Shown: positions 1 through 64,000 of the stretch, piece by piece
Layout of the letters: each line of letters starts with the position of its first letter
Position numbering within the stretch: position 1 is the stretch's first letter
From: an uncultured Algibacter sp.
GTDB taxonomy: Bacteria > Bacteroidota > Bacteroidia > Flavobacteriales > Flavobacteriaceae
NCBI RefSeq assembly: GCF_947490405.1
Contig: NZ_CANLGU010000003.1
Coordinates: 186,001 to 250,000 of the forward strand
Length of the DNA stretch: 64,000 nucleotides
Direction: 5' to 3'
Notes under the pieces: generated by a model
Told to the model about the DNA's origin: nothing
The model's input: the letters and a program-made list of their open reading frames with translations, nothing else
Databases searched by the model: none
Position numbers and translations under genes: made by a program

Positions 1-1
1 T

Positions 2-1141
2 ACTATTGAAGGGACTACACTAGAGCACCATCTTACTCTTGATTTTTTTAGTGAAGATGGACAATTGGCAGTCATTACAGATGAAAAAGTTATTGAATTT
101 AAACGTGTTTTTGAAAATGACACACTCTTATTAGAAATCACAGAACAATCTACATATAAAATCATTCTTCTTTTAGAAGATGGTTTTTGGCGTATTAGAC
201 ACATCATAAAAGAACAAAGTAAAGATTATAAAAACGAATTTATTCCAGCTCAAACTGAAGTTACAGAAATTAAGGGTATTAACTATTATCCGCAGGCGTC
301 GCCTTGGGATATGTATGGCGATAAATTTGATGCTTCGATTATAGCTAAAGATTTTAAAATTATAAGAGATGCTGGTTTAAATTCAATACGGATTTTTGTG
401 CCATATGAAGATTTTGGTAAAGCAAATGTGAAAGCTAAAAAGCTTGATAAACTTAAACAAATTTTAGATTTAGCTGAAGCTCAAAACTTAAAAGTTGTCA
501 TCACACTATTCGATTTTTATGGCGATTATTCGGTTTTAAACTGGACACTTAATCAACATCACGCAAAAACTATTGTAAAGGCAGTAAAAGATTATCCTGC
601 GCTTTTAGCTTGGGATATTAAGAACGAACCCAATTTAGATTTTAAATCACGAACAAAAGCATTAGTTGTTGCATGGTTGGATAATATGATTGCTTTAGTA
701 AAATCCACAGATACTACACACCCCGTTACCATTGGTTGGTCTAATGCTGAAAGTGCTACAATATTAAAAGATAAACTAGATGTTATTAGTTTTCATTATT
801 ATGAAGATTTGAACGATTTAGAAGACACTTATAAAAGCTTAAAGTTAGAAATTACAAATAAACCTTTGGCTATCACAGAGTTTGGCATGTCATCTAACAG
901 AGGATTATGGCATCCTTTTGGAAATTCAGAAGATGATCAAACAGCGTATTATAAACAAGCTCAAGCACTGTTTAAATCGTATCATATTCCGTTTATGTCT
1001 TGGACACTTTACGACTTTACTGAAATACCAAAGGAAGTCGTTGGACGACTTCCTTGGAGAAAACAGACTCAAGAGCATTTTGGGTTTATCGACCAAAACG
1101 GAGAGACTAAGCCTGCTTTTAAATATATTTCTAAAGAATAG
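2..1141 (+). CDS. GH5-like glycoside hydrolase, 5' truncated by window edge
   Basis: The reading frame is open from base 2, so the true start lies left of the window; a TTG at 65 is in frame but is not a convincing start. The visible 379 residues end in a (beta/alpha)8-barrel glycosidase: an early GINYYPQASPWDMYG stretch, an acid/base glutamate in the WDIKNEP motif (codon 626-628) and a nucleophile glutamate in ITEFG (codon 878-880). This pair, about 84 residues apart, fits clan GH-A (GH5 or the GH2 catalytic core). The region before the barrel may be a beta-sandwich accessory domain. Substrate is unknown. Its position beside glycosyltransferases and a flippase suggests trimming or release of a polymer made by this locus. 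Its 3' end overlaps the convergent GT4 gene by 11 bp. Confidence 0.8.
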   Translation, partial: TIEGTTLEHHLTLDFFSEDGQLAVITDEKVIEFKRVFENDTLLLEITEQSTYKIILLLEDGFWRIRHIIKEQSKDYKNEFIPAQTEVTEIKGINYYPQASPWDMYGDKFDASIIAKDFKIIRDAGLNSIRIFVPYEDFGKANVKAKKLDKLKQILDLAEAQNLKVVITLFDFYGDYSVLNWTLNQHHAKTIVKAVKDYPALLAWDIKNEPNLDFKSRTKALVVAWLDNMIALVKSTDTTHPVTIGWSNAESATILKDKLDVISFHYYEDLNDLEDTYKSLKLEITNKPLAITEFGMSSNRGLWHPFGNSEDDQTAYYKQAQALFKSYHIPFMSWTLYDFTEIPKEVVGRLPWRKQTQEHFGFIDQNGETKPAFKYISKE

Positions 1142-2348
1142 CTTCTTGAGATTGTATCGTTTCTACTGAAGATTTTCTATCTATTATCGACTCAAAAGTA
1201 TTAATATACATATCTGCAATTCTAGACATTGGATATGCCGTAGCGGCCTTATAATTTGCTTTTTCTAATTCTACTCGGTATAAATTATTTTCTAAAATTT
1301 TCTGTAAAGCAATAGCTAAACTACTTGGGCTTTCAGCATCAAAAAACTCACCTCTATAGCCTTCATCTTGTACTAATAAAGCTAAATCGCCTAAATCTGG
1401 CATAACAACAGCCTTACCGTAACTTCCTGCTTGGTGAAGTACTCCAGAGCTCCCCGTAGTAGATGTATATGGAAATACTACGACAGCACTTTCCTTAAAT
1501 ATTTTTGGTACATCTTCTTCAGCAACATATCCTGTAAATGTTAAGCCTTTAATGTGGCTATATTTTCTTTGTACGCTTTCTAAATATCCAGGAGTATTTG
1601 GGTTATCTGTCCCAGCAATTACTATTTCCATATTTAAATCAGATACGTCTCTAAGCATTTCTACTGCTTCAATCATACCTTCTACTTTTTTATAGGTTCC
1701 AAATTTCCCGAAGGTCATTACTTTAAAAGGTTCTAGAGGTGTTTCGTAATTGGGTTCTTCTAAAATTTCAAACGTACCATGTGGAATTAATTTTACATTT
1801 TCAGCATTATATTTTTTGTTCAAAATATCTACATACTTTTGCATGGTTACAGCAACAGTATCGGCTTGTAAAATCAATCTTGTTAAAGTACTACCAATAA
1901 ACCCATAGATTTTTTGCATGATTTTATTACTTGTAAATCCAGCACTTCCTAAATCTACTTCTTCCATGATATTATGAAGCAATACAATATTTGGAATCTT
2001 TTTTAATTTGCATACAAGTGGTAACATTAGTCCTAATGCAGCGGCAAACTTTTTATCGCCAAACTTCATAAATTGTAAATTGAATAATACCGCATCAGGC
2101 TTTACCTTATTAATAGCTTTAGTAACGTTTATAATATTTAAATAGCTATTAAATGTCCAACATTCTTTTACTGTAATTTTGCATCCATCTTCTGTAAAGT
2201 TGATGTCTTTTTTTCCTTCAGTAGTATCTGTAAGTAACACCAATTCTGTAATATGTTCTTTTTGTCTGAAGTGTTTTACTAAATGATATGCATATTCATT
2301 TAAAGTAACTTTACTTGGAGGATATGCTGTAACGATTGCTAATTTCAT
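1131..2348 (-). CDS. GT4-family glycosyltransferase, paralogue A
   Basis: A 405-residue GT-B fold glycosyltransferase. The N-terminal MKLAIVTAYPPSKVTLNEYA segment is the glycine-poor acceptor-side start typical of GT4 enzymes; the C-terminal half has the donor-binding region (FGKFGTYKKVEGMIEAVE, then VVVFPYTSTTGSSGVLHQAG and GKAVVMPDLGD), where nucleotide-sugar contacts lie in GT4. It is cytoplasmic or peripheral at the membrane, with no transmembrane segment seen. A close paralogue, with almost the same first 30 residues, sits at 4613-5785. A pair of 21-bp-spaced LytTR-like half-sites lies 75-110 bp upstream. The sugar donor cannot be told from sequence. Probably adds a sugar to a lipid-linked exopolysaccharide unit. 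Confidence 0.85.
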   Translation of the reverse strand: MKLAIVTAYPPSKVTLNEYAYHLVKHFRQKEHITELVLLTDTTEGKKDINFTEDGCKITVKECWTFNSYLNIINVTKAINKVKPDAVLFNLQFMKFGDKKFAAALGLMLPLVCKLKKIPNIVLLHNIMEEVDLGSAGFTSNKIMQKIYGFIGSTLTRLILQADTVAVTMQKYVDILNKKYNAENVKLIPHGTFEILEEPNYETPLEPFKVMTFGKFGTYKKVEGMIEAVEMLRDVSDLNMEIVIAGTDNPNTPGYLESVQRKYSHIKGLTFTGYVAEEDVPKIFKESAVVVFPYTSTTGSSGVLHQAGSYGKAVVMPDLGDLALLVQDEGYRGEFFDAESPSSLAIALQKILENNLYRVELEKANYKAATAYPMSRIADMYINTFESIIDRKSSVETIQSQEAIL

Positions 2349-2422
2349 AATGATTTGGTTTTAAATATTTTTAATAATAACACTACAAATATCCAGCATA
2401 GTAGAGACTAAAGCTGGTGTTT

Positions 2423-2457
2423 TTAGATGGTTGGAATTTTACTGTAGACGAATGGCA
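2423..2457 (-). promoter_or_regulatory. LytTR-type direct repeat upstream of GT4 paralogue A
   Basis: In the direction of the downstream gene the two halves read GCCATTCGTCTACA and, 21 bp on, TCCAACCATCTAAA (8 of 11 core positions shared). A 21-bp period is the usual spacing of LytTR-domain half-sites. The first half is nearly identical to the sites at 20020 and 62042. Confidence 0.55.
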
Positions 2458-2559
2458 AATTACCTTAGATTAAGCTAATTTTAGTGGAGCATTGTTGTCT
2501 TATATGAAATATTTCAATAGTATTCATTTTCTTGAAAACTATTGTTCTCTTATTTATAT

Positions 2560-2605
2560 GGCTTAGCCATTTCGAAAACGCGAAGCATATGCGACAATAA
2601 ATCGC
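2560..2605. repeat. Degenerate copy of the CATTTCG..GCGAAGCAT repeat family
   Basis: CCATTTCGAAAACGCGAAGC followed by ATATGCGAC and AAATCGCAT matches, with changes, the palindromic unit repeated at 16561-16740. It is the only recognisable repeat in the 281-bp gap between the flippase and GT4 paralogue A. Confidence 0.5.
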
Positions 2606-2629
2606 ATCAATTTTGAAGAAAGGGTTTTA

Positions 2630-3880
2630 TTATACCTTTTTTGAAGACTTAGAATCCAGCTTAAAAAACACGATCTGAATTACTAAAAGCAATACCATGG
2701 CAATAATTTGTACATGTACTACCTGTGCTAAACTGTCATGAAAAAAGATAACAAGAGCTACTTGTAATACACCAAATATACCAGAAATAACTACTGGCAC
2801 ATATTTATCCAAAGACAGATAGTAATACGCGAAAATATTAGATATCGCGAACATAGAAGTAGCGATAGCATACTGCCATAACAAAGGCGCCATAGCGATA
2901 TAACTTTCTCCAAACAAAATATTAATAATAAGCTCTGGAAAACTCAAACAAACCAAAATAATTGTGATAGATATTGCTGCAATGTAACCGATGTATTTAA
3001 ATAGTATTGATGCGGTTTCTTTACCATCTTTTTTGAGTTGTACAACAGTTGGTAGTAGTAACATTACAAACATCCAAGCGATAAAATAAACAATACGACC
3101 TATTAAAGCTAAAGACGCGTATAATCCCGCTTCATACGATTCAAAATAATGCTTTACTAACAGAATATCACTATTGTTGATGATGATTTGTGTTAATTCA
3201 TAAAATGCAGTAATAATAAAAAAATGTTTAATGCTTTTTGCATCTGCATCAGGAAGCGCTAGTGCTTTTTTAAACGACACATGTTCAGTTTTAAAAGGAA
3301 ACAGGCCAAATACAAACGATGCTAAAATACCAATAGCAATAACTACTGAAGATTGAATATTAAAAATTAAAATTAATCCTAAAGTGATGATTAATCTACT
3401 TAACATTTCAGATTGGTACGTAATCGATAACTGTTTAAATGCTTTTTTGCCTTGAAAAACACCTCTGTTTACACTCATCAAAAAATATAAAGGCACACCA
3501 AAACCAAATACAATAAACATATTTGAAGACGATGTGTTAAAAACGGTTTGTAATTCTGAAGCAAAAATAACAATGAGTAATCCCATTAAAATCCCAACCA
3601 AAAGTGCATTTTTATACACTTTTGCTATAAAGCTTTTAAAGATGTGATGCTCAAAAAGTACCGAGAATTTTGCAGTTACTAACTGAAACGTCATAGCTGC
3701 AAATGATAATACCAATAAAAACGTAATAAGTACTGCTGCATTGGCAAATTCAGCTGGACCTAATAATCTTCCTAAAATAAGATTATATAAATAATTACCG
3801 CCATTAACAGCTAAAACACTTAACATGAATAGCTGTTCTGGCGTAATTTTTTTTAGTAAAGTTTTAGCAGTCATAATCAT
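2630..3880 (-). CDS. Wzx-like polysaccharide flippase (MOP superfamily)
   Basis: A 416-residue integral membrane protein with about 12 hydrophobic segments, e.g. the stretches near residues 20-60, 85-110 and 370-405, and short basic loops. An early NGGNYLYNLILGRLLGPAEFA motif is typical of the oligosaccharide flippase/MATE-like MOP superfamily, which moves undecaprenyl-linked repeat units across the inner membrane. The start overlaps the end of the STAS gene by 17 bp (an alternative ATG at 3874 still overlaps), implying translational coupling. It is shorter than many Wzx proteins but within the range of PST-family exporters. A role in exporting a polymer built by the flanking GT4 enzymes is inferred from context. 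Confidence 0.85.
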   Translation of the reverse strand: MIMTAKTLLKKITPEQLFMLSVLAVNGGNYLYNLILGRLLGPAEFANAAVLITFLLVLSFAAMTFQLVTAKFSVLFEHHIFKSFIAKVYKNALLVGILMGLLIVIFASELQTVFNTSSSNMFIVFGFGVPLYFLMSVNRGVFQGKKAFKQLSITYQSEMLSRLIITLGLILIFNIQSSVVIAIGILASFVFGLFPFKTEHVSFKKALALPDADAKSIKHFFIITAFYELTQIIINNSDILLVKHYFESYEAGLYASLALIGRIVYFIAWMFVMLLLPTVVQLKKDGKETASILFKYIGYIAAISITIILVCLSFPELIINILFGESYIAMAPLLWQYAIATSMFAISNIFAYYYLSLDKYVPVVISGIFGVLQVALVIFFHDSLAQVVHVQIIAMVLLLVIQIVFFKLDSKSSKKV

Positions 3881-4172
3881 TTCTAAAAATACCTTTTAAA
3901 CTAGTTTTGTTAAATAAACTTGTAATACGCTTATTGTTTTTTCCTAGAACAAAGAGTGTTTTACTTCGTCTTGTGGCTTTATTAGTTAAAAACTGCATAA
4001 CTTTCAGAGCACTGTCATCAAATTTTCTCACTTTTTTTAAGCATATCACTATTTCATAATACTTATCCAATAAGTTGCTGAAATATAGAGCTGCTTCATT
4101 TGTGTTGGTAGTTGTAAAATCACCATGTATTTCATAAACACCTTTATTATTTACTATCTGGAAATCCATCAT
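3864..4172 (-). CDS. STAS-domain protein 2 (anti-sigma antagonist-like)
   Basis: A 102-residue single-domain protein with the alternating beta/alpha pattern of STAS domains: YEIHGDFTTTNTNEA, then EIVICLKKVRKFDDSALKVMQ, where the loop before the second helix carries the position phosphorylated in SpoIIAA-type proteins. The loop (DDSALKVM) keeps a serine but is otherwise less canonical than in STAS protein 1. Such proteins act by partner switching with a kinase or anti-sigma factor, or as soluble partners of a transporter. No cognate kinase or PP2C phosphatase is seen in the window. It is coupled to the flippase by an overlap, so the flippase or an associated glycosyltransferase is a plausible partner; that is inference. 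Confidence 0.75.
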   Translation of the reverse strand: MMDFQIVNNKGVYEIHGDFTTTNTNEAALYFSNLLDKYYEIVICLKKVRKFDDSALKVMQFLTNKATRRSKTLFVLGKNNKRITSLFNKTSLKGIFRNDYDC

Positions 4173-4195
4173 AACATAAATTTGGGGTGATACAA

Positions 4196-4474
4196 TTAGG
4201 CTACATTACTTACATACAAATCGTCATACACTTCTTTGCACCCTGTTCCAACAATATAAACTCTTTTATTTATTGCCATACAATCTGCATATAAAGATCG
4301 CATTGCCTTCATTCCACTAGAATCAATTTCTGTTACATGCTCTATATCAATAACCAACTCTTCAACATCTTTCATACCTAAGCTGATATGCTTTTTGAAG
4401 TTTGCAGCTGTAATAGCATTAATGATTCCTGATACTGAAAAAATTTCTTTGTTTTGTGTGATTTTGAGTGCCAT
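4196..4474 (-). CDS. STAS-domain protein 1 (anti-sigma antagonist-like)
   Basis: An in-frame upstream extension reaches 4549, but ATG 4474 gives a normal 92-residue STAS domain beginning MALKITQNKEIFSVSG and removes an N-terminus unlike the family, so that start is preferred. The key loop reads VEELVIDIEHVTEIDSSGMKAM: the IDSSGM motif is the canonical phosphorylatable-serine signature of SpoIIAA/RsbV proteins. Only 24 bp separate it from STAS protein 2. Two consecutive STAS genes inside a polysaccharide locus are unusual and suggest partner-switch control of polymer synthesis or export. A LytTR-like half-site lies about 110 bp upstream. Confidence 0.8.
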   Translation of the reverse strand: MALKITQNKEIFSVSGIINAITAANFKKHISLGMKDVEELVIDIEHVTEIDSSGMKAMRSLYADCMAINKRVYIVGTGCKEVYDDLYVSNVA

Positions 4475-4583
4475 AAGTTTAAAGTTTAATTTGTTAATAT
4501 AAGTTTGGGGTAATAAGTCAATCTGGGTCAAATATCTAGGAAAAAGCATTAAGCGTTTCTCCTATTTCGTCCAGTTGTACATA

Positions 4584-4600
4584 GCTGTAGATGAATGGTT
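4584..4600 (-). promoter_or_regulatory. LytTR-like half-site upstream of the STAS genes
   Basis: In the direction of the STAS genes it reads AACCATTCATCTACAGC, matching the site at 2444 at most positions. The second half 21 bp further on is poorly conserved, so this may be a weak or single half-site. Confidence 0.4.
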
Positions 4601-4612
4601 AAAACATAGAGA

Positions 4613-5785
4613 CTAAGCTCCTACAGCTTTAAAAGTGTTAAGGTACATATCTGCTATATCCGACATAGGGTGTGCCGTTGCAGCTTTATAATTGATTTGT
4701 CCTAACTTAACTTTATAATCATTATTAGTTACAATACTCTCAATAGCTTTGGCTAAACTATCCACAGATTTAGGATCAAAAAACTCTCCTTGATAGCCTT
4801 CGTCTTTAACTAAAAGAGCCAAATCTCCCAAATCGGGCATAATCACAGCCTTACCGTAACTTCCTGCTTGATGCAAAACACCAGAACTTCCTGTAGTAGA
4901 CGTATACGGAAAAACAACAACTGTACTTTCATTAAACAATACAGGAACTTCGTTTTCTTCAACATAACCCGTAAAGCGAATTTGCGGTACATCTTTATAA
5001 GCTTCCTTTACTTGTGCTAAATAACCTGGTACATTGGGGTTATCTTCCCCAGCAATAACAACCTCTAAGTTTAAATCGGTCGATTTTCGTACTTTTTCCA
5101 CAGCTTCAATCATCGCTTCCACCTTTTTATAAGTACCAAACTTCCCAAAAGCCATTATTTGCATGGGGTCTGATGGTGTTATGTAATTAGGCTCTTTAGG
5201 AATTTCAAATGTGCCGTGTGGTATCAGCTTCACATTCTTTACGTTGTATTTATTCTCTAATATAGTAACATACTTTTGCATGGTCACAGCCACAACATCT
5301 GCTTTAAGAATTAACTTGGTTAGCGTGGTACCAATAAAACTGTATAACTTTGTTAAAACTTTATTTGATGTAAAACCAGCACTTCCTAAATCTACCTCCT
5401 CTAAAATATTATGCAACAGCACGATATTTGGTATCTTTTTCAGCTTACATACATAAGGTAGCATTAGCCCTAAAGCCGCAGCAACTTTTTTATCACCAAA
5501 TTTCATAAACTGCAAATTAAACAATACGGCATCGGGTTTTGTTACATTTATAGCTTTTGTAACGCTCACTATATTTTTGTAACTATTAAAAGACCAACAT
5601 TCTTTTATGGTAATTTTACAACCAGCTTCAGTAAAGTTGATATCTTTTTCGGCTTTGGTATAATCGCACAATAAAATTAATTCTGAAACTTCTTGCTTTT
5701 GCCTAAAATGCTTTACTAAATGGTAAGCATATTCGTTAAGAGTTACTTTACTTGGTGGGTAGGCTGTTACAATGGCTAACTTCAT
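4613..5785 (-). CDS. GT4-family glycosyltransferase, paralogue B
   Basis: A 390-residue GT-B enzyme, closely related along its whole length to the gene at 1131-2348: the same MKLAIVTAYPPSKVTLNEYA start and the same donor-site region TSTTGSSGVLHQAGSYGKAV. The two differ mainly in the C-terminal tail and in surface stretches, so this is a duplication followed by drift rather than recent gene conversion. It is the first gene of a minus-strand run (GT4-B, STAS1, STAS2, flippase, GT4-A) and diverges from the receiver-GT2 gene. The acceptor and sugar are unknown. Two enzymes with related acceptor domains could add consecutive similar linkages. Confidence 0.85.
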   Translation of the reverse strand: MKLAIVTAYPPSKVTLNEYAYHLVKHFRQKQEVSELILLCDYTKAEKDINFTEAGCKITIKECWSFNSYKNIVSVTKAINVTKPDAVLFNLQFMKFGDKKVAAALGLMLPYVCKLKKIPNIVLLHNILEEVDLGSAGFTSNKVLTKLYSFIGTTLTKLILKADVVAVTMQKYVTILENKYNVKNVKLIPHGTFEIPKEPNYITPSDPMQIMAFGKFGTYKKVEAMIEAVEKVRKSTDLNLEVVIAGEDNPNVPGYLAQVKEAYKDVPQIRFTGYVEENEVPVLFNESTVVVFPYTSTTGSSGVLHQAGSYGKAVIMPDLGDLALLVKDEGYQGEFFDPKSVDSLAKAIESIVTNNDYKVKLGQINYKAATAHPMSDIADMYLNTFKAVGA

Positions 5786-5854
5786 AATATGGTTGGTTTG
5801 GGGTTAAAATAATCTTCGTTTTAATTGCTAAAATCTGACACGAAAACGAACAAA

Positions 5855-5871
5855 TATACCATTTGTCGATA
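5855..5871 (+). promoter_or_regulatory. LytTR-like half-site between GT4-B and the receiver-GT2 gene
   Basis: ATACCATTTGTCGATAA matches the ATACCATTCGTCGACA site of the H-NOX operon promoter. It lies about 115 bp upstream of the receiver-GT2 gene and 70 bp from the divergent GT4-B start. No convincing second half 21 bp away. Confidence 0.4.
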
Positions 5872-5983
5872 AAAAATACAAAAAAAATAATACATTTCCT
5901 TCAAAAAAAAGTTATATTTACAACATCTAAGGTCAAAAAAATTGAACTTAAAATTGATATAGCAACCCCAAAAACCTACCAAC

Positions 5984-7123
5984 ATGATAAAAATTTTAGC
6001 CATTGATGATCAGCAATTAATTCTGTTATCATTAGAAAAACATTTAACCGATTTAGGTTTTAGCATCAAATGTGCTAGTACAGGAGAAGAAGGCTTAGAA
6101 CTATTTGATTCCTATAAACCCGACATTGTAATTGTAGACATAAATATGGATGGCATGTCTGGTTTAGATGTTGTTAAACATATAAGAATCGAAAAAAAAT
6201 CTCAAGTAAAAATATTAGTACTTTCAGGAAATACCAGTGAAGATACTATTATTGATGGTTTTGATTTGGGTATTGATGATTATATGAAAAAACCCGTATC
6301 ATTAAACGAAGTTACCGTAAGAATTTCTAGAATATTTGGTATTAAAATAGATAAACTTCAAAACAAAGACACCAAAGACCAAATGCTTCAAAAACGCTGT
6401 GTTGGTGTAGTAATACCGTGTTATAATGAAGAAGAGCGTTTATTAAGTAAAGAGTTTATTGATTTTGTAGACAGTAACTTGGGCTACCATTTGTGTTTTG
6501 TAAATGATGGTAGTACCGATAAAACACTAGAAGTTTTAAATAACCTAAAAAAAGGTAGAGAAACTAATATTAGTGTATACAACTGCGAAAAAAACGGCGG
6601 TAAAGCTGAGGCTGTGAGGCAAGGTGTTTTACATTTAGCCAAAGATCCGCAATTGGATTATATAGGCTATTTAGATGCCGATTTATCCACCGATTTTAGA
6701 GATTTTGATGATTTGGTTAAAACTATTGAAACTTCAGATTTTAAAATTGTAAGTGGTTCTAGAATGAGCCGGATGGGTGCAGATATTACCAAAGAATCTG
6801 CCAGAAAAATTATTAGTAAAACCATAAACCTTATTATAAGAACGATATTAGGGATGCCTTTTAACGATACCCAATGTGGTGCAAAAATTATGGATAAGGA
6901 TATTGTAAAACACATGTTTAATGATAAGTTTATAAGTGCTTGGATTTTTGATGTTGAGATTTTTATACGCATGCGAAAGCATTACGGAAAGAAAAAAGCC
7001 ATTTCATACATCTGTGAGCAACCTTTAAAACGATGGATACATGCAGATGGTTCTAAACTGTCTATGAAAGATTCTATTAAAATTGTAGGGCAGCTTGGGC
7101 AAATTGCATTACATTACAAATAG
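5984..7123 (+). CDS. Response-regulator receiver fused to GT2 glycosyltransferase
   Basis: Residues 1-120 are a CheY-like receiver: acidic pair DD at 8-9, phospho-acceptor Asp52 in IVDINMDGMSG, and a conserved Lys near 104 (DDYMKKPVS). After a short linker, residues 135-379 form a GT2 glycosyltransferase resembling dolichyl-phosphate glucose/mannose synthases: VVIPCYNEEERL, FVNDGSTDKT, the metal-binding LDADLSTD, and NDTQCGAKIMD. No membrane segment follows the GT2 domain. The arrangement implies phosphorylation-controlled sugar transfer, possibly to a polyprenyl-phosphate carrier. No kinase is adjacent, so phosphate may come from a distant kinase. A receiver placed on an enzyme of sugar-lipid synthesis is uncommon, and the reading frame is intact across the junction. 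Confidence 0.85.
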   Translation: MIKILAIDDQQLILLSLEKHLTDLGFSIKCASTGEEGLELFDSYKPDIVIVDINMDGMSGLDVVKHIRIEKKSQVKILVLSGNTSEDTIIDGFDLGIDDYMKKPVSLNEVTVRISRIFGIKIDKLQNKDTKDQMLQKRCVGVVIPCYNEEERLLSKEFIDFVDSNLGYHLCFVNDGSTDKTLEVLNNLKKGRETNISVYNCEKNGGKAEAVRQGVLHLAKDPQLDYIGYLDADLSTDFRDFDDLVKTIETSDFKIVSGSRMSRMGADITKESARKIISKTINLIIRTILGMPFNDTQCGAKIMDKDIVKHMFNDKFISAWIFDVEIFIRMRKHYGKKKAISYICEQPLKRWIHADGSKLSMKDSIKIVGQLGQIALHYK

Positions 7124-7219
7124 AACAGCTTAAGCTTAGCCTTTTTTAAATTTGATAATGCCTTTGCGTTTTGCGCTAATGCAAACCATCATTCACATTA
7201 AATATAGTAAAGCATTAAC

Positions 7220-7250
7220 TGGTTGGCAGTTTAATGTCGGTGAATGGTAG
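7220..7250 (+). promoter_or_regulatory. LytTR-type direct repeat upstream of the TPR outer-membrane gene
   Basis: TGGTTGGCAG (from 7220) and TGAATGGTAG (from 7241) share a 21-bp period. The orientation relative to the downstream gene is reversed compared with the other sites in the window, which lowers confidence. Confidence 0.4.
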
Positions 7251-7310
7251 ATTGCTGTAGATTAATAACCTAGGTTTTGTCCGTAACTTGCAGTATCATA
7301 AAAACACATA

Positions 7311-9371
7311 ATGAGCACTAAATTTTATTACGTATTAATCGCCATTTTTATAAGCACTCTGGCGTATACTCAAAATATGCAAGAAGGTTTCACCTATTTA
7401 GAAACTGGCCAATATGCAAAAGCAGCATCGTTTTTTGAAACGGTATTAAAAGCACACCCAAAAAACAAAACCGCACAACTGTGTTATGGTAGAGCCGTTG
7501 GCTTATTAGGCAACTCTAAACAAGCTGTAGGTATTTTTACAGACCTGTTAGACACCTACCCTAACGATTTTGAAATACAACTTAACTATGCCGAAAGCCT
7601 ATTATGGGATAAAAATTATAAGGCTGCAAAATCCTATTACGAAACCCTAATTAAAGAGAACAGCACCAATTTTGCTGCACTTTTAGGATATGCCAATACG
7701 CTATCTAATCTTAAAATGTATGATGCTGCTTTAATATATGTAGATAAAGCTTTAAAGGTTTCTCCAGGAAACCAAAATGCATTAACCTCAAAAAAATATA
7801 TGTATTTAGGCTATGCGTATCAAAAGCAGCAAGCTCAAAATTATGATGAAGCGGAGCGCCTTTTAAAAGATAACTTAACCCTTTTTAAAGATGACAAAGA
7901 CACGCTTTTAAATTTAGCCAACCTCTATTTAATTGCAGGCAAACTTGATAACGCTGAAAGCACATACAACACCATAGCCAAAACTCCAGAAAACAAAACA
8001 CTAGCATTAAACGGATTAGCCTTAGTAAACCATTTAAAAGGCAAAGACAAAGCCGCTTTAAACATTAGTAAGTACGCGTATAACACAATTTCAAACTTAA
8101 ATGATGCGACGCTAATACAACACACCAAAGAACGTTATATACAAGCGCTTATTTGGAATAAAAACTATAAAGAGGCTCAAGTTTTAATAGATGAATTATA
8201 TGAAGCGCAACCCAACGAAAATTGGATTTTAGCCTTACGTGCTACCTTAAATATTTATAAAAGTGATTTTAAAAAAAGTGTGGCGGATTACAACCGTATT
8301 TTAGAAAATGATAGCACCTCTTTTGACGGTAATTTAGGAAAAGCCAATGCCTTAAAAGCTTTAGGAAAATATGATGACGCCTACCAATCTGCAGAAAACA
8401 CCTTAAAATTTTACGACAAGCAAAAAGATGCCACCAATTTTATTACAAGCTTAAACACGAGTTTTACACCATTTTGGGAAACTAAAGCCTCCTACTCTTT
8501 TGATAATGGCGATAACAAAGCCTTTGCAGTACAAACTAATATTGAATTTCCAACCTCAACGAAATTTAAATGGTTGGCGCGTTATGGCTACAGAACCACA
8601 ACCAATAAAGTTACTAATTTTGATGCCACATCAAACGATGTTTCATTGGGTTTAGCCTACCAACTGTTACCAAACATAACCTTTAAAGGAACTGCTGGCG
8701 TAACAGCAGCTAAAGCAAACACGAACGATTATACGCAATTGGTAACCGATTTAGCCTTAAACATCAAACCCTTTAAATTACAAGTTTTAGATATTGGATA
8801 TAAAAGCGACGTACAAAGTTTTAATGCCGAATTATTAAACAGAGAAATCGTGATGAATAACTTGTACGCCAACTATAACCTAAGTACCAATTTTAATTTA
8901 GGTTGGTTTACACAGTATTTTTACACCTGGCAAAACGATGATAATGCTAGAAACTTATTATTTACCTCGCTTTACTATAACATACTTGCAAAACCTGCCT
9001 TAAAAGCGGGTTTAAACTACCAATACATTACGTTTAAAAACCAAGTACCAACCATTTATTTTAGTCCAAAACAGTTTAATGCTGGCGAAGTATTTGTAAA
9101 CATTATAAAAGATGAAGCTGTTACAAAACCTAAGGCGTGGTTTTACGAGTTAACTGCAGCTACAGGTTTGCAATATATTGAAGACGATAGCAACCAAAGC
9201 ACCTACCGCATACAAGGAAAACTAGGTTATAAGTTTACAGAACGTGCGTTGTTAAACCTTTATGGCACCCGAAGTAATATTGCCTCTGCTACAGCAGCTG
9301 GTTTTACTTTTAATGAAATTGGGGTGCGGTTTAAGTGGTATTTGAGTGGGGTTCCTGGGTTTAGGAAATAA
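7311..9371 (+). CDS. TPR-repeat protein with YaiO-like outer-membrane beta-barrel
   Basis: 686 residues. Residues 1-20 are a Sec signal peptide ending ALAYTQ-like (STLAYTQ). Residues 22 to about 380 hold successive tetratricopeptide repeats (e.g. GFTYLETGQYAKAASFFETV, then NYAESLLWDKNYKAAKSYYE). From about 390 to the end, alternating aromatic beta-strands (WETKASYSF, WLARYGYRT, FNLGWFTQYFYTW, final strand IGVRFKWYLSG) form a YaiO-type barrel. TPR-plus-barrel proteins such as PgaA, BcsC and AlgE/AlgK partners export polysaccharides through the outer membrane. This one probably serves the exopolysaccharide made by the neighbouring enzymes. The cassette array begins only 2 bp after its stop codon. 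Confidence 0.85.
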   Translation: MSTKFYYVLIAIFISTLAYTQNMQEGFTYLETGQYAKAASFFETVLKAHPKNKTAQLCYGRAVGLLGNSKQAVGIFTDLLDTYPNDFEIQLNYAESLLWDKNYKAAKSYYETLIKENSTNFAALLGYANTLSNLKMYDAALIYVDKALKVSPGNQNALTSKKYMYLGYAYQKQQAQNYDEAERLLKDNLTLFKDDKDTLLNLANLYLIAGKLDNAESTYNTIAKTPENKTLALNGLALVNHLKGKDKAALNISKYAYNTISNLNDATLIQHTKERYIQALIWNKNYKEAQVLIDELYEAQPNENWILALRATLNIYKSDFKKSVADYNRILENDSTSFDGNLGKANALKALGKYDDAYQSAENTLKFYDKQKDATNFITSLNTSFTPFWETKASYSFDNGDNKAFAVQTNIEFPTSTKFKWLARYGYRTTTNKVTNFDATSNDVSLGLAYQLLPNITFKGTAGVTAAKANTNDYTQLVTDLALNIKPFKLQVLDIGYKSDVQSFNAELLNREIVMNNLYANYNLSTNFNLGWFTQYFYTWQNDDNARNLLFTSLYYNILAKPALKAGLNYQYITFKNQVPTIYFSPKQFNAGEVFVNIIKDEAVTKPKAWFYELTAATGLQYIEDDSNQSTYRIQGKLGYKFTERALLNLYGTRSNIASATAAGFTFNEIGVRFKWYLSGVPGFRK

Positions 9372-9372
9372 A

Positions 9373-9509
9373 TGTAAACGTTTTTGTGTATATTTCAGTT
9401 GCGTGGTTTTAGCATTAAATTTAGCAAATAAATCACAGATAGAAAGTCCGCGAGGACTTTCGTAAGTAGTCTATAACTAGCAATGAATCATAAACATTGT
9501 TGTATGCAG
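9373..9509 (-). repeat. attC-like site 0 (terminal site of cassette 1)
   Basis: Cores AAC 9377-9379 and GTT 9499-9501. The central hairpin is GAAAGTCC (9442-9449) and GGACTTTC (9454-9461). The outer AAC end (TGTAAACG) has no cassette partner because it faces the TPR gene, marking the end of the array. Confidence 0.75.
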
Positions 9510-9513
9510 TTTT

Positions 9514-10077
9514 TTAATTTTCAATTCTTTCATATTCTAATTTATTAGATTCAATTGAAAGTGATACAACCATAATAATTGGAACGTATTCATCCTTCTT
9601 AAAATATGACTCTCTTACATATTCATCATTGAATTTATAGTTCACGAAATAAGATTTGTTACTAACAAGTTCGTTTGGATAATCATAACATAGAAATACG
9701 CAACTGTTTTTCCTTATTTCAAATTTTTCTCCGTTTTCAATTTCACTAATTAATCGGTTTTTGTCATTTTCAGTAATTTTTAGAATAGTTTTTTGAAATC
9801 GTTCTGGCATACCTGTAACTTCGTTTTTCAGGATTTCAAAATCCTCTAATAGTTCAATATTGGCATATTTGAGGTCTTTTTTAACATCAGTTCCAGAGTG
9901 CGAGAATGAAGCAATTGTGTTCGTAAATAAGAAAGAAACGCAGACTAAAACTATAATTCCGCTTATTATAATTCCAATTTTAGTCTTTCCGTTTTTTCGA
10001 AATATGAAAAAAATAACTGGCGATAAAATTAGAAGCAGTAAAATTATCACATATCCAATTAATGTTCCTAAACCCAA
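9514..10077 (-). CDS. Cassette 1: small membrane protein, unknown function
   Basis: 187 residues. Two hydrophobic segments near residues 8-27 and 34-53 (GYVIILLLLILSPVIFFIF, then IGIIISGIIVLVCVSFLF) are followed by a soluble, charged domain of about 130 residues ending in beta-rich sequence. I do not recognise the family. The stop codon is 5 bp from the attC-like core, and the start lies about 55 bp inside the other core (GTTGTATGCA at 10132-10141 read on the minus strand), so the gene fills the cassette. No promoter of its own is obvious. It may be an envelope protein of accessory function, as is common for cassette genes. Confidence 0.7.
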   Translation of the reverse strand: MGLGTLIGYVIILLLLILSPVIFFIFRKNGKTKIGIIISGIIVLVCVSFLFTNTIASFSHSGTDVKKDLKYANIELLEDFEILKNEVTGMPERFQKTILKITENDKNRLISEIENGEKFEIRKNSCVFLCYDYPNELVSNKSYFVNYKFNDEYVRESYFKKDEYVPIIMVVSLSIESNKLEYERIEN

Positions 10078-10130
10078 TTTTTTCTAAATTTTATGTTCAA
10101 ATTCTCAATGTGTGTTAGTGTGTTCTTAAA

Positions 10131-10270
10131 TTGCATACAACGGTTTGTGTATGAAATGTAGCGTGTTTGTGTGCGAGGATTTTCCGAAGGAAAATCAGAA
10201 GCTAGCAAACAGAGCAACTAACAATGGTTTAAGATAAAACTAGCAATTTTTATATACGGTGTTGTACAAC
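10131..10270 (-). repeat. attC-like site 1 (between cassettes 1 and 2)
   Basis: Cores AAC 10139-10141 and GTT 10261-10263. The central hairpin is GATTTTCC (10178-10185) and GGAAAATC (10189-10196); flanking arms are GTGTTTG/CAAACAGAGC and GTGTAT/ATATAC. Belongs to the same subfamily as sites 4 and 7. Confidence 0.8.
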
Positions 10271-10275
10271 GTTTT

Positions 10276-10911
10276 TTATTTTATTATTTGTCTGATTAAA
10301 TCTGCATCGATTTTCTCCGTACTTAACTTAATATAATTGAAAGATTTGACTTCAGAATTCTCAAGTTCCAAAATCAAAACTTTGTTTTTATTCGAGTAAA
10401 CTATTCGGTTGTCCAAAGTTAAATAATCAGTTCCAAATTCTGATTCCAGTTCTGCTTTTGAAAGTCCGATTATATTTGCTTTTTTTAAATCCTTATCTTT
10501 TCCTTTTACAGATAACTCAATTAAAATTTCTGTTTTATCATCCCAAGAATGCCTTTTATCTCCAAACTTAAAAACAGTAATCCATACAGGTTCCATTTCA
10601 GACCAAGTAGAGTCGGTAGGGAAAGCACTGTAATTATAAAAAATGGAATCTCTAATATTTGGATGATAATGATAATTAAGTCCGTTTGTTACACTGCTTA
10701 ATGATTTTCCTTTTATTGCTTTATAATCTTGTAAATCAATTGGATTTTCAAGAAAAGAAATCAGTTTTGAGTTTTTAGTAGTTTTTTCCGCTTTTTCTAT
10801 TTTTAATCCAGTTGAATCGATAACTATTTGTATCTGTTCAGCTTCTTTTTTAGTTGTCTTTTTGCAACTTAATAAGGCTAATAATAATATCGTTAAAACT
10901 CGAATTTTCAT
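10276..10911 (-). CDS. Cassette 2: putative lipoprotein, unknown function
   Basis: 211 residues. The N-terminus MKIRVLTILLLALLSCKKTT is a lipoprotein signal peptide with the lipobox LLSC (Cys16), so the mature protein should be tethered to a membrane. The rest is a soluble alpha/beta domain with an LSKAELESEFGTDYLTLDNRIVY segment, reminiscent of SmpA/BamE-like small folds (the short turn 'LGxP' is absent), but I would not assign it. The ATG lies about 20 bp after the cassette core GTTGTACAAC (10925-10934). Exported proteins make up about half of this array. Confidence 0.7.
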   Translation of the reverse strand: MKIRVLTILLLALLSCKKTTKKEAEQIQIVIDSTGLKIEKAEKTTKNSKLISFLENPIDLQDYKAIKGKSLSSVTNGLNYHYHPNIRDSIFYNYSAFPTDSTWSEMEPVWITVFKFGDKRHSWDDKTEILIELSVKGKDKDLKKANIIGLSKAELESEFGTDYLTLDNRIVYSNKNKVLILELENSEVKSFNYIKLSTEKIDADLIRQIIK

Positions 10912-10924
10912 TGTTTGAGCAAAT

Positions 10925-11060
10925 GTTGTACAACGGTTAGGCTATGAGTAGTTGCGTGGACTAGCACTTAACTTAGCAAGTACACACCAAGTTGGAAATT
11001 CCGCAGGAATTTCCAAAGTAGGCGAGAACAAGCAATTACTTATAGCCATTGTTGTGTGCA
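10925..11060 (-). repeat. attC-like site 2 (between cassettes 2 and 3)
   Basis: Cores AAC 10932-10934 and GTT 11051-11053. The arms GGCTATGAGTAGTTGC and GCAATTACTTATAGCC pair well; the central hairpin is TGGAAATTCC/GGAATTTCCA. Same subfamily as site 5. Confidence 0.8.
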
Positions 11061-11065
11061 GTATT

Positions 11066-11470
11066 TTATTCAGTTTTTGTTATTTCACTTTTATATACAA
11101 AGTCATTATCAATGTCAAATTTTGATTCCTGCGTATATTTATTTCCATTGACATTTGTGATTTTTACAATCAAATCAGGTGTCGGCTTATCTTTCGGTCT
11201 ATATTTCCAAAACGCTTCATTTCCGTCTAAAAATTTCAGTCTATAACTACAATCATCAATCCATATTATTTTCAGCGTTATTTTCTTTTCTCCATATTGT
11301 TCAGTTTGGATAGAGTCATTTCTTTGAATTTTAGCTTTTAAAATTCCGTTTTCAATATTCTGAAATTTACCTATTTTAAATTTTTCGCAATTTTCTTGTG
11401 AGTAAGAAAGTCCGCAAACCAAAATTAAAATTGATAGTGAGATTATTTTTTTCATAAGTTTTGTTTTCAT
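11066..11470 (-). CDS. Cassette 3: secreted small protein, unknown function
   Basis: About 134 residues from ATG 11470 (MKTKLMKKIISLSILILVCG); an ATG at 11455 would also keep the signal peptide, whereas the ATG at 11479 abuts the attC core. The signal peptide ends near GLSYSQ. The mature part is a small beta-rich domain with WIDDCSYRLKFLDGNEAFW, a pattern also seen in short cassette-encoded proteins of DNA from Bacteroidota, but without a family I can name. One Cys in the mature N-terminus (ENCEKF) and one in DDCSY could form a disulphide in the periplasm. Confidence 0.65.
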   Translation of the reverse strand: MKTKLMKKIISLSILILVCGLSYSQENCEKFKIGKFQNIENGILKAKIQRNDSIQTEQYGEKKITLKIIWIDDCSYRLKFLDGNEAFWKYRPKDKPTPDLIVKITNVNGNKYTQESKFDIDNDFVYKSEITKTE

Positions 11471-11471
11471 A

Positions 11472-11609
11472 TTGCACACAACGTGTTTGTATAAGATTAG
11501 TTGCGTGTTTAAGTACCTAATTTAGCAAATAAAAACCGAATAGAAAATCCGCGAGGATTTTCGTAAGTAGGCTAGAACTAGCAATAAATTATATACGGTG
11601 TTGGCGTGT
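11472..11609 (-). repeat. attC-like site 3 (between cassettes 3 and 4)
   Basis: Cores AAC 11480-11482 and GTT 11600-11602. The hairpin GAAAATCC/GGATTTTC with loop GCGA closely follows site 0 in layout, including ...TTTAGCAAATAAA and CGTAAGTAG. Confidence 0.8.
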
Positions 11610-11616
11610 CGTTTTT

Positions 11617-12015
11617 TTATTTTTCATTATAGATGTCACAATCTATTGTTCCATTAATTTCATTCATAAATTTTACTGTTCGTTTACTAAAATGAAGTCC
11701 TGGACTTTCATCTCCAAGAAAAATGACAACTTCTAAAACATATTCAAATTCAGGGTTTCGTTTTTTAAGTCCGATTAATTCACTTTTATGGTTTTCAAGT
11801 TTGTCAATCAGTTTTTCAATTTCTTTAAAAAAATATGGATTTATTAATTTTCCTGAAGAATATTCCCAAATTGTACAAACAGGCGTTTTTCCGTTCTCAA
11901 ATTTTTGTTTGAAATCGGTAGGTTTAATTGTTAGATAAGAGTCAAATTCCGAGATTCCAAACTTTTCATTTTCGGTTTTAATTGCGAAATATGTGTATCC
12001 TTTTGTGTTTGTCAT
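11617..12015 (-). CDS. Cassette 4, second gene: DUF4279-like protein
   Basis: 132 residues. The N-terminal TKGYTYFAIKTENE, the TIKPTDFKQKF segment and WEYSSGKLINPYFFKEIEKL fit the DUF4279 pattern (a small domain with a repeated 'xIxPTxxxxxG...WxYxSG' core), by eye only. No signal peptide or membrane helix, so cytoplasmic. Its ATG overlaps the TGA of the upstream gene by 4 bp (ATGA at 12012-12015), so the two are translationally coupled in one cassette. DUF4279 proteins are often found in accessory regions and near polymorphic toxin loci; an immunity-like role is a guess. Confidence 0.7.
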   Translation of the reverse strand: MTNTKGYTYFAIKTENEKFGISEFDSYLTIKPTDFKQKFENGKTPVCTIWEYSSGKLINPYFFKEIEKLIDKLENHKSELIGLKKRNPEFEYVLEVVIFLGDESPGLHFSKRTVKFMNEINGTIDCDIYNEK

Positions 12016-12317
12016 ATACCATTTGCATATTTATCAATCCATTCATAAACTTTATTTTCAATAAGTTCCGTTTTTTGAGATTCAAATACTTCCTTTGGAT
12101 TCTCCCAATCATTGTCATAAATAACATAGATTTTATAATTTTCTCTATAAAACCCTACGTCCAAAATCGGTCCTTCTTCATAAATATGACTTAACTGTAA
12201 AATACCCTCTGTTTTTTCAGCTTGTATTAACCAGTCTTTATTCAATGTGAATCCGCTTTGGTCATATTCCACATTCCACATATTTATATTGCTCGATATT
12301 CTTCTGTTTTTAATCAT
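12012..12317 (-). CDS. Cassette 4, first gene: small acidic protein, unknown function
   Basis: 101 residues, soluble, with many aromatic and acidic residues (NMWNVEYDQSGFTLNKDWLI, then YKIYVIYDNDWENPKEVF). ATG 12317 follows GAGGAAC and CGAGAA, giving a plausible ribosome site just inside the cassette; ATG 12281 is a possible alternative. I do not recognise the family; its size and composition resemble small immunity proteins. It is coupled by an ATGA overlap to the DUF4279-like gene, making this the only two-gene cassette of the array. Confidence 0.65.
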   Translation of the reverse strand: MIKNRRISSNINMWNVEYDQSGFTLNKDWLIQAEKTEGILQLSHIYEEGPILDVGFYRENYKIYVIYDNDWENPKEVFESQKTELIENKVYEWIDKYANGI

Positions 12318-12335
12318 TTCTCGATGTTCCTCAAA

Positions 12336-12476
12336 TGCACGCCAACGTTGTTGTATATGGAAAGTTGCGTGTTTGTGTGCGAGGATTTTCCGAAGGAAAA
12401 TCAGAAGCTAGCAAACAAAGCAACTAACATTGGTTAAGCTAAAACTAGCAATTTTTTATATACGGTGTTGCCATTA
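12336..12476 (-). repeat. attC-like site 4 (between cassettes 4 and 5)
   Basis: Cores AAC 12344-12346 and GTT 12467-12469. Central part GCGAGGATTTTCCGAAGG and AAAATCAGAAGCTAGC is identical to site 1 over tens of bases, so the sites have been homogenised or share a recent origin. Confidence 0.8.
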
Positions 12477-13094
12477 GTTTTTTATTCCGTTTATGAATTT
12501 TTCTAATTCCGTTTCGCTCAAAGAGTTTTGTTCATCATCCACAATATAAAATGTCAAAACGTAATCATTAATTTCCAAGTTTAAAATCCGCAAACGAGAC
12601 AATATCTCTGAATTAGTACTTTTACTTTTATAAGCAAACCAATAATTTTCCGAAATCGAGCCGTTAATTCCATTCGTAACAACTCTTTTAACGCTTACTC
12701 TCCGATTGTTTTTCGATTCCAAAACATATTCCGCCCACATTAATTCATATTTCGTGATGCTCCGAATATTTAGATTTGTATTTCCTTTCAGGTCATTAAC
12801 ATTGAAAAGGTAACAGGCTATAATTGGTCGATTATTTTCTTTGTCCGAAAGAGTGAAAATTGGCTCGAAAAGTTCTTTTTCAAATCCTTCTCTGTCCTTT
12901 TTACTTAATTCCAAATTTTTAGGGAATTCATAGTCGGATATAAAATTCCGAAATTCCGATTTATCCGCAACAGTAAATTTGTCCGATAGTTCAATTCCGA
13001 TTCCTATTTTCTCAATTTCAATTCGATTATTTGATACCTTAACTTTAGGTTCAAAATCAATTTTTCGATTTTTAATTTCTTTCGTAAGGTTCAT
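12474..13094 (-). CDS. Cassette 5: soluble protein, unknown function
   Basis: The frame can be opened from a TTG at 13100, but ATG 13094 (MNLTKEIKNRK) gives 206 residues and is preferred. No signal peptide or membrane segment. The N-terminal 120 residues are alternating beta-strand-like and charged; the last part has DYVLTFYIVDDEQNSLSETELEKFINGIKN, which resembles the end of small stress or lipoprotein-type domains where a fitness readout is unknown. I cannot name a family. The last stop base almost touches the attC core (12467-12476). Confidence 0.65.
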   Translation of the reverse strand: MNLTKEIKNRKIDFEPKVKVSNNRIEIEKIGIGIELSDKFTVADKSEFRNFISDYEFPKNLELSKKDREGFEKELFEPIFTLSDKENNRPIIACYLFNVNDLKGNTNLNIRSITKYELMWAEYVLESKNNRRVSVKRVVTNGINGSISENYWFAYKSKSTNSEILSRLRILNLEINDYVLTFYIVDDEQNSLSETELEKFINGIKN

Positions 13095-13101
13095 TTTCAA
13101 A

Positions 13102-13240
13102 TTAATGGCAACGGTCTCGGCTATGAGTAGTTGCGTGGGTTAGTGCTTAACTTTGCAAGTACACACTGAACTGAAAATCCGATAGGATTTTCAGAAGTAG
13201 GCGAGAACAAGCAATTACTTATAGCCATTGTTGCCATTAG
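13102..13240 (-). repeat. attC-like site 5 (between cassettes 5 and 6)
   Basis: Cores AAC 13110-13112 and GTT 13230-13232. Arms GGCTATGAGTAGTTGCGTGG and GCAATTACTTATAGCC match site 2. Cassettes 5 and 6 share the same core GTTGCCATTA. Confidence 0.8.
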
Positions 13241-14016
13241 TTTTTTTCATTCGTTAAACATTTTTCGTATCCGATTTGAGCCTTTTTGAATTCAGGCAAA
13301 TACCTTTCTTTAAAACTCATTTTCGGATATCTTTTATCTACCTCAATTTTAAAATCATCAAATTCAGGTAATTCAAATTCGTAAAATTCTTTTCCATTAA
13401 ATTTCGGCATATTCTCAACATACTTTTTTGCCCGGAAGCAATTGTCAGGAAATCTTGTAGTTGAATAAGAACTAACTTGTCCTCCAATATGTCTCATCAA
13501 GCAAAGGAATAAAATTGCTTTTTCAGTATCGTTGCTAAAATTCAAACTGTCAAAATCAATATCTACTGTTCCTAAATCCATTGGCTTTTGTTTATTCAAA
13601 ATATCTGATGAAATTGATAAATAGTAATGAGCTAATAGTTCTTTTCGGTTTGGTAAATTTTTAATTTCCTTACTGACAACCTTTTTATTCTTCAATTTTT
13701 TAATTCCAACGTGCGGTCCGTTAAATGAATTCCATTTCAATTTTTTGTGTAGATAGTGTCCGACCAATGTGTTTTCAGATGGTTTGGTCAGAAATTTATC
13801 TGATGCTATTTGGTTATTTCTTTTGCTTAATTCGTTTAGGAATGATTTGAGTTCTTGCAATTCCTCAATTTGAAATTCTTGATTATTGACAGTTCCGTTA
13901 TTTTCCCAAAGGGCTAACACATATTTTGGTGTAAATTCATTGTATTCAATTCCTTTATTCTGTCCGAAAGTTAAATTCGATAGTAAAATTAATATGGCTA
14001 AAATTCTAAATTTCAT
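13237..14016 (-). CDS. Cassette 6: secreted protein, unknown function
   Basis: 259 residues with a signal peptide (MKFRILAILILLSNLTFGQ, cleavage near residue 19). The mature region is helical and charged, with FLCLMRHIGGQVSSYSTTRFPDNC near the middle and a C-terminal FKIEVDKRYPKMSFKERYLPEF. No catalytic motif I can identify. The start lies about 20 bp from the GTTGCCATTA core. Probably periplasmic or surface-exposed. Confidence 0.65.
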   Translation of the reverse strand: MKFRILAILILLSNLTFGQNKGIEYNEFTPKYVLALWENNGTVNNQEFQIEELQELKSFLNELSKRNNQIASDKFLTKPSENTLVGHYLHKKLKWNSFNGPHVGIKKLKNKKVVSKEIKNLPNRKELLAHYYLSISSDILNKQKPMDLGTVDIDFDSLNFSNDTEKAILFLCLMRHIGGQVSSYSTTRFPDNCFRAKKYVENMPKFNGKEFYEFELPEFDDFKIEVDKRYPKMSFKERYLPEFKKAQIGYEKCLTNEKN

Positions 14017-14028
14017 TCTTGGGTCAAA

Positions 14029-14169
14029 TTAATGGCAACGGCTCTGTATAAAGTTTGTTGCGTGTTTTCAAGCTAAAAGTAAGTAAAATATTACTGATTA
14101 GAAAGTCCGCGAGGACTTTCCCAAGTAAGCAAATAGCTAGCAATAAAATTTATACTTTGTTACCACCAG
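14029..14169 (-). repeat. attC-like site 6 (between cassettes 6 and 7)
   Basis: Cores AAC 14037-14039 and GTT 14159-14161. The central hairpin GAAAGTCC/GGACTTTC is the same as in site 0, but the outer arms (CTCTGTATAAAGTTTGTTGC and TAGCAATAAAATTTATAC) differ. Confidence 0.8.
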
Positions 14170-14172
14170 TTT

Positions 14173-15054
14173 TTATTCCAATATTTCTCCAAATTTTTCT
14201 TCCCAAACTGTATAAAATGAGTTGCTAATTTCATTCATTCTCATAAGTCCGTTTTCTATTTCGTTCGTAAGACATTCATTCCAATTCATAAATTCTAATA
14301 GACTTTCAATGACTATTGAATTCATTGGCACAATCACTCTACAATCGCATTTTTCGTAATTTAGGAATCCAAAAAATCCGCTTTCTTTTCTCGTTAGGTG
14401 AAAGTCAAATATCTCTTGCCAATTTCCGTGTACTGCATCTGAACCAACACCGTAAATAAAAGAATATAAATCCTCATTGTCAACTTCACTATGTATTTTC
14501 CAGAATGACTTTCCGTCAAGTTTCCATCTTTTTTTGTATGGTTTATTGCTTTCTATTTCTAAATCTTCAATGGTAAATCCATCAACTTGTAATTTAGTTT
14601 CTAGTTTTAATAATTGACGTTTGATAATTGGATGGTCATTGTCGTTTAATTCCATCAATTTTTTATAATTCTGGTGTCTTGCTTGATAAGAAACTAATCT
14701 AAAATTGCGTTGCGATTCAGTTCCGTTTTTTATTAAATATTTTGTGATTATAAACGATTCATACATTGGTCTTGCAAATAATGTCTGAATTTCAAGTTTA
14801 TTTAATTCTTGGTAGTTAACGTATTCTTGATAAAATTTTACAATTCGAGTAATCGAACCAACGATTGTAGATTCGTTTAAGTTGTAATAATTCGGATGTT
14901 TTTCGTGATTTATTACTCTTGAAAGTAAATCAATTAATTCTCCTAAATCTTTAGAAAACTTAATTATAAATTCATTTAGTTCTATTTCCGTTTTTGAAAA
15001 TTCAGATAAATCTATATTCGAATATTTATTAAATATTTCTGTGATTTCGTTCAT
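14173..15054 (-). CDS. Cassette 7: DUF5677-like helical protein
   Basis: 293 residues, almost all helical, soluble. The pattern LFARPMYESFIITKYLIKNG, an R-rich helix (RNFRLVSYQARHQNYKKL) and a later YGVGSDAVHGNWQEIFDF resembles DUF5677, a family with a HEPN-like layout whose conserved 'S..VHG' segment is visible here. By analogy it might be a nuclease-like or defence accessory, but neither activity nor a canonical Rx4-6H motif is certain. It is the largest gene in the array. ATG 15054 lies 20 bp from the GTTACCACCA core. Confidence 0.65.
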   Translation of the reverse strand: MNEITEIFNKYSNIDLSEFSKTEIELNEFIIKFSKDLGELIDLLSRVINHEKHPNYYNLNESTIVGSITRIVKFYQEYVNYQELNKLEIQTLFARPMYESFIITKYLIKNGTESQRNFRLVSYQARHQNYKKLMELNDNDHPIIKRQLLKLETKLQVDGFTIEDLEIESNKPYKKRWKLDGKSFWKIHSEVDNEDLYSFIYGVGSDAVHGNWQEIFDFHLTRKESGFFGFLNYEKCDCRVIVPMNSIVIESLLEFMNWNECLTNEIENGLMRMNEISNSFYTVWEEKFGEILE

Positions 15055-15063
15055 TTTCTCAAA

Positions 15064-15205
15064 TTGGTGGTAACGGTTTCGTATATGGAAAGTTGCGTGT
15101 TTGTGTGCGAGGATTTTCCGAAGGAAAATCAGAAGCTAGCAAACAAAGCAACTCACATTTGTTAAGCACAAAACAGCAATTTTTTATATACAATGTTAGC
15201 ACCAG
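15064..15205 (-). repeat. attC-like site 7 (between cassettes 7 and 8)
   Basis: Cores AAC 15072-15074 and GTT 15195-15197. Central part as in sites 1 and 4. The inner arm differs in GTTAAGCACAAAACAGC. Confidence 0.8.
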
Positions 15206-15208
15206 TTT

Positions 15209-15649
15209 TTATTCTATTTTTTTAAATTCCAATTTAATCGGCTCTACCTTTTCTCCAGCCTCTTCCATCATTTTGTCCATTATTGGGTCAGAATAATAAG
15301 CTGAAAAACTGTCTTTTTTCTTTTCCAGAATTATATATAAGAGAGTCATTGATTTTGGTTCACGATTTTTTCCTCTCGGAATAGGTTTTGTTGTTAAAGT
15401 CAAAGTGTCTTTTTCTATCTTCCAATCTTGTAAATCGGATTTCATAAATTGAGATAATTCAATTTTTCCGTTTTTATAAACCCCTGGTCCTGTAATTCCA
15501 GAACCATCTTTATTAAGACTTATTAAGTTAATCATTCCGTTTGCATTAGGGGTAGAAATCCATTTCCCAATAAATGAATTGTCTTTGTCTTGTCCTAAAA
15601 CAGAATGTATAGTTGTCAGAGTAAAAATTAGTAATAGTATGTTTTTCAT
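15209..15649 (-). CDS. Cassette 8: secreted lipocalin-like protein, unknown function
   Basis: An ATG at 15664 is in frame, but ATG 15649 (MKNILLLIFTLTTIHSVLGQ) gives a clean signal peptide of about 20 residues and 146 residues overall. The mature part begins DNSFIGKWISTPNANGMINL, a pattern seen in small lipocalin-type 'GKW' proteins of Bacteroidota, followed by beta-strands (DWKIEKDTLTLTTK, LLYIILEKKKDSFSAYY). The ligand is unknown. The cassette's AAC core has changed to AAT (15673-15675), a single mismatch to its GTTAGCACCA partner. Confidence 0.65.
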   Translation of the reverse strand: MKNILLLIFTLTTIHSVLGQDKDNSFIGKWISTPNANGMINLISLNKDGSGITGPGVYKNGKIELSQFMKSDLQDWKIEKDTLTLTTKPIPRGKNREPKSMTLLYIILEKKKDSFSAYYSDPIMDKMMEEAGEKVEPIKLEFKKIE

Positions 15650-15664
15650 GATGTTGTGTGTCAA

Positions 15665-15805
15665 TTGGTGCTAATGTTGTTGTATAAGATTAGTTGCGTG
15701 TTTCAACCAACTAATTTACTAGATAAATCACGAACGGCGAAATTCCGAAGGAATTTCCCAAGTGAGCTAAAACTAGCAATTAATTTTATACGGTGTTGTA
15801 CGCAG
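15665..15805 (-). repeat. attC-like site 8 (between cassettes 8 and 9), core mutated
   Basis: Core AAT 15673-15675 (expected AAC) and GTT 15795-15797. Hairpin GAAATTCC/GGAATTTCC. The mutated core may disable this end. Confidence 0.7.
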
Positions 15806-16262
15806 GCTTTTTCGTTCGTTTTATTATTCTTATTAAATTCGGAATAATTGAAATGATGACACTCATTCCTATAATCAGTCCGTAATTTATTTCATTCCAA
15901 TGTAATTTTCTAATTCCGTCATTACAAGCAGTACATTCAATAATTTTCATATTCGCGTCAATTGCTGAAATTCCAATTAATAGTATTCCAAAAATTAATA
16001 AACTTAAAATTCCGTTTTTCAACATTTGAGTAAATTTTCGATTCAGGTTTTCGAGCGTCAAAATCAGCATACCAATTCCGAACGTGATAAAATAAAGTTT
16101 GTTTGAGAAAACATAAAAATTCTTTCCTACAAATTTAATTTTGTCAGACGTTGACCATTTAAAAATATCTTGAATTATTCCACGAAAAAAAGATTCAGAA
16201 TAGTATGCGATTCCAATTCCGATTATGAATGCTAAAATTCCAAATGTTATCTTTTTTATCAA
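15786..16262 (-). CDS. Cassette 9: four-helix membrane protein, TTG start
   Basis: 158 residues beginning at TTG 16262 (MIKKITFGILAFIIGIGIAY); no nearby ATG is in frame. There are four hydrophobic segments, near residues 4-22, 45-67, 80-100 and 128-150, with an extracellular or periplasmic CxxC-like pair (IIECTACNDGI) between the third and fourth. Family not recognised. This is the first cassette of the array on the coding strand. Its 3' end runs into attC-like site 8, so the last codons overlap the core GTTGTACGCA. Confidence 0.65.
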   Translation of the reverse strand: MIKKITFGILAFIIGIGIAYYSESFFRGIIQDIFKWSTSDKIKFVGKNFYVFSNKLYFITFGIGMLILTLENLNRKFTQMLKNGILSLLIFGILLIGISAIDANMKIIECTACNDGIRKLHWNEINYGLIIGMSVIISIIPNLIRIIKRTKKPAYNTV

Positions 16263-16282
16263 TTTGAGTGAGTTTTTTCAGC

Positions 16283-16370
16283 TTGCGTACAACTCGTTTA
16301 TATGCGGAACTTTATAAGCCTATACCTTTGATTTGGTTGGCTATACAGAAGTTTAATGCATGTTAAGTTT
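16283..16370 (-). repeat. Right end of the array: degenerate attC-like or attI-like sequence
   Basis: The core TGCGTACAAC (AAC 16291-16293) pairs with the GTT end of cassette 9, but the usual 130-bp palindrome is missing. Instead there is a short inverted repeat, TATAAGCC and GGCTATA, around 16312-16346. No GTT core is evident further right. It could be a deletion-damaged attC or the remains of an attachment site. Confidence 0.4.
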
Positions 16371-16500
16371 AGTTATCTACCAGAAAAATAATAAACAATA
16401 GCATTAAAACCTATAATTTTCTTACTTAATACGATATATAAATAGTATGCCTAAAACCGCGTTAGGGTTTACAGTTGCATACTTTTGTTTTATGGTGTAG

Positions 16501-16890
16501 TACTTACTCAAATGTGATGTCTCCTATCGTCGACATGACTAACGTTGTTTTTGTTTACACGCCTTTGTCATTTCGACAGAGCGAAGCATGAGCGACGAGA
16601 AATCTCATTATTTTAATAACCCACTGTATTTACTTATTCAAATGTGATGTCTCCTTACGTCGACATGACTAACGTTGTTTTGTTTATACGCCTTTGTCAT
16701 TTCGACAGAGCGAAGCATGAGCGACGAGAAATCTCATTATTTTAATAACCCACTGTATTTGCTTACTCAAATGTGATGTCTCCTATCGTCGACATGACTA
16801 ATCGCTTTTTAATTTATGTTGCTTAGTCATTTCGAACTTATGTGAGAAATCGCATTATTTTTGTTAACCCAACATGCTTATTCTTATGCG
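16501..16890. repeat. Tandem ~130-bp repeat, three copies
   Basis: Units start at 16501, 16631 and 16760 (periods 130 and 129 bp); the third is degraded, and related fragments continue to about 17005. Each unit carries an inverted pair: GTCGACATGAC facing GTCATTTCGAC, plus GCGAAGCATGAGCGACGAG, so it can fold as a BIME-like structure. No coding potential. Confidence 0.8.
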
Positions 16891-17065
16891 ATGTCTCAAT
16901 CGTGCCTCATTTCGACATGACTAACACAAATTTGTTTAACATTCCTTGTCTTTTCACAGAGCGATTCCGATAGTTATCGGAAGAGCGACGAGAAATCTCA
17001 TTATGTTACGCAACTTTTAATAAATTCTTTGATACTCCTAATTTTGATTTTACTATATTTTTTAT

Positions 17066-17090
17066 GGATTCCTGCCTTCGCAGGAATGAC
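17066..17090 (+). repeat. 25-bp palindromic repeat, variant copy
   Basis: GGATTCCTGCC, TTC, then GCAGGAATGAC. It differs by two central bases from the copies at 59441, 59807 and 61280 and equals the reverse complement of the copy at 61401. Continues with AGAACA, as does the copy at 59807 (AGAACT). Confidence 0.75.
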
Positions 17091-17131
17091 AGAACATTAG
17101 GTTTTAGTAATTGGCTTTGGCGGATGAACCC

Positions 17132-17278
17132 GCGTTAGGGATTGTAGCGGCATCCTTTTTTTGTGAAGTACCTAAATTGGCGTTTAGAACTGTAATTAAA
17201 CAGATTGCCACGTTGCTCACTCCTCGCAATGACGTAAAAAAAGATATAGCAGAAAGCCCGACCCTTGTGGTAACGCCC
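17132..17278. repeat. Composite repeat, GCGTTAGGG...GTAACGCC type
   Basis: Bounded by GCGTTAGGG (17132-17140) and GGTAACGCC (17269-17277), with GCGGCATCC, GATTGCCACGTTG, CTCGCAATGACG and AAAGCCCGACC in between. The same blocks, in opposite orientation, occur at 58651-58823, and a shorter version at 42090-42176. Confidence 0.7.
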
Positions 17279-17309
17279 TAATTATTTAAATAGTTGTACA
17301 ACAAAAAAA

Positions 17310-17333
17310 AGCGAAAAACTTTCGTTTTTCGCT
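17310..17333 (-). terminator. Rho-independent terminator of the T9SS surface-protein gene
   Basis: AGCGAAAAAC and GTTTTTCGCT form a 10-bp perfect stem with a 4-base loop; read on the minus strand it is followed by eight T residues. It lies 30 bp past the stop of the minus-strand gene. Confidence 0.85.
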
Positions 17334-17361
17334 CAAACCACTTATGTTAATTTGCTATTAA

Positions 17362-19941
17362 TTAATCTAAGAGTAGTTTTAGGGTTTGATACTGGTTTTG
17401 GCTACTTACAATTTTGCAGAAATACATGCCTGAACTTAATTGTCCTCTTTTTAGTGGCAGGTTATTTTCTCCGCGGTTAACGGTATAGTCTATTTCTTTT
17501 ACTAAAGCGCCCATTTGGTTGTACATTTTTAGTGTTACCGTTTCGTGAACTTTTGCGTTAAACAGTATGGTGGTGTTTGAGCGCATTGGGTTTGGTGATG
17601 CCAATAGGGTTTCGCCTTGGTTTTCTGTTATATCGCTTACTGATAGCGCTTCGGTGTTTGCAAAATGTACTTGCTGTAGCGTCATTGTTTTGGTTTGCGT
17701 TTCGCCATTATCGGCTAGCATGGTGTACACTATTGAGGTAACATCATTGGCTTGTAACGGTGTACCGTTTGTTGATGTGAAATCTGAAAACATAAGGTTG
17801 TATTCTGTAATGGCGTCTGTTAAATTAATGCTGGTTTTGTACTGTGCTTCCCAATTGCTGATGCCTTCTTTTACCAAGCGTACTATTAACGTACCTGTAC
17901 CTTTTGCTTCTAATTTTAGACTGTTAAATTCTGATAAATCTATTGGGTTAAATTTTGGCGTTAAGGCACGATAGGCAGCTACATAATTGTTTGTTGTGGC
18001 TTCTAGGGTGATGTCGCGCTCTACGACATATACGTCTTCATTAAATGTTGTGGTGTTTGGTGCCACATCAAAACGTGTAACATTGGCTTGTGCATCGTCG
18101 TAGCCCCAAGGACCGTCTGATAGGAATAAATCGTCTGGTGTGTTTACGCCATCGCCTATTCTAAACCCTACATCAAATAAACTTCCTGCATCTACTTCTA
18201 TATTTGAAATGTAATGCTCATCTAATGTTATATTGGTTGATACCATTTCTACAGTCTCTGTTTCGGTTGTTCTTAGTCCGCCATCAAATACTACACTTGC
18301 AGTTTTGTTAGTGTTTACAATTTGTAAGTCTAACTTACCGTTACGGTATTTCCCTGATTTTACAAATACTGTTGGTGCCGCAGAATTGTTATAGCTTGTT
18401 ACTGGTTTTTGAACGTCTAATAACGTTACCACTTCTTCGCCTAGTTTTACTAAATCGTCTAAAGAATTAGACCAGATTTGGAAATTGTAAAAGCCTACGT
18501 TGATTTGGTACTTATCTAAATTCCAGTGACTTTCTATCGCAAAATTGGTATCGTTATTTATGGCTTTGGCTGAAAGACTTAGTACAAACTCTAAGCTGCC
18601 ATCTATATTGCGTATTAATGCTTTTATAAATTGTTGTTCTTTAATTTCTATAGTGGATACTGATACTAATTCTGCTCCTAATAACCTATCGCAGATGTAC
18701 TTGGTGTGTTCGTATACACCATTGTCTGTTTTTAGTAATAAAATTGAGGCTATGGCTTCGTTATGCTTCATATAATCTACCGAATACACTTCCTTGGCAT
18801 TGGTAATACCTATTAAATCTGTTGGAGAAGATTCTATGGCTTCGTCTTCGTTTACAACTTCTAATGGAATGAAATCTGATAATTGGAATCCGTTACCTTT
18901 TCCTGATACATTTTTACCGTATTTAAATGACTTTACATAACGTTTAGCTGTTGCTTTATCAAAATTGTAATTGCGTTTTACACGATTAAAATTACGTTTG
19001 TTGATTAATTCTGATAGTCTGTTATTACTCTCTAACCCTCCTTCGTTTGCACTTGATGATATTGAAGCTTCAATTACAGGACACCCTGCGTAACCTGAAC
19101 ATGATGGGTCTTCACAATCGATTAAACCATCGCCATCATCATCGATACCATTATCACAAATTTCTTGTGGTACTGGTGCTGTAGGACAACGTGCGCCATC
19201 GTTTTGAGAACTTGATGGCCCAAAAGCAAATAAATTAGATTCCATATCGGCTGCACTGTTTACATCTTGCACATTTTGAATGACATATATAGTTCCTGTT
19301 TGGTTAGCAGATACATAAAAACGACCAGAAGCATCAAAATAAACAGCACCGTATGTGTAATTTAATCCTGATAAAATTGGTACTTCACCTAAACTTTTAA
19401 TGGCACCTGTTTCAGCATTAATTCTATATAATATGTTTGTTTTCTTTTCTACGGTGTATAATTGACCGTCTACAGCGTTAAATGCCCAATCGTGAATACT
19501 AATATTTAGAGGCAAGTCTAAAGTAGCTTTGTGTTGCCCGTAGTTTTCTGATTCTGGATCTAAATCTATAGCGTAATACGTTGTGCCACCACCTTTAAGG
19601 TAATACACCCCGTTTGCACTTACATCGCCTATATAACGGCCATTAGTTGGTAATTCATCTACATAATAAATAAGTGTAGAAAAATCTTTTCCTATACGTA
19701 CAATAGATTTTGATGGGAAACTTAATGAACCCCAGATATAACCATCTGCTGGATTATATGCAGCTGCATTTATAGTGCCTTGTGTTACATCTTTTGCTAC
19801 TTGGTACGAATTTCCAGATGCTAAATCGATAGCATATACATCGTTATATTGAAATAAGTAGGCGTTATAATCGCAGTTAAACGGCGTGTCTTGTGCGTAA
19901 ACTGCGCTAGTGATACATAGTAATAGTAATAATTTTTTCAT
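17362..19941 (-). CDS. Large secreted surface protein with T9SS type A sorting domain
   Basis: 859 residues. Signal peptide MKKLLLLLCITSAVYAQ. Residues about 20-255 form a beta-propeller-like region (DUF6923-like: YIWGSLSFPSKSIVRIG, VYYLKGGGTTYYAIDLDPE, LYTVEKKTNILYRINAETGA). Residues 258-285 carry a calcium-binding-type loop, ICDNGIDDDGDGLIDCEDPS. A later jelly-roll-like stretch (LKLEAKGTGTLIVRLVKEGI) resembles carbohydrate-binding modules such as CBM11/CIA30. The last 80 residues are a T9SS type A sorting domain (ASPNPMRSNTTI...YNQMGALVKEID...LSSGMYFCKIVS). It should be exported across the outer membrane and either attached or released. A -7 box TACATTTG lies at 19962-19969 and a LytTR-like site just upstream. 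Confidence 0.85.
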   Translation of the reverse strand: MKKLLLLLCITSAVYAQDTPFNCDYNAYLFQYNDVYAIDLASGNSYQVAKDVTQGTINAAAYNPADGYIWGSLSFPSKSIVRIGKDFSTLIYYVDELPTNGRYIGDVSANGVYYLKGGGTTYYAIDLDPESENYGQHKATLDLPLNISIHDWAFNAVDGQLYTVEKKTNILYRINAETGAIKSLGEVPILSGLNYTYGAVYFDASGRFYVSANQTGTIYVIQNVQDVNSAADMESNLFAFGPSSSQNDGARCPTAPVPQEICDNGIDDDGDGLIDCEDPSCSGYAGCPVIEASISSSANEGGLESNNRLSELINKRNFNRVKRNYNFDKATAKRYVKSFKYGKNVSGKGNGFQLSDFIPLEVVNEDEAIESSPTDLIGITNAKEVYSVDYMKHNEAIASILLLKTDNGVYEHTKYICDRLLGAELVSVSTIEIKEQQFIKALIRNIDGSLEFVLSLSAKAINNDTNFAIESHWNLDKYQINVGFYNFQIWSNSLDDLVKLGEEVVTLLDVQKPVTSYNNSAAPTVFVKSGKYRNGKLDLQIVNTNKTASVVFDGGLRTTETETVEMVSTNITLDEHYISNIEVDAGSLFDVGFRIGDGVNTPDDLFLSDGPWGYDDAQANVTRFDVAPNTTTFNEDVYVVERDITLEATTNNYVAAYRALTPKFNPIDLSEFNSLKLEAKGTGTLIVRLVKEGISNWEAQYKTSINLTDAITEYNLMFSDFTSTNGTPLQANDVTSIVYTMLADNGETQTKTMTLQQVHFANTEALSVSDITENQGETLLASPNPMRSNTTILFNAKVHETVTLKMYNQMGALVKEIDYTVNRGENNLPLKRGQLSSGMYFCKIVSSQNQYQTLKLLLD

Positions 19942-19961
19942 GGGTTCTTTGTTTTACACTA

Positions 19962-19969
19962 CAAATGTA
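19962..19969 (-). promoter_or_regulatory. Bacteroidota -7 box of the T9SS surface-protein gene
   Basis: TACATTTG on the minus strand fits TANNTTTG; it sits 20 bp before the start codon. No clear TTTG -33 element is present, which would fit activator dependence. Confidence 0.5.
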
Positions 19970-20002
19970 GGTTGGTTGTTAAGGGCATTTTGTTGTTTTT
20001 CG

Positions 20003-20034
20003 TTAGATGAAAGTTTACTGTAGACGAGTGGTTA
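20003..20034 (-). promoter_or_regulatory. LytTR-like site upstream of the T9SS surface-protein gene
   Basis: In gene direction: AACCACTCGTCTACAGTAAA, sharing CGTCTACAGTAAA with the site at 2444. A second TCATCTAACG lies 17 rather than 21 bp on. About 50 bp upstream of the -7 box. Confidence 0.45.
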
Positions 20035-20370
20035 AATGGTTAAGTTTAAATTAAAATGTATGATATTTTATACAACACAATATTAATGTACGAAAAAGAT
20101 TATTTATAATGTTGTAATTACTTTTTTATTAGTTGAATTACATAATATTTTAACAGTTGAAACATGAAGTTTACCGATGAAGTGCAACTTTATTACTACT
20201 ATTTGAGATTAATGCGGCATTACTATTGTTGTAGAACGTCTATGCCAAATGGGTCTTAGTGCAATTAGGTAGCTAGAATTGGTATAGGATAGTATTCAAA
20301 TAATTAAAAAGATTTATTTTGGCTGAATAAAAGTAAGATAAGTTGACATATCTTTATTGAGATTCGTGTT

Positions 20371-20468
20371 GTCATGTCGAAAAGAGACACGATTGAGACA
20401 TCTCATTTAATTGATATAAAATAAAATAACAATATTCACAATGCGATTTCTCCTAACGTCGAAATGAC
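20371..20468. repeat. 98-bp BIME-like repeat, copy 1
   Basis: Starts GTCATGTCGAAA and ends TCGAAATGAC, i.e. terminal inverted repeats, with CACGATTGAGACATCTCATT and ATGCGATTTCTCCTAACG inside. Copy 2 starts 240 bp to the right. Confidence 0.75.
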
Positions 20469-20610
20469 GATCTGAACTAAATTAGAATGCGCATTGTCAT
20501 GTCGAATGCATATGAGACATCCCATAACTTATGATTTCTATATTTTGAGCGGTTTCATGTGATTTCTCCTGAAGTCGAAATGACTATGAATAGTTAATTA
20601 ATATACGTTA

Positions 20611-20708
20611 GTCATGTCGAAATGAGGCACGATTGAGACATCTCATTTAATTGATATATAACAAAATAACATTATTCAAAATGCAATTTTTCCTAACGTC
20701 GAAATGAC
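20611..20708. repeat. 98-bp BIME-like repeat, copy 2, abutting the GIY-YIG gene
   Basis: Nearly identical to copy 1. Its final base (20708) is directly next to the stop codon of the GIY-YIG gene (20709-20711), so the gene starts exactly where the repeat ends. Confidence 0.75.
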
Positions 20709-21008
20709 TTAAAATACTTCATTATTAAGTGTTTCCCATTTTGGATTAAAATCTGAAATCAATTTATTCTTCTTTTCCCGCCTCCACTTTTTTAATTCTT
20801 TTTCTCTTGCAATACCTTGTTTTGGAAATTCAAACGTTTCATAATATACCAGATAAACACAACCGTACTTACCTGCAAATGATTTTTTAGCATTTTGAGA
20901 ATCAAAATAATGTTGTGCTAGTCTATTTTGAATATTATTAGTAAAGCCTATGTATAAAGTTGTTCTGTATTTATTGGTTATGATGTAAACGAAATATTTG
21001 TTTTCCAT
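20709..21008 (-). CDS. Small GIY-YIG nuclease (UvrC/URI-type single domain), copy 1
   Basis: Starting at ATG 21008 (MENKYFVYIITNKYRTTLYIGFTNN) gives 99 residues; the in-frame upstream ATG at 21071 would translate repeat DNA. Motifs: the 'GIY' position VYIIT, the 'YIG' position LYIGFT, the catalytic Arg in IQNRLAQH, the metal-binding Glu in GIAREKELKKW, and a terminal NPKWETLN. Such stand-alone domains of about 90 residues are common in Bacteroidota; their role is unknown (DNA repair or mobility). The gene is bracketed by BIME-like repeats on both sides. A second relative is at 59486. Confidence 0.8.
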   Translation of the reverse strand: MENKYFVYIITNKYRTTLYIGFTNNIQNRLAQHYFDSQNAKKSFAGKYGCVYLVYYETFEFPKQGIAREKELKKWRREKKNKLISDFNPKWETLNNEVF

Positions 21009-21025
21009 ACTAAAATAATTATTTC

Positions 21026-21182
21026 TTACTCGAATGTGATTTCTCCTGACGTCGAAATGACTATGAAACATTAGTCATGTCGAAATGAGGCACGATTGAG
21101 ACAACTCATTCAAGTAAGTATCTGTTTATTGGTATAAAAACATTTGATTTCTCATCGCTCATACTTCGTTCTGTCAAATGAC
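21026..21182. repeat. BIME-like repeats to the right of GIY-YIG copy 1
   Basis: A GTGATTTCTCCTGACGTCG fragment at 21037-21055 (ending GTCGAAATGAC at 21061) is followed by a degenerate GTCATGTCGAAATGAGGCAC unit (21074-21182). Both belong to the family at 20371 and 20611. Confidence 0.7.
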
Positions 21183-21191
21183 AAGATGTGT

Positions 21192-21902
21192 TTAAAGCAA
21201 ATTTAAACGCTTCATTAATTCTGGGCGGTTAGAACGACTTACAGGAATAACATCTTTTTTAATGAGTACGCTATTATCCTCTATATCAATAATTTTTTGA
21301 ACATTTATAACGTACGAACGGTGAATTTTTAAGAATATATCTTTTGGTAACTTCTCCTCTATTTTCTTAAGTGTAGAATGTACGGTGTAATTTTTATCTT
21401 CAGTTTTTACATGGATGTAATCGCCTTTGGCTTCTATTAAATAAATACTTGGAATATCTATTTTTATCAAACGCCTATCGATATTCACATAGAGGTCATT
21501 TCCAGACGTGGTTTCTACTTTATCATTGTCAGCAGTGGTTGCTGGTGCAGCAGTAAAAGATTCTGCCTTTTTTATTGCCTTTTCAAAACGTGGTAATGCA
21601 ATTGGCTTTACTAAATAATCTACAATACAATCGTACTCAAACGCCTCAATAGCAAATTGCGCATCAGAAGTAGTGAGTATGATTTTAGGCGGGTTTTTTA
21701 AGGTTTGAATAAAATCGAAACCCGTAAAATCGGGCATATGAATATCTAAGAAAATCAAATCCACTTCATGCTGATTTAAATATTTTATTGCTTGTAGTGC
21801 ATTAGGAAACTCTTCTAAAATATTTAAACTTGGAATATTAGAGCACAACTGAGAGATAATTGCTCTTGCTGTAGCTTCATCATCAATAATAATACAGTTC
21901 AT
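21192..21902 (-). CDS. LytTR-family response regulator, output of the NO-sensing operon
   Basis: 236 residues. Receiver at 1-120: DD at 7-8, phospho-acceptor Asp53 in LIFLDIHMPDFTG, Lys near 104 (DYLVKPIALPRF). A linker (about 120-140) is followed by a LytTR DNA-binding domain at 145-236 (LYVNIDRRLIKIDIPSIYLIEAKGDYIHVKT, FLKIHRSYVINVQKI). It is the last gene of the seven-gene run; the HPt gene ends 10 bp upstream. In the likely relay the two kinases pass phosphate through the HPt to this regulator. LytTR proteins bind 9-bp half-sites repeated at 21-bp spacing, which occur in this window at 26661 and 2423. Confidence 0.9.
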   Translation of the reverse strand: MNCIIIDDEATARAIISQLCSNIPSLNILEEFPNALQAIKYLNQHEVDLIFLDIHMPDFTGFDFIQTLKNPPKIILTTSDAQFAIEAFEYDCIVDYLVKPIALPRFEKAIKKAESFTAAPATTADNDKVETTSGNDLYVNIDRRLIKIDIPSIYLIEAKGDYIHVKTEDKNYTVHSTLKKIEEKLPKDIFLKIHRSYVINVQKIIDIEDNSVLIKKDVIPVSRSNRPELMKRLNLL

Positions 21903-21912
21903 TAAAGTGGCT

Positions 21913-22230
21913 TTACAAAGTCTCTAAGTAGTCTGTGATAGTTTTAAGAATATCATTGAACGCTTCATACCCTGAAGCATTATTATCATTTAAATTATCC
22001 TCGTAACTTCCTGCTACCTTATAACTTTTTTCAAGCCCTAAAATACTAATTTTATGTTTAAGTTTATGGACATTTTCTGCAGTTGCCTTGAAATCTTTAG
22101 CTTCAAAGTTTTTAAAGTAGGCTTCCTTTTCTTCTGGGAATTCGGTTTTTATAATCGCAATTAGCTTATTTTTAAAACTTTCGTCTCCTCCAGAGAGTTC
22201 GTTTATATAAGAAAGATTTGGTACTTCCAT
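21913..22230 (-). CDS. HPt phosphotransfer protein
   Basis: 105 residues, a single histidine phosphotransfer domain. His55 in AENVHKLKHKISILGLEK occupies the phospho-acceptor position of the family's 'AHxLKG' motif. The stop is 10 bp before the LytTR gene and the start 5 bp after the kinase stop. A free-standing HPt between two kinases and a LytTR regulator suggests branched phosphorelay signalling like the HnoX/NosP networks of Gammaproteobacteria, where NO-sensing proteins inhibit kinases that feed one HPt. The assignment of partners here is inferred from gene order. Confidence 0.85.
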   Translation of the reverse strand: MEVPNLSYINELSGGDESFKNKLIAIIKTEFPEEKEAYFKNFEAKDFKATAENVHKLKHKISILGLEKSYKVAGSYEDNLNDNNASGYEAFNDILKTITDYLETL

Positions 22231-22235
22231 GATGT

Positions 22236-23285
22236 TTATTTTTTTAAGGTAAAATAAAATGTTGTTCCGCTTTGAAGCTCAGACTCTACCCAAATATCAC
22301 CTCCATAGAGTATCACTATTTTTTTTACTATAGACAAGCCTATTCCTGAAGATTCAGGATTATTCTCTAGCTTTTGAAATGTTTTGAATATCTTATCAAA
22401 ATAGGTTTTTTCAATGCCTTTCCCATTATCTTTCACGAAAAACTTCCAAAATGTATCGTCGTCGGTAACACCTATTTCAATACGCCCCTCAGATTTATCA
22501 TTATACTTTATGGCGTTATCTATAAGATTTTGAAAAAGTTGTTGCAATCTAAATTTATCGCCTTTTACTACTGGTAATTTATTAGCTTTTTCAATATTAA
22601 TATGTTGCGGCACCAACATAGTAGACATAATATTATCTACTAGCTTATCAATATCAACCTCATAAAATTCAGTTTGATTTTTGTTAATAGTAGAATAATC
22701 TAAAATACCACTAATTAGAGTATCCATTTTCTCGACATTATTTCTAATCAGAATTAAACTTTCACGTCCATTCTTATCTAGCTTTTCTTTATAGTCTTCA
22801 CTTATCCAAGCTGTTAATGCATCTATACTTCTAAGTGGTGATTTTAAATCATGAGATACCATGTGTGCATAATCACTTAATTCTTGATTTTGATGTCCTA
22901 ATTCTTCAAGTAACTTTTCTCGCTGCTTGTTCATTTTAACGATTTCCTTGGTTTGGTTATCAATAAAATCAACAAGTTTAGAACCATCTAAATCTACATT
23001 ATCCAGACTTTTATGGTCTGGTAATTCATAAAACTTAAGGGTTTCAATAACGTGTTTAAGCTTATCTATTACTTCCTTTTGAGCAATCGCTTCTTGCTTT
23101 AACTGCTCATTAGCAATAAACAATTCTTCTGAACTTATCGCCATAGCACGCTGTTGCATAACGTATTGTTCATCAAAATTTGTATAAGATCGGTTTACTG
23201 CATCTAAGAATTCTGCTATCTCTTTAGAAGAGGCGTGTTCCTCAGATAAGTATTTTCGGATTTGGCGCTTAAGTAACGAGTTCAT
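22236..23285 (-). CDS. Histidine kinase without PAS domain (NahK-like, pairs with FIST protein)
   Basis: 349 residues. The N-terminal 90 residues are helical (EFLDAVNRSYTNFDEQYVMQQRAMAISSEE is the recognisable segment, followed by a coiled coil), typical of kinases linked to NosP/FIST proteins such as NahK. HisKA holds His145 in AHMVSHDLKSPLRSIDAL; the HATPase region has N, G1 (VKDNGKGIEK) and G2 (SSGIGLSIVKKI) boxes. No sensor domain or membrane segment, so cytoplasmic and presumably controlled by the protein encoded just upstream. Its start overlaps the stop of the FIST gene by one base (TAATG). Confidence 0.88.
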   Translation of the reverse strand: MNSLLKRQIRKYLSEEHASSKEIAEFLDAVNRSYTNFDEQYVMQQRAMAISSEELFIANEQLKQEAIAQKEVIDKLKHVIETLKFYELPDHKSLDNVDLDGSKLVDFIDNQTKEIVKMNKQREKLLEELGHQNQELSDYAHMVSHDLKSPLRSIDALTAWISEDYKEKLDKNGRESLILIRNNVEKMDTLISGILDYSTINKNQTEFYEVDIDKLVDNIMSTMLVPQHINIEKANKLPVVKGDKFRLQQLFQNLIDNAIKYNDKSEGRIEIGVTDDDTFWKFFVKDNGKGIEKTYFDKIFKTFQKLENNPESSGIGLSIVKKIVILYGGDIWVESELQSGTTFYFTLKK

Positions 23286-24418
23286 TATTCACTAATTAGC
23301 GTTATAGTCATGGTTTGATTATGCAATTGGCAATTGTTTTCACCATGAAATGGTGCAATTTCCCCGTAAGAATAAAAGCCACAAATTGTAGTATCGTTAC
23401 CTACTACAGCAACCACTTCTTCTATTTCTTCTTCTACACGCTGGTCTAGTACCAGTTTTCTACCAATACAACTTACTAATAAAGCTAATTGCGGTTTTGT
23501 ACTTCTTAGCTCTAAAGCTTGTTTAGCAGCGCGTTCTGATGCGTTTGCTATATTATCAACATTAGTCATCATAAGCTGTACTTTAGAATGTTCTGGTATA
23601 TCACCAGCTAAAATCATGGTATTATCAGCTTCGTCTATATTTAAAATGGTGCGTACAAAGGATTGTTTTTCTTCTGAAGACTTAACGTTTAATGGGTACA
23701 GCAACGCAGCTGCAGGTAATTCTTTAGATTTATCACCAAGGTATTTTTTATATAAATCTAGTGCTGGTTGATTATCCAACTCATACAACACATTAGATTC
23801 TGATTTGGTTACCACACGCTCTGGACCAAAAGGTGTCCAACCGCCATGAATGGAAAATGAGGCTTCAAACGATTCGCCATAAAACCCAATGGCTATAATT
23901 TCGCCTGGTTTTGGGTTTTCGTTGTACCCGGCTAATGTTTTTTCAAAACGTGCCGCATCACCACACAACCCTCCTGTAATTAATACATTATTAGTTGTAG
24001 AGGTGTTCATCCCTTTAGTAAGTTCACTACCATTTATAAAACTGCCCTCGGATAATACAAAAACGTATTTTAAACCGTCTTCCGGAAATTGTTTTAGTAA
24101 ATCAACGCCTGTTTTATGGCTATCTAAATCTGAATGTAATACGTTACTTTTTTTGATTAAAAACTCTGTTTTTTCAAATTCTATGGCAGTAATCGTTATA
24201 CTATCGTCATCAATCGTATTGGATGTAATATCACCACTTGTAGAACCAAACACTAACTCTCCGTCTGGGAATAGTGCTTTAATCTCTTCATATATAGTGT
24301 TATCTTCAAGCATATATCTGTTTCCTAAAACCAAAACCAATGGTTTAGACAAGGCTTGTTTTGGTGATAAATAGGTCCAATCGCTTGTTTTATGCTTTTT
24401 TAACTGTACTGTTTTCAT
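23285..24418 (-). CDS. FIST-domain protein (NosP-like sensor)
   Basis: 377 residues with both halves of the FIST fold: FIST_N near 20-200 (LVLVLGNRYMLEDNTIYEEI, ELVFGSTSGDI, VLITGGLCGDAARFE) and FIST_C near 220-360 (PALDLYKKYLGDKSKELPAA, LALLVSCIGRKLVLDQRVEEE, CGFYSYGEIAPFHG, CQLHNQTMTI). FIST proteins of the NosP type bind haem and report NO to a partner kinase. Whether this one binds haem cannot be shown by eye. It sits between two kinases and shares a 1-base overlap with the second, fitting a sensor–kinase pair. Cytoplasmic. Confidence 0.85.
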   Translation of the reverse strand: MKTVQLKKHKTSDWTYLSPKQALSKPLVLVLGNRYMLEDNTIYEEIKALFPDGELVFGSTSGDITSNTIDDDSITITAIEFEKTEFLIKKSNVLHSDLDSHKTGVDLLKQFPEDGLKYVFVLSEGSFINGSELTKGMNTSTTNNVLITGGLCGDAARFEKTLAGYNENPKPGEIIAIGFYGESFEASFSIHGGWTPFGPERVVTKSESNVLYELDNQPALDLYKKYLGDKSKELPAAALLYPLNVKSSEEKQSFVRTILNIDEADNTMILAGDIPEHSKVQLMMTNVDNIANASERAAKQALELRSTKPQLALLVSCIGRKLVLDQRVEEEIEEVVAVVGNDTTICGFYSYGEIAPFHGENNCQLHNQTMTITLISE

Positions 24419-24421
24419 ACA

Positions 24422-25633
24422 TTATTTTTTTAAGGTGAAAAAGAATGTGGTACCCATATTAGGTTTACTTTCTAACCAGATGTGTCCTTCATGTAGATCC
24501 ACAATTTTCTTTACAATAGAAAGCCCAATACCTGTTGAATCTTTACTTTTATTAAGCGCATGAAATATTTTGAAGATTTTCTCATGAAACTTTTCTTCAA
24601 TACCAATACCATTATCTTTAATAGAAAACTCATAATGTGTACCAATATCTTTTACATCAATTTCAACTAAACCAACATCTTTATCAATAAACTTAATGGC
24701 ATTACTAATTAAATTTTGAAATAACTGCTGTAGTTTAACTTTTTCACCTTCTATTTTTGGTAAAGGTTGTAAAACGTTTATTGAAACATGATCTGGTACA
24801 AATAATATATTCTTTAACTCTTTAATTAGAGCATCTAAATCTACTGTTTGTTTTTCTAAACTTTCGGAACCAACACTGGAATACATCAATACATCCGAAA
24901 TAAGTTGCTCCATCTTTTCTAAAGTGGTTTCAATTAAATTGAAATTTTGAATACTGGTATCATCAAGCTTTTCTAAATTATCTTCTTTAATCCAATTGAC
25001 TAAGGCATCGATACTTCGCAATGGCGATTTTAAATCATGAGAAACAATATGTGCATATTCTTGAAGTTCGTTATTACTTTTTTCTAACTTCTCCAGTAGT
25101 TTTTCTTTTTGTATCTGTAGACTATTTATCTCAGTAATATCTCTAACTATGCCTTGTGCAGCCACAGGTTGTCCTTCATCATAAATAATACTGGCATTAA
25201 CATGTACTAGTTTTTCTATTTTTTGCTTAGTAACTATTTTAAAGTTTGAATCTGTAACTGAACCTTCAGAAAGTAGGTTTTTAAAAGTTTCTGCTACTAA
25301 TTCTAAATCGGTTGGATGTACCATATCCATCAAATTACCGTTTTCACTAGCATCAGTAAAACCTAGTAAATCTACAGCAGCGTTATTCATTTTAAGAATA
25401 TTACCCCATAAATCCATAATAACATAGGCATCTACAATATTTTCAAAAACACCTTGTAATTGTGAATCTGTTTTGTTGAGAAGCGCCTCTAATTCAGAGT
25501 ATGATTTTTCTAATTTTCTTTTAGCTTCGTATAATTCTGCTGCTTTATTTTCAAGAATTTTTTCCGCCTGTTTTCGAGCAGCTTTTTCTCGTGCTAGCGC
25601 ACGCTGTAGCATGTCAATTTTGTCTTGACTCAT
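24422..25633 (-). CDS. Histidine kinase with PAS domain (pairs with H-NOX)
   Basis: 403 residues. A coiled N-terminus (RALAREKAARKQAEKILEN) of a type often found next to H-NOX proteins, a PAS domain at about 60-165 (YVIMDLWGNILKMNNAAVDLLG), HisKA with His199 in AHIVSHDLKSPLRSIDAL, and a HATPase domain with FSIKDNGIGIEEK and STGIGLSIVKKI. The HisKA region is nearly the same as in the second kinase, pointing to duplication within the operon and a shared phospho-partner. No membrane segment. The start overlaps the H-NOX stop by one base. Confidence 0.88.
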   Translation of the reverse strand: MSQDKIDMLQRALAREKAARKQAEKILENKAAELYEAKRKLEKSYSELEALLNKTDSQLQGVFENIVDAYVIMDLWGNILKMNNAAVDLLGFTDASENGNLMDMVHPTDLELVAETFKNLLSEGSVTDSNFKIVTKQKIEKLVHVNASIIYDEGQPVAAQGIVRDITEINSLQIQKEKLLEKLEKSNNELQEYAHIVSHDLKSPLRSIDALVNWIKEDNLEKLDDTSIQNFNLIETTLEKMEQLISDVLMYSSVGSESLEKQTVDLDALIKELKNILFVPDHVSINVLQPLPKIEGEKVKLQQLFQNLISNAIKFIDKDVGLVEIDVKDIGTHYEFSIKDNGIGIEEKFHEKIFKIFHALNKSKDSTGIGLSIVKKIVDLHEGHIWLESKPNMGTTFFFTLKK

Positions 25634-26172
25634 TAATTTTTATTAATCAAAAACTTAACTTCTGTACCATCTTCATTTAGTTTTTCTAAAACTATAGATG
25701 CTTTAGAGTTGAAGTGTTCAAAAGTTTTATTCATTAAACCTAAACCAAAATGATGCATCGCTCTACTTGATTTGTAAATCATTACCAAAGTATCTTGAGT
25801 TTTCTCAACCACTTCAAACGTTGGTAATTCTGCATCTGGATATATTTTTCGTACTTCTACGTGTATGTGGTTTTCTATGGAAGATAACATCTCAATAGGG
25901 TCTTTATAGGTTGCTAAGAGTCCTGGATAACTTTCTTCTATAACTCCAAAAAAATGTTCTGCATATACCAATAATAAATCATCAATAGAAATGCTAGTAT
26001 GCGCACTTAAATGCTGCAACAATTGCAACATCTCAGAAAAACTATAGGTACCAACAGATGTATACACACCACCAGATTCTAAATCCGATTGGGTTAAGAT
26101 TTTATCAAGAACTTCTAAACCAAATTTATCTTCAACCAAGTCCAAAAATTCAGTAAATACTATACCTTTCAT
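25633..26172 (-). CDS. H-NOX haem nitric-oxide sensor
   Basis: 179 residues, the normal length of a stand-alone bacterial H-NOX. MKGIVFTEFLDLVEDKFG matches the family N-terminus. The proximal haem ligand is His104 (or His102) in ENHIHVEVRKIYPDAELPTF, and the porphyrin-binding YxSxR motif is intact as YKSSR (133-137). Distal-pocket tyrosine is not evident, as expected for an NO sensor that excludes O2. In facultative aerobes such proteins silence an adjacent kinase when NO is bound. The kinase gene downstream overlaps by one base. This is the second gene of the operon. Confidence 0.92.
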   Translation of the reverse strand: MKGIVFTEFLDLVEDKFGLEVLDKILTQSDLESGGVYTSVGTYSFSEMLQLLQHLSAHTSISIDDLLLVYAEHFFGVIEESYPGLLATYKDPIEMLSSIENHIHVEVRKIYPDAELPTFEVVEKTQDTLVMIYKSSRAMHHFGLGLMNKTFEHFNSKASIVLEKLNEDGTEVKFLINKN

Positions 26173-26173
26173 T

Positions 26174-26584
26174 TTAAATTTGCTTTAATTCGTTAATACT
26201 CCAATAGCCTAAAAGTGTTTCGATTTTAGAAACGTAGTCTTCGTATTTCAAAGGTTTTAAAACGTATCCAGCGATACCAATTCTATAACACTCTAATAAG
26301 TCTTTTTGATTGTTAGATGTTGTTAAAATTATGGTTGGAATATATTTTAAAACATCATCTTTCTTTAAAATATTCAAAAATTCGATACCATTTAGCTTTG
26401 GCATATTCAAATCTAACAAAATAATGTCAGGTAATTCGTCTTTTTTTTGTAAAATTTTAAGTGCTTCTTCTCCATTGTTGGCTTCCACAATGTTATGAGG
26501 TAATTCAAGTTTAGAAATTGTTCTATTCAATTTCATTACCTCTATCATATCGTCCTCAATAAGTAATATGTTTAATGTATTCAT
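26174..26584 (-). CDS. Single-domain response regulator (CheY-like)
   Basis: 136 residues from ATG 26584 (MNTLNILLIEDD), which has an AAGAGAG ribosome-binding site; an ATG at 26605 adds seven residues without such a site. Receiver only: acidic DD at 11-12, Asp58 in DIILLDLNMPKLNG, Lys near 108 (GYVLKPLKYEDYV). With no output domain it may act as a phosphate sink or by protein contact, like the degenerate-output regulator in Shewanella's H-NOX network. First gene of the operon; its stop lies 1 bp before the H-NOX start. Confidence 0.9.
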   Translation of the reverse strand: MNTLNILLIEDDMIEVMKLNRTISKLELPHNIVEANNGEEALKILQKKDELPDIILLDLNMPKLNGIEFLNILKKDDVLKYIPTIILTTSNNQKDLLECYRIGIAGYVLKPLKYEDYVSKIETLLGYWSINELKQI

Positions 26585-26633
26585 AGTCTCTCTTATATTT
26601 ATCACCCGAAGGTAAATTATTAAACATTAATGG

Positions 26634-26650
26634 TTACCCATTTATCGATA
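26634..26650 (+). promoter_or_regulatory. Inverted LytTR-like half-site upstream of the NO-sensing operon
   Basis: ACCCATTTATCGATAGC on the plus strand resembles TACCATTTGTCGATAAA at 5857. It faces the direct repeats at 26661-26697. Confidence 0.35.
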
Positions 26651-26660
26651 GCTGAAATTT

Positions 26661-26697
26661 AAGTGTCGATGAATGGAAATTAAGTGTCGACGAATGG
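26661..26697 (-). promoter_or_regulatory. LytTR-type direct repeat upstream of the NO-sensing operon
   Basis: Read toward the operon: CCATTCGTCGACACTTAA and CCATTCATCGACACTTAA, 17 of 18 bases the same, exactly 21 bp apart. ACCATTCGT fits the LytTR consensus [TA][AC][CA]GTTN[AG][TG] at 8 of 9 positions. Lies 77-113 bp upstream of the start codon at 26584, so it is a good candidate for autoregulation by the LytTR protein of the operon. Confidence 0.7.
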
Positions 26698-26935
26698 TAT
26701 TTATCAAGTCGATTTAAACAAAAGTTTGTTTGAGACTCAAAAATTAAACTTTTCAATGTATAAAACATCTACTATTATGCAAAAAAGAAAGTTTTTCTTA
26801 GGGCTGCATTGTTTTGAAAACATTAACTGTATTAAAGTTTAGCAATGAATTATCTTGCTTACTAGAAATTAAAGAGATTTTCAAGTGTTTATAGTTAAAC
26901 TACGAATAGGCTTTAGTATCTATGAACGGTATCTT

Positions 26936-28369
26936 TTACAAAGATTTAACTAGTGTCTTTTTCTCAAAACTACTTTTTGGTGCTTCACAAAGGGAGCACT
27001 CATAATCTGATGGTAAGTCTTTAAATGGTGTATTTGGAGTAATACCTTGAGTAATATCACCATAAGTATCATCATATACCGTTAAACATTCTGAGCATTG
27101 GTGCACTTCTTCTTCAGTAATTTCTTTTATTTCTTTCTGTTGGGTTTCGTCATCGCGTTCAGTACCTAATTGCTCAAAATATAACTGACTCAATTCCATT
27201 AACAAACCTGGTAATTCTAGTTTATCAACATCTTGAACATGCATAATGTATTTTCGAGTATTAGGATCGAAATTTTTGGCATAAAGTAAGTTATAAGTAT
27301 CTCGTATTGTAAAGTCTCCTTTAATTTCTGGTGGTCTATTTTTTTCTATAACAATAGATGTAAAGTTATATGTATCGCTATCAAAACTTGAAATACCAAA
27401 GGTTAGCCCATAAGTACTTATATCATTTTGATCAAAATTTGTAACCAAATATTTTTTTAAACTTAATGCCTCTTTGTCGTTTACTGGCAAATGCCAATTC
27501 ATCTCTAACATAGAGTGACGAACGTTAATACCATACTTTCCTAAAAACTTTTCCCATTGTAGTTTTGCTTTTAAAGGAATTCCTTTTACGATAAACGATT
27601 TCCATGGTGTAATAGATATTTTACCTATTTTATTTTCTGAGCACAACTCACACATGGCTTTTAAAAAAGGAATATCATACCTATTGTTCCGCCAATATAA
27701 TCCTAACCAATAACGATCTTGACCAATACGATTCATTCCTTCGTAATAAGGAAATGGATAAAACGGAACCTCCAGAGGCTTATCTACTGTACGATTATTT
27801 GTATCTAAGGCATCACTAACCAAATCAAAAACCATCTCGATAGTTTCTGGCTCTTCAATTAAAATATTTTCAATGGCTAATTCAATCTTATCCATATCCC
27901 AACTATAAATTAAAGCGGGGTATATTTCTGTTTTTTTCCAATCAGGAAGGCGTAAATATAAATACCAATAATCTTCATGTTCAGAAGCTATAAAATTCAC
28001 ATTCCCTGTAAACAAAGGCACCAAACGTTGCATTGGATCTGTAACGTTTATTCTTAACTTGGGCTTATGTTTAAATTGTTCTAGAATATACAAATAACGA
28101 TCACTTGTTAACCATGATGTGCTTGCTAAAATTTCAGTAGATACATAGGATGATGCTATATTTTCAATACCATCGCGTTTGGGTTTTACAAACTGAATTT
28201 TATCAAACTGTTCAAACTTACTTTCATCGATAGCCTCTGGAAAAATTATATCTTGTCGTGAACCAAAAGAAATAGCATCTAAACCCAAGCCTTCTGCAGC
28301 TTCGCAAATATATTTTAACTCACCCGGTGATAAAACACCACCATTAATCATTAATCTGTATGGCTCCAT
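26936..28369 (-). CDS. Nitrite/sulfite-reductase-fold protein with C-terminal rubredoxin
   Basis: 477 residues. Residues 1-410 contain two copies of the ferredoxin-like half-domain seen in sirohaem reductases (RLMINGGVLSPGELKYICEAAEGLG; later FSNDR-like and HLPVNDKEALSLKKYLVTNF), but the Cys-rich sirohaem/4Fe-4S signature (CX5C..CX3C) is missing, so it is not a working sirohaem enzyme. Residues 428-470 are a rubredoxin: CSEC...CSLC, two CxxC knuckles 36 residues apart. It begins by a 1-base overlap (TAATG) with nitrate reductase; the rubredoxin is probably an electron carrier for nitrate reductase. Flavobacterial assimilatory clusters often have this gene. Confidence 0.8.
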   Translation of the reverse strand: MEPYRLMINGGVLSPGELKYICEAAEGLGLDAISFGSRQDIIFPEAIDESKFEQFDKIQFVKPKRDGIENIASSYVSTEILASTSWLTSDRYLYILEQFKHKPKLRINVTDPMQRLVPLFTGNVNFIASEHEDYWYLYLRLPDWKKTEIYPALIYSWDMDKIELAIENILIEEPETIEMVFDLVSDALDTNNRTVDKPLEVPFYPFPYYEGMNRIGQDRYWLGLYWRNNRYDIPFLKAMCELCSENKIGKISITPWKSFIVKGIPLKAKLQWEKFLGKYGINVRHSMLEMNWHLPVNDKEALSLKKYLVTNFDQNDISTYGLTFGISSFDSDTYNFTSIVIEKNRPPEIKGDFTIRDTYNLLYAKNFDPNTRKYIMHVQDVDKLELPGLLMELSQLYFEQLGTERDDETQQKEIKEITEEEVHQCSECLTVYDDTYGDITQGITPNTPFKDLPSDYECSLCEAPKSSFEKKTLVKSL

Positions 28370-31300
28370 TATGCTAACACTTTTGAATTTTGAAGTATTT
28401 CTCTAACTTCAGTTTTACAACTTCCACAACCTAAACCTGCACCTGTTTTATTACACAACTCTGTAAAATCAGTACATCCTTTTGAAATGGCTTCATCTAT
28501 ATTTCCTGCCCCTACTTGACTGCAAGAACAAACAAGTTTTCCTAAAACAGGCACATCATTTGATGATCCGCGAAGAAGTTTATCACGCTTTTCTGCCATT
28601 TCTATTTTACTATCAATCATTGTTTTAAATTCGGCAAACTCGTTTTTATCACCCATTAAAACGGCTCCAATTAGTAAATCGTCTTTTACAATACACTTTT
28701 TATAATAGCGTTTTTTAATGTCTGTAAAAATAATCTCTTCATATGTATCATCATTTTCTGGAACATTAATTTCTCCAATACTACACAGATTTAGATCGTT
28801 AAATTTTAATATATTCATTAATACTGAACCACTATATGACGAACTTACATCTCCTGCAATAAAGTTTGCTAATATATTAGCTTGCTCTTCAGCAGCAGAG
28901 GTTATTCCGAATAACTGATTGTTAAATTCTGCTATTTCTCCTATTGCAAAAATATCTGGATGAGATGACTGTAAATGTTGATTTACTTTCACACCTCTTG
29001 TGCATTTTATACCATTTTCTCTTGCAATTTCCACATTAGGAATAGTACCAATAGCATAAACAATAGCATTGGCTGTTATAGATTTCCCACTTTTGAGTGT
29101 GATGTTTAGTTCCCCTGTATCTTCATCATCAAATACCGTACTAACTTCATTATCAAAATAAATCTGAATTCCACGTTCTTGGACATCTAGAGCTAGTAAT
29201 TTACTAGACACTTTGTCTAACTGACGCTCCATTAAACGTGAACCACGTTGTACTATAGTGATTTTTGTATTTTTATGTTTCATAGCCGCAGCGAGCTCTA
29301 AACCTAACAAACCACCACCAACAATAACCACATGTTGTTCTTCAGGAGGTAAACCTGTAGCATCTAAATAGGATTTAAATTGGTCTGCATCTATTTTATT
29401 TCGCATAGTAAAACGCCCTGGCAAATCTATTTGCACGTCCTTTGGAATAAAGGCGCGACTTCCAGTTGCTAATATTAGCTTATCAAAACTATGAGTTGTA
29501 CTATTACTATCTGTAACAGTTTTTTCTAATTTATCAATTTTTGTGATAAACGTTTCAGGGTGCAAATGTATATTGAGCTTATTAAGCTCTTTTTCTTTGA
29601 TTTTAAGTAATTGCTCCCATGATAATTCTTCGGTTACATATTCTGGCAACAAAACTCTATTGTAAAACAAGTTTGGCTCTTTTGAAAACACATGAATTTC
29701 ATCTGTTTCATTCTGCTCTCTATAATTCTGAACAAATCTAAATGCCGCAGCTCCAGCTCCAGCAATAACAATTTTTTCTGATGCTTTTTTATACTTTGAA
29801 ACCGAAACACGTGTAAACTTAAAATCTGGTTCTTTTGAAACAGGATCTACATGCGTATTGGTTAAGTTGTTTGCCCTATTTAAGTTACTTTGCAATTGTT
29901 TCCCCCAATGCATTGGCAAAAACACTACACCTTTTTTAATACTATCAGTAACTTTAGCCCGAACTCTTACCACACCATTTTCGCCTTTTATTTCGGTAAT
30001 AGCCCCGTTTTTTATTTTATATAAGTACGCATCAGTAGGATGGATTTCTAGTACAGGGGTAGGATAATGTGTCTTTAAACGCGATACCTTTCCTGTTTTA
30101 GTCATTGTATGCCATTGATCTCGCACACGCCCTGTAGTTAAAATTAAAGGATAGTTTTCATTGGGTAACACCGACGTATTTTGGATACTACTCGGTAAGT
30201 TAAATTGTGCTTTTTGTGATGGTGTATAAAACTTTTTGTCTTCAAAAAGTCTCGGAGTACCTTGATGTCTGTGTTCTGGTACTGGCCATTGAAATGTACC
30301 TTCCGTCTTTAATCTTTCATAATTTAAAAAAGATACATCAATATTAGTGCCTTTAGTCATTGATGCATACTCATCATAAATTTCACTGGCATTATTAAAA
30401 TTAAAGCCTCTAAAGCCCATACGCTGCGCAAAATCACAAAAGATTTCAACATCTGGTCTAGCTTCTCCTGGAGCATCTATTTCTTTAGGTAAGTATGAGA
30501 TTCTACGTTCAGAATTTGTCATCGTTCCTTCTTTCTCTAACCAAGCCGCTGCAGGTAAAACTAAATCTGCAAAAGCTACCGTATCAGATTTATGAGAAAT
30601 CTCTTGAACCACTACAAACTTTGAGTTTTTCATAGCTTTCTCAATTCTATTTAAGTTAGGTAAACTTACCAATGGATTTGTACAGGCAATCCATACTGCT
30701 TTCATTTTCCCACTTTCTAAAGCATCAAACATTTCAGTAGCTGTTAATCCGGGTTTAGGGTTTATTTTATCAACCCCCCAAAATTGCGCCACTTCCCTAC
30801 GATGCTCTTCATTCATCAAATCTTTATGTACAGCCAAAAGGTTTGCCATACCTCCAACCTCACGACCTCCCATTGCATTGGGCTGACCTGTTAAAGAAAA
30901 CGGTCCAGCGCCTGGTTTTCCTACTTGTCCAGTAATTAACGATAAGTTTAAAAGTGATACATTTTTATCCGTTCCTACTACACTTTGATTGAGTCCCATA
31001 GCCCACATACTAATAAAACCTTTTGAAAGCCCTATCATATCTGCTGCTTTACGAATATCTTTTTCTGAAACTCCACATAATTTTGAGGCTTGCTTCAGTG
31101 TAGTTTTAAAGATTAAGTCCTTATAATCATCAAAACCTTGAGTATGCGCTTTTATAAACTTTTCATCTATCAAACCACGTTTATACAAACAGCGTCCGAT
31201 GGCGTTGTATAAAATAACATCAGTTCCTGGTAGTAGTTGTAAATGCAAATCTGCAAAATTGGCTGTATCCGTTTTTCTGGGGTCAACAACTATAATATTT

Positions 31301-31890
31301 ACACTAGGATTGTCTTCTTTATGTTTTTCTAAACGTCTAAATAAAATTGGATGGCACCATGCTGGGTTTGCTCCAGTGATTAAAAAAGTATCAGCTAATT
31401 CAATATCTGCATAAGAAATTGGAACACTATCTTCTCCAAATGTTTTTTTATAACCTACCACAGCAGAACTCATACATAAGCGCGAGTTGGTATCAATATT
31501 ATTAGTACCTAAAAAGCCTTTAGTAAGTTTATTTGCAATGTAATATTCTTCTGTTAAACTTTGTCCTGAAACATAAAAGCCAACACTATCTGGCCCGTAT
31601 TTTTTAATAATAGATTTAAAAACACTAGCTGCTCTATCTAAAGCATCATCCCAACTTACACGTTCTCTGGGATGTGATCTACTCCAACGCATTTCTGGAT
31701 ATAAAATTCTATCAGAAGTATCATTTGCTACATAGTGCAAATTCATCCCTTTAGAACATAACATGCCTTTATTAACAGGATGGTCTTTATCGCCTTCAAC
31801 AAAAACAGTGTTATTATTATCTTTTTTAACAATAATACCGCAGCCTACACCACAATATGAACATGTTGTTTTTATTTCACTTTTAATCAT
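28369..31890 (-). CDS. Assimilatory nitrate reductase fused to NirB-like FAD domain and BFD domain
   Basis: 1173 residues. N-terminal 4Fe-4S site C10, C13, C17, C45 (CSYCGVGCG...MLCSKGMN) and a Mo-bisMGD catalytic region to about 690 (NTDSRLCMSSAV... signature near residue 135). From about 695 to 1095 comes a pyridine-nucleotide disulphide oxidoreductase domain like the NirB N-terminus (VIAGAGAAAFRF, VVIVGGGLLGLELAAAMK). The last 60 residues are a BFD-type [2Fe-2S] domain (CSCSQVGAGNIDEAI...GAGLGCGSCKTEV). So the chain may take electrons from NAD(P)H directly to nitrate. Cytoplasmic. Its upstream region shows AAGTACTAATA, similar to the narK operator. Confidence 0.88.
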   Translation of the reverse strand: MIKSEIKTTCSYCGVGCGIIVKKDNNNTVFVEGDKDHPVNKGMLCSKGMNLHYVANDTSDRILYPEMRWSRSHPRERVSWDDALDRAASVFKSIIKKYGPDSVGFYVSGQSLTEEYYIANKLTKGFLGTNNIDTNSRLCMSSAVVGYKKTFGEDSVPISYADIELADTFLITGANPAWCHPILFRRLEKHKEDNPSVNIIVVDPRKTDTANFADLHLQLLPGTDVILYNAIGRCLYKRGLIDEKFIKAHTQGFDDYKDLIFKTTLKQASKLCGVSEKDIRKAADMIGLSKGFISMWAMGLNQSVVGTDKNVSLLNLSLITGQVGKPGAGPFSLTGQPNAMGGREVGGMANLLAVHKDLMNEEHRREVAQFWGVDKINPKPGLTATEMFDALESGKMKAVWIACTNPLVSLPNLNRIEKAMKNSKFVVVQEISHKSDTVAFADLVLPAAAWLEKEGTMTNSERRISYLPKEIDAPGEARPDVEIFCDFAQRMGFRGFNFNNASEIYDEYASMTKGTNIDVSFLNYERLKTEGTFQWPVPEHRHQGTPRLFEDKKFYTPSQKAQFNLPSSIQNTSVLPNENYPLILTTGRVRDQWHTMTKTGKVSRLKTHYPTPVLEIHPTDAYLYKIKNGAITEIKGENGVVRVRAKVTDSIKKGVVFLPMHWGKQLQSNLNRANNLTNTHVDPVSKEPDFKFTRVSVSKYKKASEKIVIAGAGAAAFRFVQNYREQNETDEIHVFSKEPNLFYNRVLLPEYVTEELSWEQLLKIKEKELNKLNIHLHPETFITKIDKLEKTVTDSNSTTHSFDKLILATGSRAFIPKDVQIDLPGRFTMRNKIDADQFKSYLDATGLPPEEQHVVIVGGGLLGLELAAAMKHKNTKITIVQRGSRLMERQLDKVSSKLLALDVQERGIQIYFDNEVSTVFDDEDTGELNITLKSGKSITANAIVYAIGTIPNVEIARENGIKCTRGVKVNQHLQSSHPDIFAIGEIAEFNNQLFGITSAAEEQANILANFIAGDVSSSYSGSVLMNILKFNDLNLCSIGEINVPENDDTYEEIIFTDIKKRYYKKCIVKDDLLIGAVLMGDKNEFAEFKTMIDSKIEMAEKRDKLLRGSSNDVPVLGKLVCSCSQVGAGNIDEAISKGCTDFTELCNKTGAGLGCGSCKTEVREILQNSKVLA

Positions 31891-32016
31891 CGGGACTAAC
31901 TTTAAGTACTAATAAATACATTTTAATTTCAGAAAACAAATACCTAATTCATTATTCAGAATCACATAATTAAGGCACTAAAAATTTTATATTTAATAAA
32001 ATTTTACATCTTATTT

Positions 32017-33444
32017 TTAACTTTTCACTTTCACAGGAATTAGTTTTTTAGCATCTATAGATGAATCTTCCCTTGCTATGGCCTCATCCTCTGATGAAAA
32101 ACGGATTGTTAATGAAAGAAAAGCTGTAATAACTACCACAACACCTATAATAAAATAACCACCAGATACTGCCGAAGATGCTGCTGCAGATTGCGCTACA
32201 CTAATAACATCTTCACCTAAACCTTGATTTGCCAAAATAGCTGCCTTTTCTGCCGCAGCAGATTGCGATTTTAATAACATGGCTGCTAAAAAAGCACCTA
32301 CGTTTCCTCCAGCTCCTACAATACCAGAAACTGAACCAATCGCTTTTTTATTAATGAATGGTACTACTGAAAATGTTGCGCCTTCTGCCATTTGAACAGA
32401 CAAACTAAATAGAATTAAAAAAACAATACCAACAACAATACTTGTTGAAGATGAAAACGTCATAAGCATAACTCCTTGAACAGTTAAAATTCCAGCTAGA
32501 AATAATACACGTCCGCGCAGTCCTTTTAATTTTCCAAATTTGTCTCCAAAAAAACCTCCAAGAGTTCTTGCAAAAATATTCATTAAAGCAAAGGATAATA
32601 CAATGTTGCCAGCTGTAACACGTTTTAATTGAAAGGTGTTTTGTAAATAATCATCCATCGTACCATAAACCGTCAATTCTATACCAAAACACGCTGCGTA
32701 CACTACAAACAAAATCCAAGTTCTGTAATCTTTTAAAACGGTACCAAAACCAACCTGATCTTTCTTTTTTTCTATCGCTATACCATTGGCTTTTAAATCC
32801 TTAAAGTTTCCTTTTGGCGTATCTTGTGTAAAATTATAATAGATAATACCCATTAAAAAACAAACGGCACCAGCAATAACCATAGAGTATCTCCAAGCTT
32901 CGCCTTCAGCTACACCAAAAGCTACTACTGCTGCTGCAATTAATGGCATGCCTAAGCGGTTAGCACCACCTCCTAAATTCCCCCATCCGGCTGATGTTGC
33001 ATTGGCAGTTCCAACAATATTAGGGGCAAACATTAAAGAAGTATGTACTTGCGTAATAACAAAAGACGCCCCAATAAAACCTATAAATAAGCGGCATACT
33101 AAAAATTGTGTAGGTGTTTGCACTAAACCACATAAAATTACGGGAATAGCACCTAGCATTAATAACCATGTATAGCATAATCTTGGTCCGTATTTATCAC
33201 ACAATTTACCAATAAGTAAACGGGCAAACACAGTTCCTGAAACAGCCAAAATAATAGAATTCCATTTTTGATCTGGTGTTAAACCAAGGTCTCTAACTAC
33301 ATCTGGCATAAACGGTACAATACCAAACCACGAAAAGAAACATAAAAAGAAGGATATCGCAGTTATCCAAAATGTACGAATAGAAACATTTTTAAGATCG
33401 TATAGTTTTAATGATGTAGATTTAGTTGGTGTGGTGACATTCAT
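32017..33444 (-). CDS. narK: NarK-type nitrate/nitrite transporter (MFS, NNP family)
   Basis: 475 residues, 12 predicted helices. It has the two NNP signatures: GWGNLGGGANRLGMPLI (nitrate signature region) and the helix-11 GIVGAGGNVGAFLAAMLL. The transport substrate is nitrate and/or nitrite, taken up across the inner membrane. It is a single NarK module, not a fusion of two. It may be transcribed alone or with the nitrate reductase 127 bp downstream. Its promoter is the clearest in the cluster: operator AAGTATTAATACG directly before -7 box TAGATTTG (33465-33472). Confidence 0.88.
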   Translation of the reverse strand: MNVTTPTKSTSLKLYDLKNVSIRTFWITAISFFLCFFSWFGIVPFMPDVVRDLGLTPDQKWNSIILAVSGTVFARLLIGKLCDKYGPRLCYTWLLMLGAIPVILCGLVQTPTQFLVCRLFIGFIGASFVITQVHTSLMFAPNIVGTANATSAGWGNLGGGANRLGMPLIAAAVVAFGVAEGEAWRYSMVIAGAVCFLMGIIYYNFTQDTPKGNFKDLKANGIAIEKKKDQVGFGTVLKDYRTWILFVVYAACFGIELTVYGTMDDYLQNTFQLKRVTAGNIVLSFALMNIFARTLGGFFGDKFGKLKGLRGRVLFLAGILTVQGVMLMTFSSSTSIVVGIVFLILFSLSVQMAEGATFSVVPFINKKAIGSVSGIVGAGGNVGAFLAAMLLKSQSAAAEKAAILANQGLGEDVISVAQSAAASSAVSGGYFIIGVVVVITAFLSLTIRFSSEDEAIAREDSSIDAKKLIPVKVKS

Positions 33445-33458
33445 AATTAAGTAGTTTA

Positions 33459-33489
33459 TACGTACAAATCTACGTATTAATACTTAATT
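33459..33489 (-). promoter_or_regulatory. narK promoter and putative nitrate-response operator
   Basis: Read toward narK: AAGTATTAATACG, immediately followed by TAGATTTG (the -7 box, 33465-33472). TACGTA occurs on either side of the -7 box, at 33459-33464 and 33471-33476. Confidence 0.6.
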
Positions 33490-33608
33490 TTAAATGTTAA
33501 AATTAAGTAACAATAAATAATTGTGAGGTTGATAATTTAGTAATGTTGATTTTGAGGATTTGGTAAAATCAAGTTAGTAAACTGATTTTTTTTGCGAAAT
33601 TTTAAAAA

Positions 33609-33642
33609 AGCATCATTTCACCTTATAAGGTTAAAACATGCT
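33609..33642. repeat. Interrupted inverted repeat of unknown role
   Basis: Outer AGCAT/ATGCT and inner perfect palindrome ACCTTATAAGGT. No T tract follows, so a terminator is unlikely; a protein binding site is possible. Confidence 0.35.
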
Positions 33643-33812
33643 AAAAATGAATAACCAAATAATTATTGAAAAAGTATTGATATAAGTTCTCTAATGATAT
33701 AGTATTTCTTTTATTGCATCTATATATTCGTCTTCTTTGTTATGTGAATCGATAACTAAACAGCAATAAATAAATTGTCTGAGGTAAATTTCAACAATTA
33801 AAAAATTAAGCA

Positions 33813-34478
33813 CTAAACCAATCCAAACTCTTTAGCTTTATTACTCAATTCCATTAAGTTTTTAACTTCTAATTTTTTCATCAAATTAAAACGGTGTACT
33901 TCTGCGGTACGCTTGCTAATTTTGAGTTCATCAGCAATATCTTTGTTGTTTTTTAGCTCTAAAACTAAGCCTAAAATTTGCTTTTCGCGTTTTGTTAATT
34001 TAAAAGGATCTTCTTTGAATGAAGCCTTTTGAGAAGAAACATTGTTTGTATTGCCATTAACAAAATTATTCATGATTATAGCTGATACATCGCCTGTAAA
34101 ATACTTCCCTCCAGAAGCCACTTTATTTAATGCTTTTAAAAACTCTTCTTTACTTGCTCCTTTTAATAAATAACCATCTGCTCCTGCTTGTATGGCCTGA
34201 ACTACGTATTCTTCAGAATCATGCATGGACAATACTAATGTTTTTACACCTAAATTCAATTTACTAATTTCACCAACCACTTCAATACCATTCATTTCTG
34301 GCATACGTATATCTACAATCAATACATGCGGTTTGTTTCTTGAAATGACTTCTAAAGCTTCTTTTCCGTTTGATGCCTCATCAATTACAGCTACACCCGT
34401 TTGGTCTTCTAAAAGTGCCCGTATACCATCTCTAACTAAAACATGATCATCGGCTAATACAACATTAATTTTGTCCAT
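33813..34478 (-). CDS. NarL/FixJ-family response regulator
   Basis: 221 residues. Receiver 1-122: DD at 10-11, Asp56 in VLIVDIRMPEMNG, Lys near 106 (GYLLKGASKEE). A LuxR-type helix-turn-helix at 155-217 (FKLTKREKQILGLVLELKNNKDIADELKISKRTAEVH). Likely partner of the NarX-like kinase at 36407, by analogy with NreBC/NarXL. It probably activates narK, nasA and nirB promoters. Its own upstream region has TACGTA at 34521 and -7-like TACTTTTG. Confidence 0.85.
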   Translation of the reverse strand: MDKINVVLADDHVLVRDGIRALLEDQTGVAVIDEASNGKEALEVISRNKPHVLIVDIRMPEMNGIEVVGEISKLNLGVKTLVLSMHDSEEYVVQAIQAGADGYLLKGASKEEFLKALNKVASGGKYFTGDVSAIIMNNFVNGNTNNVSSQKASFKEDPFKLTKREKQILGLVLELKNNKDIADELKISKRTAEVHRFNLMKKLEVKNLMELSNKAKEFGLV

Positions 34479-34490
34479 AATTTCCTGTTA

Positions 34491-34530
34491 TGCATACAAA
34501 AGTAATAAATTAAGTAATACTACGTAATTA
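34491..34530 (-). promoter_or_regulatory. Promoter of the NarL-like gene with operator-like sequence
   Basis: Minus strand: TACGTAGTATTACTTAATTT, then TACTTTTG (matching TANNTTTG), about 25 bp before the start. It resembles the narK operator at lower similarity. Confidence 0.4.
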
Positions 34531-34617
34531 TGATTCTATATCACATATAAATTTTTATTAGAAGTAAATAATAAAAGATATTATTATGGATGATACTCCA
34601 ATTTTGTATATTTAAAA

Positions 34618-35895
34618 ATGATGAAAAAATTCATGTTTTTTATCTTAATTTTTATAGCTGTTTTTGCGCTTTACCTTTGGCAAAAAAAATCTATTAACAG
34701 ATATGAATATTTTGAAAAAGGACAAAAACTAGAACATTTTAATGGCCTTAAATTTTCAGGTTCTGATGCTTGTATGTCTTGTCATGAAGATATTTATAAC
34801 CAACATATAAAATCTGCTCATTTTTTAACCTCAACCTTACCTTCTGACAGTACCTTAAAAGGTATTCATGAAGCAATTTCTGATGGTTTCAAGGTAGGAA
34901 AACATCATAGTTATTCAATTGATAAAAAATGGAATGGCTTTTTTCAAATATTAGAAAATGATTCTACTAATAAAATTGTAAGGAAGGATAAGATTGATAT
35001 TGTAATTGGATCAGGTGTAAAGGGGCAATCTTTTTTTAGTTGGGAAGGTGATAAATTATTTCAATTACAAACTTCATATTTTGTTCCTAGTAAAAAATGG
35101 ATAAATAGCCCTGGTTATAAAGAAGAGTTAGCAGCTAAATTGCGACCAATTTCAGTAAGCTGTTTAGAATGTCATGCTACTTTTGCACAAACAACACCTC
35201 ATAAACAAACCAAATATAATTTTAACAAAACCAATGATGAGTTCAATAAAAAAAGTATCATTTGGGGTGTAGATTGCGAACGTTGTCATGGACCAGCCGC
35301 AAAACATGTTGCATATCAAAATAAGTTTCCTAATGATACTATTGGAAAACATATTGTAAAACAAAACCAATTATCGCGCCAGCAAAAAATGGATATGTGC
35401 GCATTGTGCCATTCGGGTTCTAACAGAAAAAAAACTAATAAAGAATTTCATTTTGTTTTAGGTGACACTTTAGATAATTTCGTCTATAAAGATTTTAGGA
35501 GTTATTATAAATCTAAATATAAAGCTGCTGCTGATGTTCATGGAAATCAAGTAGAGCTTTTAGAATCTAGTAAATGTTTTGAAAAAACGGCTACTATGGA
35601 TTGTACAACCTGCCATAATGCTCACGCTAACGAAAGAGGGAATTTAATTAACTTTAATACCAAATGTATAAACTGCCACAAGAACCAAAATATTAGTTGT
35701 AGTTTACCCGCGACTTCTTCAGCACAAGCACATAATGCCAGCAACTGTATTGATTGCCATATGCCAATATCAAAATCTAACTCAATGAAAATTCAAGATA
35801 ACGATAGTTTAGTGCAAGTTGAAGTGCGCAGTCATCTTATAAAAATATATGAACCTACAACGGATAAAATAAATCAGTATATAAACAACTTATAA
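34618..35895 (+). CDS. Seven-haem c-type cytochrome, membrane anchored
   Basis: 425 residues. A single N-terminal transmembrane segment (FMFFILIFIAVFALYLW) anchors a periplasmic domain. Seven CXXCH motifs are visible in order: CMSCH, CLECH, CERCH, CALCH, CTTCH, CINCH, CIDCH. The pattern resembles the cytochrome c554/multihaem reductase superfamily, but the pentahaem nitrite reductase NrfA's CXXCK motif is absent. It is divergent from the NarL-like gene and shares that control region, so it is likely co-regulated by nitrate. Possible role: electron transfer or reduction of a nitrogen oxide in the periplasm; not resolvable by sequence alone. Confidence 0.85.
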   Translation: MMKKFMFFILIFIAVFALYLWQKKSINRYEYFEKGQKLEHFNGLKFSGSDACMSCHEDIYNQHIKSAHFLTSTLPSDSTLKGIHEAISDGFKVGKHHSYSIDKKWNGFFQILENDSTNKIVRKDKIDIVIGSGVKGQSFFSWEGDKLFQLQTSYFVPSKKWINSPGYKEELAAKLRPISVSCLECHATFAQTTPHKQTKYNFNKTNDEFNKKSIIWGVDCERCHGPAAKHVAYQNKFPNDTIGKHIVKQNQLSRQQKMDMCALCHSGSNRKKTNKEFHFVLGDTLDNFVYKDFRSYYKSKYKAAADVHGNQVELLESSKCFEKTATMDCTTCHNAHANERGNLINFNTKCINCHKNQNISCSLPATSSAQAHNASNCIDCHMPISKSNSMKIQDNDSLVQVEVRSHLIKIYEPTTDKINQYINNL

Positions 35896-35914
35896 GTTGT
35901 ATACATAGTTAGCA

Positions 35915-36295
35915 CTATGCTTTTAAAGCAGTTGCTTGTATTTCAATTTTCATCTTATCATCAGCAAGTTTTGCAGAAAACATTGTTGCAGCAGGTTTAA
36001 TATTACCTAAGTATTTTTTAAGAACTGGCCAACATGCTTCAAAATCTTCTACTTTTGGCAAAATATAAGTCACTCTTACTATATCTGATAAGCTTGCACC
36101 TGCTTCTTTTAATGTGTTTTCTATATTAATTAAACATTGTTCTGTTTGAACTACAACATCATCACTTATAGCCATTGTTTCATAGTGATACCCCGTAGTA
36201 CCAGATACAAAAACCCAATTACCTTGTACTACAGCACGGGAATAACCTATTTTTTCTTCAAATGTTGATCCAGAGCTTATTAATTTTCTTTGCAT
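35915..36295 (-). CDS. RidA/YjgF-family protein
   Basis: 126 residues, the family length. Typical segments: YSRAVVQGNWVFVSGTTGYH, EQCLINIENTLKEAGASLSDIVRVTYIL and the C-terminal AKLADDKMKIEIQATALKA. The active Arg of genuine RidA deaminases (in 'SRA...P..VGAYSQ') is not clearly in place, so this may be a different RidA subgroup. Converges on the cytochrome gene with a 19-bp gap. Confidence 0.8.
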   Translation of the reverse strand: MQRKLISSGSTFEEKIGYSRAVVQGNWVFVSGTTGYHYETMAISDDVVVQTEQCLINIENTLKEAGASLSDIVRVTYILPKVEDFEACWPVLKKYLGNIKPAATMFSAKLADDKMKIEIQATALKA

Positions 36296-36406
36296 TGTTT
36301 CTGGTTAATATGTATTTTACATTTATTACGCTTTTAACACATCTATCAAATCACATTAAACTAGATTAGATGCATGTAATTATTCAAATAAGAGTTTATA
36401 TTGAGC

Positions 36407-38239
36407 TTATTTCGACACCACATAATCACTCCCTAGAGGCACATTTAATGTAACACGTGTACCTTTACCTTTTTCCGAAGTTAAAAATAAACGTCCTTCA
36501 ATATATTTTATACGCTCTTTCATAAATGTCATACCCATACCGCCTTCACCTGTTTTTATACGTTTAACTTTATCAGGATCAAACCCTTTACCATTATCAT
36601 CAATAACAATACTCAAAAGATTTTTACTATGCGATAACGATACTATAATATGTGTTGACTCCGCATATTTGATGGCATTATTAATAGCCTCTTGGGTAAT
36701 ACGGTAAATATTTATTTCAGCAAGTGAATCCAAGCGCTGGTTAAAATCAGATTTATTAAAAAGTACAATTTCTTTGCCAGTAAGTTTTGCCAGTTCTTGC
36801 ACTAATTTTGTTAAAGCTGGAACAATGCCATGATCGGTTAATTCTGGAGGAGTTAGGTTAAAAGTTGCAGTACGTACTCCTTTTATAATATCCGTTGTTA
36901 ACGCTTTTAAATGCTCAATTTTTGATGTTGCTTTTTCAACGTTTTTGGTGTCAATACTTTCTAAATTATATTTTAAACCAGTAAGCATCTGCCCTATACC
37001 ATCATGCACATCTTTAGCAATACGGTTTTGTTCTTTTTCTTGATTCTCAATAATTTTACTAGAGATAATTTTTTGTTGATTCATCTTCTCTTCAAAACTC
37101 TTTTCTGTGAGTCTATCAATCTCCAATTGAGCCGCCTTACGTTCTGTAATTTCCGAAGCAATAATCAATAATTCAGATTTATCACTTGTGGGACTATAAG
37201 GTATAACTGCCATTTCTAACCACACATCTTTATGCTCCTTACAGGTTGCTTTAACCTCGCCTTTCCAACCCGTTTTTTTATATTTTTTAATAATGTCTTC
37301 AATATATAGTTGCTCGTTTTCTAACTGTGAAATTGCTTTCCAAAACGGCACAGCATCATTAAAATCTGAAAACTTAAATAATCGCGAAAACTTATTACCC
37401 ATGTGTATCAATGTGCCATCTGGTAGAGTTCTTGCAAAGAGTAATGTTTCATCCATAGCACGCGTTAGTGTACTTAATTCTTGAATGGATTTTTCTCTAG
37501 CTTTACTCAATTCATCTGCATCAAAAGCCATTTGTTTTGCTTGTTTTTCAGCAGACAATAGTTCTGCTAACGTATACCGTACCGATTTCGCTGCAGGCCA
37601 AAAAATAAATAAAAACTCACCGAGAAGGATTGCTAATGTTAGTATCGTCAACCAAAATTCAAGTTTACGTAACCATGCAACTTTTTCCTCAGCTTCAACA
37701 TCATATTGATTCACAATCGCGTCCATTTGTTTTAAAAACGCACCTTCATTTGCTTTAACAATTGTTACATCGTTTATATAGGTAGACGAATTTGTATTTG
37801 TATTCTCAATTTTAGTTATAATAGATTTTGAGGCTTTGGCAATGGTATCAAAAACAGGATTTAAAGCTGAAAATTTTAAAGATATGGCAGCACTATTTGT
37901 TTTGGGCAATCCCAAACTATCGTTACCATTTTGAAGCGCATGATGTGAAAACTCCCATACACTCAGTGTTTCCTTTAAATTATTTTTAATGTTTTGTTGC
38001 TCTTCTAAACTTGATGTAGACGATAAAGACACCACATTTTTTGCCAATTTTTGACTCAGCATACGTTGTCGTCCTGCAATATTTATAACTCTAGAATCAC
38101 TTTCCTGATCACTTAAATGGGTACGAATTAAAATTTGACTTATTATAACAGAAAGTGCAATGGTACTAAAACCAATAATGTACAAGCGGCGCAGTTTATC
38201 AAAAGTCCGTTGGTCTAATGAATTGCCGTTTTGTACCAT
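36407..38239 (-). CDS. NarX-like nitrate/nitrite sensor kinase (PilJ/NIT-type sensor, PAS, HisKA_3)
   Basis: 610 residues. TM1 near 14-35, a periplasmic region with the PilJ/NarX-like segment NIAGRQRMLSQKLAKNVVSL (residues 48-67), TM2 near 192-214, a coiled coil, a PAS domain near 270-370, then a HisKA_3 dimerisation segment (NRIAKDVHDGIGQMLTGLKY, His in KDVHDG) and HATPase boxes (NAIKYA, IDDNGKGFDPD, GGMGMTFMKERI). The 'GRQRMLSQ' stretch is the P-box analogue by which NarX senses nitrate and nitrite. Gene order nirB-nirD-DUF4202-kinase and the lone NarL-like regulator support a nitrate-response pair. It is 12 bp from DUF4202. Confidence 0.85.
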   Translation of the reverse strand: MVQNGNSLDQRTFDKLRRLYIIGFSTIALSVIISQILIRTHLSDQESDSRVINIAGRQRMLSQKLAKNVVSLSSTSSLEEQQNIKNNLKETLSVWEFSHHALQNGNDSLGLPKTNSAAISLKFSALNPVFDTIAKASKSIITKIENTNTNSSTYINDVTIVKANEGAFLKQMDAIVNQYDVEAEEKVAWLRKLEFWLTILTLAILLGEFLFIFWPAAKSVRYTLAELLSAEKQAKQMAFDADELSKAREKSIQELSTLTRAMDETLLFARTLPDGTLIHMGNKFSRLFKFSDFNDAVPFWKAISQLENEQLYIEDIIKKYKKTGWKGEVKATCKEHKDVWLEMAVIPYSPTSDKSELLIIASEITERKAAQLEIDRLTEKSFEEKMNQQKIISSKIIENQEKEQNRIAKDVHDGIGQMLTGLKYNLESIDTKNVEKATSKIEHLKALTTDIIKGVRTATFNLTPPELTDHGIVPALTKLVQELAKLTGKEIVLFNKSDFNQRLDSLAEINIYRITQEAINNAIKYAESTHIIVSLSHSKNLLSIVIDDNGKGFDPDKVKRIKTGEGGMGMTFMKERIKYIEGRLFLTSEKGKGTRVTLNVPLGSDYVVSK

Positions 38240-38251
38240 ACTTCAAAAAAT

Positions 38252-38836
38252 TTACGCTAAAGCTTGTTTTATTAAGCCTAAAGATTTTTCAGAAAAATTA
38301 AGCTTTAAGGCTTCTTGTTGCCCTTCGTCAGACATTTTAACCCATGTCTTTTGTAGAATATCAATTACCTTTTCATCTGGATGTTTTTCAGCAAACTCTT
38401 CAAAATAGTAATCTAAAAACACCAAACAGATAGTATCTTCTAAAGCCTGAGACTCTTCATTTTTTTTGATGAGCTTCTTTAGTATTATTTTTCTAATCCT
38501 TTCATCAAACTGAGCATCATAACCAACTTGTTTCAATATTTCAGATGTTAAATCAGCATGCATCTTCTTTAGTGTTTCACGCCATTTTAAATAGCCAACT
38601 CTGTCCATTGGATATTCATCACGTGCAATTTTCCATCTACAAATATGTTGTGCGCGGGCAGCAAGTTGTAATGCCTTAGACGCATCTGGTTTAAATTGTA
38701 ATAACTTTCGCGTCATTCTTTGGGAATACAAAAGCTCTTTAGGGTATTTAATACCAGCAACTTGATATGTATTTACATCTTCAGAATTTGCCTTATCAAT
38801 AAGTGCAATGGCTGTTTCAAAACGTGTTGGTTTCAT
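38252..38836 (-). CDS. DUF4202-family protein
   Basis: 194 residues, soluble, helical. MKPTRFETAIALIDKANSED at the N-terminus, then RKLLQFKPDASKALQLAARAQHICRWKIARDEYPMDRVGYLKWR; the His and Arg-rich AQHICRWKI segment suggests a nucleotide or metal site, as noted for this family. DUF4202 genes often accompany nitrite reductase genes in Bacteroidota and Proteobacteria, but the function is unknown. It lies between nirD and the kinase. Confidence 0.8.
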   Translation of the reverse strand: MKPTRFETAIALIDKANSEDVNTYQVAGIKYPKELLYSQRMTRKLLQFKPDASKALQLAARAQHICRWKIARDEYPMDRVGYLKWRETLKKMHADLTSEILKQVGYDAQFDERIRKIILKKLIKKNEESQALEDTICLVFLDYYFEEFAEKHPDEKVIDILQKTWVKMSDEGQQEALKLNFSEKSLGLIKQALA

Positions 38837-38928
38837 ATGGGTATATTCTATTAAAGACTACTCAGCCAATATACAGAATTACTTTTTCAAATTTGAAGAG
38901 AATTTTAGAATTTTATTTAACATTAATT

Positions 38929-39306
38929 CTATTCATCAAAACCAACATAGACATAGCCTTCCTCTACTTTTACAGGGTAAACAGCAATGGCATTTAAATC
39001 TGAGTTTAAATTCTCTCCTGTTTCTAAGGAAAATGTTTTTTTATGTAGTGGACAAGCTACTTTTGGAATACCTTTATCGTCTCCAATCATACCTCTACTC
39101 AAAACCATTTCCATTTTATGCGGACAAAGATTCTGGCATGCATACCACTTATTTAATCTCGTAAAATTAAAAACAGCAATTTGCTTGTCTTTATACTTAA
39201 TACAAGCACCACCATCCTTGGGAAAATCTTTTACTGATGCTGCTTTAAACCAAACTTTTACGTTTGTAAGTTCAGTAGCTTTGTATTTGTCTAAAATTGT
39301 TTCCAT
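38929..39306 (-). CDS. nirD: Nitrite reductase small subunit (Rieske)
   Basis: ATG 39306 (METILDKYKATELTNVKVWF) is chosen over ATG 39342, which would overlap the nirB stop by 10 bp and add a poorly conserved dozen residues. It gives 125 residues. Rieske motif: CPHKMEMVLSRG and, 22 residues on, CPLHKKTF. NirD assembles with NirB, the NADH-dependent assimilatory nitrite reductase. Encoded just after nirB, 26 bp gap. Confidence 0.9.
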   Translation of the reverse strand: METILDKYKATELTNVKVWFKAASVKDFPKDGGACIKYKDKQIAVFNFTRLNKWYACQNLCPHKMEMVLSRGMIGDDKGIPKVACPLHKKTFSLETGENLNSDLNAIAVYPVKVEEGYVYVGFDE

Positions 39307-39332
39307 CTTGTTTTTAATTTTATTACTGTTAA

Positions 39333-41849
39333 TTACACCCAAGGTTCTGGCATTTTTTGATCGCGCATTGGCACAAAAACCAAGTTATCATCTTCATCCT
39401 CACTATTCACAAAATGGTTAAAACGTTTCATCATTTCTGGATCGTTAACCGCCTGTGTCCACTCACATTCAAACCTATTAACTAAGGTTTGCATTTCCTT
39501 TTCTAAATCTTCTGCAATACCTAATTTATCTTCTATAATGACTTCTTTCAAGTAATCCAAACCACCTTCAAGACGTTCTTGCCATGCAGCAGTACGTTGT
39601 AGTGGTTTTGCAGTTCTCATGTAAAACATTAAATACCTATCTAAGTATTTTATGACCGTAGCATTATCTATTTGTTCAGCAAATAATTCAGCATGACGCG
39701 GATTTGCACCACCGTTTCCTCCAACATATAAATTCCATCCACCTTCAACAGCAATTAAACCAAAATCCTTACCACGTGCCTCAGCACATTCGCGAATACA
39801 TCCAGATACACCACCTTTTATTTTATGCGGTGCTCTAATGCCTCTGTAGCGGTTTTCTAACTCTATACCAAAGCTTACACTTTCATCCATACCATAACGA
39901 CACCATGTTGAACCTACACAGGTTTTTACAGTTCTCAGCGATTTTCCATAAGCATGCCCGCTTTCAAAACCATGGCTAATTAATTCTTTCCAAATTAAAG
40001 GCAACTGATTTAAGGTGGCACCAAATAAATCTATACGCACACCGCCTGTAACCTTTGTATATAAATCGTATTTTTTAGCTATTTGGCCAAGAGCAATTAA
40101 TTTATCAGGTGTAATTTCACCACCCGGAACACGTGGTACTACAGAATATGTCCCATTACGTTGAATATTTGCTAAAAACCTATCATTGGAGTCTTGAATC
40201 GCATATTCCTTATTAGCAGTATCAGCATGTATTGTTGCCATTAAAGATGCAATAAGTGGCTTACACAACTCACATCCATGACCACCATTACCATAGTTAT
40301 CTAAAACCTCGTTAAATGTTGTATAACCTTTTACTTCTATAATTTTATATAAATCTTGTCTGTTATAATCAAAATGTTCACACACCGAATCTTTAACTTC
40401 AATACCTAAAGATTTAAGCGTTGCATTTGTTAAATCTGCAACCATAGGTTTACAACCGCCACAACCCGTACCTGCTTTAGTACAGCTTACAACGCTACCT
40501 AAATCTGTAGCTTCTCCGCTTTCTATAACACCACAAATTTGGCCTTTGGTTACACTCTCGCAAGAACATATTTGAGCTTCGTCTGGTAAATCCATAACAT
40601 CACCAAGCAATGCACCACCCTCGCTAGTAGGCAATATTAATTGCGCAGGATCTTCTGGAATGGCCATACCGTTTAAATATACTTGATGTAACATGCTATA
40701 ATCTGCAGCATCACCAACTAGAATACCACCTAGTAATTTTTTCCCATCATGACTTACATTAATACGTTTGTATAAATGCTGTGTTTTATTTTCGAATATG
40801 ATGGAATGCCCTTTAGAAGCAGGCATAAACGGTTCTCCAAAACTTGCGACATCAACACCAATTAATTTTAATTTGGTAGACATATCAATATCTGCTGGCA
40901 TTAGCTTATCGGTATTTCCAATAATTTGTTGCACTGCAACATCTGCCATATCATATCCTGGAGCTACCAAACCGTATATCATTTGGTTGTACAATGCAAT
41001 CTCACCAATGGCGTAAATATGCGCATCTGAAGTTTTCATGGTATTATCTACCACAACACCACCACGCACACCAACCTCTAATCCGCAAGCTCTAGCTAAT
41101 TCATCTCTAGGTCTAATTCCTGCTGAAACTATTAGCATATCAACATCTAGCACATCATCTTCACCAAACTCCATAGCCGTAATTTTGCCATCGCCTAAAA
41201 TTTGATTTGTAGCTTTACTTAAGTGAATATTTAACCCAATAGATTCTAATTTTAATTGCAACACTTGCGAGCTTCTAGAATCTAATTGCCTTGGCATGAG
41301 TTTAGAGGCAAACTCTACAACATGTGGTTCTAGACCCATATCTAAAACTGCTTTTCCAGCCTCTAAGCCTAATAAACCGCCACCTAAAATTGCAGCTCTA
41401 CCATCTGACTTTTCTGCATTAATTTTAGCGGCATAAGCCAGCATATCCTCTAAATCTTCAATAGTTCTGTAAACAAACACACCTTCTTTCTCTACGCCTT
41501 TTATTGGCGGCACAAAGGGTGATGACCCCGTTGCTAATACTAAATAATCATAAGAAAACTCACGATCCTTAGCTGTGGTAATTGTTTTTGAACTTCTGTT
41601 GATATCAGCAACACGCTCACCAGTAATTAAGTCAACATTATGTTCAGCATACCATTCTGCTGGTGCCATTTCTAAAGCTTTAGCATCTTGGTTTTCAAAG
41701 AACTCACTTAAATGAACTCTATCATAAGCTGGTCTTGGTTCTTCACCAAATATTGTGATTTTAAAATCTTTACTTTCAGCTTGTGCTACAAATTTTTCAC
41801 AAAATTTATAACCTACCATTCCATTTCCAACTACAATAACTTGTTGCAT
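39333..41849 (-). CDS. nirB: NAD(P)H-dependent nitrite reductase large subunit
   Basis: 838 residues, standard length. FAD/NAD domain 1-310 (VVGNGMVGYKFCEKFV, AILGGGLLGLEAGKAVLDMG); BFD [2Fe-2S] near 427-475 (CSCESVTKGQICGVIESGEA, GTGCGGCKPMV), and a second BFD-like segment near 500; sirohaem/4Fe-4S C-terminal part with CVGSTWCRYGM and SGCIRECAEARGKDFG, i.e. the four cluster cysteines. Reduces nitrite to ammonium in the cytoplasm. Its promoter shares the AAGTATAAATACT operator plus -7 box TAGTTTTG (41867-41874) with narK. Confidence 0.93.
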   Translation of the reverse strand: MQQVIVVGNGMVGYKFCEKFVAQAESKDFKITIFGEEPRPAYDRVHLSEFFENQDAKALEMAPAEWYAEHNVDLITGERVADINRSSKTITTAKDREFSYDYLVLATGSSPFVPPIKGVEKEGVFVYRTIEDLEDMLAYAAKINAEKSDGRAAILGGGLLGLEAGKAVLDMGLEPHVVEFASKLMPRQLDSRSSQVLQLKLESIGLNIHLSKATNQILGDGKITAMEFGEDDVLDVDMLIVSAGIRPRDELARACGLEVGVRGGVVVDNTMKTSDAHIYAIGEIALYNQMIYGLVAPGYDMADVAVQQIIGNTDKLMPADIDMSTKLKLIGVDVASFGEPFMPASKGHSIIFENKTQHLYKRINVSHDGKKLLGGILVGDAADYSMLHQVYLNGMAIPEDPAQLILPTSEGGALLGDVMDLPDEAQICSCESVTKGQICGVIESGEATDLGSVVSCTKAGTGCGGCKPMVADLTNATLKSLGIEVKDSVCEHFDYNRQDLYKIIEVKGYTTFNEVLDNYGNGGHGCELCKPLIASLMATIHADTANKEYAIQDSNDRFLANIQRNGTYSVVPRVPGGEITPDKLIALGQIAKKYDLYTKVTGGVRIDLFGATLNQLPLIWKELISHGFESGHAYGKSLRTVKTCVGSTWCRYGMDESVSFGIELENRYRGIRAPHKIKGGVSGCIRECAEARGKDFGLIAVEGGWNLYVGGNGGANPRHAELFAEQIDNATVIKYLDRYLMFYMRTAKPLQRTAAWQERLEGGLDYLKEVIIEDKLGIAEDLEKEMQTLVNRFECEWTQAVNDPEMMKRFNHFVNSEDEDDNLVFVPMRDQKMPEPWV

Positions 41850-41852
41850 AAT

Positions 41853-41922
41853 TACGTATTTGAAAACAAAACTAAGTATTTATACTTATTTTTATATATA
41901 AAAAATTAATAAATTTACGTAT
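41853..41922 (-). promoter_or_regulatory. nirB promoter and putative nitrate-response operator
   Basis: Read toward nirB: AAGTATAAATACT immediately before -7 box TAGTTTTG, the same arrangement and spacing as at narK. TACGTA also occurs at 41853-41858 and 41917-41922. Confidence 0.6.
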
Positions 41923-42198
41923 GATAGTAATTATTGAAGATTTCTCAAATTGGTAGGTTGATAATTATCTTTTCAGAAATTTGACATAGATTTTTTATTG
42001 AAAATTTAAGATTTTCATACGAAGTTTTTAGAATAATACTAGCAAGTAAAAACGTTCTAGACGATTTAGCCATTATCTAGCAGAAAGACGCGTTAGGGAT
42101 TGAAACGGCAGCTTTTGGCGAGGCGTGCATCGAGCCAAAACTATTAGTGGAAAGCCCGACCCCCTTGGGTAACGCCAAAAAAAACACAGATAATTGTT
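41923..42198. other. Spacer between nirB and the YdeP-like gene
   Basis: Apart from the composite repeat it is AT-rich sequence with no gene or RNA that I can identify. Confidence 0.5.
42090..42176. repeat. Composite repeat, short version
   Basis: GCGTTAGGG (42090-42098) to GTAACGCC (42169-42176), with a TTTTGGC/GCCAAAA hairpin (42113-42140) where the longer copies have CGTCATTGTGAGGAGC. It is in the same orientation as 17132-17278. Confidence 0.7.
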
Positions 42199-44493
42199 TT
42201 ATACTTTATGAACTGTGATGCGTACACTTTTTGATGCTGGTGTTTTAGCTGTATGAGCAAAACTATCTAGGGGAACTAATATATTGGTTTCTGGGAAATA
42301 CGTAGCACAACAGTTTTTGGGAATATCATAACCTACAACTTTAAAACTATTGGCCTCTCGAGTGACACCGTTGTATTCTGATTTTAAATTTACTACATCG
42401 TACGTTTCCAAACTACGTAGTTTCATATCTTCTCGATTCATGAAAATAATGCGGCGTTCGTTATAAACACCTCTATATCTATCATCTAAACCATAAATAG
42501 TGGTATTAAATTGATCGTGACTGCGAATTGTCATCATTATTAATTCATTTTCTTTTAATTGCCACTTTGGTAACTTATTCTTGCTAAAATTTGCTTTTCC
42601 TGTTTTGGTTTTAAATTGTCTAATACGAGCACCATTAGGCAAATAAAAACCTGCTGGCTGTTTTAACTTTTTGTTATAATCAGTAAAACCAGCAACAACC
42701 TCAGCTATATCCTCTCGGACTAGATTATAATCATCCTGATATTGTAACCATTTTACTTTAGACTTTTCCCTTAAAGTCGCATTTGCTAGACCACATACTA
42801 CGGCAACCTCACTTAGCAAATTATCTGAACACGGTTCTAAAACCCCTTTTGTAGTATGTACTACACCCATAGAATTCTCTACACTTTGCATTTGAATTCC
42901 TGATTTTTGATAGTCTTTTTCTGTACGTCCTAAACATGGCAAAATTAAAGCCTCTTTTCCTGTGACTAAATGCGAACGATTAAGCTTAGTACTGACATGA
43001 ACTGTTAAATTACAATTTGCCAAAGCTTGAGCTGAGTAAAATGTATCTGGAACTGCAGAAATAAAATTACCTCCCATACCAATAAACACTTTAGCCTTTT
43101 CTTGATACATAGCTTTTATAGCATCTATTACAGAATAACCGTGTTTATTAGTTGGTTTAAATCCATATTTAGCTTCTATTTTATCTAGGAATGCTTGAGG
43201 TGCAGATTCCCAAATACCTACAGTTCTATCGCCTTGTACATTAGAATGCCCTCGTACTGGGCAAGTCCCAGCACCTTCTTTACCTATACTACCTTTTAAT
43301 AGCAATAAATTGACTAATTCGCGAATATTATCCACAGCATTTTCGTGCTGCGTTAAACCCATTGCCCAACAAATAATGATTTTATTATTATTCAGAATTA
43401 AGTCAAATACTTCATCAAAAATAGCTTTTGAAATACCTGAAGCTTCCAAACATTCATTAAAATCATACGTTTTTAAATCTGAAATAAAAGCGTCATAACC
43501 TTGAGTAAATTCATTTATAAATACTTTATCAAACACATTACCTTTTAGTTCTTCTTGCTCTAATAATTTTAATAATATCGCTTTAAAAAATGCTACATCT
43601 CCATTTATTGTAATTGGCACAAAAATATCAGCTATTTGAGTGCCTCCTGACATAAGTTTTACTGGACTTTGCGGATTAGTAAACTTTATCAATCCTGCTT
43701 CAGGTAATGGATTGATTGCTATTATTTTACCACCATTTTTTTTTGTTTTTTCTAGAGCTGTTAACATTCTTGGATGGTTTGTTCCTGGATTTTGCCCAAC
43801 AACTATAACTACTTCAGCTTTATATAAATCATCTAAGGTTACAGATCCTTTACCAATTCCTAAGGTTTCAGATAAAGCACTTCCACTCGCTTCATGACAC
43901 ATGTTTGAACAATCTGGTAAATTTGATGTACCATATTCACGAACAAATAACTGATATAAAAAAGCAGCTTCATTGGTTGTTCTTCCTGAAGTATAAAAAA
44001 CTGCTTCATCAGGATTTTTTAAAGCATTTAAATGTTCGCTAACTTTTTTAAAAGCAGCTTTCCAATCTATAGGTTGATAATGTGTTGCTCCTTCAGGAAG
44101 GAACATAGGTTCTGCTAATCGTCCGGACTTACCAATTTCAAAATCAGACCAACTCGACAATTCATCTACTGAATGTTTAGTAAAAAAGTCTTTACCAATA
44201 GTTTTGCTTTGCGCTTCTTCTGCAATAGCTTTAATACCATTTTCACAAAATTCACCTAGCGAAGAACGCTCATCATCTGGATCTGGCCACGCACAACCTG
44301 GGCAATCAAAACCACCTTTCTGGTTCATTTTTTTAGCTAGCTTAAACGCATCAGTAATTTTCATGTACTTTGACACTTGACCAATAGAGTTTTTAATAGC
44401 AGAAAACCCAACGCTATTTTTTGGACGTTGGGTAGTTTCTATTTTTAAAAATTCTTCTGGTGTTTTAGCCTTATTCTTTGGTGATAATGCCAT
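42199..44493 (-). CDS. YdeP/FdhF-like molybdopterin oxidoreductase
   Basis: 764 residues, length of the FdhA/YdeP family. The N-terminal pattern GGFDCPGCAWPDPDDERSSL and EFCENG gives the family's Cys cluster (near 62, 65, 85); later SGRTTNEAAFLYQLFVREYG, GMGGNFISAVPDTFY and PVRGHSNVQGDRTVG are typical of Mo-bisMGD enzymes of this group. Substrate unknown (YdeP in E. coli is linked to acid resistance). It is the last gene of a minus-strand run after IorAB-like genes; gap of 10 bp to the IorB-like gene. Confidence 0.85.
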   Translation of the reverse strand: MALSPKNKAKTPEEFLKIETTQRPKNSVGFSAIKNSIGQVSKYMKITDAFKLAKKMNQKGGFDCPGCAWPDPDDERSSLGEFCENGIKAIAEEAQSKTIGKDFFTKHSVDELSSWSDFEIGKSGRLAEPMFLPEGATHYQPIDWKAAFKKVSEHLNALKNPDEAVFYTSGRTTNEAAFLYQLFVREYGTSNLPDCSNMCHEASGSALSETLGIGKGSVTLDDLYKAEVVIVVGQNPGTNHPRMLTALEKTKKNGGKIIAINPLPEAGLIKFTNPQSPVKLMSGGTQIADIFVPITINGDVAFFKAILLKLLEQEELKGNVFDKVFINEFTQGYDAFISDLKTYDFNECLEASGISKAIFDEVFDLILNNNKIIICWAMGLTQHENAVDNIRELVNLLLLKGSIGKEGAGTCPVRGHSNVQGDRTVGIWESAPQAFLDKIEAKYGFKPTNKHGYSVIDAIKAMYQEKAKVFIGMGGNFISAVPDTFYSAQALANCNLTVHVSTKLNRSHLVTGKEALILPCLGRTEKDYQKSGIQMQSVENSMGVVHTTKGVLEPCSDNLLSEVAVVCGLANATLREKSKVKWLQYQDDYNLVREDIAEVVAGFTDYNKKLKQPAGFYLPNGARIRQFKTKTGKANFSKNKLPKWQLKENELIMMTIRSHDQFNTTIYGLDDRYRGVYNERRIIFMNREDMKLRSLETYDVVNLKSEYNGVTREANSFKVVGYDIPKNCCATYFPETNILVPLDSFAHTAKTPASKSVRITVHKV

Positions 44494-44503
44494 TTAAAAC
44501 GTA

Positions 44504-46711
44504 TTAACCTATAATTTTTTCTTCAACATTAATGTACTTTGCGTATGGAAATTTAGTTAAACGATTTCCTGTAGCCTTATAAATGGCATTAGCAACCGCA
44601 GCACCTACTGGTGGTAACGTAGGTTCTCCAAGACCTGTTGGTGCAACATCACTTTCAATAAAATGCACATCTACTTTTGGAGTTTGCGCCATTCGTATCA
44701 ATTGGTAACCATTAAAATTATTTACAGATGGCACACCATCTTTAAAACTAAAATCAGCATATAACGCATGACCAATACCATCTAAAACACCACCTTTAGC
44801 TTGATTCATAGCTCCCAGAGGATTTACGACAATACCACAATCTATAGCACAAGTTACTTTTTTAACCACAGGAAATCCATTTTCCATAATCACATCTGCA
44901 ACCTCAGCAACATGTGTGTTATGGCAATAATACACAGATAAACCTTGATAAACATCATCTGCAGTTTTACCCCAATTAGAAACTTCTACCACCTTTTTTA
45001 ACACCCCTTGCAAGCGTTCTGGACTGTACTCTATGTTTGCATCAGGATTCTTCTTTACATTATCTAATAAATCCATATGCAATTGCACACGATCTATACC
45101 CAACTCCTCAGCTAATTCATCAAAGAAGCTTTGTTCTGCACTCGCTAAAAAATTAGTATAGGGCGCTCTCCACGCTCCTACGCTTATATTACTTTTTAAT
45201 CGTACACTATCTACTTGATAATTTTCAATAGCACCCGCAGGAAAGAAATTTGGAATTAACCCATACATATTGCCATTTATACAAGCTTCTTTTAAATGAT
45301 AGCCTGTTAACTTACCATCTTTTATAGAAGCGGAAATTTTATATTTGCTTGCAGGCCTGTAAACACCTGTTGCCATATCATCTTCTCTTGTAGATACCAT
45401 TTTTACGGGCTTTTTAATAGCATCTGAAATTTCGGCTGCCTCTAAAACATAATCATTATATAAACGTCTACCAAAACCGCCTCCCATTCTAGTAAGATCA
45501 ACATGAATATCTTCTACAGGTCTCCCAAGCATACTGGCAACCGCACCTTCTGCAGCTTCAGGAGTTTGTGTTGGTCCAACCAAATGCACTTTATCTTCAG
45601 TAACATTCGCAAAGAAATTCATAGGTTCCATCGTATTATGCGGTAAAAACGTGGATTCATAAACACGTTCTAACACTTTATCAGCATTTGCAAATGCCTT
45701 TTTAACATTCCCGTCTTTACGTCGGGTTCTAAACTTTTTACCATGTAATAAACTTAACAGTTTTTCATCATGGTCTTCAGTACTTTCTAAATCGGAGTCT
45801 GTTTTCCACGTCGCTGTTATTTCTTTTTTACCTTTTATTACGTCCCAAGTTGTTTTTCCAATAACCACAACTTTGTCCGTTGTGCTCAATTTTACACTCC
45901 AATTAGGTTTACCTTCGCTTAGTAAAGTTCTTGCTTTTTCGCCTATAGTAATTACATCTATAACGCCAGGTAATTCCTTAGCTTTTGATGCATCATAAGA
46001 TTCTAACATTTGTCCGAATGCAGGTGGTCTTAATACAGAAGCATACACCATACCTTCTTCTTTATAGTCTAACCCAAAGAGTGGTTTTCCTGTAATGATT
46101 TTATCCATATCTACATTACCTTTTCCCTTACCAATGATGGTAAAGTCATTTGGATCTTTTAAAGTCACTTCCTCTGGAACATCTAAAATAGCAGCTGCTT
46201 CCACAACATCACCATAACCTAAAGTATCTCCATTAGCATTATAAATAACAGCTTCTTTAGCACTACACGTCTTAGCGTCAACGCCCCAACGTGCAGCAGC
46301 AGCATTAATCAACATCTGTTTTGCCGTTGCACCTGTTTCTCTTAATGGTTGCCAACTTCTTCGAATGGACTGACTACCACCAGCCACTTGTCCACTAAAA
46401 TTTTCAGTATCCAATGGTGCCTGTACCACATAAACGTCATCCCAAGCCACATCTAACTCTTCTGCAATTATCATAGGCATCGATGTTTTTACACCTTGTC
46501 CTATTTCTGGATTTACAGAATAGATGGTTACCTTACCTTCTGGAGATATTTTAATATAAGCATTAAAATCCTTGTAGTTAAGGCTACTTAAATCTACAGG
46601 CATTTTAACATCTGATTTACAGGCATTAAATAAATTAAACCCAATTAACATACCACCACTTGCAAGTGCTGATGTTTTTAAGAATGATCTTCTACTAAAT
46701 GTATCTTTCAT
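44504..46711 (-). CDS. IorB-like molybdopterin-binding subunit (xanthine dehydrogenase family), Tat-exported
   Basis: 735 residues. The N-terminus FSRRSFLKTSALASGG is a Tat signal with twin arginines at 6-7; the following FNLFNAC resembles a lipobox, so the protein may be lipid-anchored. Catalytic region: GQVAGGSQSIRRSW, RMGGGFGRRLYNDYV (Mo-cofactor binding), and VGAWRAPYTNFLASAEQSF. This is isoquinoline 1-oxidoreductase beta-subunit type, an aldehyde or N-heterocycle oxidase. Substrate unknown. It pairs with the [2Fe-2S] gene 19 bp upstream. Confidence 0.85.
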   Translation of the reverse strand: MKDTFSRRSFLKTSALASGGMLIGFNLFNACKSDVKMPVDLSSLNYKDFNAYIKISPEGKVTIYSVNPEIGQGVKTSMPMIIAEELDVAWDDVYVVQAPLDTENFSGQVAGGSQSIRRSWQPLRETGATAKQMLINAAAARWGVDAKTCSAKEAVIYNANGDTLGYGDVVEAAAILDVPEEVTLKDPNDFTIIGKGKGNVDMDKIITGKPLFGLDYKEEGMVYASVLRPPAFGQMLESYDASKAKELPGVIDVITIGEKARTLLSEGKPNWSVKLSTTDKVVVIGKTTWDVIKGKKEITATWKTDSDLESTEDHDEKLLSLLHGKKFRTRRKDGNVKKAFANADKVLERVYESTFLPHNTMEPMNFFANVTEDKVHLVGPTQTPEAAEGAVASMLGRPVEDIHVDLTRMGGGFGRRLYNDYVLEAAEISDAIKKPVKMVSTREDDMATGVYRPASKYKISASIKDGKLTGYHLKEACINGNMYGLIPNFFPAGAIENYQVDSVRLKSNISVGAWRAPYTNFLASAEQSFFDELAEELGIDRVQLHMDLLDNVKKNPDANIEYSPERLQGVLKKVVEVSNWGKTADDVYQGLSVYYCHNTHVAEVADVIMENGFPVVKKVTCAIDCGIVVNPLGAMNQAKGGVLDGIGHALYADFSFKDGVPSVNNFNGYQLIRMAQTPKVDVHFIESDVAPTGLGEPTLPPVGAAVANAIYKATGNRLTKFPYAKYINVEEKIIG

Positions 46712-46730
46712 TTTGTCTTTTATAAATAGG

Positions 46731-47192
46731 TTAACTTAATTTTTCTGAAGCAACCTTAACTGCTTCCTCAATACTATTATAAGAGGCACATCTACAAATA
46801 TTACCATTCATAGCATTTCGAATATCATTATTTGTGGGATTTGGATTTTCATTTAAGAACGCAGAAGCGGTCATAATCTGTCCAGATTGACAGTAGCCAC
46901 ATTGTGGCACATCAATTTCTTTCCAAGCTTGTTGTACAGGATGACTTCCATCTTCAGACAACCCTTCAATGGTAGTTATAGCAGCATCTTCTATCTGTGA
47001 TACTTGTAGCAAACAACTTCTTGTGGCATTCCCATCTATGTGCACAGTGCAAGCTCCACATTGCCCAATACCACAACCAAATTTTGTCCCTACGAGGTTA
47101 ATATGGTCTCGAAGCACCCACAATAGCGGCGTATCTGCATCTGTTTCAACAGTATGCGTTTTTCCATTGATTTTTAAGTTGAATGTTGGCAT
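46731..47192 (-). CDS. IorA/CoxS-type [2Fe-2S] subunit
   Basis: 153 residues. Two [2Fe-2S] clusters: plant-type CGIGQCGACTVHIDG with a following Cys (TRSC), and the C-terminal helical cluster QCGYCQSGQ...GNICRCASYNSI. This is the electron-transfer subunit for the IorB-like protein. No signal peptide of its own; it may be carried by the Tat-exported partner. First gene in its operon with the YdeP-like gene. Confidence 0.88.
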   Translation of the reverse strand: MPTFNLKINGKTHTVETDADTPLLWVLRDHINLVGTKFGCGIGQCGACTVHIDGNATRSCLLQVSQIEDAAITTIEGLSEDGSHPVQQAWKEIDVPQCGYCQSGQIMTASAFLNENPNPTNNDIRNAMNGNICRCASYNSIEEAVKVASEKLS

Positions 47193-47305
47193 AGTCGTAA
47201 TATTTATTCTGACAGTAAATTACAAAAAAATTAAAGTTATTTTTATCTATTAAATTCTTTTAACATTGTTTTAGGTATATAAATGATATTATAAAAGTTG
47301 AAAAT

Positions 47306-48775
47306 ATGAAAACTACCAAACGCATAGGGTTATTACTTGGACCAATTATATTTATAATAATTCGGTTGTTTTTTTATCCAGAAGGCTTATCTAATAATGC
47401 AAATGGTATTTTAGCTTCAACAGTTTGGATTGCTATTTGGTGGATTACTGAAGCTATTCCAATTGCTGCCACAGCACTATTACCTATTGTATTATTTCCA
47501 CTTACAGGAAGTTTAGATATTGGTTCAACTACTGCATCTTTTGGTCATAAATTTGTGTTTTTATATCTAGGTGGATTTATTATTGCTATAGCTATTGAAA
47601 AATGGAATTTACATAAACGTATAGCGCTTAACATCATCAATATTATCGGGTCTAATATCCAGAAAATCATTCTAGGCTTTATGCTTGCTACGGCTTTTTT
47701 ATCCATGTGGATTTCTAATACAGCAACTTCAGTTATGATGCTTCCAATAGGAATAGCCATCATCAAACAATTAAAAGATAACCCTAGAACGGACGAAAAT
47801 GAAAACTTAATTTTTGGAAAAGCCTTAATGCTCGCCATAGCTTATAGTGCTTCTATTGGAGGTATTGCAACTTTAATTGGCACACCTCCAAATTTAGTTT
47901 TAGCAGGAATTGTTTCAGAAACTTATGGTTATGAAATTACATTCTCACAGTGGTTTATATTCGGATTTCCAATATCTATTATTCTACTTTTTATCTGTTG
48001 GAAGTATTTAACCAAGTTTGCATTTATATTTAAACAAAAAGAATTCCCAGGCGGTAAACAAGAGATTAAACGATTACTAACTACCTTAGGAAAAATGACC
48101 TATGAAGAAAAAATTATCGCCATCGTTTTTGCCTTAACTGCATTTTGTTGGATCACACGGTCTTTTTTACTAAAAAAAATATTACCACAAATCGACGATA
48201 CCATTATAGCCATTTTCTTTGCTGTTATCTTATTTATTATTCCCTCAAAAACAAAACATAAAAAGATATTAACTTGGAATGACACTAAGAATTTACCTTG
48301 GGGCATTATCCTTTTATTCGGAGGTGGAATGGCTTTAGCTAAAGGTTTTGAAACTAGTGGACTAGCCTTATGGATTGGAAATCAAATGACATCCCTTGAG
48401 GGGATAAGCACTATAATACTAATCTTATTGATCATTAGCGCAGTAAATTTCCTCACAGAAATTACATCAAACCTTGCTACAACAGCGATGCTTTTACCTG
48501 TTCTTGCACCAATGGCACTAACCATAGATGTTCATCCTTTTGTTTTAATGGTTGCGGCTGCAGTTGCTGCTTCTTGTGCGTTTATGCTTCCTGTTGCTAC
48601 GCCTCCTAATGCTGTTGTATTTGGTTCTGGTTATTTACGCATTCCCGATATGGTAAGTAAAGGGGTTGTTATGAATATTATTTCAATTATAATACTAACA
48701 CTGTTTGTGTATTTTGTACTTCCTGAATTATGGAATATTGTTATTGAAGGCTTTCCTGAGAGTCTAAAAAACTAG
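47306..48775 (+). CDS. SLC13/DASS-family anion transporter
   Basis: 489 residues, about 11-12 hydrophobic segments. The two substrate-site motifs of the divalent anion:Na+ family are visible: SNTATSVMMLPIGIA (SNT) and TSNLATTAMLLPVLAPM, plus GTPPNLVLAGI and ATPPNAVVFGSGYL. Substrates of close relatives are C4-dicarboxylates; sulfate or others are possible. Plus strand; converges with the hydrolase gene with a 4-base overlap (48772-48775). Confidence 0.85.
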   Translation: MKTTKRIGLLLGPIIFIIIRLFFYPEGLSNNANGILASTVWIAIWWITEAIPIAATALLPIVLFPLTGSLDIGSTTASFGHKFVFLYLGGFIIAIAIEKWNLHKRIALNIINIIGSNIQKIILGFMLATAFLSMWISNTATSVMMLPIGIAIIKQLKDNPRTDENENLIFGKALMLAIAYSASIGGIATLIGTPPNLVLAGIVSETYGYEITFSQWFIFGFPISIILLFICWKYLTKFAFIFKQKEFPGGKQEIKRLLTTLGKMTYEEKIIAIVFALTAFCWITRSFLLKKILPQIDDTIIAIFFAVILFIIPSKTKHKKILTWNDTKNLPWGIILLFGGGMALAKGFETSGLALWIGNQMTSLEGISTIILILLIISAVNFLTEITSNLATTAMLLPVLAPMALTIDVHPFVLMVAAAVAASCAFMLPVATPPNAVVFGSGYLRIPDMVSKGVVMNIISIIILTLFVYFVLPELWNIVIEGFPESLKN

Positions 48776-49731
48776 GTGTTATCATTTACAAATTCTAGTG
48801 CGCGTTTCTCATTGAAATAAATATTCTTTGGTGCAATAAAACCTGCATGCCCACCATAATTAGGCATTTCTAGGAATACATACGGATTATTTTTTGCCTC
48901 TTTAACAGGATAACATTCTGGCGATAAAAAAGAATCATTCAATGCATTTATTATTAAAGTTGGTAATTTTATATTAGGCAGAAATTGTAAACTACTACAT
49001 CTCATGTAATAATCTAATGCATCTTCAAAACCATGAGCCTTGGCTGTATAAACATTATCAAAATCTGTTAGTGTTTTTATAGAATTGAACGCATCTGTAG
49101 TTAAAGACTCAGGAAATTGCTTTTGCTTTATTTTTAATCTTTTGAGAAGATGTTTTAAAAATCTATCATGATATAATTTGTTTTTAAAAGTATGCAACTC
49201 TTTTGCAGAACCTGTTAAGTAACAAGGCACAGAAACAGCTATAGCTGCTTTAATTTGATAAGGAAAAATATCTTCCTCTCCCAAATATTTTAAAATAACA
49301 TTTGCTCCAAGACTTATACCTTTTAAATAAATTTCAGAATATGTTTTATTAGAAATAATATGTTTTATTACTGCCTTTAAATCTTTTGTTTCTCCTGAAT
49401 GATAGCTGTAATATTTCAAATTATCCTCACCACTGCACCCTCTAAAGTTTATACAAACCGCATCTATACCATTTTCATTGAATAATTTTGCTGTACCAGT
49501 TATATAAGGACGTTGCCCGTTACCTTCTAAACCATGCAATAATATCACAAGCTTATCAGATTTTACCTTAGAAAAACTCCAATCTAAATCTAAAAAATCA
49601 CCATCATTTAAAGTGATGCGCTCTCGCTTTTGTTTTAAAGAAACACGCCGAATTAAACCAGAATACACTGTTGAAATAAATCCATTTTTTAAATAAAATG
49701 GCGGTTTATAAGTTGATTCTACTATTGGCAT
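48772..49731 (-). CDS. Alpha/beta hydrolase, YheT-like
   Basis: 319 residues. Oxyanion-hole and nucleophile-elbow region: VILLHGLEGNGQRPYITGTA, then NFRGCSGEDNLKYYSYHSGE (typical of the YheT/UPF0017 group) and LKGISLGANVILKYLG with Ser in GISLGAN. Catalytic Asp near NALNDSFLSPE and His in GGHAGFI. Probably an esterase or lipid hydrolase; substrate unknown. Confidence 0.85.
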   Translation of the reverse strand: MPIVESTYKPPFYLKNGFISTVYSGLIRRVSLKQKRERITLNDGDFLDLDWSFSKVKSDKLVILLHGLEGNGQRPYITGTAKLFNENGIDAVCINFRGCSGEDNLKYYSYHSGETKDLKAVIKHIISNKTYSEIYLKGISLGANVILKYLGEEDIFPYQIKAAIAVSVPCYLTGSAKELHTFKNKLYHDRFLKHLLKRLKIKQKQFPESLTTDAFNSIKTLTDFDNVYTAKAHGFEDALDYYMRCSSLQFLPNIKLPTLIINALNDSFLSPECYPVKEAKNNPYVFLEMPNYGGHAGFIAPKNIYFNEKRALEFVNDNT

Positions 49732-49732
49732 T

Positions 49733-49766
49733 TTGGTTATTGGTTATTGGTTTTTGGTTATTGGTA
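49733..49766. repeat. Short tandem TTGGTTA repeats
   Basis: TTGGTTA units at 49733 and 49740, then TTGGTTT and TTGGTTA again, just upstream of the hydrolase gene (start 49731). Variable-number type sequence, possible slippage site. Confidence 0.55.
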
Positions 49767-49773
49767 AATAAGT

Positions 49774-51396
49774 TTATTCCAATTCTAAAGATGAAAATTT
49801 AAAATCTTTTCCGTTGAATAAGCCTTTATCACTCAGTTTTAAAGATGGAATTACTAACAATGCCATAAACGAAAGTGTCATGTAAGGAGCATTTAGTGTA
49901 CAACCTAAAGATTTAGCCATATTATCCAATTCAGCATATTGATGCCCAATAGTCTCAGCATTTTTATCACTCATGATTCCTGCTACTGGAAGCGGTATTA
50001 TTTTTTCTTTTGAATCAGAAACAGCACAAATACCACCTTTATTTTCAATAACTAAATTAACCGCTTTACAAATGGCTTCATCTGACACTCCAACAGCAAT
50101 GATATTATGAGAGTCGTGGCCTACAGATGATGCAATAGCACCTTCATTTAACCCAAAATTTTTAATAAATGCTACTGCGGGTTTTTGATTTTGATAACGG
50201 TTTACTACCGTCATTTTTAGAATATCATTACCTGTATTCGATACTAAATTACCATTTTTAATAGTAGCTTCAGCGATTAATTCATTGGTTACCAATTGCC
50301 CCTCTAAAGCTTCAATAACCCGTATTTGTTTTGAAGATGATTCAAATTTAAAATCTGAAACTGATTTAGGGTCGCAATTAAAATTATTTATATTTTCGAA
50401 TTCGGCAGACTTAATTAATGATTTCCCAGTATCAAAAACCAATTCGCCATCAATGTAAGTTTGAAGCGTTTTGAAATCTTTTAAGTCCTCTACTATTATA
50501 ACATCAGCAACATCTCCAACTTGCAATAGCCCAACATCTAAACTGTAGTGCTTTACTGGATTAACACAAGCCGCTTGCAATACTTTAAACACATCTATAC
50601 CTTTTGAAACTGCTCTGGCACACAATTGATTGATATGTCCCACAATTAAATCATCTGGATGCTTATCATCACTACAAAACATAATACGTTCAAAATACTC
50701 TGGCAATAAATCGATTAAAGCTTCAAAATTTTTGGCAGCACTCCCCTCACGGATTAAAATTTTCATGCCTTTTTGAAGTTTCTCTAAGGCTTCATCGAAA
50801 GTAAAACACTCATGATCGGTTGAGATTCCAGCGCTTATATATTTTGAAATATCTGCACCTCTAACTCCTGGCGCATGACCATCAACAGGCTTATTAAAAT
50901 ATTTTGCCCATTCTATTTTTTTCAATACCTCCGCATCATCAAATAATACGCCTGGGTAATTCATCATTTCTGCGAGATACTTGATGTCTGGCTTTTTCAA
51001 TAAGCTTTTAATTCCTTCAGAATCTATAGTTGCTCCTGCTGATTCAAAATTGGTTGCAGGTACACAAGATGGTGCTCCAAAATTGAATTTAAACGGTACT
51101 TGCTTTCCGTTTTCTATCATAAACTCCACACCTTTAACGCCTAAAACATTGGCAATTTCATGTGGATCAGACACTGTAGCAACAGTACCATGTTTTACAG
51201 CTATTTTGGCAAATTCTGATGGTACCAACATAGAACTTTCTATGTGAATATGTGCATCTATAAAACCGGGCAAGATATAATGGTTTACATCATGTTGCTT
51301 TTCTTCAATAGATACTATTTTGTTACCTTCAATGGTTATTTCACCCTTAAAAATTCGCTTTTGCTGTATATCTACAATGTTACCCTTTAGTTTCAT
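49774..51396 (-). CDS. ade: Adenine deaminase
   Basis: 540 residues from ATG 51396 ([18 protein letters not shown]); an ATG five codons earlier (51411) is possible. Amidohydrolase metal-binding [32 protein letters not shown], and the [15 protein letters not shown] region, then the C-terminal adenine-deaminase-specific domain ([18 protein letters not shown]). Hydrolyses adenine to hypoxanthine in purine salvage. No purine riboswitch is apparent upstream. Confidence 0.9.
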
Positions 51397-51520
51397 GATT
51401 ATACTATGCATAGAAGCTTTTGAAATAACGAATTTACGAGGTTATTTTATGTATAAAAAACAAAAAGAATCAAACTTTCGTTCAATTCTTTTTTTATTCT
51501 AGCTACAGTAAAATGAAATA

Positions 51521-52195
51521 CTATTTCCAGGTTACAACATCCTCAAGAGGTCTTCTTGTTTTTGGATGTTCTGGAGCTGCTTTTCTATGCCCAAAAGCGA
51601 CCATATAAGACAATCCGTACTTAGTAGTGTCTACTCCAAACTTTTCTTGCAACAAAGCTTCTGTTTTTTCTTGATGAAAACCTTCTATTGGGCAACTATC
51701 TATACCATGTAATGCCGCAGCTGTCATCATATTTGCTAAAGCGATATACGTTTGTTTTGATGCCCAATCAAATAGCTTTTTATCGGTATCTAAGTCGAAA
51801 TCTGTTTCTTGAAAGTTTTTATAAAAACCAGAATACATTTCTATAACATCTTCTGGGAAGTATTTTACATCTTTCATTATGTGCATAATATAATCTGCAT
51901 CCCATTTTGTCATTGGTGCTTTCATGCTTAAACCCAAAACAAAATGGCTTGCTGTATCTAACTTTACAGGTGCACCCCATGCTACTGGTTTAAGTAATTC
52001 GCGCAATTCTTGGTCTTGAACTACAATAAAATGCCAAGGCTCGAAACCAAAAGAACTTGGTGATAAATTGGCTGTTTTTAGAATGAAATCGATATCATCT
52101 TTTGATAGTTTTTTTGTAGCATCAAACTCTTTTGTAGCATGCCTGAAATTAAATGCATTTAGGATTTCTTCTTTAGAAATATTAGGTGTTTTCAT
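51521..52195 (-). CDS. Nitroreductase-family NAD(P)H oxidoreductase
   Basis: 224 residues. FMN-binding nitroreductase fold: FNFRHATKEFDATKKLSKDD, LSPSSFGFEPWHFIVVQDQE (FMN site), ANMMTAAALHGIDSCPIEGF and GLSYMVAFGHRK (C-terminal FMN loop). NfsB-like. Divergent from the HxlR regulator gene, with a palindrome in between; such pairs are usually regulated by the HxlR protein in response to electrophiles or quinones. Confidence 0.85.
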   Translation of the reverse strand: MKTPNISKEEILNAFNFRHATKEFDATKKLSKDDIDFILKTANLSPSSFGFEPWHFIVVQDQELRELLKPVAWGAPVKLDTASHFVLGLSMKAPMTKWDADYIMHIMKDVKYFPEDVIEMYSGFYKNFQETDFDLDTDKKLFDWASKQTYIALANMMTAAALHGIDSCPIEGFHQEKTEALLQEKFGVDTTKYGLSYMVAFGHRKAAPEHPKTRRPLEDVVTWK

Positions 52196-52207
52196 ATTTA
52201 AATTTTT

Positions 52208-52226
52208 AACTATACTTTTTATAGTT
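52208..52226. promoter_or_regulatory. Palindromic operator between nitroreductase and HxlR genes
   Basis: AACTATA and TATAGTT, perfect 7-bp arms with a 5-bp spacer. A second AAGTATAGTATTTTA follows at 52232. Likely HxlR-type binding site. Confidence 0.55.
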
Positions 52227-52296
52227 GCAAACTTAAGTATAGTATTTTACCTTTGCAATAACGGTCATAAATGATAGTTATAAAAAATTTAAGAAC

Positions 52297-52635
52297 ATGT
52301 ATACTTTTAAAGGTAAAACATACCCGTGTTGTACTAGCTTAACCATGGGTATTATTGGTGGTAAGTGGAAAACAGTTATTTTATATCATCTTATTAACAA
52401 TACGTTACGTTATAACGAATTGCGAAAAGAAATACCATCGGTAACAGAACGCACCTTGAGTTTGCAATTAAAAACTTTAGAACATGATGGTTTAATTGAG
52501 CGTAAAGTTTATACTTCTAAACCACCTTTAAAGGTTGAGTATACATTGACGGATTTTGGTAAAAGTGTTATACCATTAATTCAATCTATAATCGATTGGG
52601 GCGAGTACGTTATTGAAAAACATGTGGAAAAGTAG
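52297..52635 (+). CDS. HxlR-family transcription regulator
   Basis: 112 residues, a winged helix: CCTSLTMGIIGGKWKTVILYHL, RYNELRKEIPSVTERTLSLQLKTLEHDGLIER. The CC pair at residues 10-11 (one Cys at the family's redox-sensing position) and the palindromic operator next to the divergent nitroreductase suggest thiol-based control. Spacing to the nitroreductase gene is 101 bp. Confidence 0.88.
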   Translation: MYTFKGKTYPCCTSLTMGIIGGKWKTVILYHLINNTLRYNELRKEIPSVTERTLSLQLKTLEHDGLIERKVYTSKPPLKVEYTLTDFGKSVIPLIQSIIDWGEYVIEKHVEK

Positions 52636-52715
52636 TGTTGCTATTATTATAGATTCTTGCTTTCGTAGTAAAGATAAAATTGTTTTAATTTAATTGCGAT
52701 TCTTTCTAGCTAAAG

Positions 52716-52742
52716 CACTTCGACTACGCTCAGTGTGACAGT
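52716..52742. repeat. CACTTCGACTACGCTCAGTG repeat
   Basis: A copy of a widespread 20-bp palindrome, GCACTTCGACTACGCTCAGT, then GTGACA. It sits before the 3' end of tilS; possible terminator stem. Confidence 0.6.
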
Positions 52743-52766
52743 ATTAATTCAATCAGTATGGGAGTA

Positions 52767-54080
52767 TTACTTCAATTCGATTTTTAGTATCTGTTTTGTG
52801 TTTTTTGTAACTTTAAAACGTTCATCTGCTCTTTTGTTTATTACCCAAACAATAGCATTTCCTGAGCATAATAGCCATGTGTTTTCTTTATCTAATAACG
52901 ACAGTTTCTCGTCTTTAAAATACTTGCTGAGCTTCTTTTTACCTGTCATACCTAAAGGATAAAAGACATCGCCTTCTTGTCGTTTTCTAAGTTGTAATGG
53001 AAACTTTAATGTATCCTTATCAACGTAAATTATATGTTGTTCAGATTTTGAAATAGCATCCGCTTCATCAAAAAATAGTGTACCAAATGGAGTTTCTTTT
53101 TTTGCTTCGTGTTCTGAAATACTAATTTCTTTTACTACAGCTTTACTCTTAAACGGACTTAGCAATAACTGATCTCTGTTTTTAATAAGCCGATGTGTGT
53201 TAGATAATACTTGCTTACCTGTTTCTGCATCCAATAAATCAACCATATCATTCCACTCGGTAAATCCAAAACTTTTAAAGACTTCAAACATGTAGGCCTT
53301 TGGATTATTTACCTTTTTGAATTCTGAAATTTTGAATGTTATAAAATGCTCGTTCATAGTTTCAATAGCACGTTTTAAAACGGCATTGGTGCTTTCCTCA
53401 ACAATGTCTGCGGTATCGTTAAGATTACTTAATGTAGTCTGGAAACTTTGTAATAAACTAGGATTGATTTCTTTTAAAATGGGAACTACCTCGTGGCGTA
53501 ATTTATTTCTTAAATACTTTACAGATTTGTTACTGCTGTCTTCTCGCCATTTGATGTTATTAGCGGTTGCAAATGCTTCAATTTGCTCGCTTGAAAATGG
53601 TAATAACGGCCGTACAAATTTGTCGTTAATTTCAGGGATTCCTGTTAAACCTTCTAAACCTGTACCGCGGGTAAAATTGATTAAAAACGTTTCTAAATTA
53701 TCATCGGCATGGTGTGCTGTTAAAATATAATCGAACTGTAATTGTTTAGATAATTCTTCAAACCAATTGTAGCGTAATTCCCTTGCTGCCATTTGGATGG
53801 AGCGTTTGTTATCTTTAGCGTAAGCTTCGGTATCAAAACGTTGTGTAAAGACTTCTATATTTAAATCTTCGGCGAGGTTTACTACGAAATCTTCATCGGC
53901 ATCACTTTCTTTTCCTCGGAGATTAAAATTGCAATGCGCTAGTCCAACATTTAAATTAGCGCTATCACATAAATGGGTTAGCACCACACTATCAATACCT
54001 CCAGAAATGGCGATTAAAAATTTTCTTTCTTTTAAGAAAGGGAACTTTTTATCAATATGTTTTTTGAAATCTTGTTGCAT
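52767..54080 (-). CDS. tilS: tRNA(Ile)-lysidine synthase
   Basis: 437 residues. PP-loop ATP site SGGIDSVV (residues 26-33), TilS segments HADDNLETFLINFTRGTGLEG and RPLLPF, a middle helical domain, and the C-terminal TilS domain (FPLQLRKRQEGDVFYPLGM). Modifies the wobble C34 of tRNA-Ile(CAU) to lysidine; essential in most bacteria. Confidence 0.92.
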   Translation of the reverse strand: MQQDFKKHIDKKFPFLKERKFLIAISGGIDSVVLTHLCDSANLNVGLAHCNFNLRGKESDADEDFVVNLAEDLNIEVFTQRFDTEAYAKDNKRSIQMAARELRYNWFEELSKQLQFDYILTAHHADDNLETFLINFTRGTGLEGLTGIPEINDKFVRPLLPFSSEQIEAFATANNIKWREDSSNKSVKYLRNKLRHEVVPILKEINPSLLQSFQTTLSNLNDTADIVEESTNAVLKRAIETMNEHFITFKISEFKKVNNPKAYMFEVFKSFGFTEWNDMVDLLDAETGKQVLSNTHRLIKNRDQLLLSPFKSKAVVKEISISEHEAKKETPFGTLFFDEADAISKSEQHIIYVDKDTLKFPLQLRKRQEGDVFYPLGMTGKKKLSKYFKDEKLSLLDKENTWLLCSGNAIVWVINKRADERFKVTKNTKQILKIELK

Positions 54081-54147
54081 ACATCAAAGTTATTGAAATT
54101 AATAAGATGTGCGCAATAATTTATAAGTGATTAAATACAAGAATATA

Positions 54148-54762
54148 TTATTGAACTCTAAAAAAATAATGTCCGTCTATTCCAGTTCGGATAAATACGG
54201 TGTTACAACTTTCAAACCTTATTTCGTCGTTTAACGTGTTGTAAGCCTCAAATATTTGAGCGTTATTTTCGGTATTTAGGTTAAACGCATTACTATAGGC
54301 GCTTACCACACAATAATCACCAGGTGTGTTAACTGAAACGCCTAATCTGTATTGGTAAAACTGATTGTTATCAGTGAGTTCGGGTATATAACTAATAGAT
54401 TCTACACATGCGTTAAAAGTGAACAGCTCTCCGATATCAAAATTTATAGTGGCGTCTGTAAACACCTCTGCATTAAGATCTGTTTGATTGTTAAGTTTTA
54501 AAATAAATAACCCGTCAATAAACAACTCACTATCGGTTACTAACTCTATATTTTCGGTTTCAGAACAATTATCTATAAGCATGGAAGAAGTTTGCGCATT
54601 TAACCAAATGGTTTCATTTGCAGCGTAAGTTGTTGCTGTATTTTCAATATTTACCGTGTAGGCTTCTGGAGGTTCAAATCCGCAATTTTCTTCTTGGTCT
54701 TCTTCACATAAAACGGCCATAAAAAGTGGTGCTATGGCAACAAATTTTAAATACTTTTTCAT
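54148..54762 (-). CDS. Exported protein, possible lipoprotein, unknown function
   Basis: ATG 54762 (MKKYLKFVAIAPLFMAVLCEEDQEE) gives 204 residues; the ATG at 54780 adds six residues. The signal peptide ends in AVLC, a non-standard lipobox, followed by an acidic stretch EEDQEE characteristic of surface lipoprotein export signals in Bacteroidota. The rest is beta-rich with several Cys residues. Family unknown. It lies between pabB and tilS on the same strand. Confidence 0.7.
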   Translation of the reverse strand: MKKYLKFVAIAPLFMAVLCEEDQEENCGFEPPEAYTVNIENTATTYAANETIWLNAQTSSMLIDNCSETENIELVTDSELFIDGLFILKLNNQTDLNAEVFTDATINFDIGELFTFNACVESISYIPELTDNNQFYQYRLGVSVNTPGDYCVVSAYSNAFNLNTENNAQIFEAYNTLNDEIRFESCNTVFIRTGIDGHYFFRVQ

Positions 54763-54819
54763 AGATAGGTTTTTTGTCAAGATACATTAATTTGCAAAAG
54801 GTTGCGTGAAATGAACTTT

Positions 54820-56112
54820 TTAATTCTCCAAAACCTCACGCATAGCTTTAGCCTTAACCAAACACTCTTCGTATTCTTTTAACGGGTCGCTTTTTGCTGT
54901 AATCGCACCACCAACAGAGTAAGACACGTACTTTTTTGTAGCGTTATACAAGATACTTCTTATAACCACATTAAAATCGAAATCGCCATGAGGTGAAAAA
55001 TAACCAATACCCCCAGAATATATACCACGCTTGGTTTCTTCAAGGTTTTCAATAATTTGCATTGCAGAGATTTTTGGCGCTCCAGTCATGCTTCCCATTG
55101 GAAATGTACTTTTTATAATATCTACAGGATGCGTTTCTGGATTTACTTTAGAGGTTACTGTAGAAATCATTTGATGTACTTGATCAAATGTGTAAATCTT
55201 GCATAATTCTTCCACCTTTACACTGCCTTTTAGTGCGGTTTTGGAGAGGTCATTACGCACTAAATCGACAATCATAATATTTTCACTACGTTCTTTCTCG
55301 TCTTGCTCTAGAGCTGTTTTTAGCCTTTTATCTTCATCTTGATTATCAGAGCGTTTTGCTGTACCTTTTATAGGTTGAGAAATTATGGTTCCACCCTCTT
55401 TTTTAATATAGCGTTCTGGTGAAGCTCCTAAAATAAATTTATCTTCTAATTTAATAAAAGAAGCAAATGGTGGTTTTGATATTTTGTTGAGTTTCTGATA
55501 CGTTTCTAAGGGGTTTATTTTTGTGTTTTCGGCATAAAACTCCTGACAAAAATTGGCTTCATAAATATTACCACGATGGATGTGTTCTAACATGGCATTC
55601 ACTTTATCAAAATAGGCATCTTTATGAATGCGAAGCTTAATTTTTATATCTGAAAACACTTTACCTCTAGCAAGGTCTTTGGCTTGTCGTATATCAAACA
55701 AATCATCTTCAATATCATCGGCTACAACGTTTAAATATTGAATCTCAACCTGGTTGTTTTTAATTAGAAACACTTTTTTAGGTTGAAAAAAACATAAATC
55801 TGAGAACCCTAATCCATCAAAATTTTCCGATTTTAAGTGTTCTATATCATTCTTTAAATCGTATCCCAAATAACCAAAAATCCAGTCTTTCGTATAGCTT
55901 TGATATTCTTTAAGTTTCTCAAAACCTTGGTAGTAATCGGTTTTAATAGATGTAAAAGCATCTACCGCTAAAACGGCATCATAACTTGTAAATTTCTGCT
56001 CGTAATTATTGGAGTCTAACCAAACCACGTCATCAAATTGCTGTGCCCAAATTAGTAACAGATTTTTAAACTTGGTAACGTCTTTAAGTTTATGAATTTG
56101 TGTTGTTCTCAA
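54820..56112 (-). CDS. pabB: Aminodeoxychorismate synthase component I
   Basis: 430 residues. Chorismate-utilising enzyme core: MLEHIHRGNIYEANFCQEFY, PERYIKKEGGTIISQPIKGT (the PIKGT motif favours PabB over TrpE), RNDLSKTA, and ADGF-like GGAITAKSDPLKEYEECLVKA. Works with PabA and PabC in p-aminobenzoate (folate) synthesis. The partner genes are not in this window. Confidence 0.88.
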   Translation of the reverse strand: MRTTQIHKLKDVTKFKNLLLIWAQQFDDVVWLDSNNYEQKFTSYDAVLAVDAFTSIKTDYYQGFEKLKEYQSYTKDWIFGYLGYDLKNDIEHLKSENFDGLGFSDLCFFQPKKVFLIKNNQVEIQYLNVVADDIEDDLFDIRQAKDLARGKVFSDIKIKLRIHKDAYFDKVNAMLEHIHRGNIYEANFCQEFYAENTKINPLETYQKLNKISKPPFASFIKLEDKFILGASPERYIKKEGGTIISQPIKGTAKRSDNQDEDKRLKTALEQDEKERSENIMIVDLVRNDLSKTALKGSVKVEELCKIYTFDQVHQMISTVTSKVNPETHPVDIIKSTFPMGSMTGAPKISAMQIIENLEETKRGIYSGGIGYFSPHGDFDFNVVIRSILYNATKKYVSYSVGGAITAKSDPLKEYEECLVKAKAMREVLEN

Positions 56113-56251
56113 ATAAAATTATTATAAAGAATGCCTCATCTAAATTAATTTTTCTCATTTTCGGTTAAAGAAAAAAAGTTAAAACGAATTCTAAGCAAAG
56201 TTACTTAGAATACTTAAAAAATTAAGACTTTTGTACAAAATACCAATTAGT

Positions 56252-57142
56252 ATGTTTTCAATACAAAACGATAAATTAAAAATAGCTGTACAAGATGTTG
56301 GTGCTGAGTTATGTAAAATTACTTCTGTAAAACATAATACCGATTTTATGTGGCATGCAGACCCAAATGTTTGGGGAAGTTTTGCTCCTAACCTCTTCCC
56401 CATTATTGGCGCTTTAAAAAATGATTCTTATACATTTGAAGGTAAAACATATACCCTTCCAAAACACGGGTTTGTTAGACACAACAAAGCTATAACGCTA
56501 CATAAGCAAACCAAAAACAGTTTAATATTCAAACTAACATCAAACACAGATACTCTCAAGCACTATCCGTTTAAGTTTGAATTTTACATAAGCTATACTT
56601 TAAATAATAATGTACTTGAGGTAAAGCATACTATTAAAAATACAGATAATAAAACCATGTATTTCTCTGTTGGTGGGCACCCAGCGTTTAAATGTCCTGT
56701 GTTTGAAAACGAGAACTACGAAGACTATGTTTTAGAATTTGAAAAAGAAGAAAATTCTAAAAGGCATTTAATAAACATGGAAAATGGGCTCATATCTTCT
56801 AAAACAGAAGAGGTATTTAATAATCCTAAAAAAATTCTATTAACGCACAATCTTTTCAATACAGATGCATTGGTTTTTAAAGATACTAAGTCACGCAAAA
56901 TAACATTAAAAAGTACTAAAAAAGGCGCCATTATTTCGGTTCATTTTAAAGGTTTTCCATATTTAGGCATTTGGGCAAAACCCAATGGTAATTTTGTTTG
57001 TATAGAACCTTGGTTAGGCGTTGCAGATAGCGAAACAACCAATCAAAAATTAGAAGATAAAGTAGGTATTTTAAGTTTAGCTTCCCATAAAACCTTCGAA
57101 GCTGCTTACAGTATAGAAATACACAATACGCATGTAGTCTAA
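56252..57142 (+). CDS. Aldose 1-epimerase-family protein
   Basis: Starts at ATG 56252 (MFSIQNDKLKIAVQDVGAEL); an upstream TTG at 56231 is less likely. 296 residues. Galactose-mutarotase-like beta-sandwich: NLFPIIGALKNDSY, TLPKHGFVRHNKA (catalytic His), SVGGHPAFKCPVFEN, and CIEPWLGVAD (catalytic Glu). Sugar is unknown. Divergent from pabB. Confidence 0.85.
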   Translation: MFSIQNDKLKIAVQDVGAELCKITSVKHNTDFMWHADPNVWGSFAPNLFPIIGALKNDSYTFEGKTYTLPKHGFVRHNKAITLHKQTKNSLIFKLTSNTDTLKHYPFKFEFYISYTLNNNVLEVKHTIKNTDNKTMYFSVGGHPAFKCPVFENENYEDYVLEFEKEENSKRHLINMENGLISSKTEEVFNNPKKILLTHNLFNTDALVFKDTKSRKITLKSTKKGAIISVHFKGFPYLGIWAKPNGNFVCIEPWLGVADSETTNQKLEDKVGILSLASHKTFEAAYSIEIHNTHVV

Positions 57143-57271
57143 ACAGAATAATAAGCTTAACTTTGCTGGCTAAATAGCACTACTTTGACTTTTAATCTGT
57201 TAGTCGTTATTTTAAAAATAAGAACAGATTAAATTCACCATTAAAAAACTCAGATCATATCATAATATAGT

Positions 57272-58627
57272 ATGGCTCATTTCAAGGATTTAAATTTAAA
57301 CACACCGCTTTTTAATGCCCTAGACGATTTAGGCTACACCACGCCTACACCCATTCAAGAGCAAGCGTTTAATGTAGTAGCCTCTGGAAAAGATGTGGTT
57401 GGTATTGCACAAACAGGTACAGGAAAAACCTTTGCCTATATGTTGCCTATTCTTAAAAACTTAAAATATTCCACTCAAGATAATCCTCGGGTTTTGGTTT
57501 TAGTACCAACGCGTGAGTTGGTGGTACAGGTGGTAGATGAGATTGAAAAACTATCCAAATACATTAACAATCGTGTTTTGGGTGTTTATGGTGGCACAAA
57601 TATAAATACACAAAAACAAGCCGTAGCGCAAGGTTTAGATATAATTGTAGCCACTCCAGGGCGTTTGTACGATTTGGCTGTAAGCCGAGTATTGCAACTA
57701 AAATCTATACAAAAACTGGTGATTGATGAAGTAGATATTATGCTCGATTTAGGTTTCAGGCACCAACTTATCAATATTTTTGATATCCTACCCCAACGCC
57801 GACAAAACATCATGTTTTCGGCAACCATGACGCAAGATGTCGATTTGCTAATTAACGATTTCTTTAAAAGTCCAGAGCGCGTTTCTATAGCCATATCTGG
57901 TACACCTTTAGATAATATCTCGCAACAGCGTTACCATGTGCCTAACTTTTACACCAAAGTAAATTTGCTGGTGCATTTATTAAATGACACCGAACAGTAT
58001 AACAAAGTTTTAATTTTTGTGGCCTTCAAACGAATGGCAGACCGTTTGTTTAATAAGTTAGACGAATTCTTTAAAGAAGAACTCTGCGTGATCCACTCCA
58101 ATAAGACCCAGAATTACAGATTGCGAAGTATCGAGCAATTTAGAACTGGCGAAAACCGTATTTTAATAGCCACCGATGTTATGGCGCGTGGTTTAGATAT
58201 TGATAATGTATCGCACGTTATTAATTTCGATACACCAGATTTTCCAGAAAACTACATGCATCGTATTGGTAGAACAGGACGTGCCGAACGTAAAGGCGAA
58301 GCTTTAGTGTTTTCTACAGAAAAGGAACAAGAAGCCATTGCCAACATAGAAGGCTTAATGAAAATGACGATTCCTGTTTTAGAGCTTCCCGAAACCGTTG
58401 AAATTTCTACCGAACTTATAGAAGAAGAACGCCCACAAATAAAAGAGCGCAACAACCCGCATAAACGCAGAGACGAAGATGCGCCAGGGCCAGCCTTTCA
58501 TGAGAAATCCGAGAAAAACTCTAAAGAAAACCTCGGTGGAAGCTATAAATTCAAAATAGCTGCCAAGTATAAAAAGCCTAAAACACGAGGCGATAAAAAT
58601 TATAACAAACGGAATAAGAGAAAATAA
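57272..58627 (+). CDS. DEAD-box-type RNA helicase with DEVD motif
   Basis: 451 residues, RhlE-like. Q motif TPIQEQ, motif I AQTGTGKT, Ia PTRELV, Ib TPGRL, motif II VIDEVDIMLD, i.e. DEVD instead of DEAD, motif III SAT, IV-VI (ATDVMARGLDIDNVSHVINFD, HRIGRTGRAERKG). The C-terminal 80 residues are basic and low complexity, ending KNYNKRNKRK, typical RNA-binding tail. Involved in ribosome assembly or RNA decay. Confidence 0.88.
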   Translation: MAHFKDLNLNTPLFNALDDLGYTTPTPIQEQAFNVVASGKDVVGIAQTGTGKTFAYMLPILKNLKYSTQDNPRVLVLVPTRELVVQVVDEIEKLSKYINNRVLGVYGGTNINTQKQAVAQGLDIIVATPGRLYDLAVSRVLQLKSIQKLVIDEVDIMLDLGFRHQLINIFDILPQRRQNIMFSATMTQDVDLLINDFFKSPERVSIAISGTPLDNISQQRYHVPNFYTKVNLLVHLLNDTEQYNKVLIFVAFKRMADRLFNKLDEFFKEELCVIHSNKTQNYRLRSIEQFRTGENRILIATDVMARGLDIDNVSHVINFDTPDFPENYMHRIGRTGRAERKGEALVFSTEKEQEAIANIEGLMKMTIPVLELPETVEISTELIEEERPQIKERNNPHKRRDEDAPGPAFHEKSEKNSKENLGGSYKFKIAAKYKKPKTRGDKNYNKRNKRK

Positions 58628-58650
58628 GTCGCAGTCTCAATTTTTCAGTT

Positions 58651-58823
58651 GGGCGTTACCTATATCCTGAATTTAGTTCAGGACCTAGGTCGGGCTTTTT
58701 GCTATATCTTTTTAAAACGTCATTGTGAGGAGCGATCGACGTGGCAATCTGTTAAAATTCAGTTCTAAACCTAATTCATTACATCTAAAGCTTTAAAAAG
58801 GATGCCGCTTCAATCCCTAACGC
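58651..58823. repeat. Composite repeat, GGGCGTTACC...CCCTAACGC type
   Basis: GGGCGTTACC at 58651 and CCCTAACGC at 58815, with CGTCATTGTGAGGAGC and GTGGCAATCTG between. It is the reversed orientation of 17132-17278. It overlaps the first 290-bp tandem unit. Confidence 0.7.
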
Positions 58824-59427
58824 ACTTATCCGCTAAATTCAGTTTTAAATTATTTGGGTTTGGATATTTGCAAGTTTTTTGCATTGTTTACTCGAAACGC
58901 CACTAGTTGGAAACTAGCGGTAGCGTGAGGTTGGGCTTTTATTCATGCATTTCTATTTTGAATTATTGAATTCATGAACATAAATGTTTCGCTATATCTT
59001 TTTAAAACGTCATTGTGAGGAGCAAGCGACGTGGCAATCTGTTAAAATCCAGTTCTATACCTAATTCATTACATCTAAAGCTTTAAAAAGGATGCCGCTG
59101 CAATCCCTAACGCAAGTATCCGCCAAATTCAGTTTTAGATTATTTGGGGGTTGGGTGTTTGCGAGTTTTTTTGCATTGCTTACTCGAAACGCCACTAGTT
59201 ATAAACTAGCGGTAGCTGAGGTCGGGCTTTTATTCATGCATTTCTATTTTGAATTATTGAATTCATGAACATAAATGTTTCGCTATATCTTTTTAAAACG
59301 TCATGGCAAGGAGCGAGCGACGTGGCAATCTGTTAAACCTAGTTCTAAACCTAATTCATTACATCTAAAGCTTTAAAAAGGATGCCGCTGCAATCCCTAA
59401 CGCACTTATCCGCTAAATTCAGTTCTT
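58701..59427. repeat. 290-bp tandem repeat, two and a half copies
   Basis: Units start at 58701, 58991 and 59282 with GCTATATCTTTTTAAAACGT. Each full unit holds CGTCATTGTGAGGAGC, GGCAATCTG, ACATCTAAAGCTTTAAAAAG, GATGCCGCT and CAATCCCTAACGC, then ACTAGT...ACTAGCGGTAG. The third copy stops near 59427. No open reading frame of interest. Confidence 0.85.
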
Positions 59428-59440
59428 ATTAAGTATTTTT

Positions 59441-59465
59441 GTCATTCCTGCGCAGGCAGGAATCC
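59441..59465 (-). repeat. 25-bp palindromic repeat, left of GIY-YIG copy 2
   Basis: GTCATTCCTGC, GCA, then GGCAGGAATCC. It is the exact reverse complement of the 25 bases at 59807-59831, so the GIY-YIG gene lies between perfect inverted copies. Confidence 0.85.
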
Positions 59466-59485
59466 ATTTTCAAAGACAAGTGTAA

Positions 59486-59797
59486 ATGCACAAAAACATA
59501 CACCAATATTACCTATATATACTTTCCAACAAAAAGAACGGAACCTTATACATTGGTGTTACAAACGACTTAGAACGAAGAATGTTCGAACACAAAAACA
59601 AACTCGTTGAAGGTTTTACTTCAAAATACGGACTAGATAAACTTATGTATTTTGAAACTTACCAATATGTAAACGATGCCATAAAGCGTGAAAAAAATAT
59701 GAAGAAATGGAAACGCCAATGGAAAATTAATTTAATTGAAGAAGATAATGCAAACTGGGAAGATTTATCTGCAGATTGGACGTATTTAATTGATTGA
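59486..59797 (+). CDS. Small GIY-YIG nuclease, copy 2
   Basis: 103 residues: YYLYILSNKKNGTLYIGVTN ('GIY' LYILS, 'YIG' LYIGVT), catalytic Arg in LERRMFEH, and Glu in AIKREKNMKKW, then WKRQWKINLIEEDNANWEDLS. Same small family as the gene at 20709 but only distantly alike. The gene is 20 bp from the left palindrome and 10 bp from the right one, with little room for other elements. Confidence 0.82.
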   Translation: MHKNIHQYYLYILSNKKNGTLYIGVTNDLERRMFEHKNKLVEGFTSKYGLDKLMYFETYQYVNDAIKREKNMKKWKRQWKINLIEEDNANWEDLSADWTYLID

Positions 59798-59806
59798 TTT
59801 TATTCT

Positions 59807-59831
59807 GGATTCCTGCCTGCGCAGGAATGAC
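59807..59831 (+). repeat. 25-bp palindromic repeat, right of GIY-YIG copy 2
   Basis: GGATTCCTGCC, TGC, then GCAGGAATGAC. Also identical to the copy at 61280-61304, so the recombinase-HEPN gene lies between two direct exact copies. Confidence 0.85.
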
Positions 59832-59868
59832 AGAACTTCAGTTTAATCACTATATTTTTATGTTATAC

Positions 59869-61200
59869 TTATTTACTATTTTTAATAAAACTTACAATAT
59901 CTTCGATAAAACCTTTTGCTTTATTTATTTCAAGTATATAAGAACTGGGGTGACCACAATGATTTCTTGTATCTAAATTATTATCCATTTGAATTTTTTG
60001 GTGCTTTGAGAGTACCTTTAACTCTAAAGCAAGCTTTAGAAGATTCATCTCTTTAATCGTCTCAAAATCTGTTATTTTTGAAAATTTCTTAGTGAATTTC
60101 AATTTCATAGCTGCAGTATTTATTTCCTTAAAACCCAATTCTACACATCTATTTTGTAAGATTCTAATAAACGCTGACCATGAAAATACAATTCCAGCTT
60201 TTAATGCACCTATTCTAAAACATTGAATAGCCTCTAACAAATACTCTTGCTCATCTTTTTCCTTTAGCGTGAAAATTATTTTTTCAAGATCCTGCATTTC
60301 AGGCTCAATAATACTTGGCTTATTTACAAATTTATCTAACGGGGTAAAGTCTATTTTGATGTTCCCATGAAATATTTTAGTATACTTCTTAATACTATCA
60401 AAATGATAAATATCTAGTGATTCCAAAATAACTATCATTGGTATGCCTAAATTAAGCATATGTTTTATATAACTCCTTTTAAGAGCTTTAATAACAGACG
60501 CACTTGATATACCTGCTTCTTCAAAAGATTTTTTAATTACTTTTTCTGAACTTGCCCTACTATATCTTAATTTAGGCTTAGTAGATTCTATCAAATATTG
60601 CTTTGGCTTTTCTTTACAGCTTTTCCAATATTCATCAAGATAATCTACTATCTTTTTTGATATAAATACTTTTCGAATTGAGTCCGAATTATTTTTCCTA
60701 ATACGAATATGGAATGGAGGTTTTTTTGTATTTAAATCGGATAATTCAATATTTAATAATTCACTTAAATCAAGACAACAAGCATAAACTAGCACGAAAA
60801 TGACTCTATGCTTAGGGTTTCTAAAATTATCAATCATTAAAAAAATCTCTTCTTGACTTAATATATCAATATCTTTTATCGAAGCTTTTGGTAAGTTCTT
60901 CCTGTATATTACATAACTCTTTTTATGTATATGATTATAATAATACTCTGCAACTTGAATAAATTGAATTATTAGACTTCGTGAATCTTTTCGATTTATT
61001 AAGATTTTGATGTAATTGTTTAGTTCTAATTCAGATATATTTATTGGTTCTGTAGCTGGGTAATATTTTATCAAATCTATAAACCGTTTAGTATATAAAT
61101 TTATGGTTCTATTATTTGAATATCTGATTTTAAGATATTTTTTTATTTCTAACTCAGCTTTTACTAAATCTACCACAGAATTTTGTTCTTTTAAATACAT
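59869..61200 (-). CDS. Degenerate tyrosine recombinase fused to HEPN-like domain
   Basis: 443 residues. Residues 12-100 resemble the SAM-like core-binding domain, 113-277 the catalytic fold of tyrosine recombinases: VLVYACCLDLSELLNIELSDL, where the first catalytic Arg is Asp144; 'HxLRH' is KALKR (238-242); only the nucleophile-position Tyr273 is kept (IKKYTKI). Recombination activity is therefore unlikely. Residues 305-443 look like a HEPN domain: AIQCFRIGALKAGIVFSWSA and the Rx4H motif RNHCGH (Arg412, His417) followed by PSSYIL. HEPN proteins with this motif are often RNases or their regulators. The gene is intact and neither neighbour is its partner. It lies between direct copies of the 25-bp palindrome. 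Confidence 0.7.
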   Translation of the reverse strand: MYLKEQNSVVDLVKAELEIKKYLKIRYSNNRTINLYTKRFIDLIKYYPATEPINISELELNNYIKILINRKDSRSLIIQFIQVAEYYYNHIHKKSYVIYRKNLPKASIKDIDILSQEEIFLMIDNFRNPKHRVIFVLVYACCLDLSELLNIELSDLNTKKPPFHIRIRKNNSDSIRKVFISKKIVDYLDEYWKSCKEKPKQYLIESTKPKLRYSRASSEKVIKKSFEEAGISSASVIKALKRSYIKHMLNLGIPMIVILESLDIYHFDSIKKYTKIFHGNIKIDFTPLDKFVNKPSIIEPEMQDLEKIIFTLKEKDEQEYLLEAIQCFRIGALKAGIVFSWSAFIRILQNRCVELGFKEINTAAMKLKFTKKFSKITDFETIKEMNLLKLALELKVLSKHQKIQMDNNLDTRNHCGHPSSYILEINKAKGFIEDIVSFIKNSK

Positions 61201-61279
61201 GTGTCTAATCCTTCAAAATTATTACTTTACTTACAAAATCTACAACAAACTTATAAACACTTGTAAACAAATGAAATCT

Positions 61280-61304
61280 GGATTCCTGCCTGCGCAGGAA
61301 TGAC
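61280..61304 (+). repeat. 25-bp palindromic repeat, right of the recombinase-HEPN gene
   Basis: Same 25 bases and orientation as 59807-59831. Confidence 0.85.
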
Positions 61305-61400
61305 AAAAAGGAATATTGCGTATTTTAAAGTTAATAATCTGTAAACCGTTATTTAATCAAAAAATTCCTCAATGTTTCTAGAATTAATATAATGAGTTCT

Positions 61401-61425
61401 GTCATTCCTGCGAAGGCAGGAATCC
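61401..61425 (-). repeat. 25-bp palindromic repeat, variant copy
   Basis: GTCATTCCTGC, GAA, then GGCAGGAATCC; the exact reverse complement of 17066-17090. Confidence 0.8.
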
Positions 61426-61446
61426 ACAAATACAAAACTTAAACAA

Positions 61447-61493
61447 AAAAATCCCCTTTTCAAATACATGAAAAAGAGATTTTTTTAAGTTGC
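61447..61493 (-). terminator. Terminator after the TolQ/ExbB-like gene
   Basis: AAAAATCCCCTTTTCA and TGAAAAAGAGATTTTTT form an imperfect stem with an A tract on the plus strand and so a T tract on the minus; 35 bp past the minus-strand stop. The rest of 61201-61527 holds only the two palindromes. Confidence 0.65.
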
Positions 61494-61527
61494 TTGGTTT
61501 CTTGATTGATGAAGAACCTTTACCCTA

Positions 61528-61920
61528 CTAGCTTTTCTGTAATGCTTTTAAAATAATAATACCAATGCGTGGTAATATAAATGTTACGGCGCCAAAAACG
61601 GTTGTTAAAAAAGAAACTTTTAGTCCGCCAGCCATCATACCTTGGCTTACATCACCTATGGCTTCAATAGCATCAAACGCCGTAATCATGCCTATAATAG
61701 ACCCTAGAAACCCAAATACCAAACCTAGAATACTGGCATCGGACGCTAAACTGGTCATTTTTTTAGATTTGGCTGCATCTTTTTTAAGGTTTATAAATCC
61801 CATAACTAGAAAAAATAAGGCTAATAATAGGCATATTAAAATAAGTGACATAAATACGGGGCCGCCTTCCATAAAACGGTCTGCAAAAACATTTAAAGAA
61901 ATAACTGATGATACATTCAT
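61528..61920 (-). CDS. MotA/TolQ/ExbB-family proton channel-like protein
   Basis: 130 residues from ATG 61920 (MNVSSVISLNVFADRFMEGG); an upstream ATG at 61953 would give an atypical N-terminus. Three hydrophobic segments (VFMSLILICLLLALFFLVMG; ILGLVFGFLGSIIGMITAFDAI; VSFLTTVFGAVTFILPRIG) and the family pattern GSIIGMITAFDAI...GGLKVSFLTTVFG. Shorter than typical ExbB. No ExbD or TonB gene is next to it. Divergent from lytS. Confidence 0.75.
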   Translation of the reverse strand: MNVSSVISLNVFADRFMEGGPVFMSLILICLLLALFFLVMGFINLKKDAAKSKKMTSLASDASILGLVFGFLGSIIGMITAFDAIEAIGDVSQGMMAGGLKVSFLTTVFGAVTFILPRIGIIILKALQKS

Positions 61921-62041
61921 AATAATGGTTTTAATTAAACATGCTACAAACATAAAGGCTTAAGCTGTGGTAAAATTTAAAATGCGACGGATGACGAATT
62001 TAGCAATTAAAATAACATAACGTTAAATCCATTGTTAATCT

Positions 62042-62057
62042 GGTTATTCGTCTACAA
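62042..62057 (+). promoter_or_regulatory. LytTR-like half-site upstream of the LytS-like kinase
   Basis: GGTTATTCGTCTACAA, differing from the 2444 site at few bases. 37 bp upstream of the start codon. No clear second half. Confidence 0.4.
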
Positions 62058-62093
62058 AACAAAAAACCACAACAAATTTGTATTATTATTGTA

Positions 62094-63149
62094 ATGATGT
62101 TTACATTACGCTTCATATTAAAAAAGATAGGACAGATTCTATTACACGTTATATTTTGGTATGGCGTGCTCTTGTTTTATACCTACTTTTTTGGTGTGGA
62201 TAGTAGCGATTATAGCTATGTTAGAAACTTTTCATTTTTTTTAATGCCCATAACCATTGCTACAACTTATGTGTTTATTTATAAAATAATACTCGATTAT
62301 TTAATCCCGAAACGCTACTTTTTATTTGGTCTCTACAGCCTCTACGTGTTTATAATTTCGGCATACCTTATTGTGATCTCTGTGTTTTATGGGCTTGTTT
62401 ATCTTTCAAATTTCGAGCATACAAACATGGCACCCATTAGCAAAAGCTTACTATTTGTAGCTATTAGCGTGTATTTAGTGGTTATAATTGTTAGTGCGTT
62501 TAAGCTTTTAAAACTAAACTTAAAACATGCTGAAGACACCAAAAAACTGGAAACCAAAATTTTAGAAACCCAATTAAAACTAAAAGAACAAGAACTGAAT
62601 TACTTAAAGATGCAGATTCATCCGCATTTTCTTTTTAATACATTAAACACCATGTATGGTTTTGCTTTAAAGAAAGCTGATGAAACACCAGAAATGATTT
62701 TAAAGCTTTCAAACTTGTTAGACTATTTATTATATCAGGTTGATAAACCTTTTGTGGCGTTGCAAGATGAAATTAATCATATTGATGATTATATTGAGTT
62801 GGAAAAAATGCGTTTTAATGATACGCTTCAAATTAATTTTGAAACCAAAAATATTTTAGAAGACGTAAAAATTCCTCCCATGCTCATGCTTCCATTTATT
62901 GAAAACAGCTTTAAACACGGGAGTTTAAAAAACGGGACACTTCATATTAACATTAAACTGTATTGTGAAGACAAAAACATATTTTTTGACATTGATAATA
63001 CTACCAGCGATAATCTTACATCTAAAAATGGTATTGGTTTAGAAAATATAAAGAAGCGATTAAACCTATTATATAAAGATAAGCACCAACTTGATATTGA
63101 ACATACAAATGGAATATTTAAAGTCCATTTAAAACTCATGACCAATTAA
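62094..63149 (+). CDS. LytS-like membrane histidine kinase
   Basis: 351 residues. Four transmembrane helices near residues 15-35, 45-65, 80-105 and 120-140, then a coiled coil and a His_kinase domain with His176 in KMQIHPHFLFNTLNTMYGFA, followed by a HATPase part (IPPMLMLPFIENSFKHGS; NGIGLENIKKRLNLLY). Partner of the LytTR regulator, whose start overlaps this stop by one base (TAATG). Typical of Bacteroidota LytS/LytR pairs controlling envelope or cell-density functions; signal unknown. Confidence 0.9.
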   Translation: MMFTLRFILKKIGQILLHVIFWYGVLLFYTYFFGVDSSDYSYVRNFSFFLMPITIATTYVFIYKIILDYLIPKRYFLFGLYSLYVFIISAYLIVISVFYGLVYLSNFEHTNMAPISKSLLFVAISVYLVVIIVSAFKLLKLNLKHAEDTKKLETKILETQLKLKEQELNYLKMQIHPHFLFNTLNTMYGFALKKADETPEMILKLSNLLDYLLYQVDKPFVALQDEINHIDDYIELEKMRFNDTLQINFETKNILEDVKIPPMLMLPFIENSFKHGSLKNGTLHINIKLYCEDKNIFFDIDNTTSDNLTSKNGIGLENIKKRLNLLYKDKHQLDIEHTNGIFKVHLKLMTN

Positions 63150-63865
63150 TGCAAGAAAGCAAAAACATATCGTGTATAATTGTGGATGATGAGGCTATTG
63201 CAAGAGACGTTATTGCAACGCATTTGGCTAAAATACCGCATATAGAAATAGTTGCTAGGTGTAATAATGCCATTGAAGCTTTTAATGTGCTAAGAACCCA
63301 CACCATCAATTTAATTTTTTTAGATATTAATATGCCCGAAATATCAGGTATATCCTTTGCTAAATCTATAAATAAGGATGTGAAAATTATTTTTACAACA
63401 GCTTATAGAGATTTTGCTGTTGAGGGTTTTGAACTGCAAGCTATAGATTATTTGATGAAACCTATTTCTTTTGAAAGGTTATTAAAAGCAGTAAATACTT
63501 ATTATGATGTTTACGCATCAATCGAAACAACCACAGCCACAAAAGTTGACCCGAATGATTTTATGTTTGTTCGAGCCGATAGACGCATGATTAAAATAGA
63601 TTTTGAATCTATAATCTACATTGAAAGTTACAGCGATTATATAAAAATTCATTTAGCCAATGAAACTATAGTGACTAGAGAAACAATAAGTGCCATTGAA
63701 GCAAAACTACCAAACAAACGTTTTTTACGAATTCATCGTTCTTATATCATTGCCTTAAAACACATTACGTCTTTTACCAACGAGGAAATAACAATTAATA
63801 ATACCGCACTTACAATAAGTAGAAGTTATAAAAAAGGCGTTTTAGAAGTACTAGAAAAATTTTAG
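63149..63865 (+). CDS. LytTR-family response regulator
   Basis: 238 residues. Receiver with Asp59 in LIFLDINMPEISG and Lys near 110 (DYLMKPISFERL); LytTR domain at about 145-238 (FMFVRADRRMIKIDFESIIYIESYSDYIKIHL, FLRIHRSYIIALKHI). A paralogue of the regulator at 21192; the two LytTR domains are alike, so they could recognise related sites. Confidence 0.9.
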   Translation: MQESKNISCIIVDDEAIARDVIATHLAKIPHIEIVARCNNAIEAFNVLRTHTINLIFLDINMPEISGISFAKSINKDVKIIFTTAYRDFAVEGFELQAIDYLMKPISFERLLKAVNTYYDVYASIETTTATKVDPNDFMFVRADRRMIKIDFESIIYIESYSDYIKIHLANETIVTRETISAIEAKLPNKRFLRIHRSYIIALKHITSFTNEEITINNTALTISRSYKKGVLEVLEKF

Positions 63866-63882
63866 TGAAGATTAGTCCTTTT

Positions 63883-63922
63883 AAAATCTCTTGAAAAGCT
63901 AAAATAGATTCAAGAGATTTTT
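63883..63922 (+). terminator. Terminator after the LytTR gene
   Basis: AAAATCTCTTGAA (63883-63895) and TTCAAGAGATTTTT (63909-63922): a 13-bp perfect stem, T-rich end. It can serve both the plus-strand operon and the minus-strand gene to the right. Confidence 0.85.
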
Positions 63923-63940
63923 AATACTTATATGCCTTGA

Positions 63941-64000
63941 TTAATTATACAATAAACGCTTGATAACACCAGACTTGGTTCTTAAAATATAAATACCTTT
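63941..64000 (-). CDS. C-terminal end of a T9SS-secreted protein (truncated by window edge)
   Basis: Reading from 64000 to the stop at 63941-63943, the last 19 residues are KGIYILRTKSGVIKRLLYN. This matches the end of T9SS type A sorting domains (G-hydrophobic-Y-hydrophobic, later a basic last strand). The remainder lies outside the window. Confidence 0.65.
   Translation of the reverse strand, partial: KGIYILRTKSGVIKRLLYN

Follow-up and report, generated by a model that had tools for sequence, protein, structure and literature searches.

Integrons are devices that shuffle antibiotic-resistance genes in other bacteria, and clusters of attC sites lacking an integrase are termed CALINs. In pdif modules, plasmid XerC/XerD sites, i.e. 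short recombinase sites, border movable genes. Integrons that IntI- and attC-based tools recover are rare in Bacteroidetes: beyond earlier integrase-only finds, a survey with IntI/attC models reports just one complete integron from this phylum, in Salinibacter (PMC9024848). The IntI insertion has been called essential for integron function in PMC8138268, where integron integrases and relatives with an incompletely conserved insertion are grouped as 'Integron-like' tyrosine recombinases. CALINs also occur in phages, including Polaribacter phage P12002L, and one phage attC-like site was recombined with attI1 by IntI1 (PMC9892861).

The Algibacter DNA analyzed here, a stretch of 64,000 nt (the window), very probably holds, as judged from its sequence, an integrase-less cassette cluster in CALIN layout that belongs to an integron variant of the Flavobacteriaceae. 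As proposed in the initial annotation, nine head-to-tail cassettes with attC-like sites of ~140 nt, spanning 9370–15804, are present; their ten main ORFs all lie on the minus strand. The sites lie on the + strand, which is their bottom strand: S1, the last of the array (9370..9508), S2 (10132..10270), S3 (10925..11060), S4 (11473..11609), S5 (12337..12476), S6 (13103..13239; the best fold of the nine, with a DNA z of -7.2), S7 (14030..14168), S8 (15065..15204) and S9 (15666..15804; core base A, not G). A tenth site had also been claimed, but the tenth place (16282–16311) consists of no more than a G|TT core whose flank is attI-like or half-attC, and the array, thought to extend to 16300, ends at about 16293. 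This 5' boundary (16282..16340, minus strand; attI-like or half-attC) reads CCGCATATAAACGAG|TT, with its G at 16293, and its sequence is common to two other species up to G|TT. At S1, the chromosome flank restarts at TTTACATTT (from 9378 down, minus strand).

Reading away from the 5' boundary on the minus strand, cassette 1 (15675..16292, cut points taken from site positions) contains an ORF at 15786–16262 (158 aa), cassette 2 (15074..15674) one at 15209–15664 (151 aa), cassette 3 (14039..15073) one at 14173–15054 (293 aa; DUF5677, 53.9 bits), cassette 4 (13112..14038) one at 13237–14016 (259 aa) and cassette 5 (12346..13111) one at 12474–13100 (208 aa). Cassette 6 (11482..12345) carries two ORFs, at 12012–12317 (101 aa) and 11617–12015 (132 aa), the latter matching DUF4279 with 48.4 bits. 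Cassettes 7 (10934..11481), 8 (10141..10933) and 9 (9379..10140) contain ORFs at 11066–11479 (137 aa), 10276–10911 (211 aa) and 9514–10077 (187 aa), respectively. The locus is marked by a conserved flanking gene at 7311..9371 (+ strand; 686 aa), found in 8 of 10 genus genomes including the window's own, and bounded on the other side by a conserved gene at 17362..19941 (minus strand; 859 aa), which six of the seven regions from relatives also contain, the seventh relative's contig stopping inside the array. An Rfam search gave zero matches inside the array, and no integrase relic was detected in the interval from the array to the 17362 gene with 38 recombinases as queries (best E 0.13).

The two ends of each cassette are complementary. 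Beyond GTT, the eight window cassettes scored showed own-end complementarity at 7, 7, 7, 7, 6, 7, 7 and 7 of 7 bases. Among 128 cassettes, drawn from the window and from 20 additional loci in the genus (cassette and site statistics being based on the best 150 of 176 covariance-model matches in the genus), the within-cassette match averaged 6.17/7, compared with 3.13/7 for ends of adjacent partners and 2.67/7 for shuffled partners (largest of 1000 shuffles, 3.10); the complementarity is thus far beyond chance. Scores of 6 or 7 were reached by 113 of these cassettes and scores of 5 or less by 15, with 83 distinct end 7-mers among them, bearing out the earlier suggestion that complementary ends are cassette-specific and vary between cassettes. 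The longest ORF ran in array direction in 118/128 cassettes and opposite to it in five, while five had no ORF of 60 aa; the core conformed to GTTR in 127/128 and to GTTRRRY in 13/128. Scans of 114 of 123 cassette ORFs revealed, among the 25 commonest families listed, hits to profiles of candidate anti-phage and restriction proteins.

The sites were modelled and searched for with a covariance model, R1; because the window sites served to build it and each strand is scored, counts on its matches lean towards the model. In the 150 genus matches, 93.1% of cells were paired, compared with 37–51% in slid versions, and 392 double-change cells were observed against a shuffled mean of 108; L-stem covariation was also seen in 90 matches that lie around recombinases in further genomes of the family. 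The sites are thereby shown, at the level of the aligned sequences, to form covarying hairpins opposite the gene strand. As expected of attC, R and L stems surround a central spacer, 6 nt (137/150) opposite 3 nt (149/150). In this alignment, which was fitted to the model, the L stem carried an extrahelical base on its 3' arm in 0/150 matches and an extra base on its 5' arm in 10/150. On the bottom strand of the nine window sites, G-T pairs outnumbered A-C pairs 18 to 2 before any model was built, and 364 to 7 in the 150 genus matches. Minimum energy was lower on the + (bottom) strand in 9/9 window sites, narrowly in some, and z was lower on that strand in 7/9, the top strand being better in 2/9. 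With DNA parameters, 4/9 window sites folded weakly (z -1.25 to -1.92), and for S1, S2 and S4 the minimum-energy fold differs from the modelled hairpin. Of the attC-like fold initially anticipated, bottom-strand folding and an unpaired central spacer were recovered, some sites folding well and others weakly, while extrahelical bases were absent. The L stem, in which most positions covary and two stay G-T, would offer a natural test of how a recombinase chooses one strand of a hairpin.

Comparison between genomes revealed where cassettes join. In two related species the same locus has both flanks in common with the window, splits from it at G|TT on both sides and holds cassettes unlike the window's. 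In addition, two cassettes are common to different species over their full length, again with breakpoints at G|TT; one such cassette, of 1,111 bp, is 99.73% identical over its whole length in two species in which its neighbours are unlike. As delimited by their predicted sites, cassettes were shown to start with TT and to finish with G, inserts parting at G|TT, and the genome comparison shows cassettes common to species in different contexts. Recombination at G|TT, as originally envisaged, is thus supported by breakpoints at both ends of one locus in three species, and exchange at this core between genomes by that locus together with the two common cassettes. The comparison of array content called for at the outset did reveal differences between related species at the same locus; it was run between species, with one genome per species. 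One cassette pair has a common ORF and differs in the final ~100 bases of the site, as if swapped inside the repeat.

The earlier statement that no integrase is present applies to the window locus but not to the genome, which encodes two recombinases of the array-linked type, one heading an array on contig C7 and a second adjoining one site at the end of contig C4. We sampled 20 such recombinases from 18 genomes out of the first 38 in rank order, leaving out 18 that were about 9 kb or less from the start of a contig. Sites were present at 16 of these 20 loci, in 86 places in all (90 matches minus four that lie antisense to a stronger one; pairing and covariation counts on the 90-match alignment still include these four), and the contigs of the other four end 129–568 nt past the gene. 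At the sampled loci, sites occur on one side of the gene only and cassettes read away from it; integrase and array are divergent in 6/16 and co-oriented in 10/16. At two loci of one genome (L134 and L135) more than 4 kb separate the gene from its nearest site. A candidate attI crossover, predicted from the first R'', was found at 9–10 of 10 bases in 17/20 loci, the next-best place reaching only 6–8 of 10; the search demanded TT and did not demand G at -1, yet G was present there in 16/16 listed. Candidate attI and gene are 27–151 nt apart in 16 of the 17; the remaining crossover (L146), 685 nt from the gene, rather resembles the terminus of a site that escaped detection. In 3/20 loci complementarity gave no clear place. 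An IntI-like tyrosine recombinase is thereby shown, as annotated from motifs and position, at the predicted attI end of arrays elsewhere in the same genome and family-wide.

Catalytic R, HxxR, H and Y motifs (loose patterns) were found in 38/38 array recombinases. All four array-type enzymes examined matched Phage_integrase above cut-off and scored 191.9, 175.7, 212.8 and 177.0 bits against TIGR02249, whose curated cut-off is 265; in the genome of the window, 0/14 TIGR02249 matches exceeded it. The IntI-specific insertion around patch III is absent from the array recombinases: the KDR-to-HxLR distance, measured in 36/38, has a median of 58 residues (largest 59; smallest 9, an outlier), compared with 100 in IntI1 and 66 in an XerD-like protein that the genome encodes, and 2A3V (VchIntIA) aligns as 9–173 and 247–318, its middle being skipped. 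In a 69-row tree, IntI1 sits on a long branch joined weakly (87/40) to Xer-type rows; IntI2, which is annotated in two pieces, was left aside. Recombinases of the sampled bacterial loci bear a predicted N-terminal extension of up to ~95 residues. In a structure prediction with a mean pLDDT of 74, the part that aligns with XerA, VchIntIA and XerH starts at about residue 90; the N-terminal 80 residues are mostly under pLDDT 72, and these alignments hardly bear on the extension. Four of ten extension fragments gave a sub-threshold match to DUF5710. A HARP-like extension was considered and rejected as too weak, one of ten fragments reaching 17.0 bits (cut-off 25). By these profile and alignment measures, the enzymes resemble IntI but do not have the IntI-specific insertion, and they may belong to the 'Integron-like' subgroup; the accessible text of PMC8138268 ties no cassette arrays to insertion-less members, whereas here arrays are linked to them.

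The sites are widespread. Matches were found in at least 255 of 299 sampled Flavobacteriaceae genomes and at least 206 of 236 genera, as few candidates per genome were scored in the family and phylum scans and their counts are therefore lower bounds; the expected rarity in the phylum does not hold for these sites. In the genome of the window there are 74 matches, many of them single. Sites and recombinase co-occurred in 186 of the 299 genomes, with sites only in 69, recombinase only in 10 and neither in 34 (odds ratio 9.2, p 3.5e-10, uncorrected for relatedness or genome size; one genome with a best E of 1.4e-55 counted as recombinase-bearing), such that a strong recombinase was absent from 69/255 site-bearing genomes. 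In one genus of the phylum sample, 10/13 recombinase-bearing genomes had no R1 match among the few candidates scored per genome. In a viral collection, too, contigs have the recombinase close to sites; the viral scan covered 26 of 80 loci, 19 of which gave a match at E 0.01. An integron version with its own integrase thus appears common in Flavobacteriaceae and unnoticed there, and we found no description of it in the literature, in line with the initial suspicion of an undescribed or poorly described lineage. What speaks against an integron variant is the missing insertion, the 15 cassettes with low end scores, the weak folds and the leaning of R1, as well as the genomes with sites or recombinase only, the three loci with no clear crossover, L146, and the distant sites at L134 and L135.

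Could housekeeping XerC/XerD move these cassettes in the style of pdif modules, the IntI-like enzymes doing something else? The site geometry, two arms around a 6-nt center, is like that of a dif site, and 69/255 site-bearing genomes have no strong array-type recombinase. Yet 20/20 recombinase loci have either one-sided sites (16) or a contig end 129–568 nt on (4), an attI-like core was resolved in 17/20, and ends that are complementary within a cassette and different between cassettes fit folded single strands, not one fixed dif sequence; we consider this explanation very improbable. A REP- or MITE-like repeat copied between genes, with content varying by homologous recombination between repeats, is marginally less credible still. 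The breakpoints at the window locus and of the two common cassettes fall at G|TT and nowhere else in the repeat, the end complementarity is cassette-specific, orientation to the genes is single (118/128) and the link to the recombinase is one-sided. These observations stand against the repetition, mutual similarity and dispersal of the sites (74 genome matches, many single) and the cassette pair with a common ORF and different last ~100 bases of the site, both of which a repeat family would accommodate.

That we are dealing with an ordinary integron of the IntI family, its integrase and attC merely diverged and nothing about it distinct, is comparably improbable, even though the enzymes' relatives include IntI1 and VchIntIA (2A3V) and the system has its layout, core cut and bottom-strand folding in common with integrons. 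The insertion is absent (KDR–HxLR median 58 vs 100 residues in IntI1), TIGR02249 scores are 175.7–212.8 against a cut-off of 265, a 3'-arm extrahelical base occurs in 0/150 fitted matches and GTTRRRY in 13/128 cassettes, and IntI1 was placed with Xer in the tree, albeit weakly (87/40, long branches).

A more far-reaching reading, which we consider probable, is a second kind of integron, widespread in Flavobacteriaceae and reaching plasmids and phages, in which an insertion-less IntI-like recombinase reads folded single-stranded DNA sites via conserved G-T wobbles that replace extrahelical bases, perhaps aided by the N-terminal extension. We envisage that the bottom strand of a site would be extruded as a hairpin consisting of an R box of ~10 bp, a 6/3-nt spacer and an L stem of 16 bp in which pairs 7 and 12 are conserved G-T wobbles. 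The array-linked IntI-like recombinase would bind this hairpin, and exchange with attI or a further site would take place at AA|C, which reads G|TT on the gene strand, allowing circular cassettes to be captured and lost. The G-T wobbles may choose the strand, the role of extrahelical bases in ordinary attC. The window array would most likely have been built and be reshuffled in trans by the C7 and/or C4 platforms, or itself be a platform that shed its integrase. If this second kind of integron exists, folded-DNA cassette capture needs no IntI insertion, thought to define integron integrases, and a large Bacteroidetes family holds an exchanging cassette pool that IntI/attC tools seem to miss.

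Like IntI integrons, these arrays consist of mostly one-ORF cassettes arranged head to tail in a single direction with a hairpin site after each ORF; like them, VCR-like arrays included, they have a G|TT cut on the R' side and cassette-specific R'/R'' complementarity, and they likewise combine bottom-strand folding with an integrase at the attI end. Unlike in IntI integrons, the recombinase has no IntI insertion and, at the sampled bacterial loci, is extended N-terminally by up to ~95 residues, and the sites have a 16-bp L stem with conserved G-T wobbles, no extrahelical bases and a GTTR rather than a GTTRRRY core. The window array, with nine sites at an integrase-free locus, is like a CALIN, but its sites are not canonical attC and integrases of the matching type reside elsewhere in the genome. 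Unlike in pdif modules, ends vary by cassette and pair within it, and a dedicated recombinase is located at one end. The phage CALINs of PMC9892861 likewise include attC-like sites in a flavobacterial phage; in the viral collection analyzed here, contigs have the recombinase near such sites as well.

In the window (G000:C3:186001–250000), the array comprises nine direct repeats of 136–140 nt each (sites S1–S9; window positions 9370–15804), between which lie ten main ORFs, all on the minus strand. On the plus strand, the bottom strand of the sites, each site begins with ten bases with AAC at the end (AAT in S9) and a spacer of 5–6 bases, continues with an arm of ~16 bases whose final bases are GTTGC (in S2, GTAGC) and a middle that falls, by eye, into one of two types, and closes with GCAA and the remainder of the second arm, three bases and ten bases beginning with GTT. 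The ORFs are mostly without a known family, only DUF4279 and DUF5677 lying above the Pfam cut-off. Degenerate direct repeats of ~130 bp occupy positions 16503–17008, beyond the array and before the following gene, and have several matches near the corresponding locus of the congeneric genome G008. A Flavo-1 RNA match at 17123–17267 scores 47 bits (gathering score 42; E 1.1e-7).

The attC-like fold proposed in the initial annotation was recovered in part: with DNA parameters, the bottom strand had the lower energy in 9/9 window sites, and an unpaired spacer of 6 nt opposite 3 nt recurred in nearly all matches to R1, a covariance model of the site, but the extrahelical-base feature failed. R1 was built from the window sites, so that counts on its matches lean towards it; in the best 150 of 176 genus matches, 93.1% of cells were paired, compared with 79.9% after shuffling and 37–51% with the partner slid by 1–3 columns, and double-sided changes occurred in 392 cells versus 108 in shuffled controls. 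The corresponding values for 90 matches near recombinases in other genomes were 95.0%, 76.4% and 33–49%, with double-sided changes in 316 versus 84 cells. Bottom-strand mispairs were G-T rather than A-C (18 versus 2 in the nine window sites, 364 versus 7 in the 150 and 174 versus 9 in the 90 matches); base pair 12 of the covarying stem was G-T in 147/150 and 84/90 matches, base pair 7 in 136/150 and 69/90. Fold z-scores were below −2.7 for five window sites and between −1.25 and −1.92 for four, and in S1, S2 and S4 the modelled hairpin is not the minimum-energy fold.

An integron cassette opens with bases complementary to its own terminal R'' box, not to that of its neighbour. A set of 128 cassettes, drawn from the window and 20 genus loci, was cut at the predicted G/TT (slash, cut). 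In the seven positions that follow GTT, a cassette's own ends matched at 6.17/7 versus 3.13 for neighbours and 2.67 for shuffled partners (maximum 3.10 in 1000 shuffles); 113/128 cassettes scored 6 or 7 and 15/128 scored 5 or less. With 83 distinct 7-mers among them, these cassettes bear out the earlier proposal that ends are complementary within each cassette and differ between cassettes. Circle junctions modelled from cassette ends for eight window sites had a lower energy than the array site in 7/8 cases with RNA and 6/8 with DNA parameters. S9 gained as well, S8 was 0.2 kcal worse with DNA parameters, and S6 showed no change, as its neighbour ends identically.

Comparison of array content between strains had been suggested as a check, and at the same locus in related species the content varies. 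The flanking gene at 7311–9371 is present in 8/10 genus genomes, including that of the window (G000), and the content downstream of it was unlike the window in 7/7 relatives fetched: a 629-aa ORF and one weak site in G008; five ORFs and two sites in G007; a site and an ORF before the contig of G004 ends; in G009, G005 and G002, different ORFs and no sites, with the same ORFs in G005 and G002; and almost nothing in G003. At the first edge, the window and G008 flanks are alike until CATATAAACGAG/TT, where G007 reads ATATAAATAAG/TT; at the second, they are alike again from G/TTTACATTT, with G007 reading G/TTTCCATTT and G004 G/TTACCTCC. Divergence among the window, G008 and G007 at these G/TT edges is exact to within one or two bases common to such sites anyway. 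G000 and G008 share a 1,111-bp cassette at 99.73% identity; the similarity spans precisely the cassette, whose neighbours differ. The window-locus flanks of these two genomes, by contrast, are 92.5–96.9% identical (three longest blocks); we therefore infer that this cassette moved recently. A second cassette, common to G002 and G000 (93.5%), has the same edges. A third pair, in G002 and G008 (L076 18387–19671; L078 12725–14007), has the ORF in common but different site middles: identity ends at base 1180 of ~1284, so that the last ~100 bases are not shared, as after an exchange of the site.

The description of the array as lacking an integrase holds for this locus, where the 5' boundary of the array resembles an attI (the cassette joining point), but not genome-wide. 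G000 contains 74 site matches (E up to 0.1), with arrays on contigs C1, C9, C10, C3 and C7 and many other sites in small groups. C7 begins within an array whose 5' end is formed by a 372-aa tyrosine recombinase beside a gene we take to be pnp, and C4 begins with one site, from which a 383-aa recombinase faces away. In G008 and G005, such genes immediately precede arrays (~35 matches in G008:C6); in G007, an integrase similar to the C7 enzyme of G000 (L082 10185–11302) lies at the array head but is split over two frames. A further tyrosine recombinase in the window (59869–61200; 443 aa) is a remote relative of these array-linked enzymes (64–65 bits).

We also drew a site-blind sample of family recombinases in rank order: 20 were taken from the first 38 rows, those lying less than ~9 kb from the start of a contig being skipped. 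R1 matches lay beside 16/20 (1 to 12 each, 86 places), in each locus on one side of the recombinase only and with cassettes reading away; for the remaining four, the contig ends 129–568 nt past the gene. The recombinase is co-oriented with the array in ten loci and divergent in six, the latter as in class 1 integrons. In these 16 loci and four of the genus, the attI crossover, predicted as the complement of the first R'', matched at 9 or 10 of 10 bases in 17/20, and 16 of these 17 lay at a distance of 27–151 nt from the gene; in L134, L135 and L142, an attI-like motif is visible, with the crossover not pinned by complementarity. Ahead of the crossover the sequence is rich in A and T, position −1 is G in 16/16, and the bases read, for example, ATATAACNAG/TT in co-oriented and TATTTACGTG/TT in divergent loci; the 5' boundary of the window array resembles the co-oriented form.

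Sites occur in 10/10 genomes of the genus, in at least 255/299 genomes and 206/236 genera of Flavobacteriaceae, and in at least 61/395 genomes across the phylum (E 1e-6). A strong recombinase is found in at least 196/299 genomes of the family (by our reading, best E of ~1e-55 or better) and at least 118/395 of the phylum, many of the phylum matches leaving the N-terminal extension uncovered. In the phylum sample, 10/13 genomes of genus g146 with a strong recombinase give no R1 match, and may use a different site type. A Chryseobacterium plasmid (NZ_CP041688.1; L259 9977–13229) carries an enzyme of the array-linked type, whose annotation reads 'site-specific tyrosine recombinase/integron integrase' and behind which lie two weak sites. 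Among viral-collection contigs chosen by recombinase alone, 19 of 26 scanned had a site match at E 0.01, and own-end complementarity was 5.03 versus 3.06 (8 loci, n=32, some sites missed). Neighbouring genes include phage families, the proteins tested matching PHROGs such as Erf-like protein, exonuclease, thymidylate synthase and sigma factor. On IMG/VR contigs (L183, L186, L189, L190, L194, L195, L198 and others), recombinases without the N-terminal extension lie near R1-type site clusters. In the five of these loci with ORFs listed, most genes between sites point towards the recombinase, the reverse of bacterial cassettes.

At a threshold of 1e-4, 114 cassette proteins matched 62 Pfam and 73 PADLOC families, one protein possibly matching several. 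Among the 25 commonest of each, families had one to three members and included RmrA-like, capP, PD-T4-1, HEC-06, EcoRI-type methylase, GmrSD, IrrE-like peptidase and caspase domains, which suggest candidate functions for the cargo.

To judge from its sequences, the system works like an integron. Among the titles listed in a literature search of limited coverage (no preprints, few subscription papers), none described arrays of this kind in Flavobacteriaceae. Integrons in Bacteroidota as such are not new, since previous reports describe one complete Bacteroidetes integron, in Salinibacter, besides earlier In0 finds (PMC9024848), and list Bacteroidota among phyla with integrons (PMC8618304, PMC9668308). 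Compared with IntI, the array-linked enzymes fail two features, the IntI-specific insertion and the TIGR02249 cut-off. The insertion has been taken as defining (PMC9668308), or as incompletely conserved in an integron-like subgroup yet essential for integron function (PMC8138268). Compared with attC, the sites likewise fail two features, the extrahelical base, linked to strand choice in a previous report (PMC2727003), and the GTTRRRY core. Given these two IntI and two attC differences, we would class the array system as an integron variant outside the IntI type, not as a member of it.
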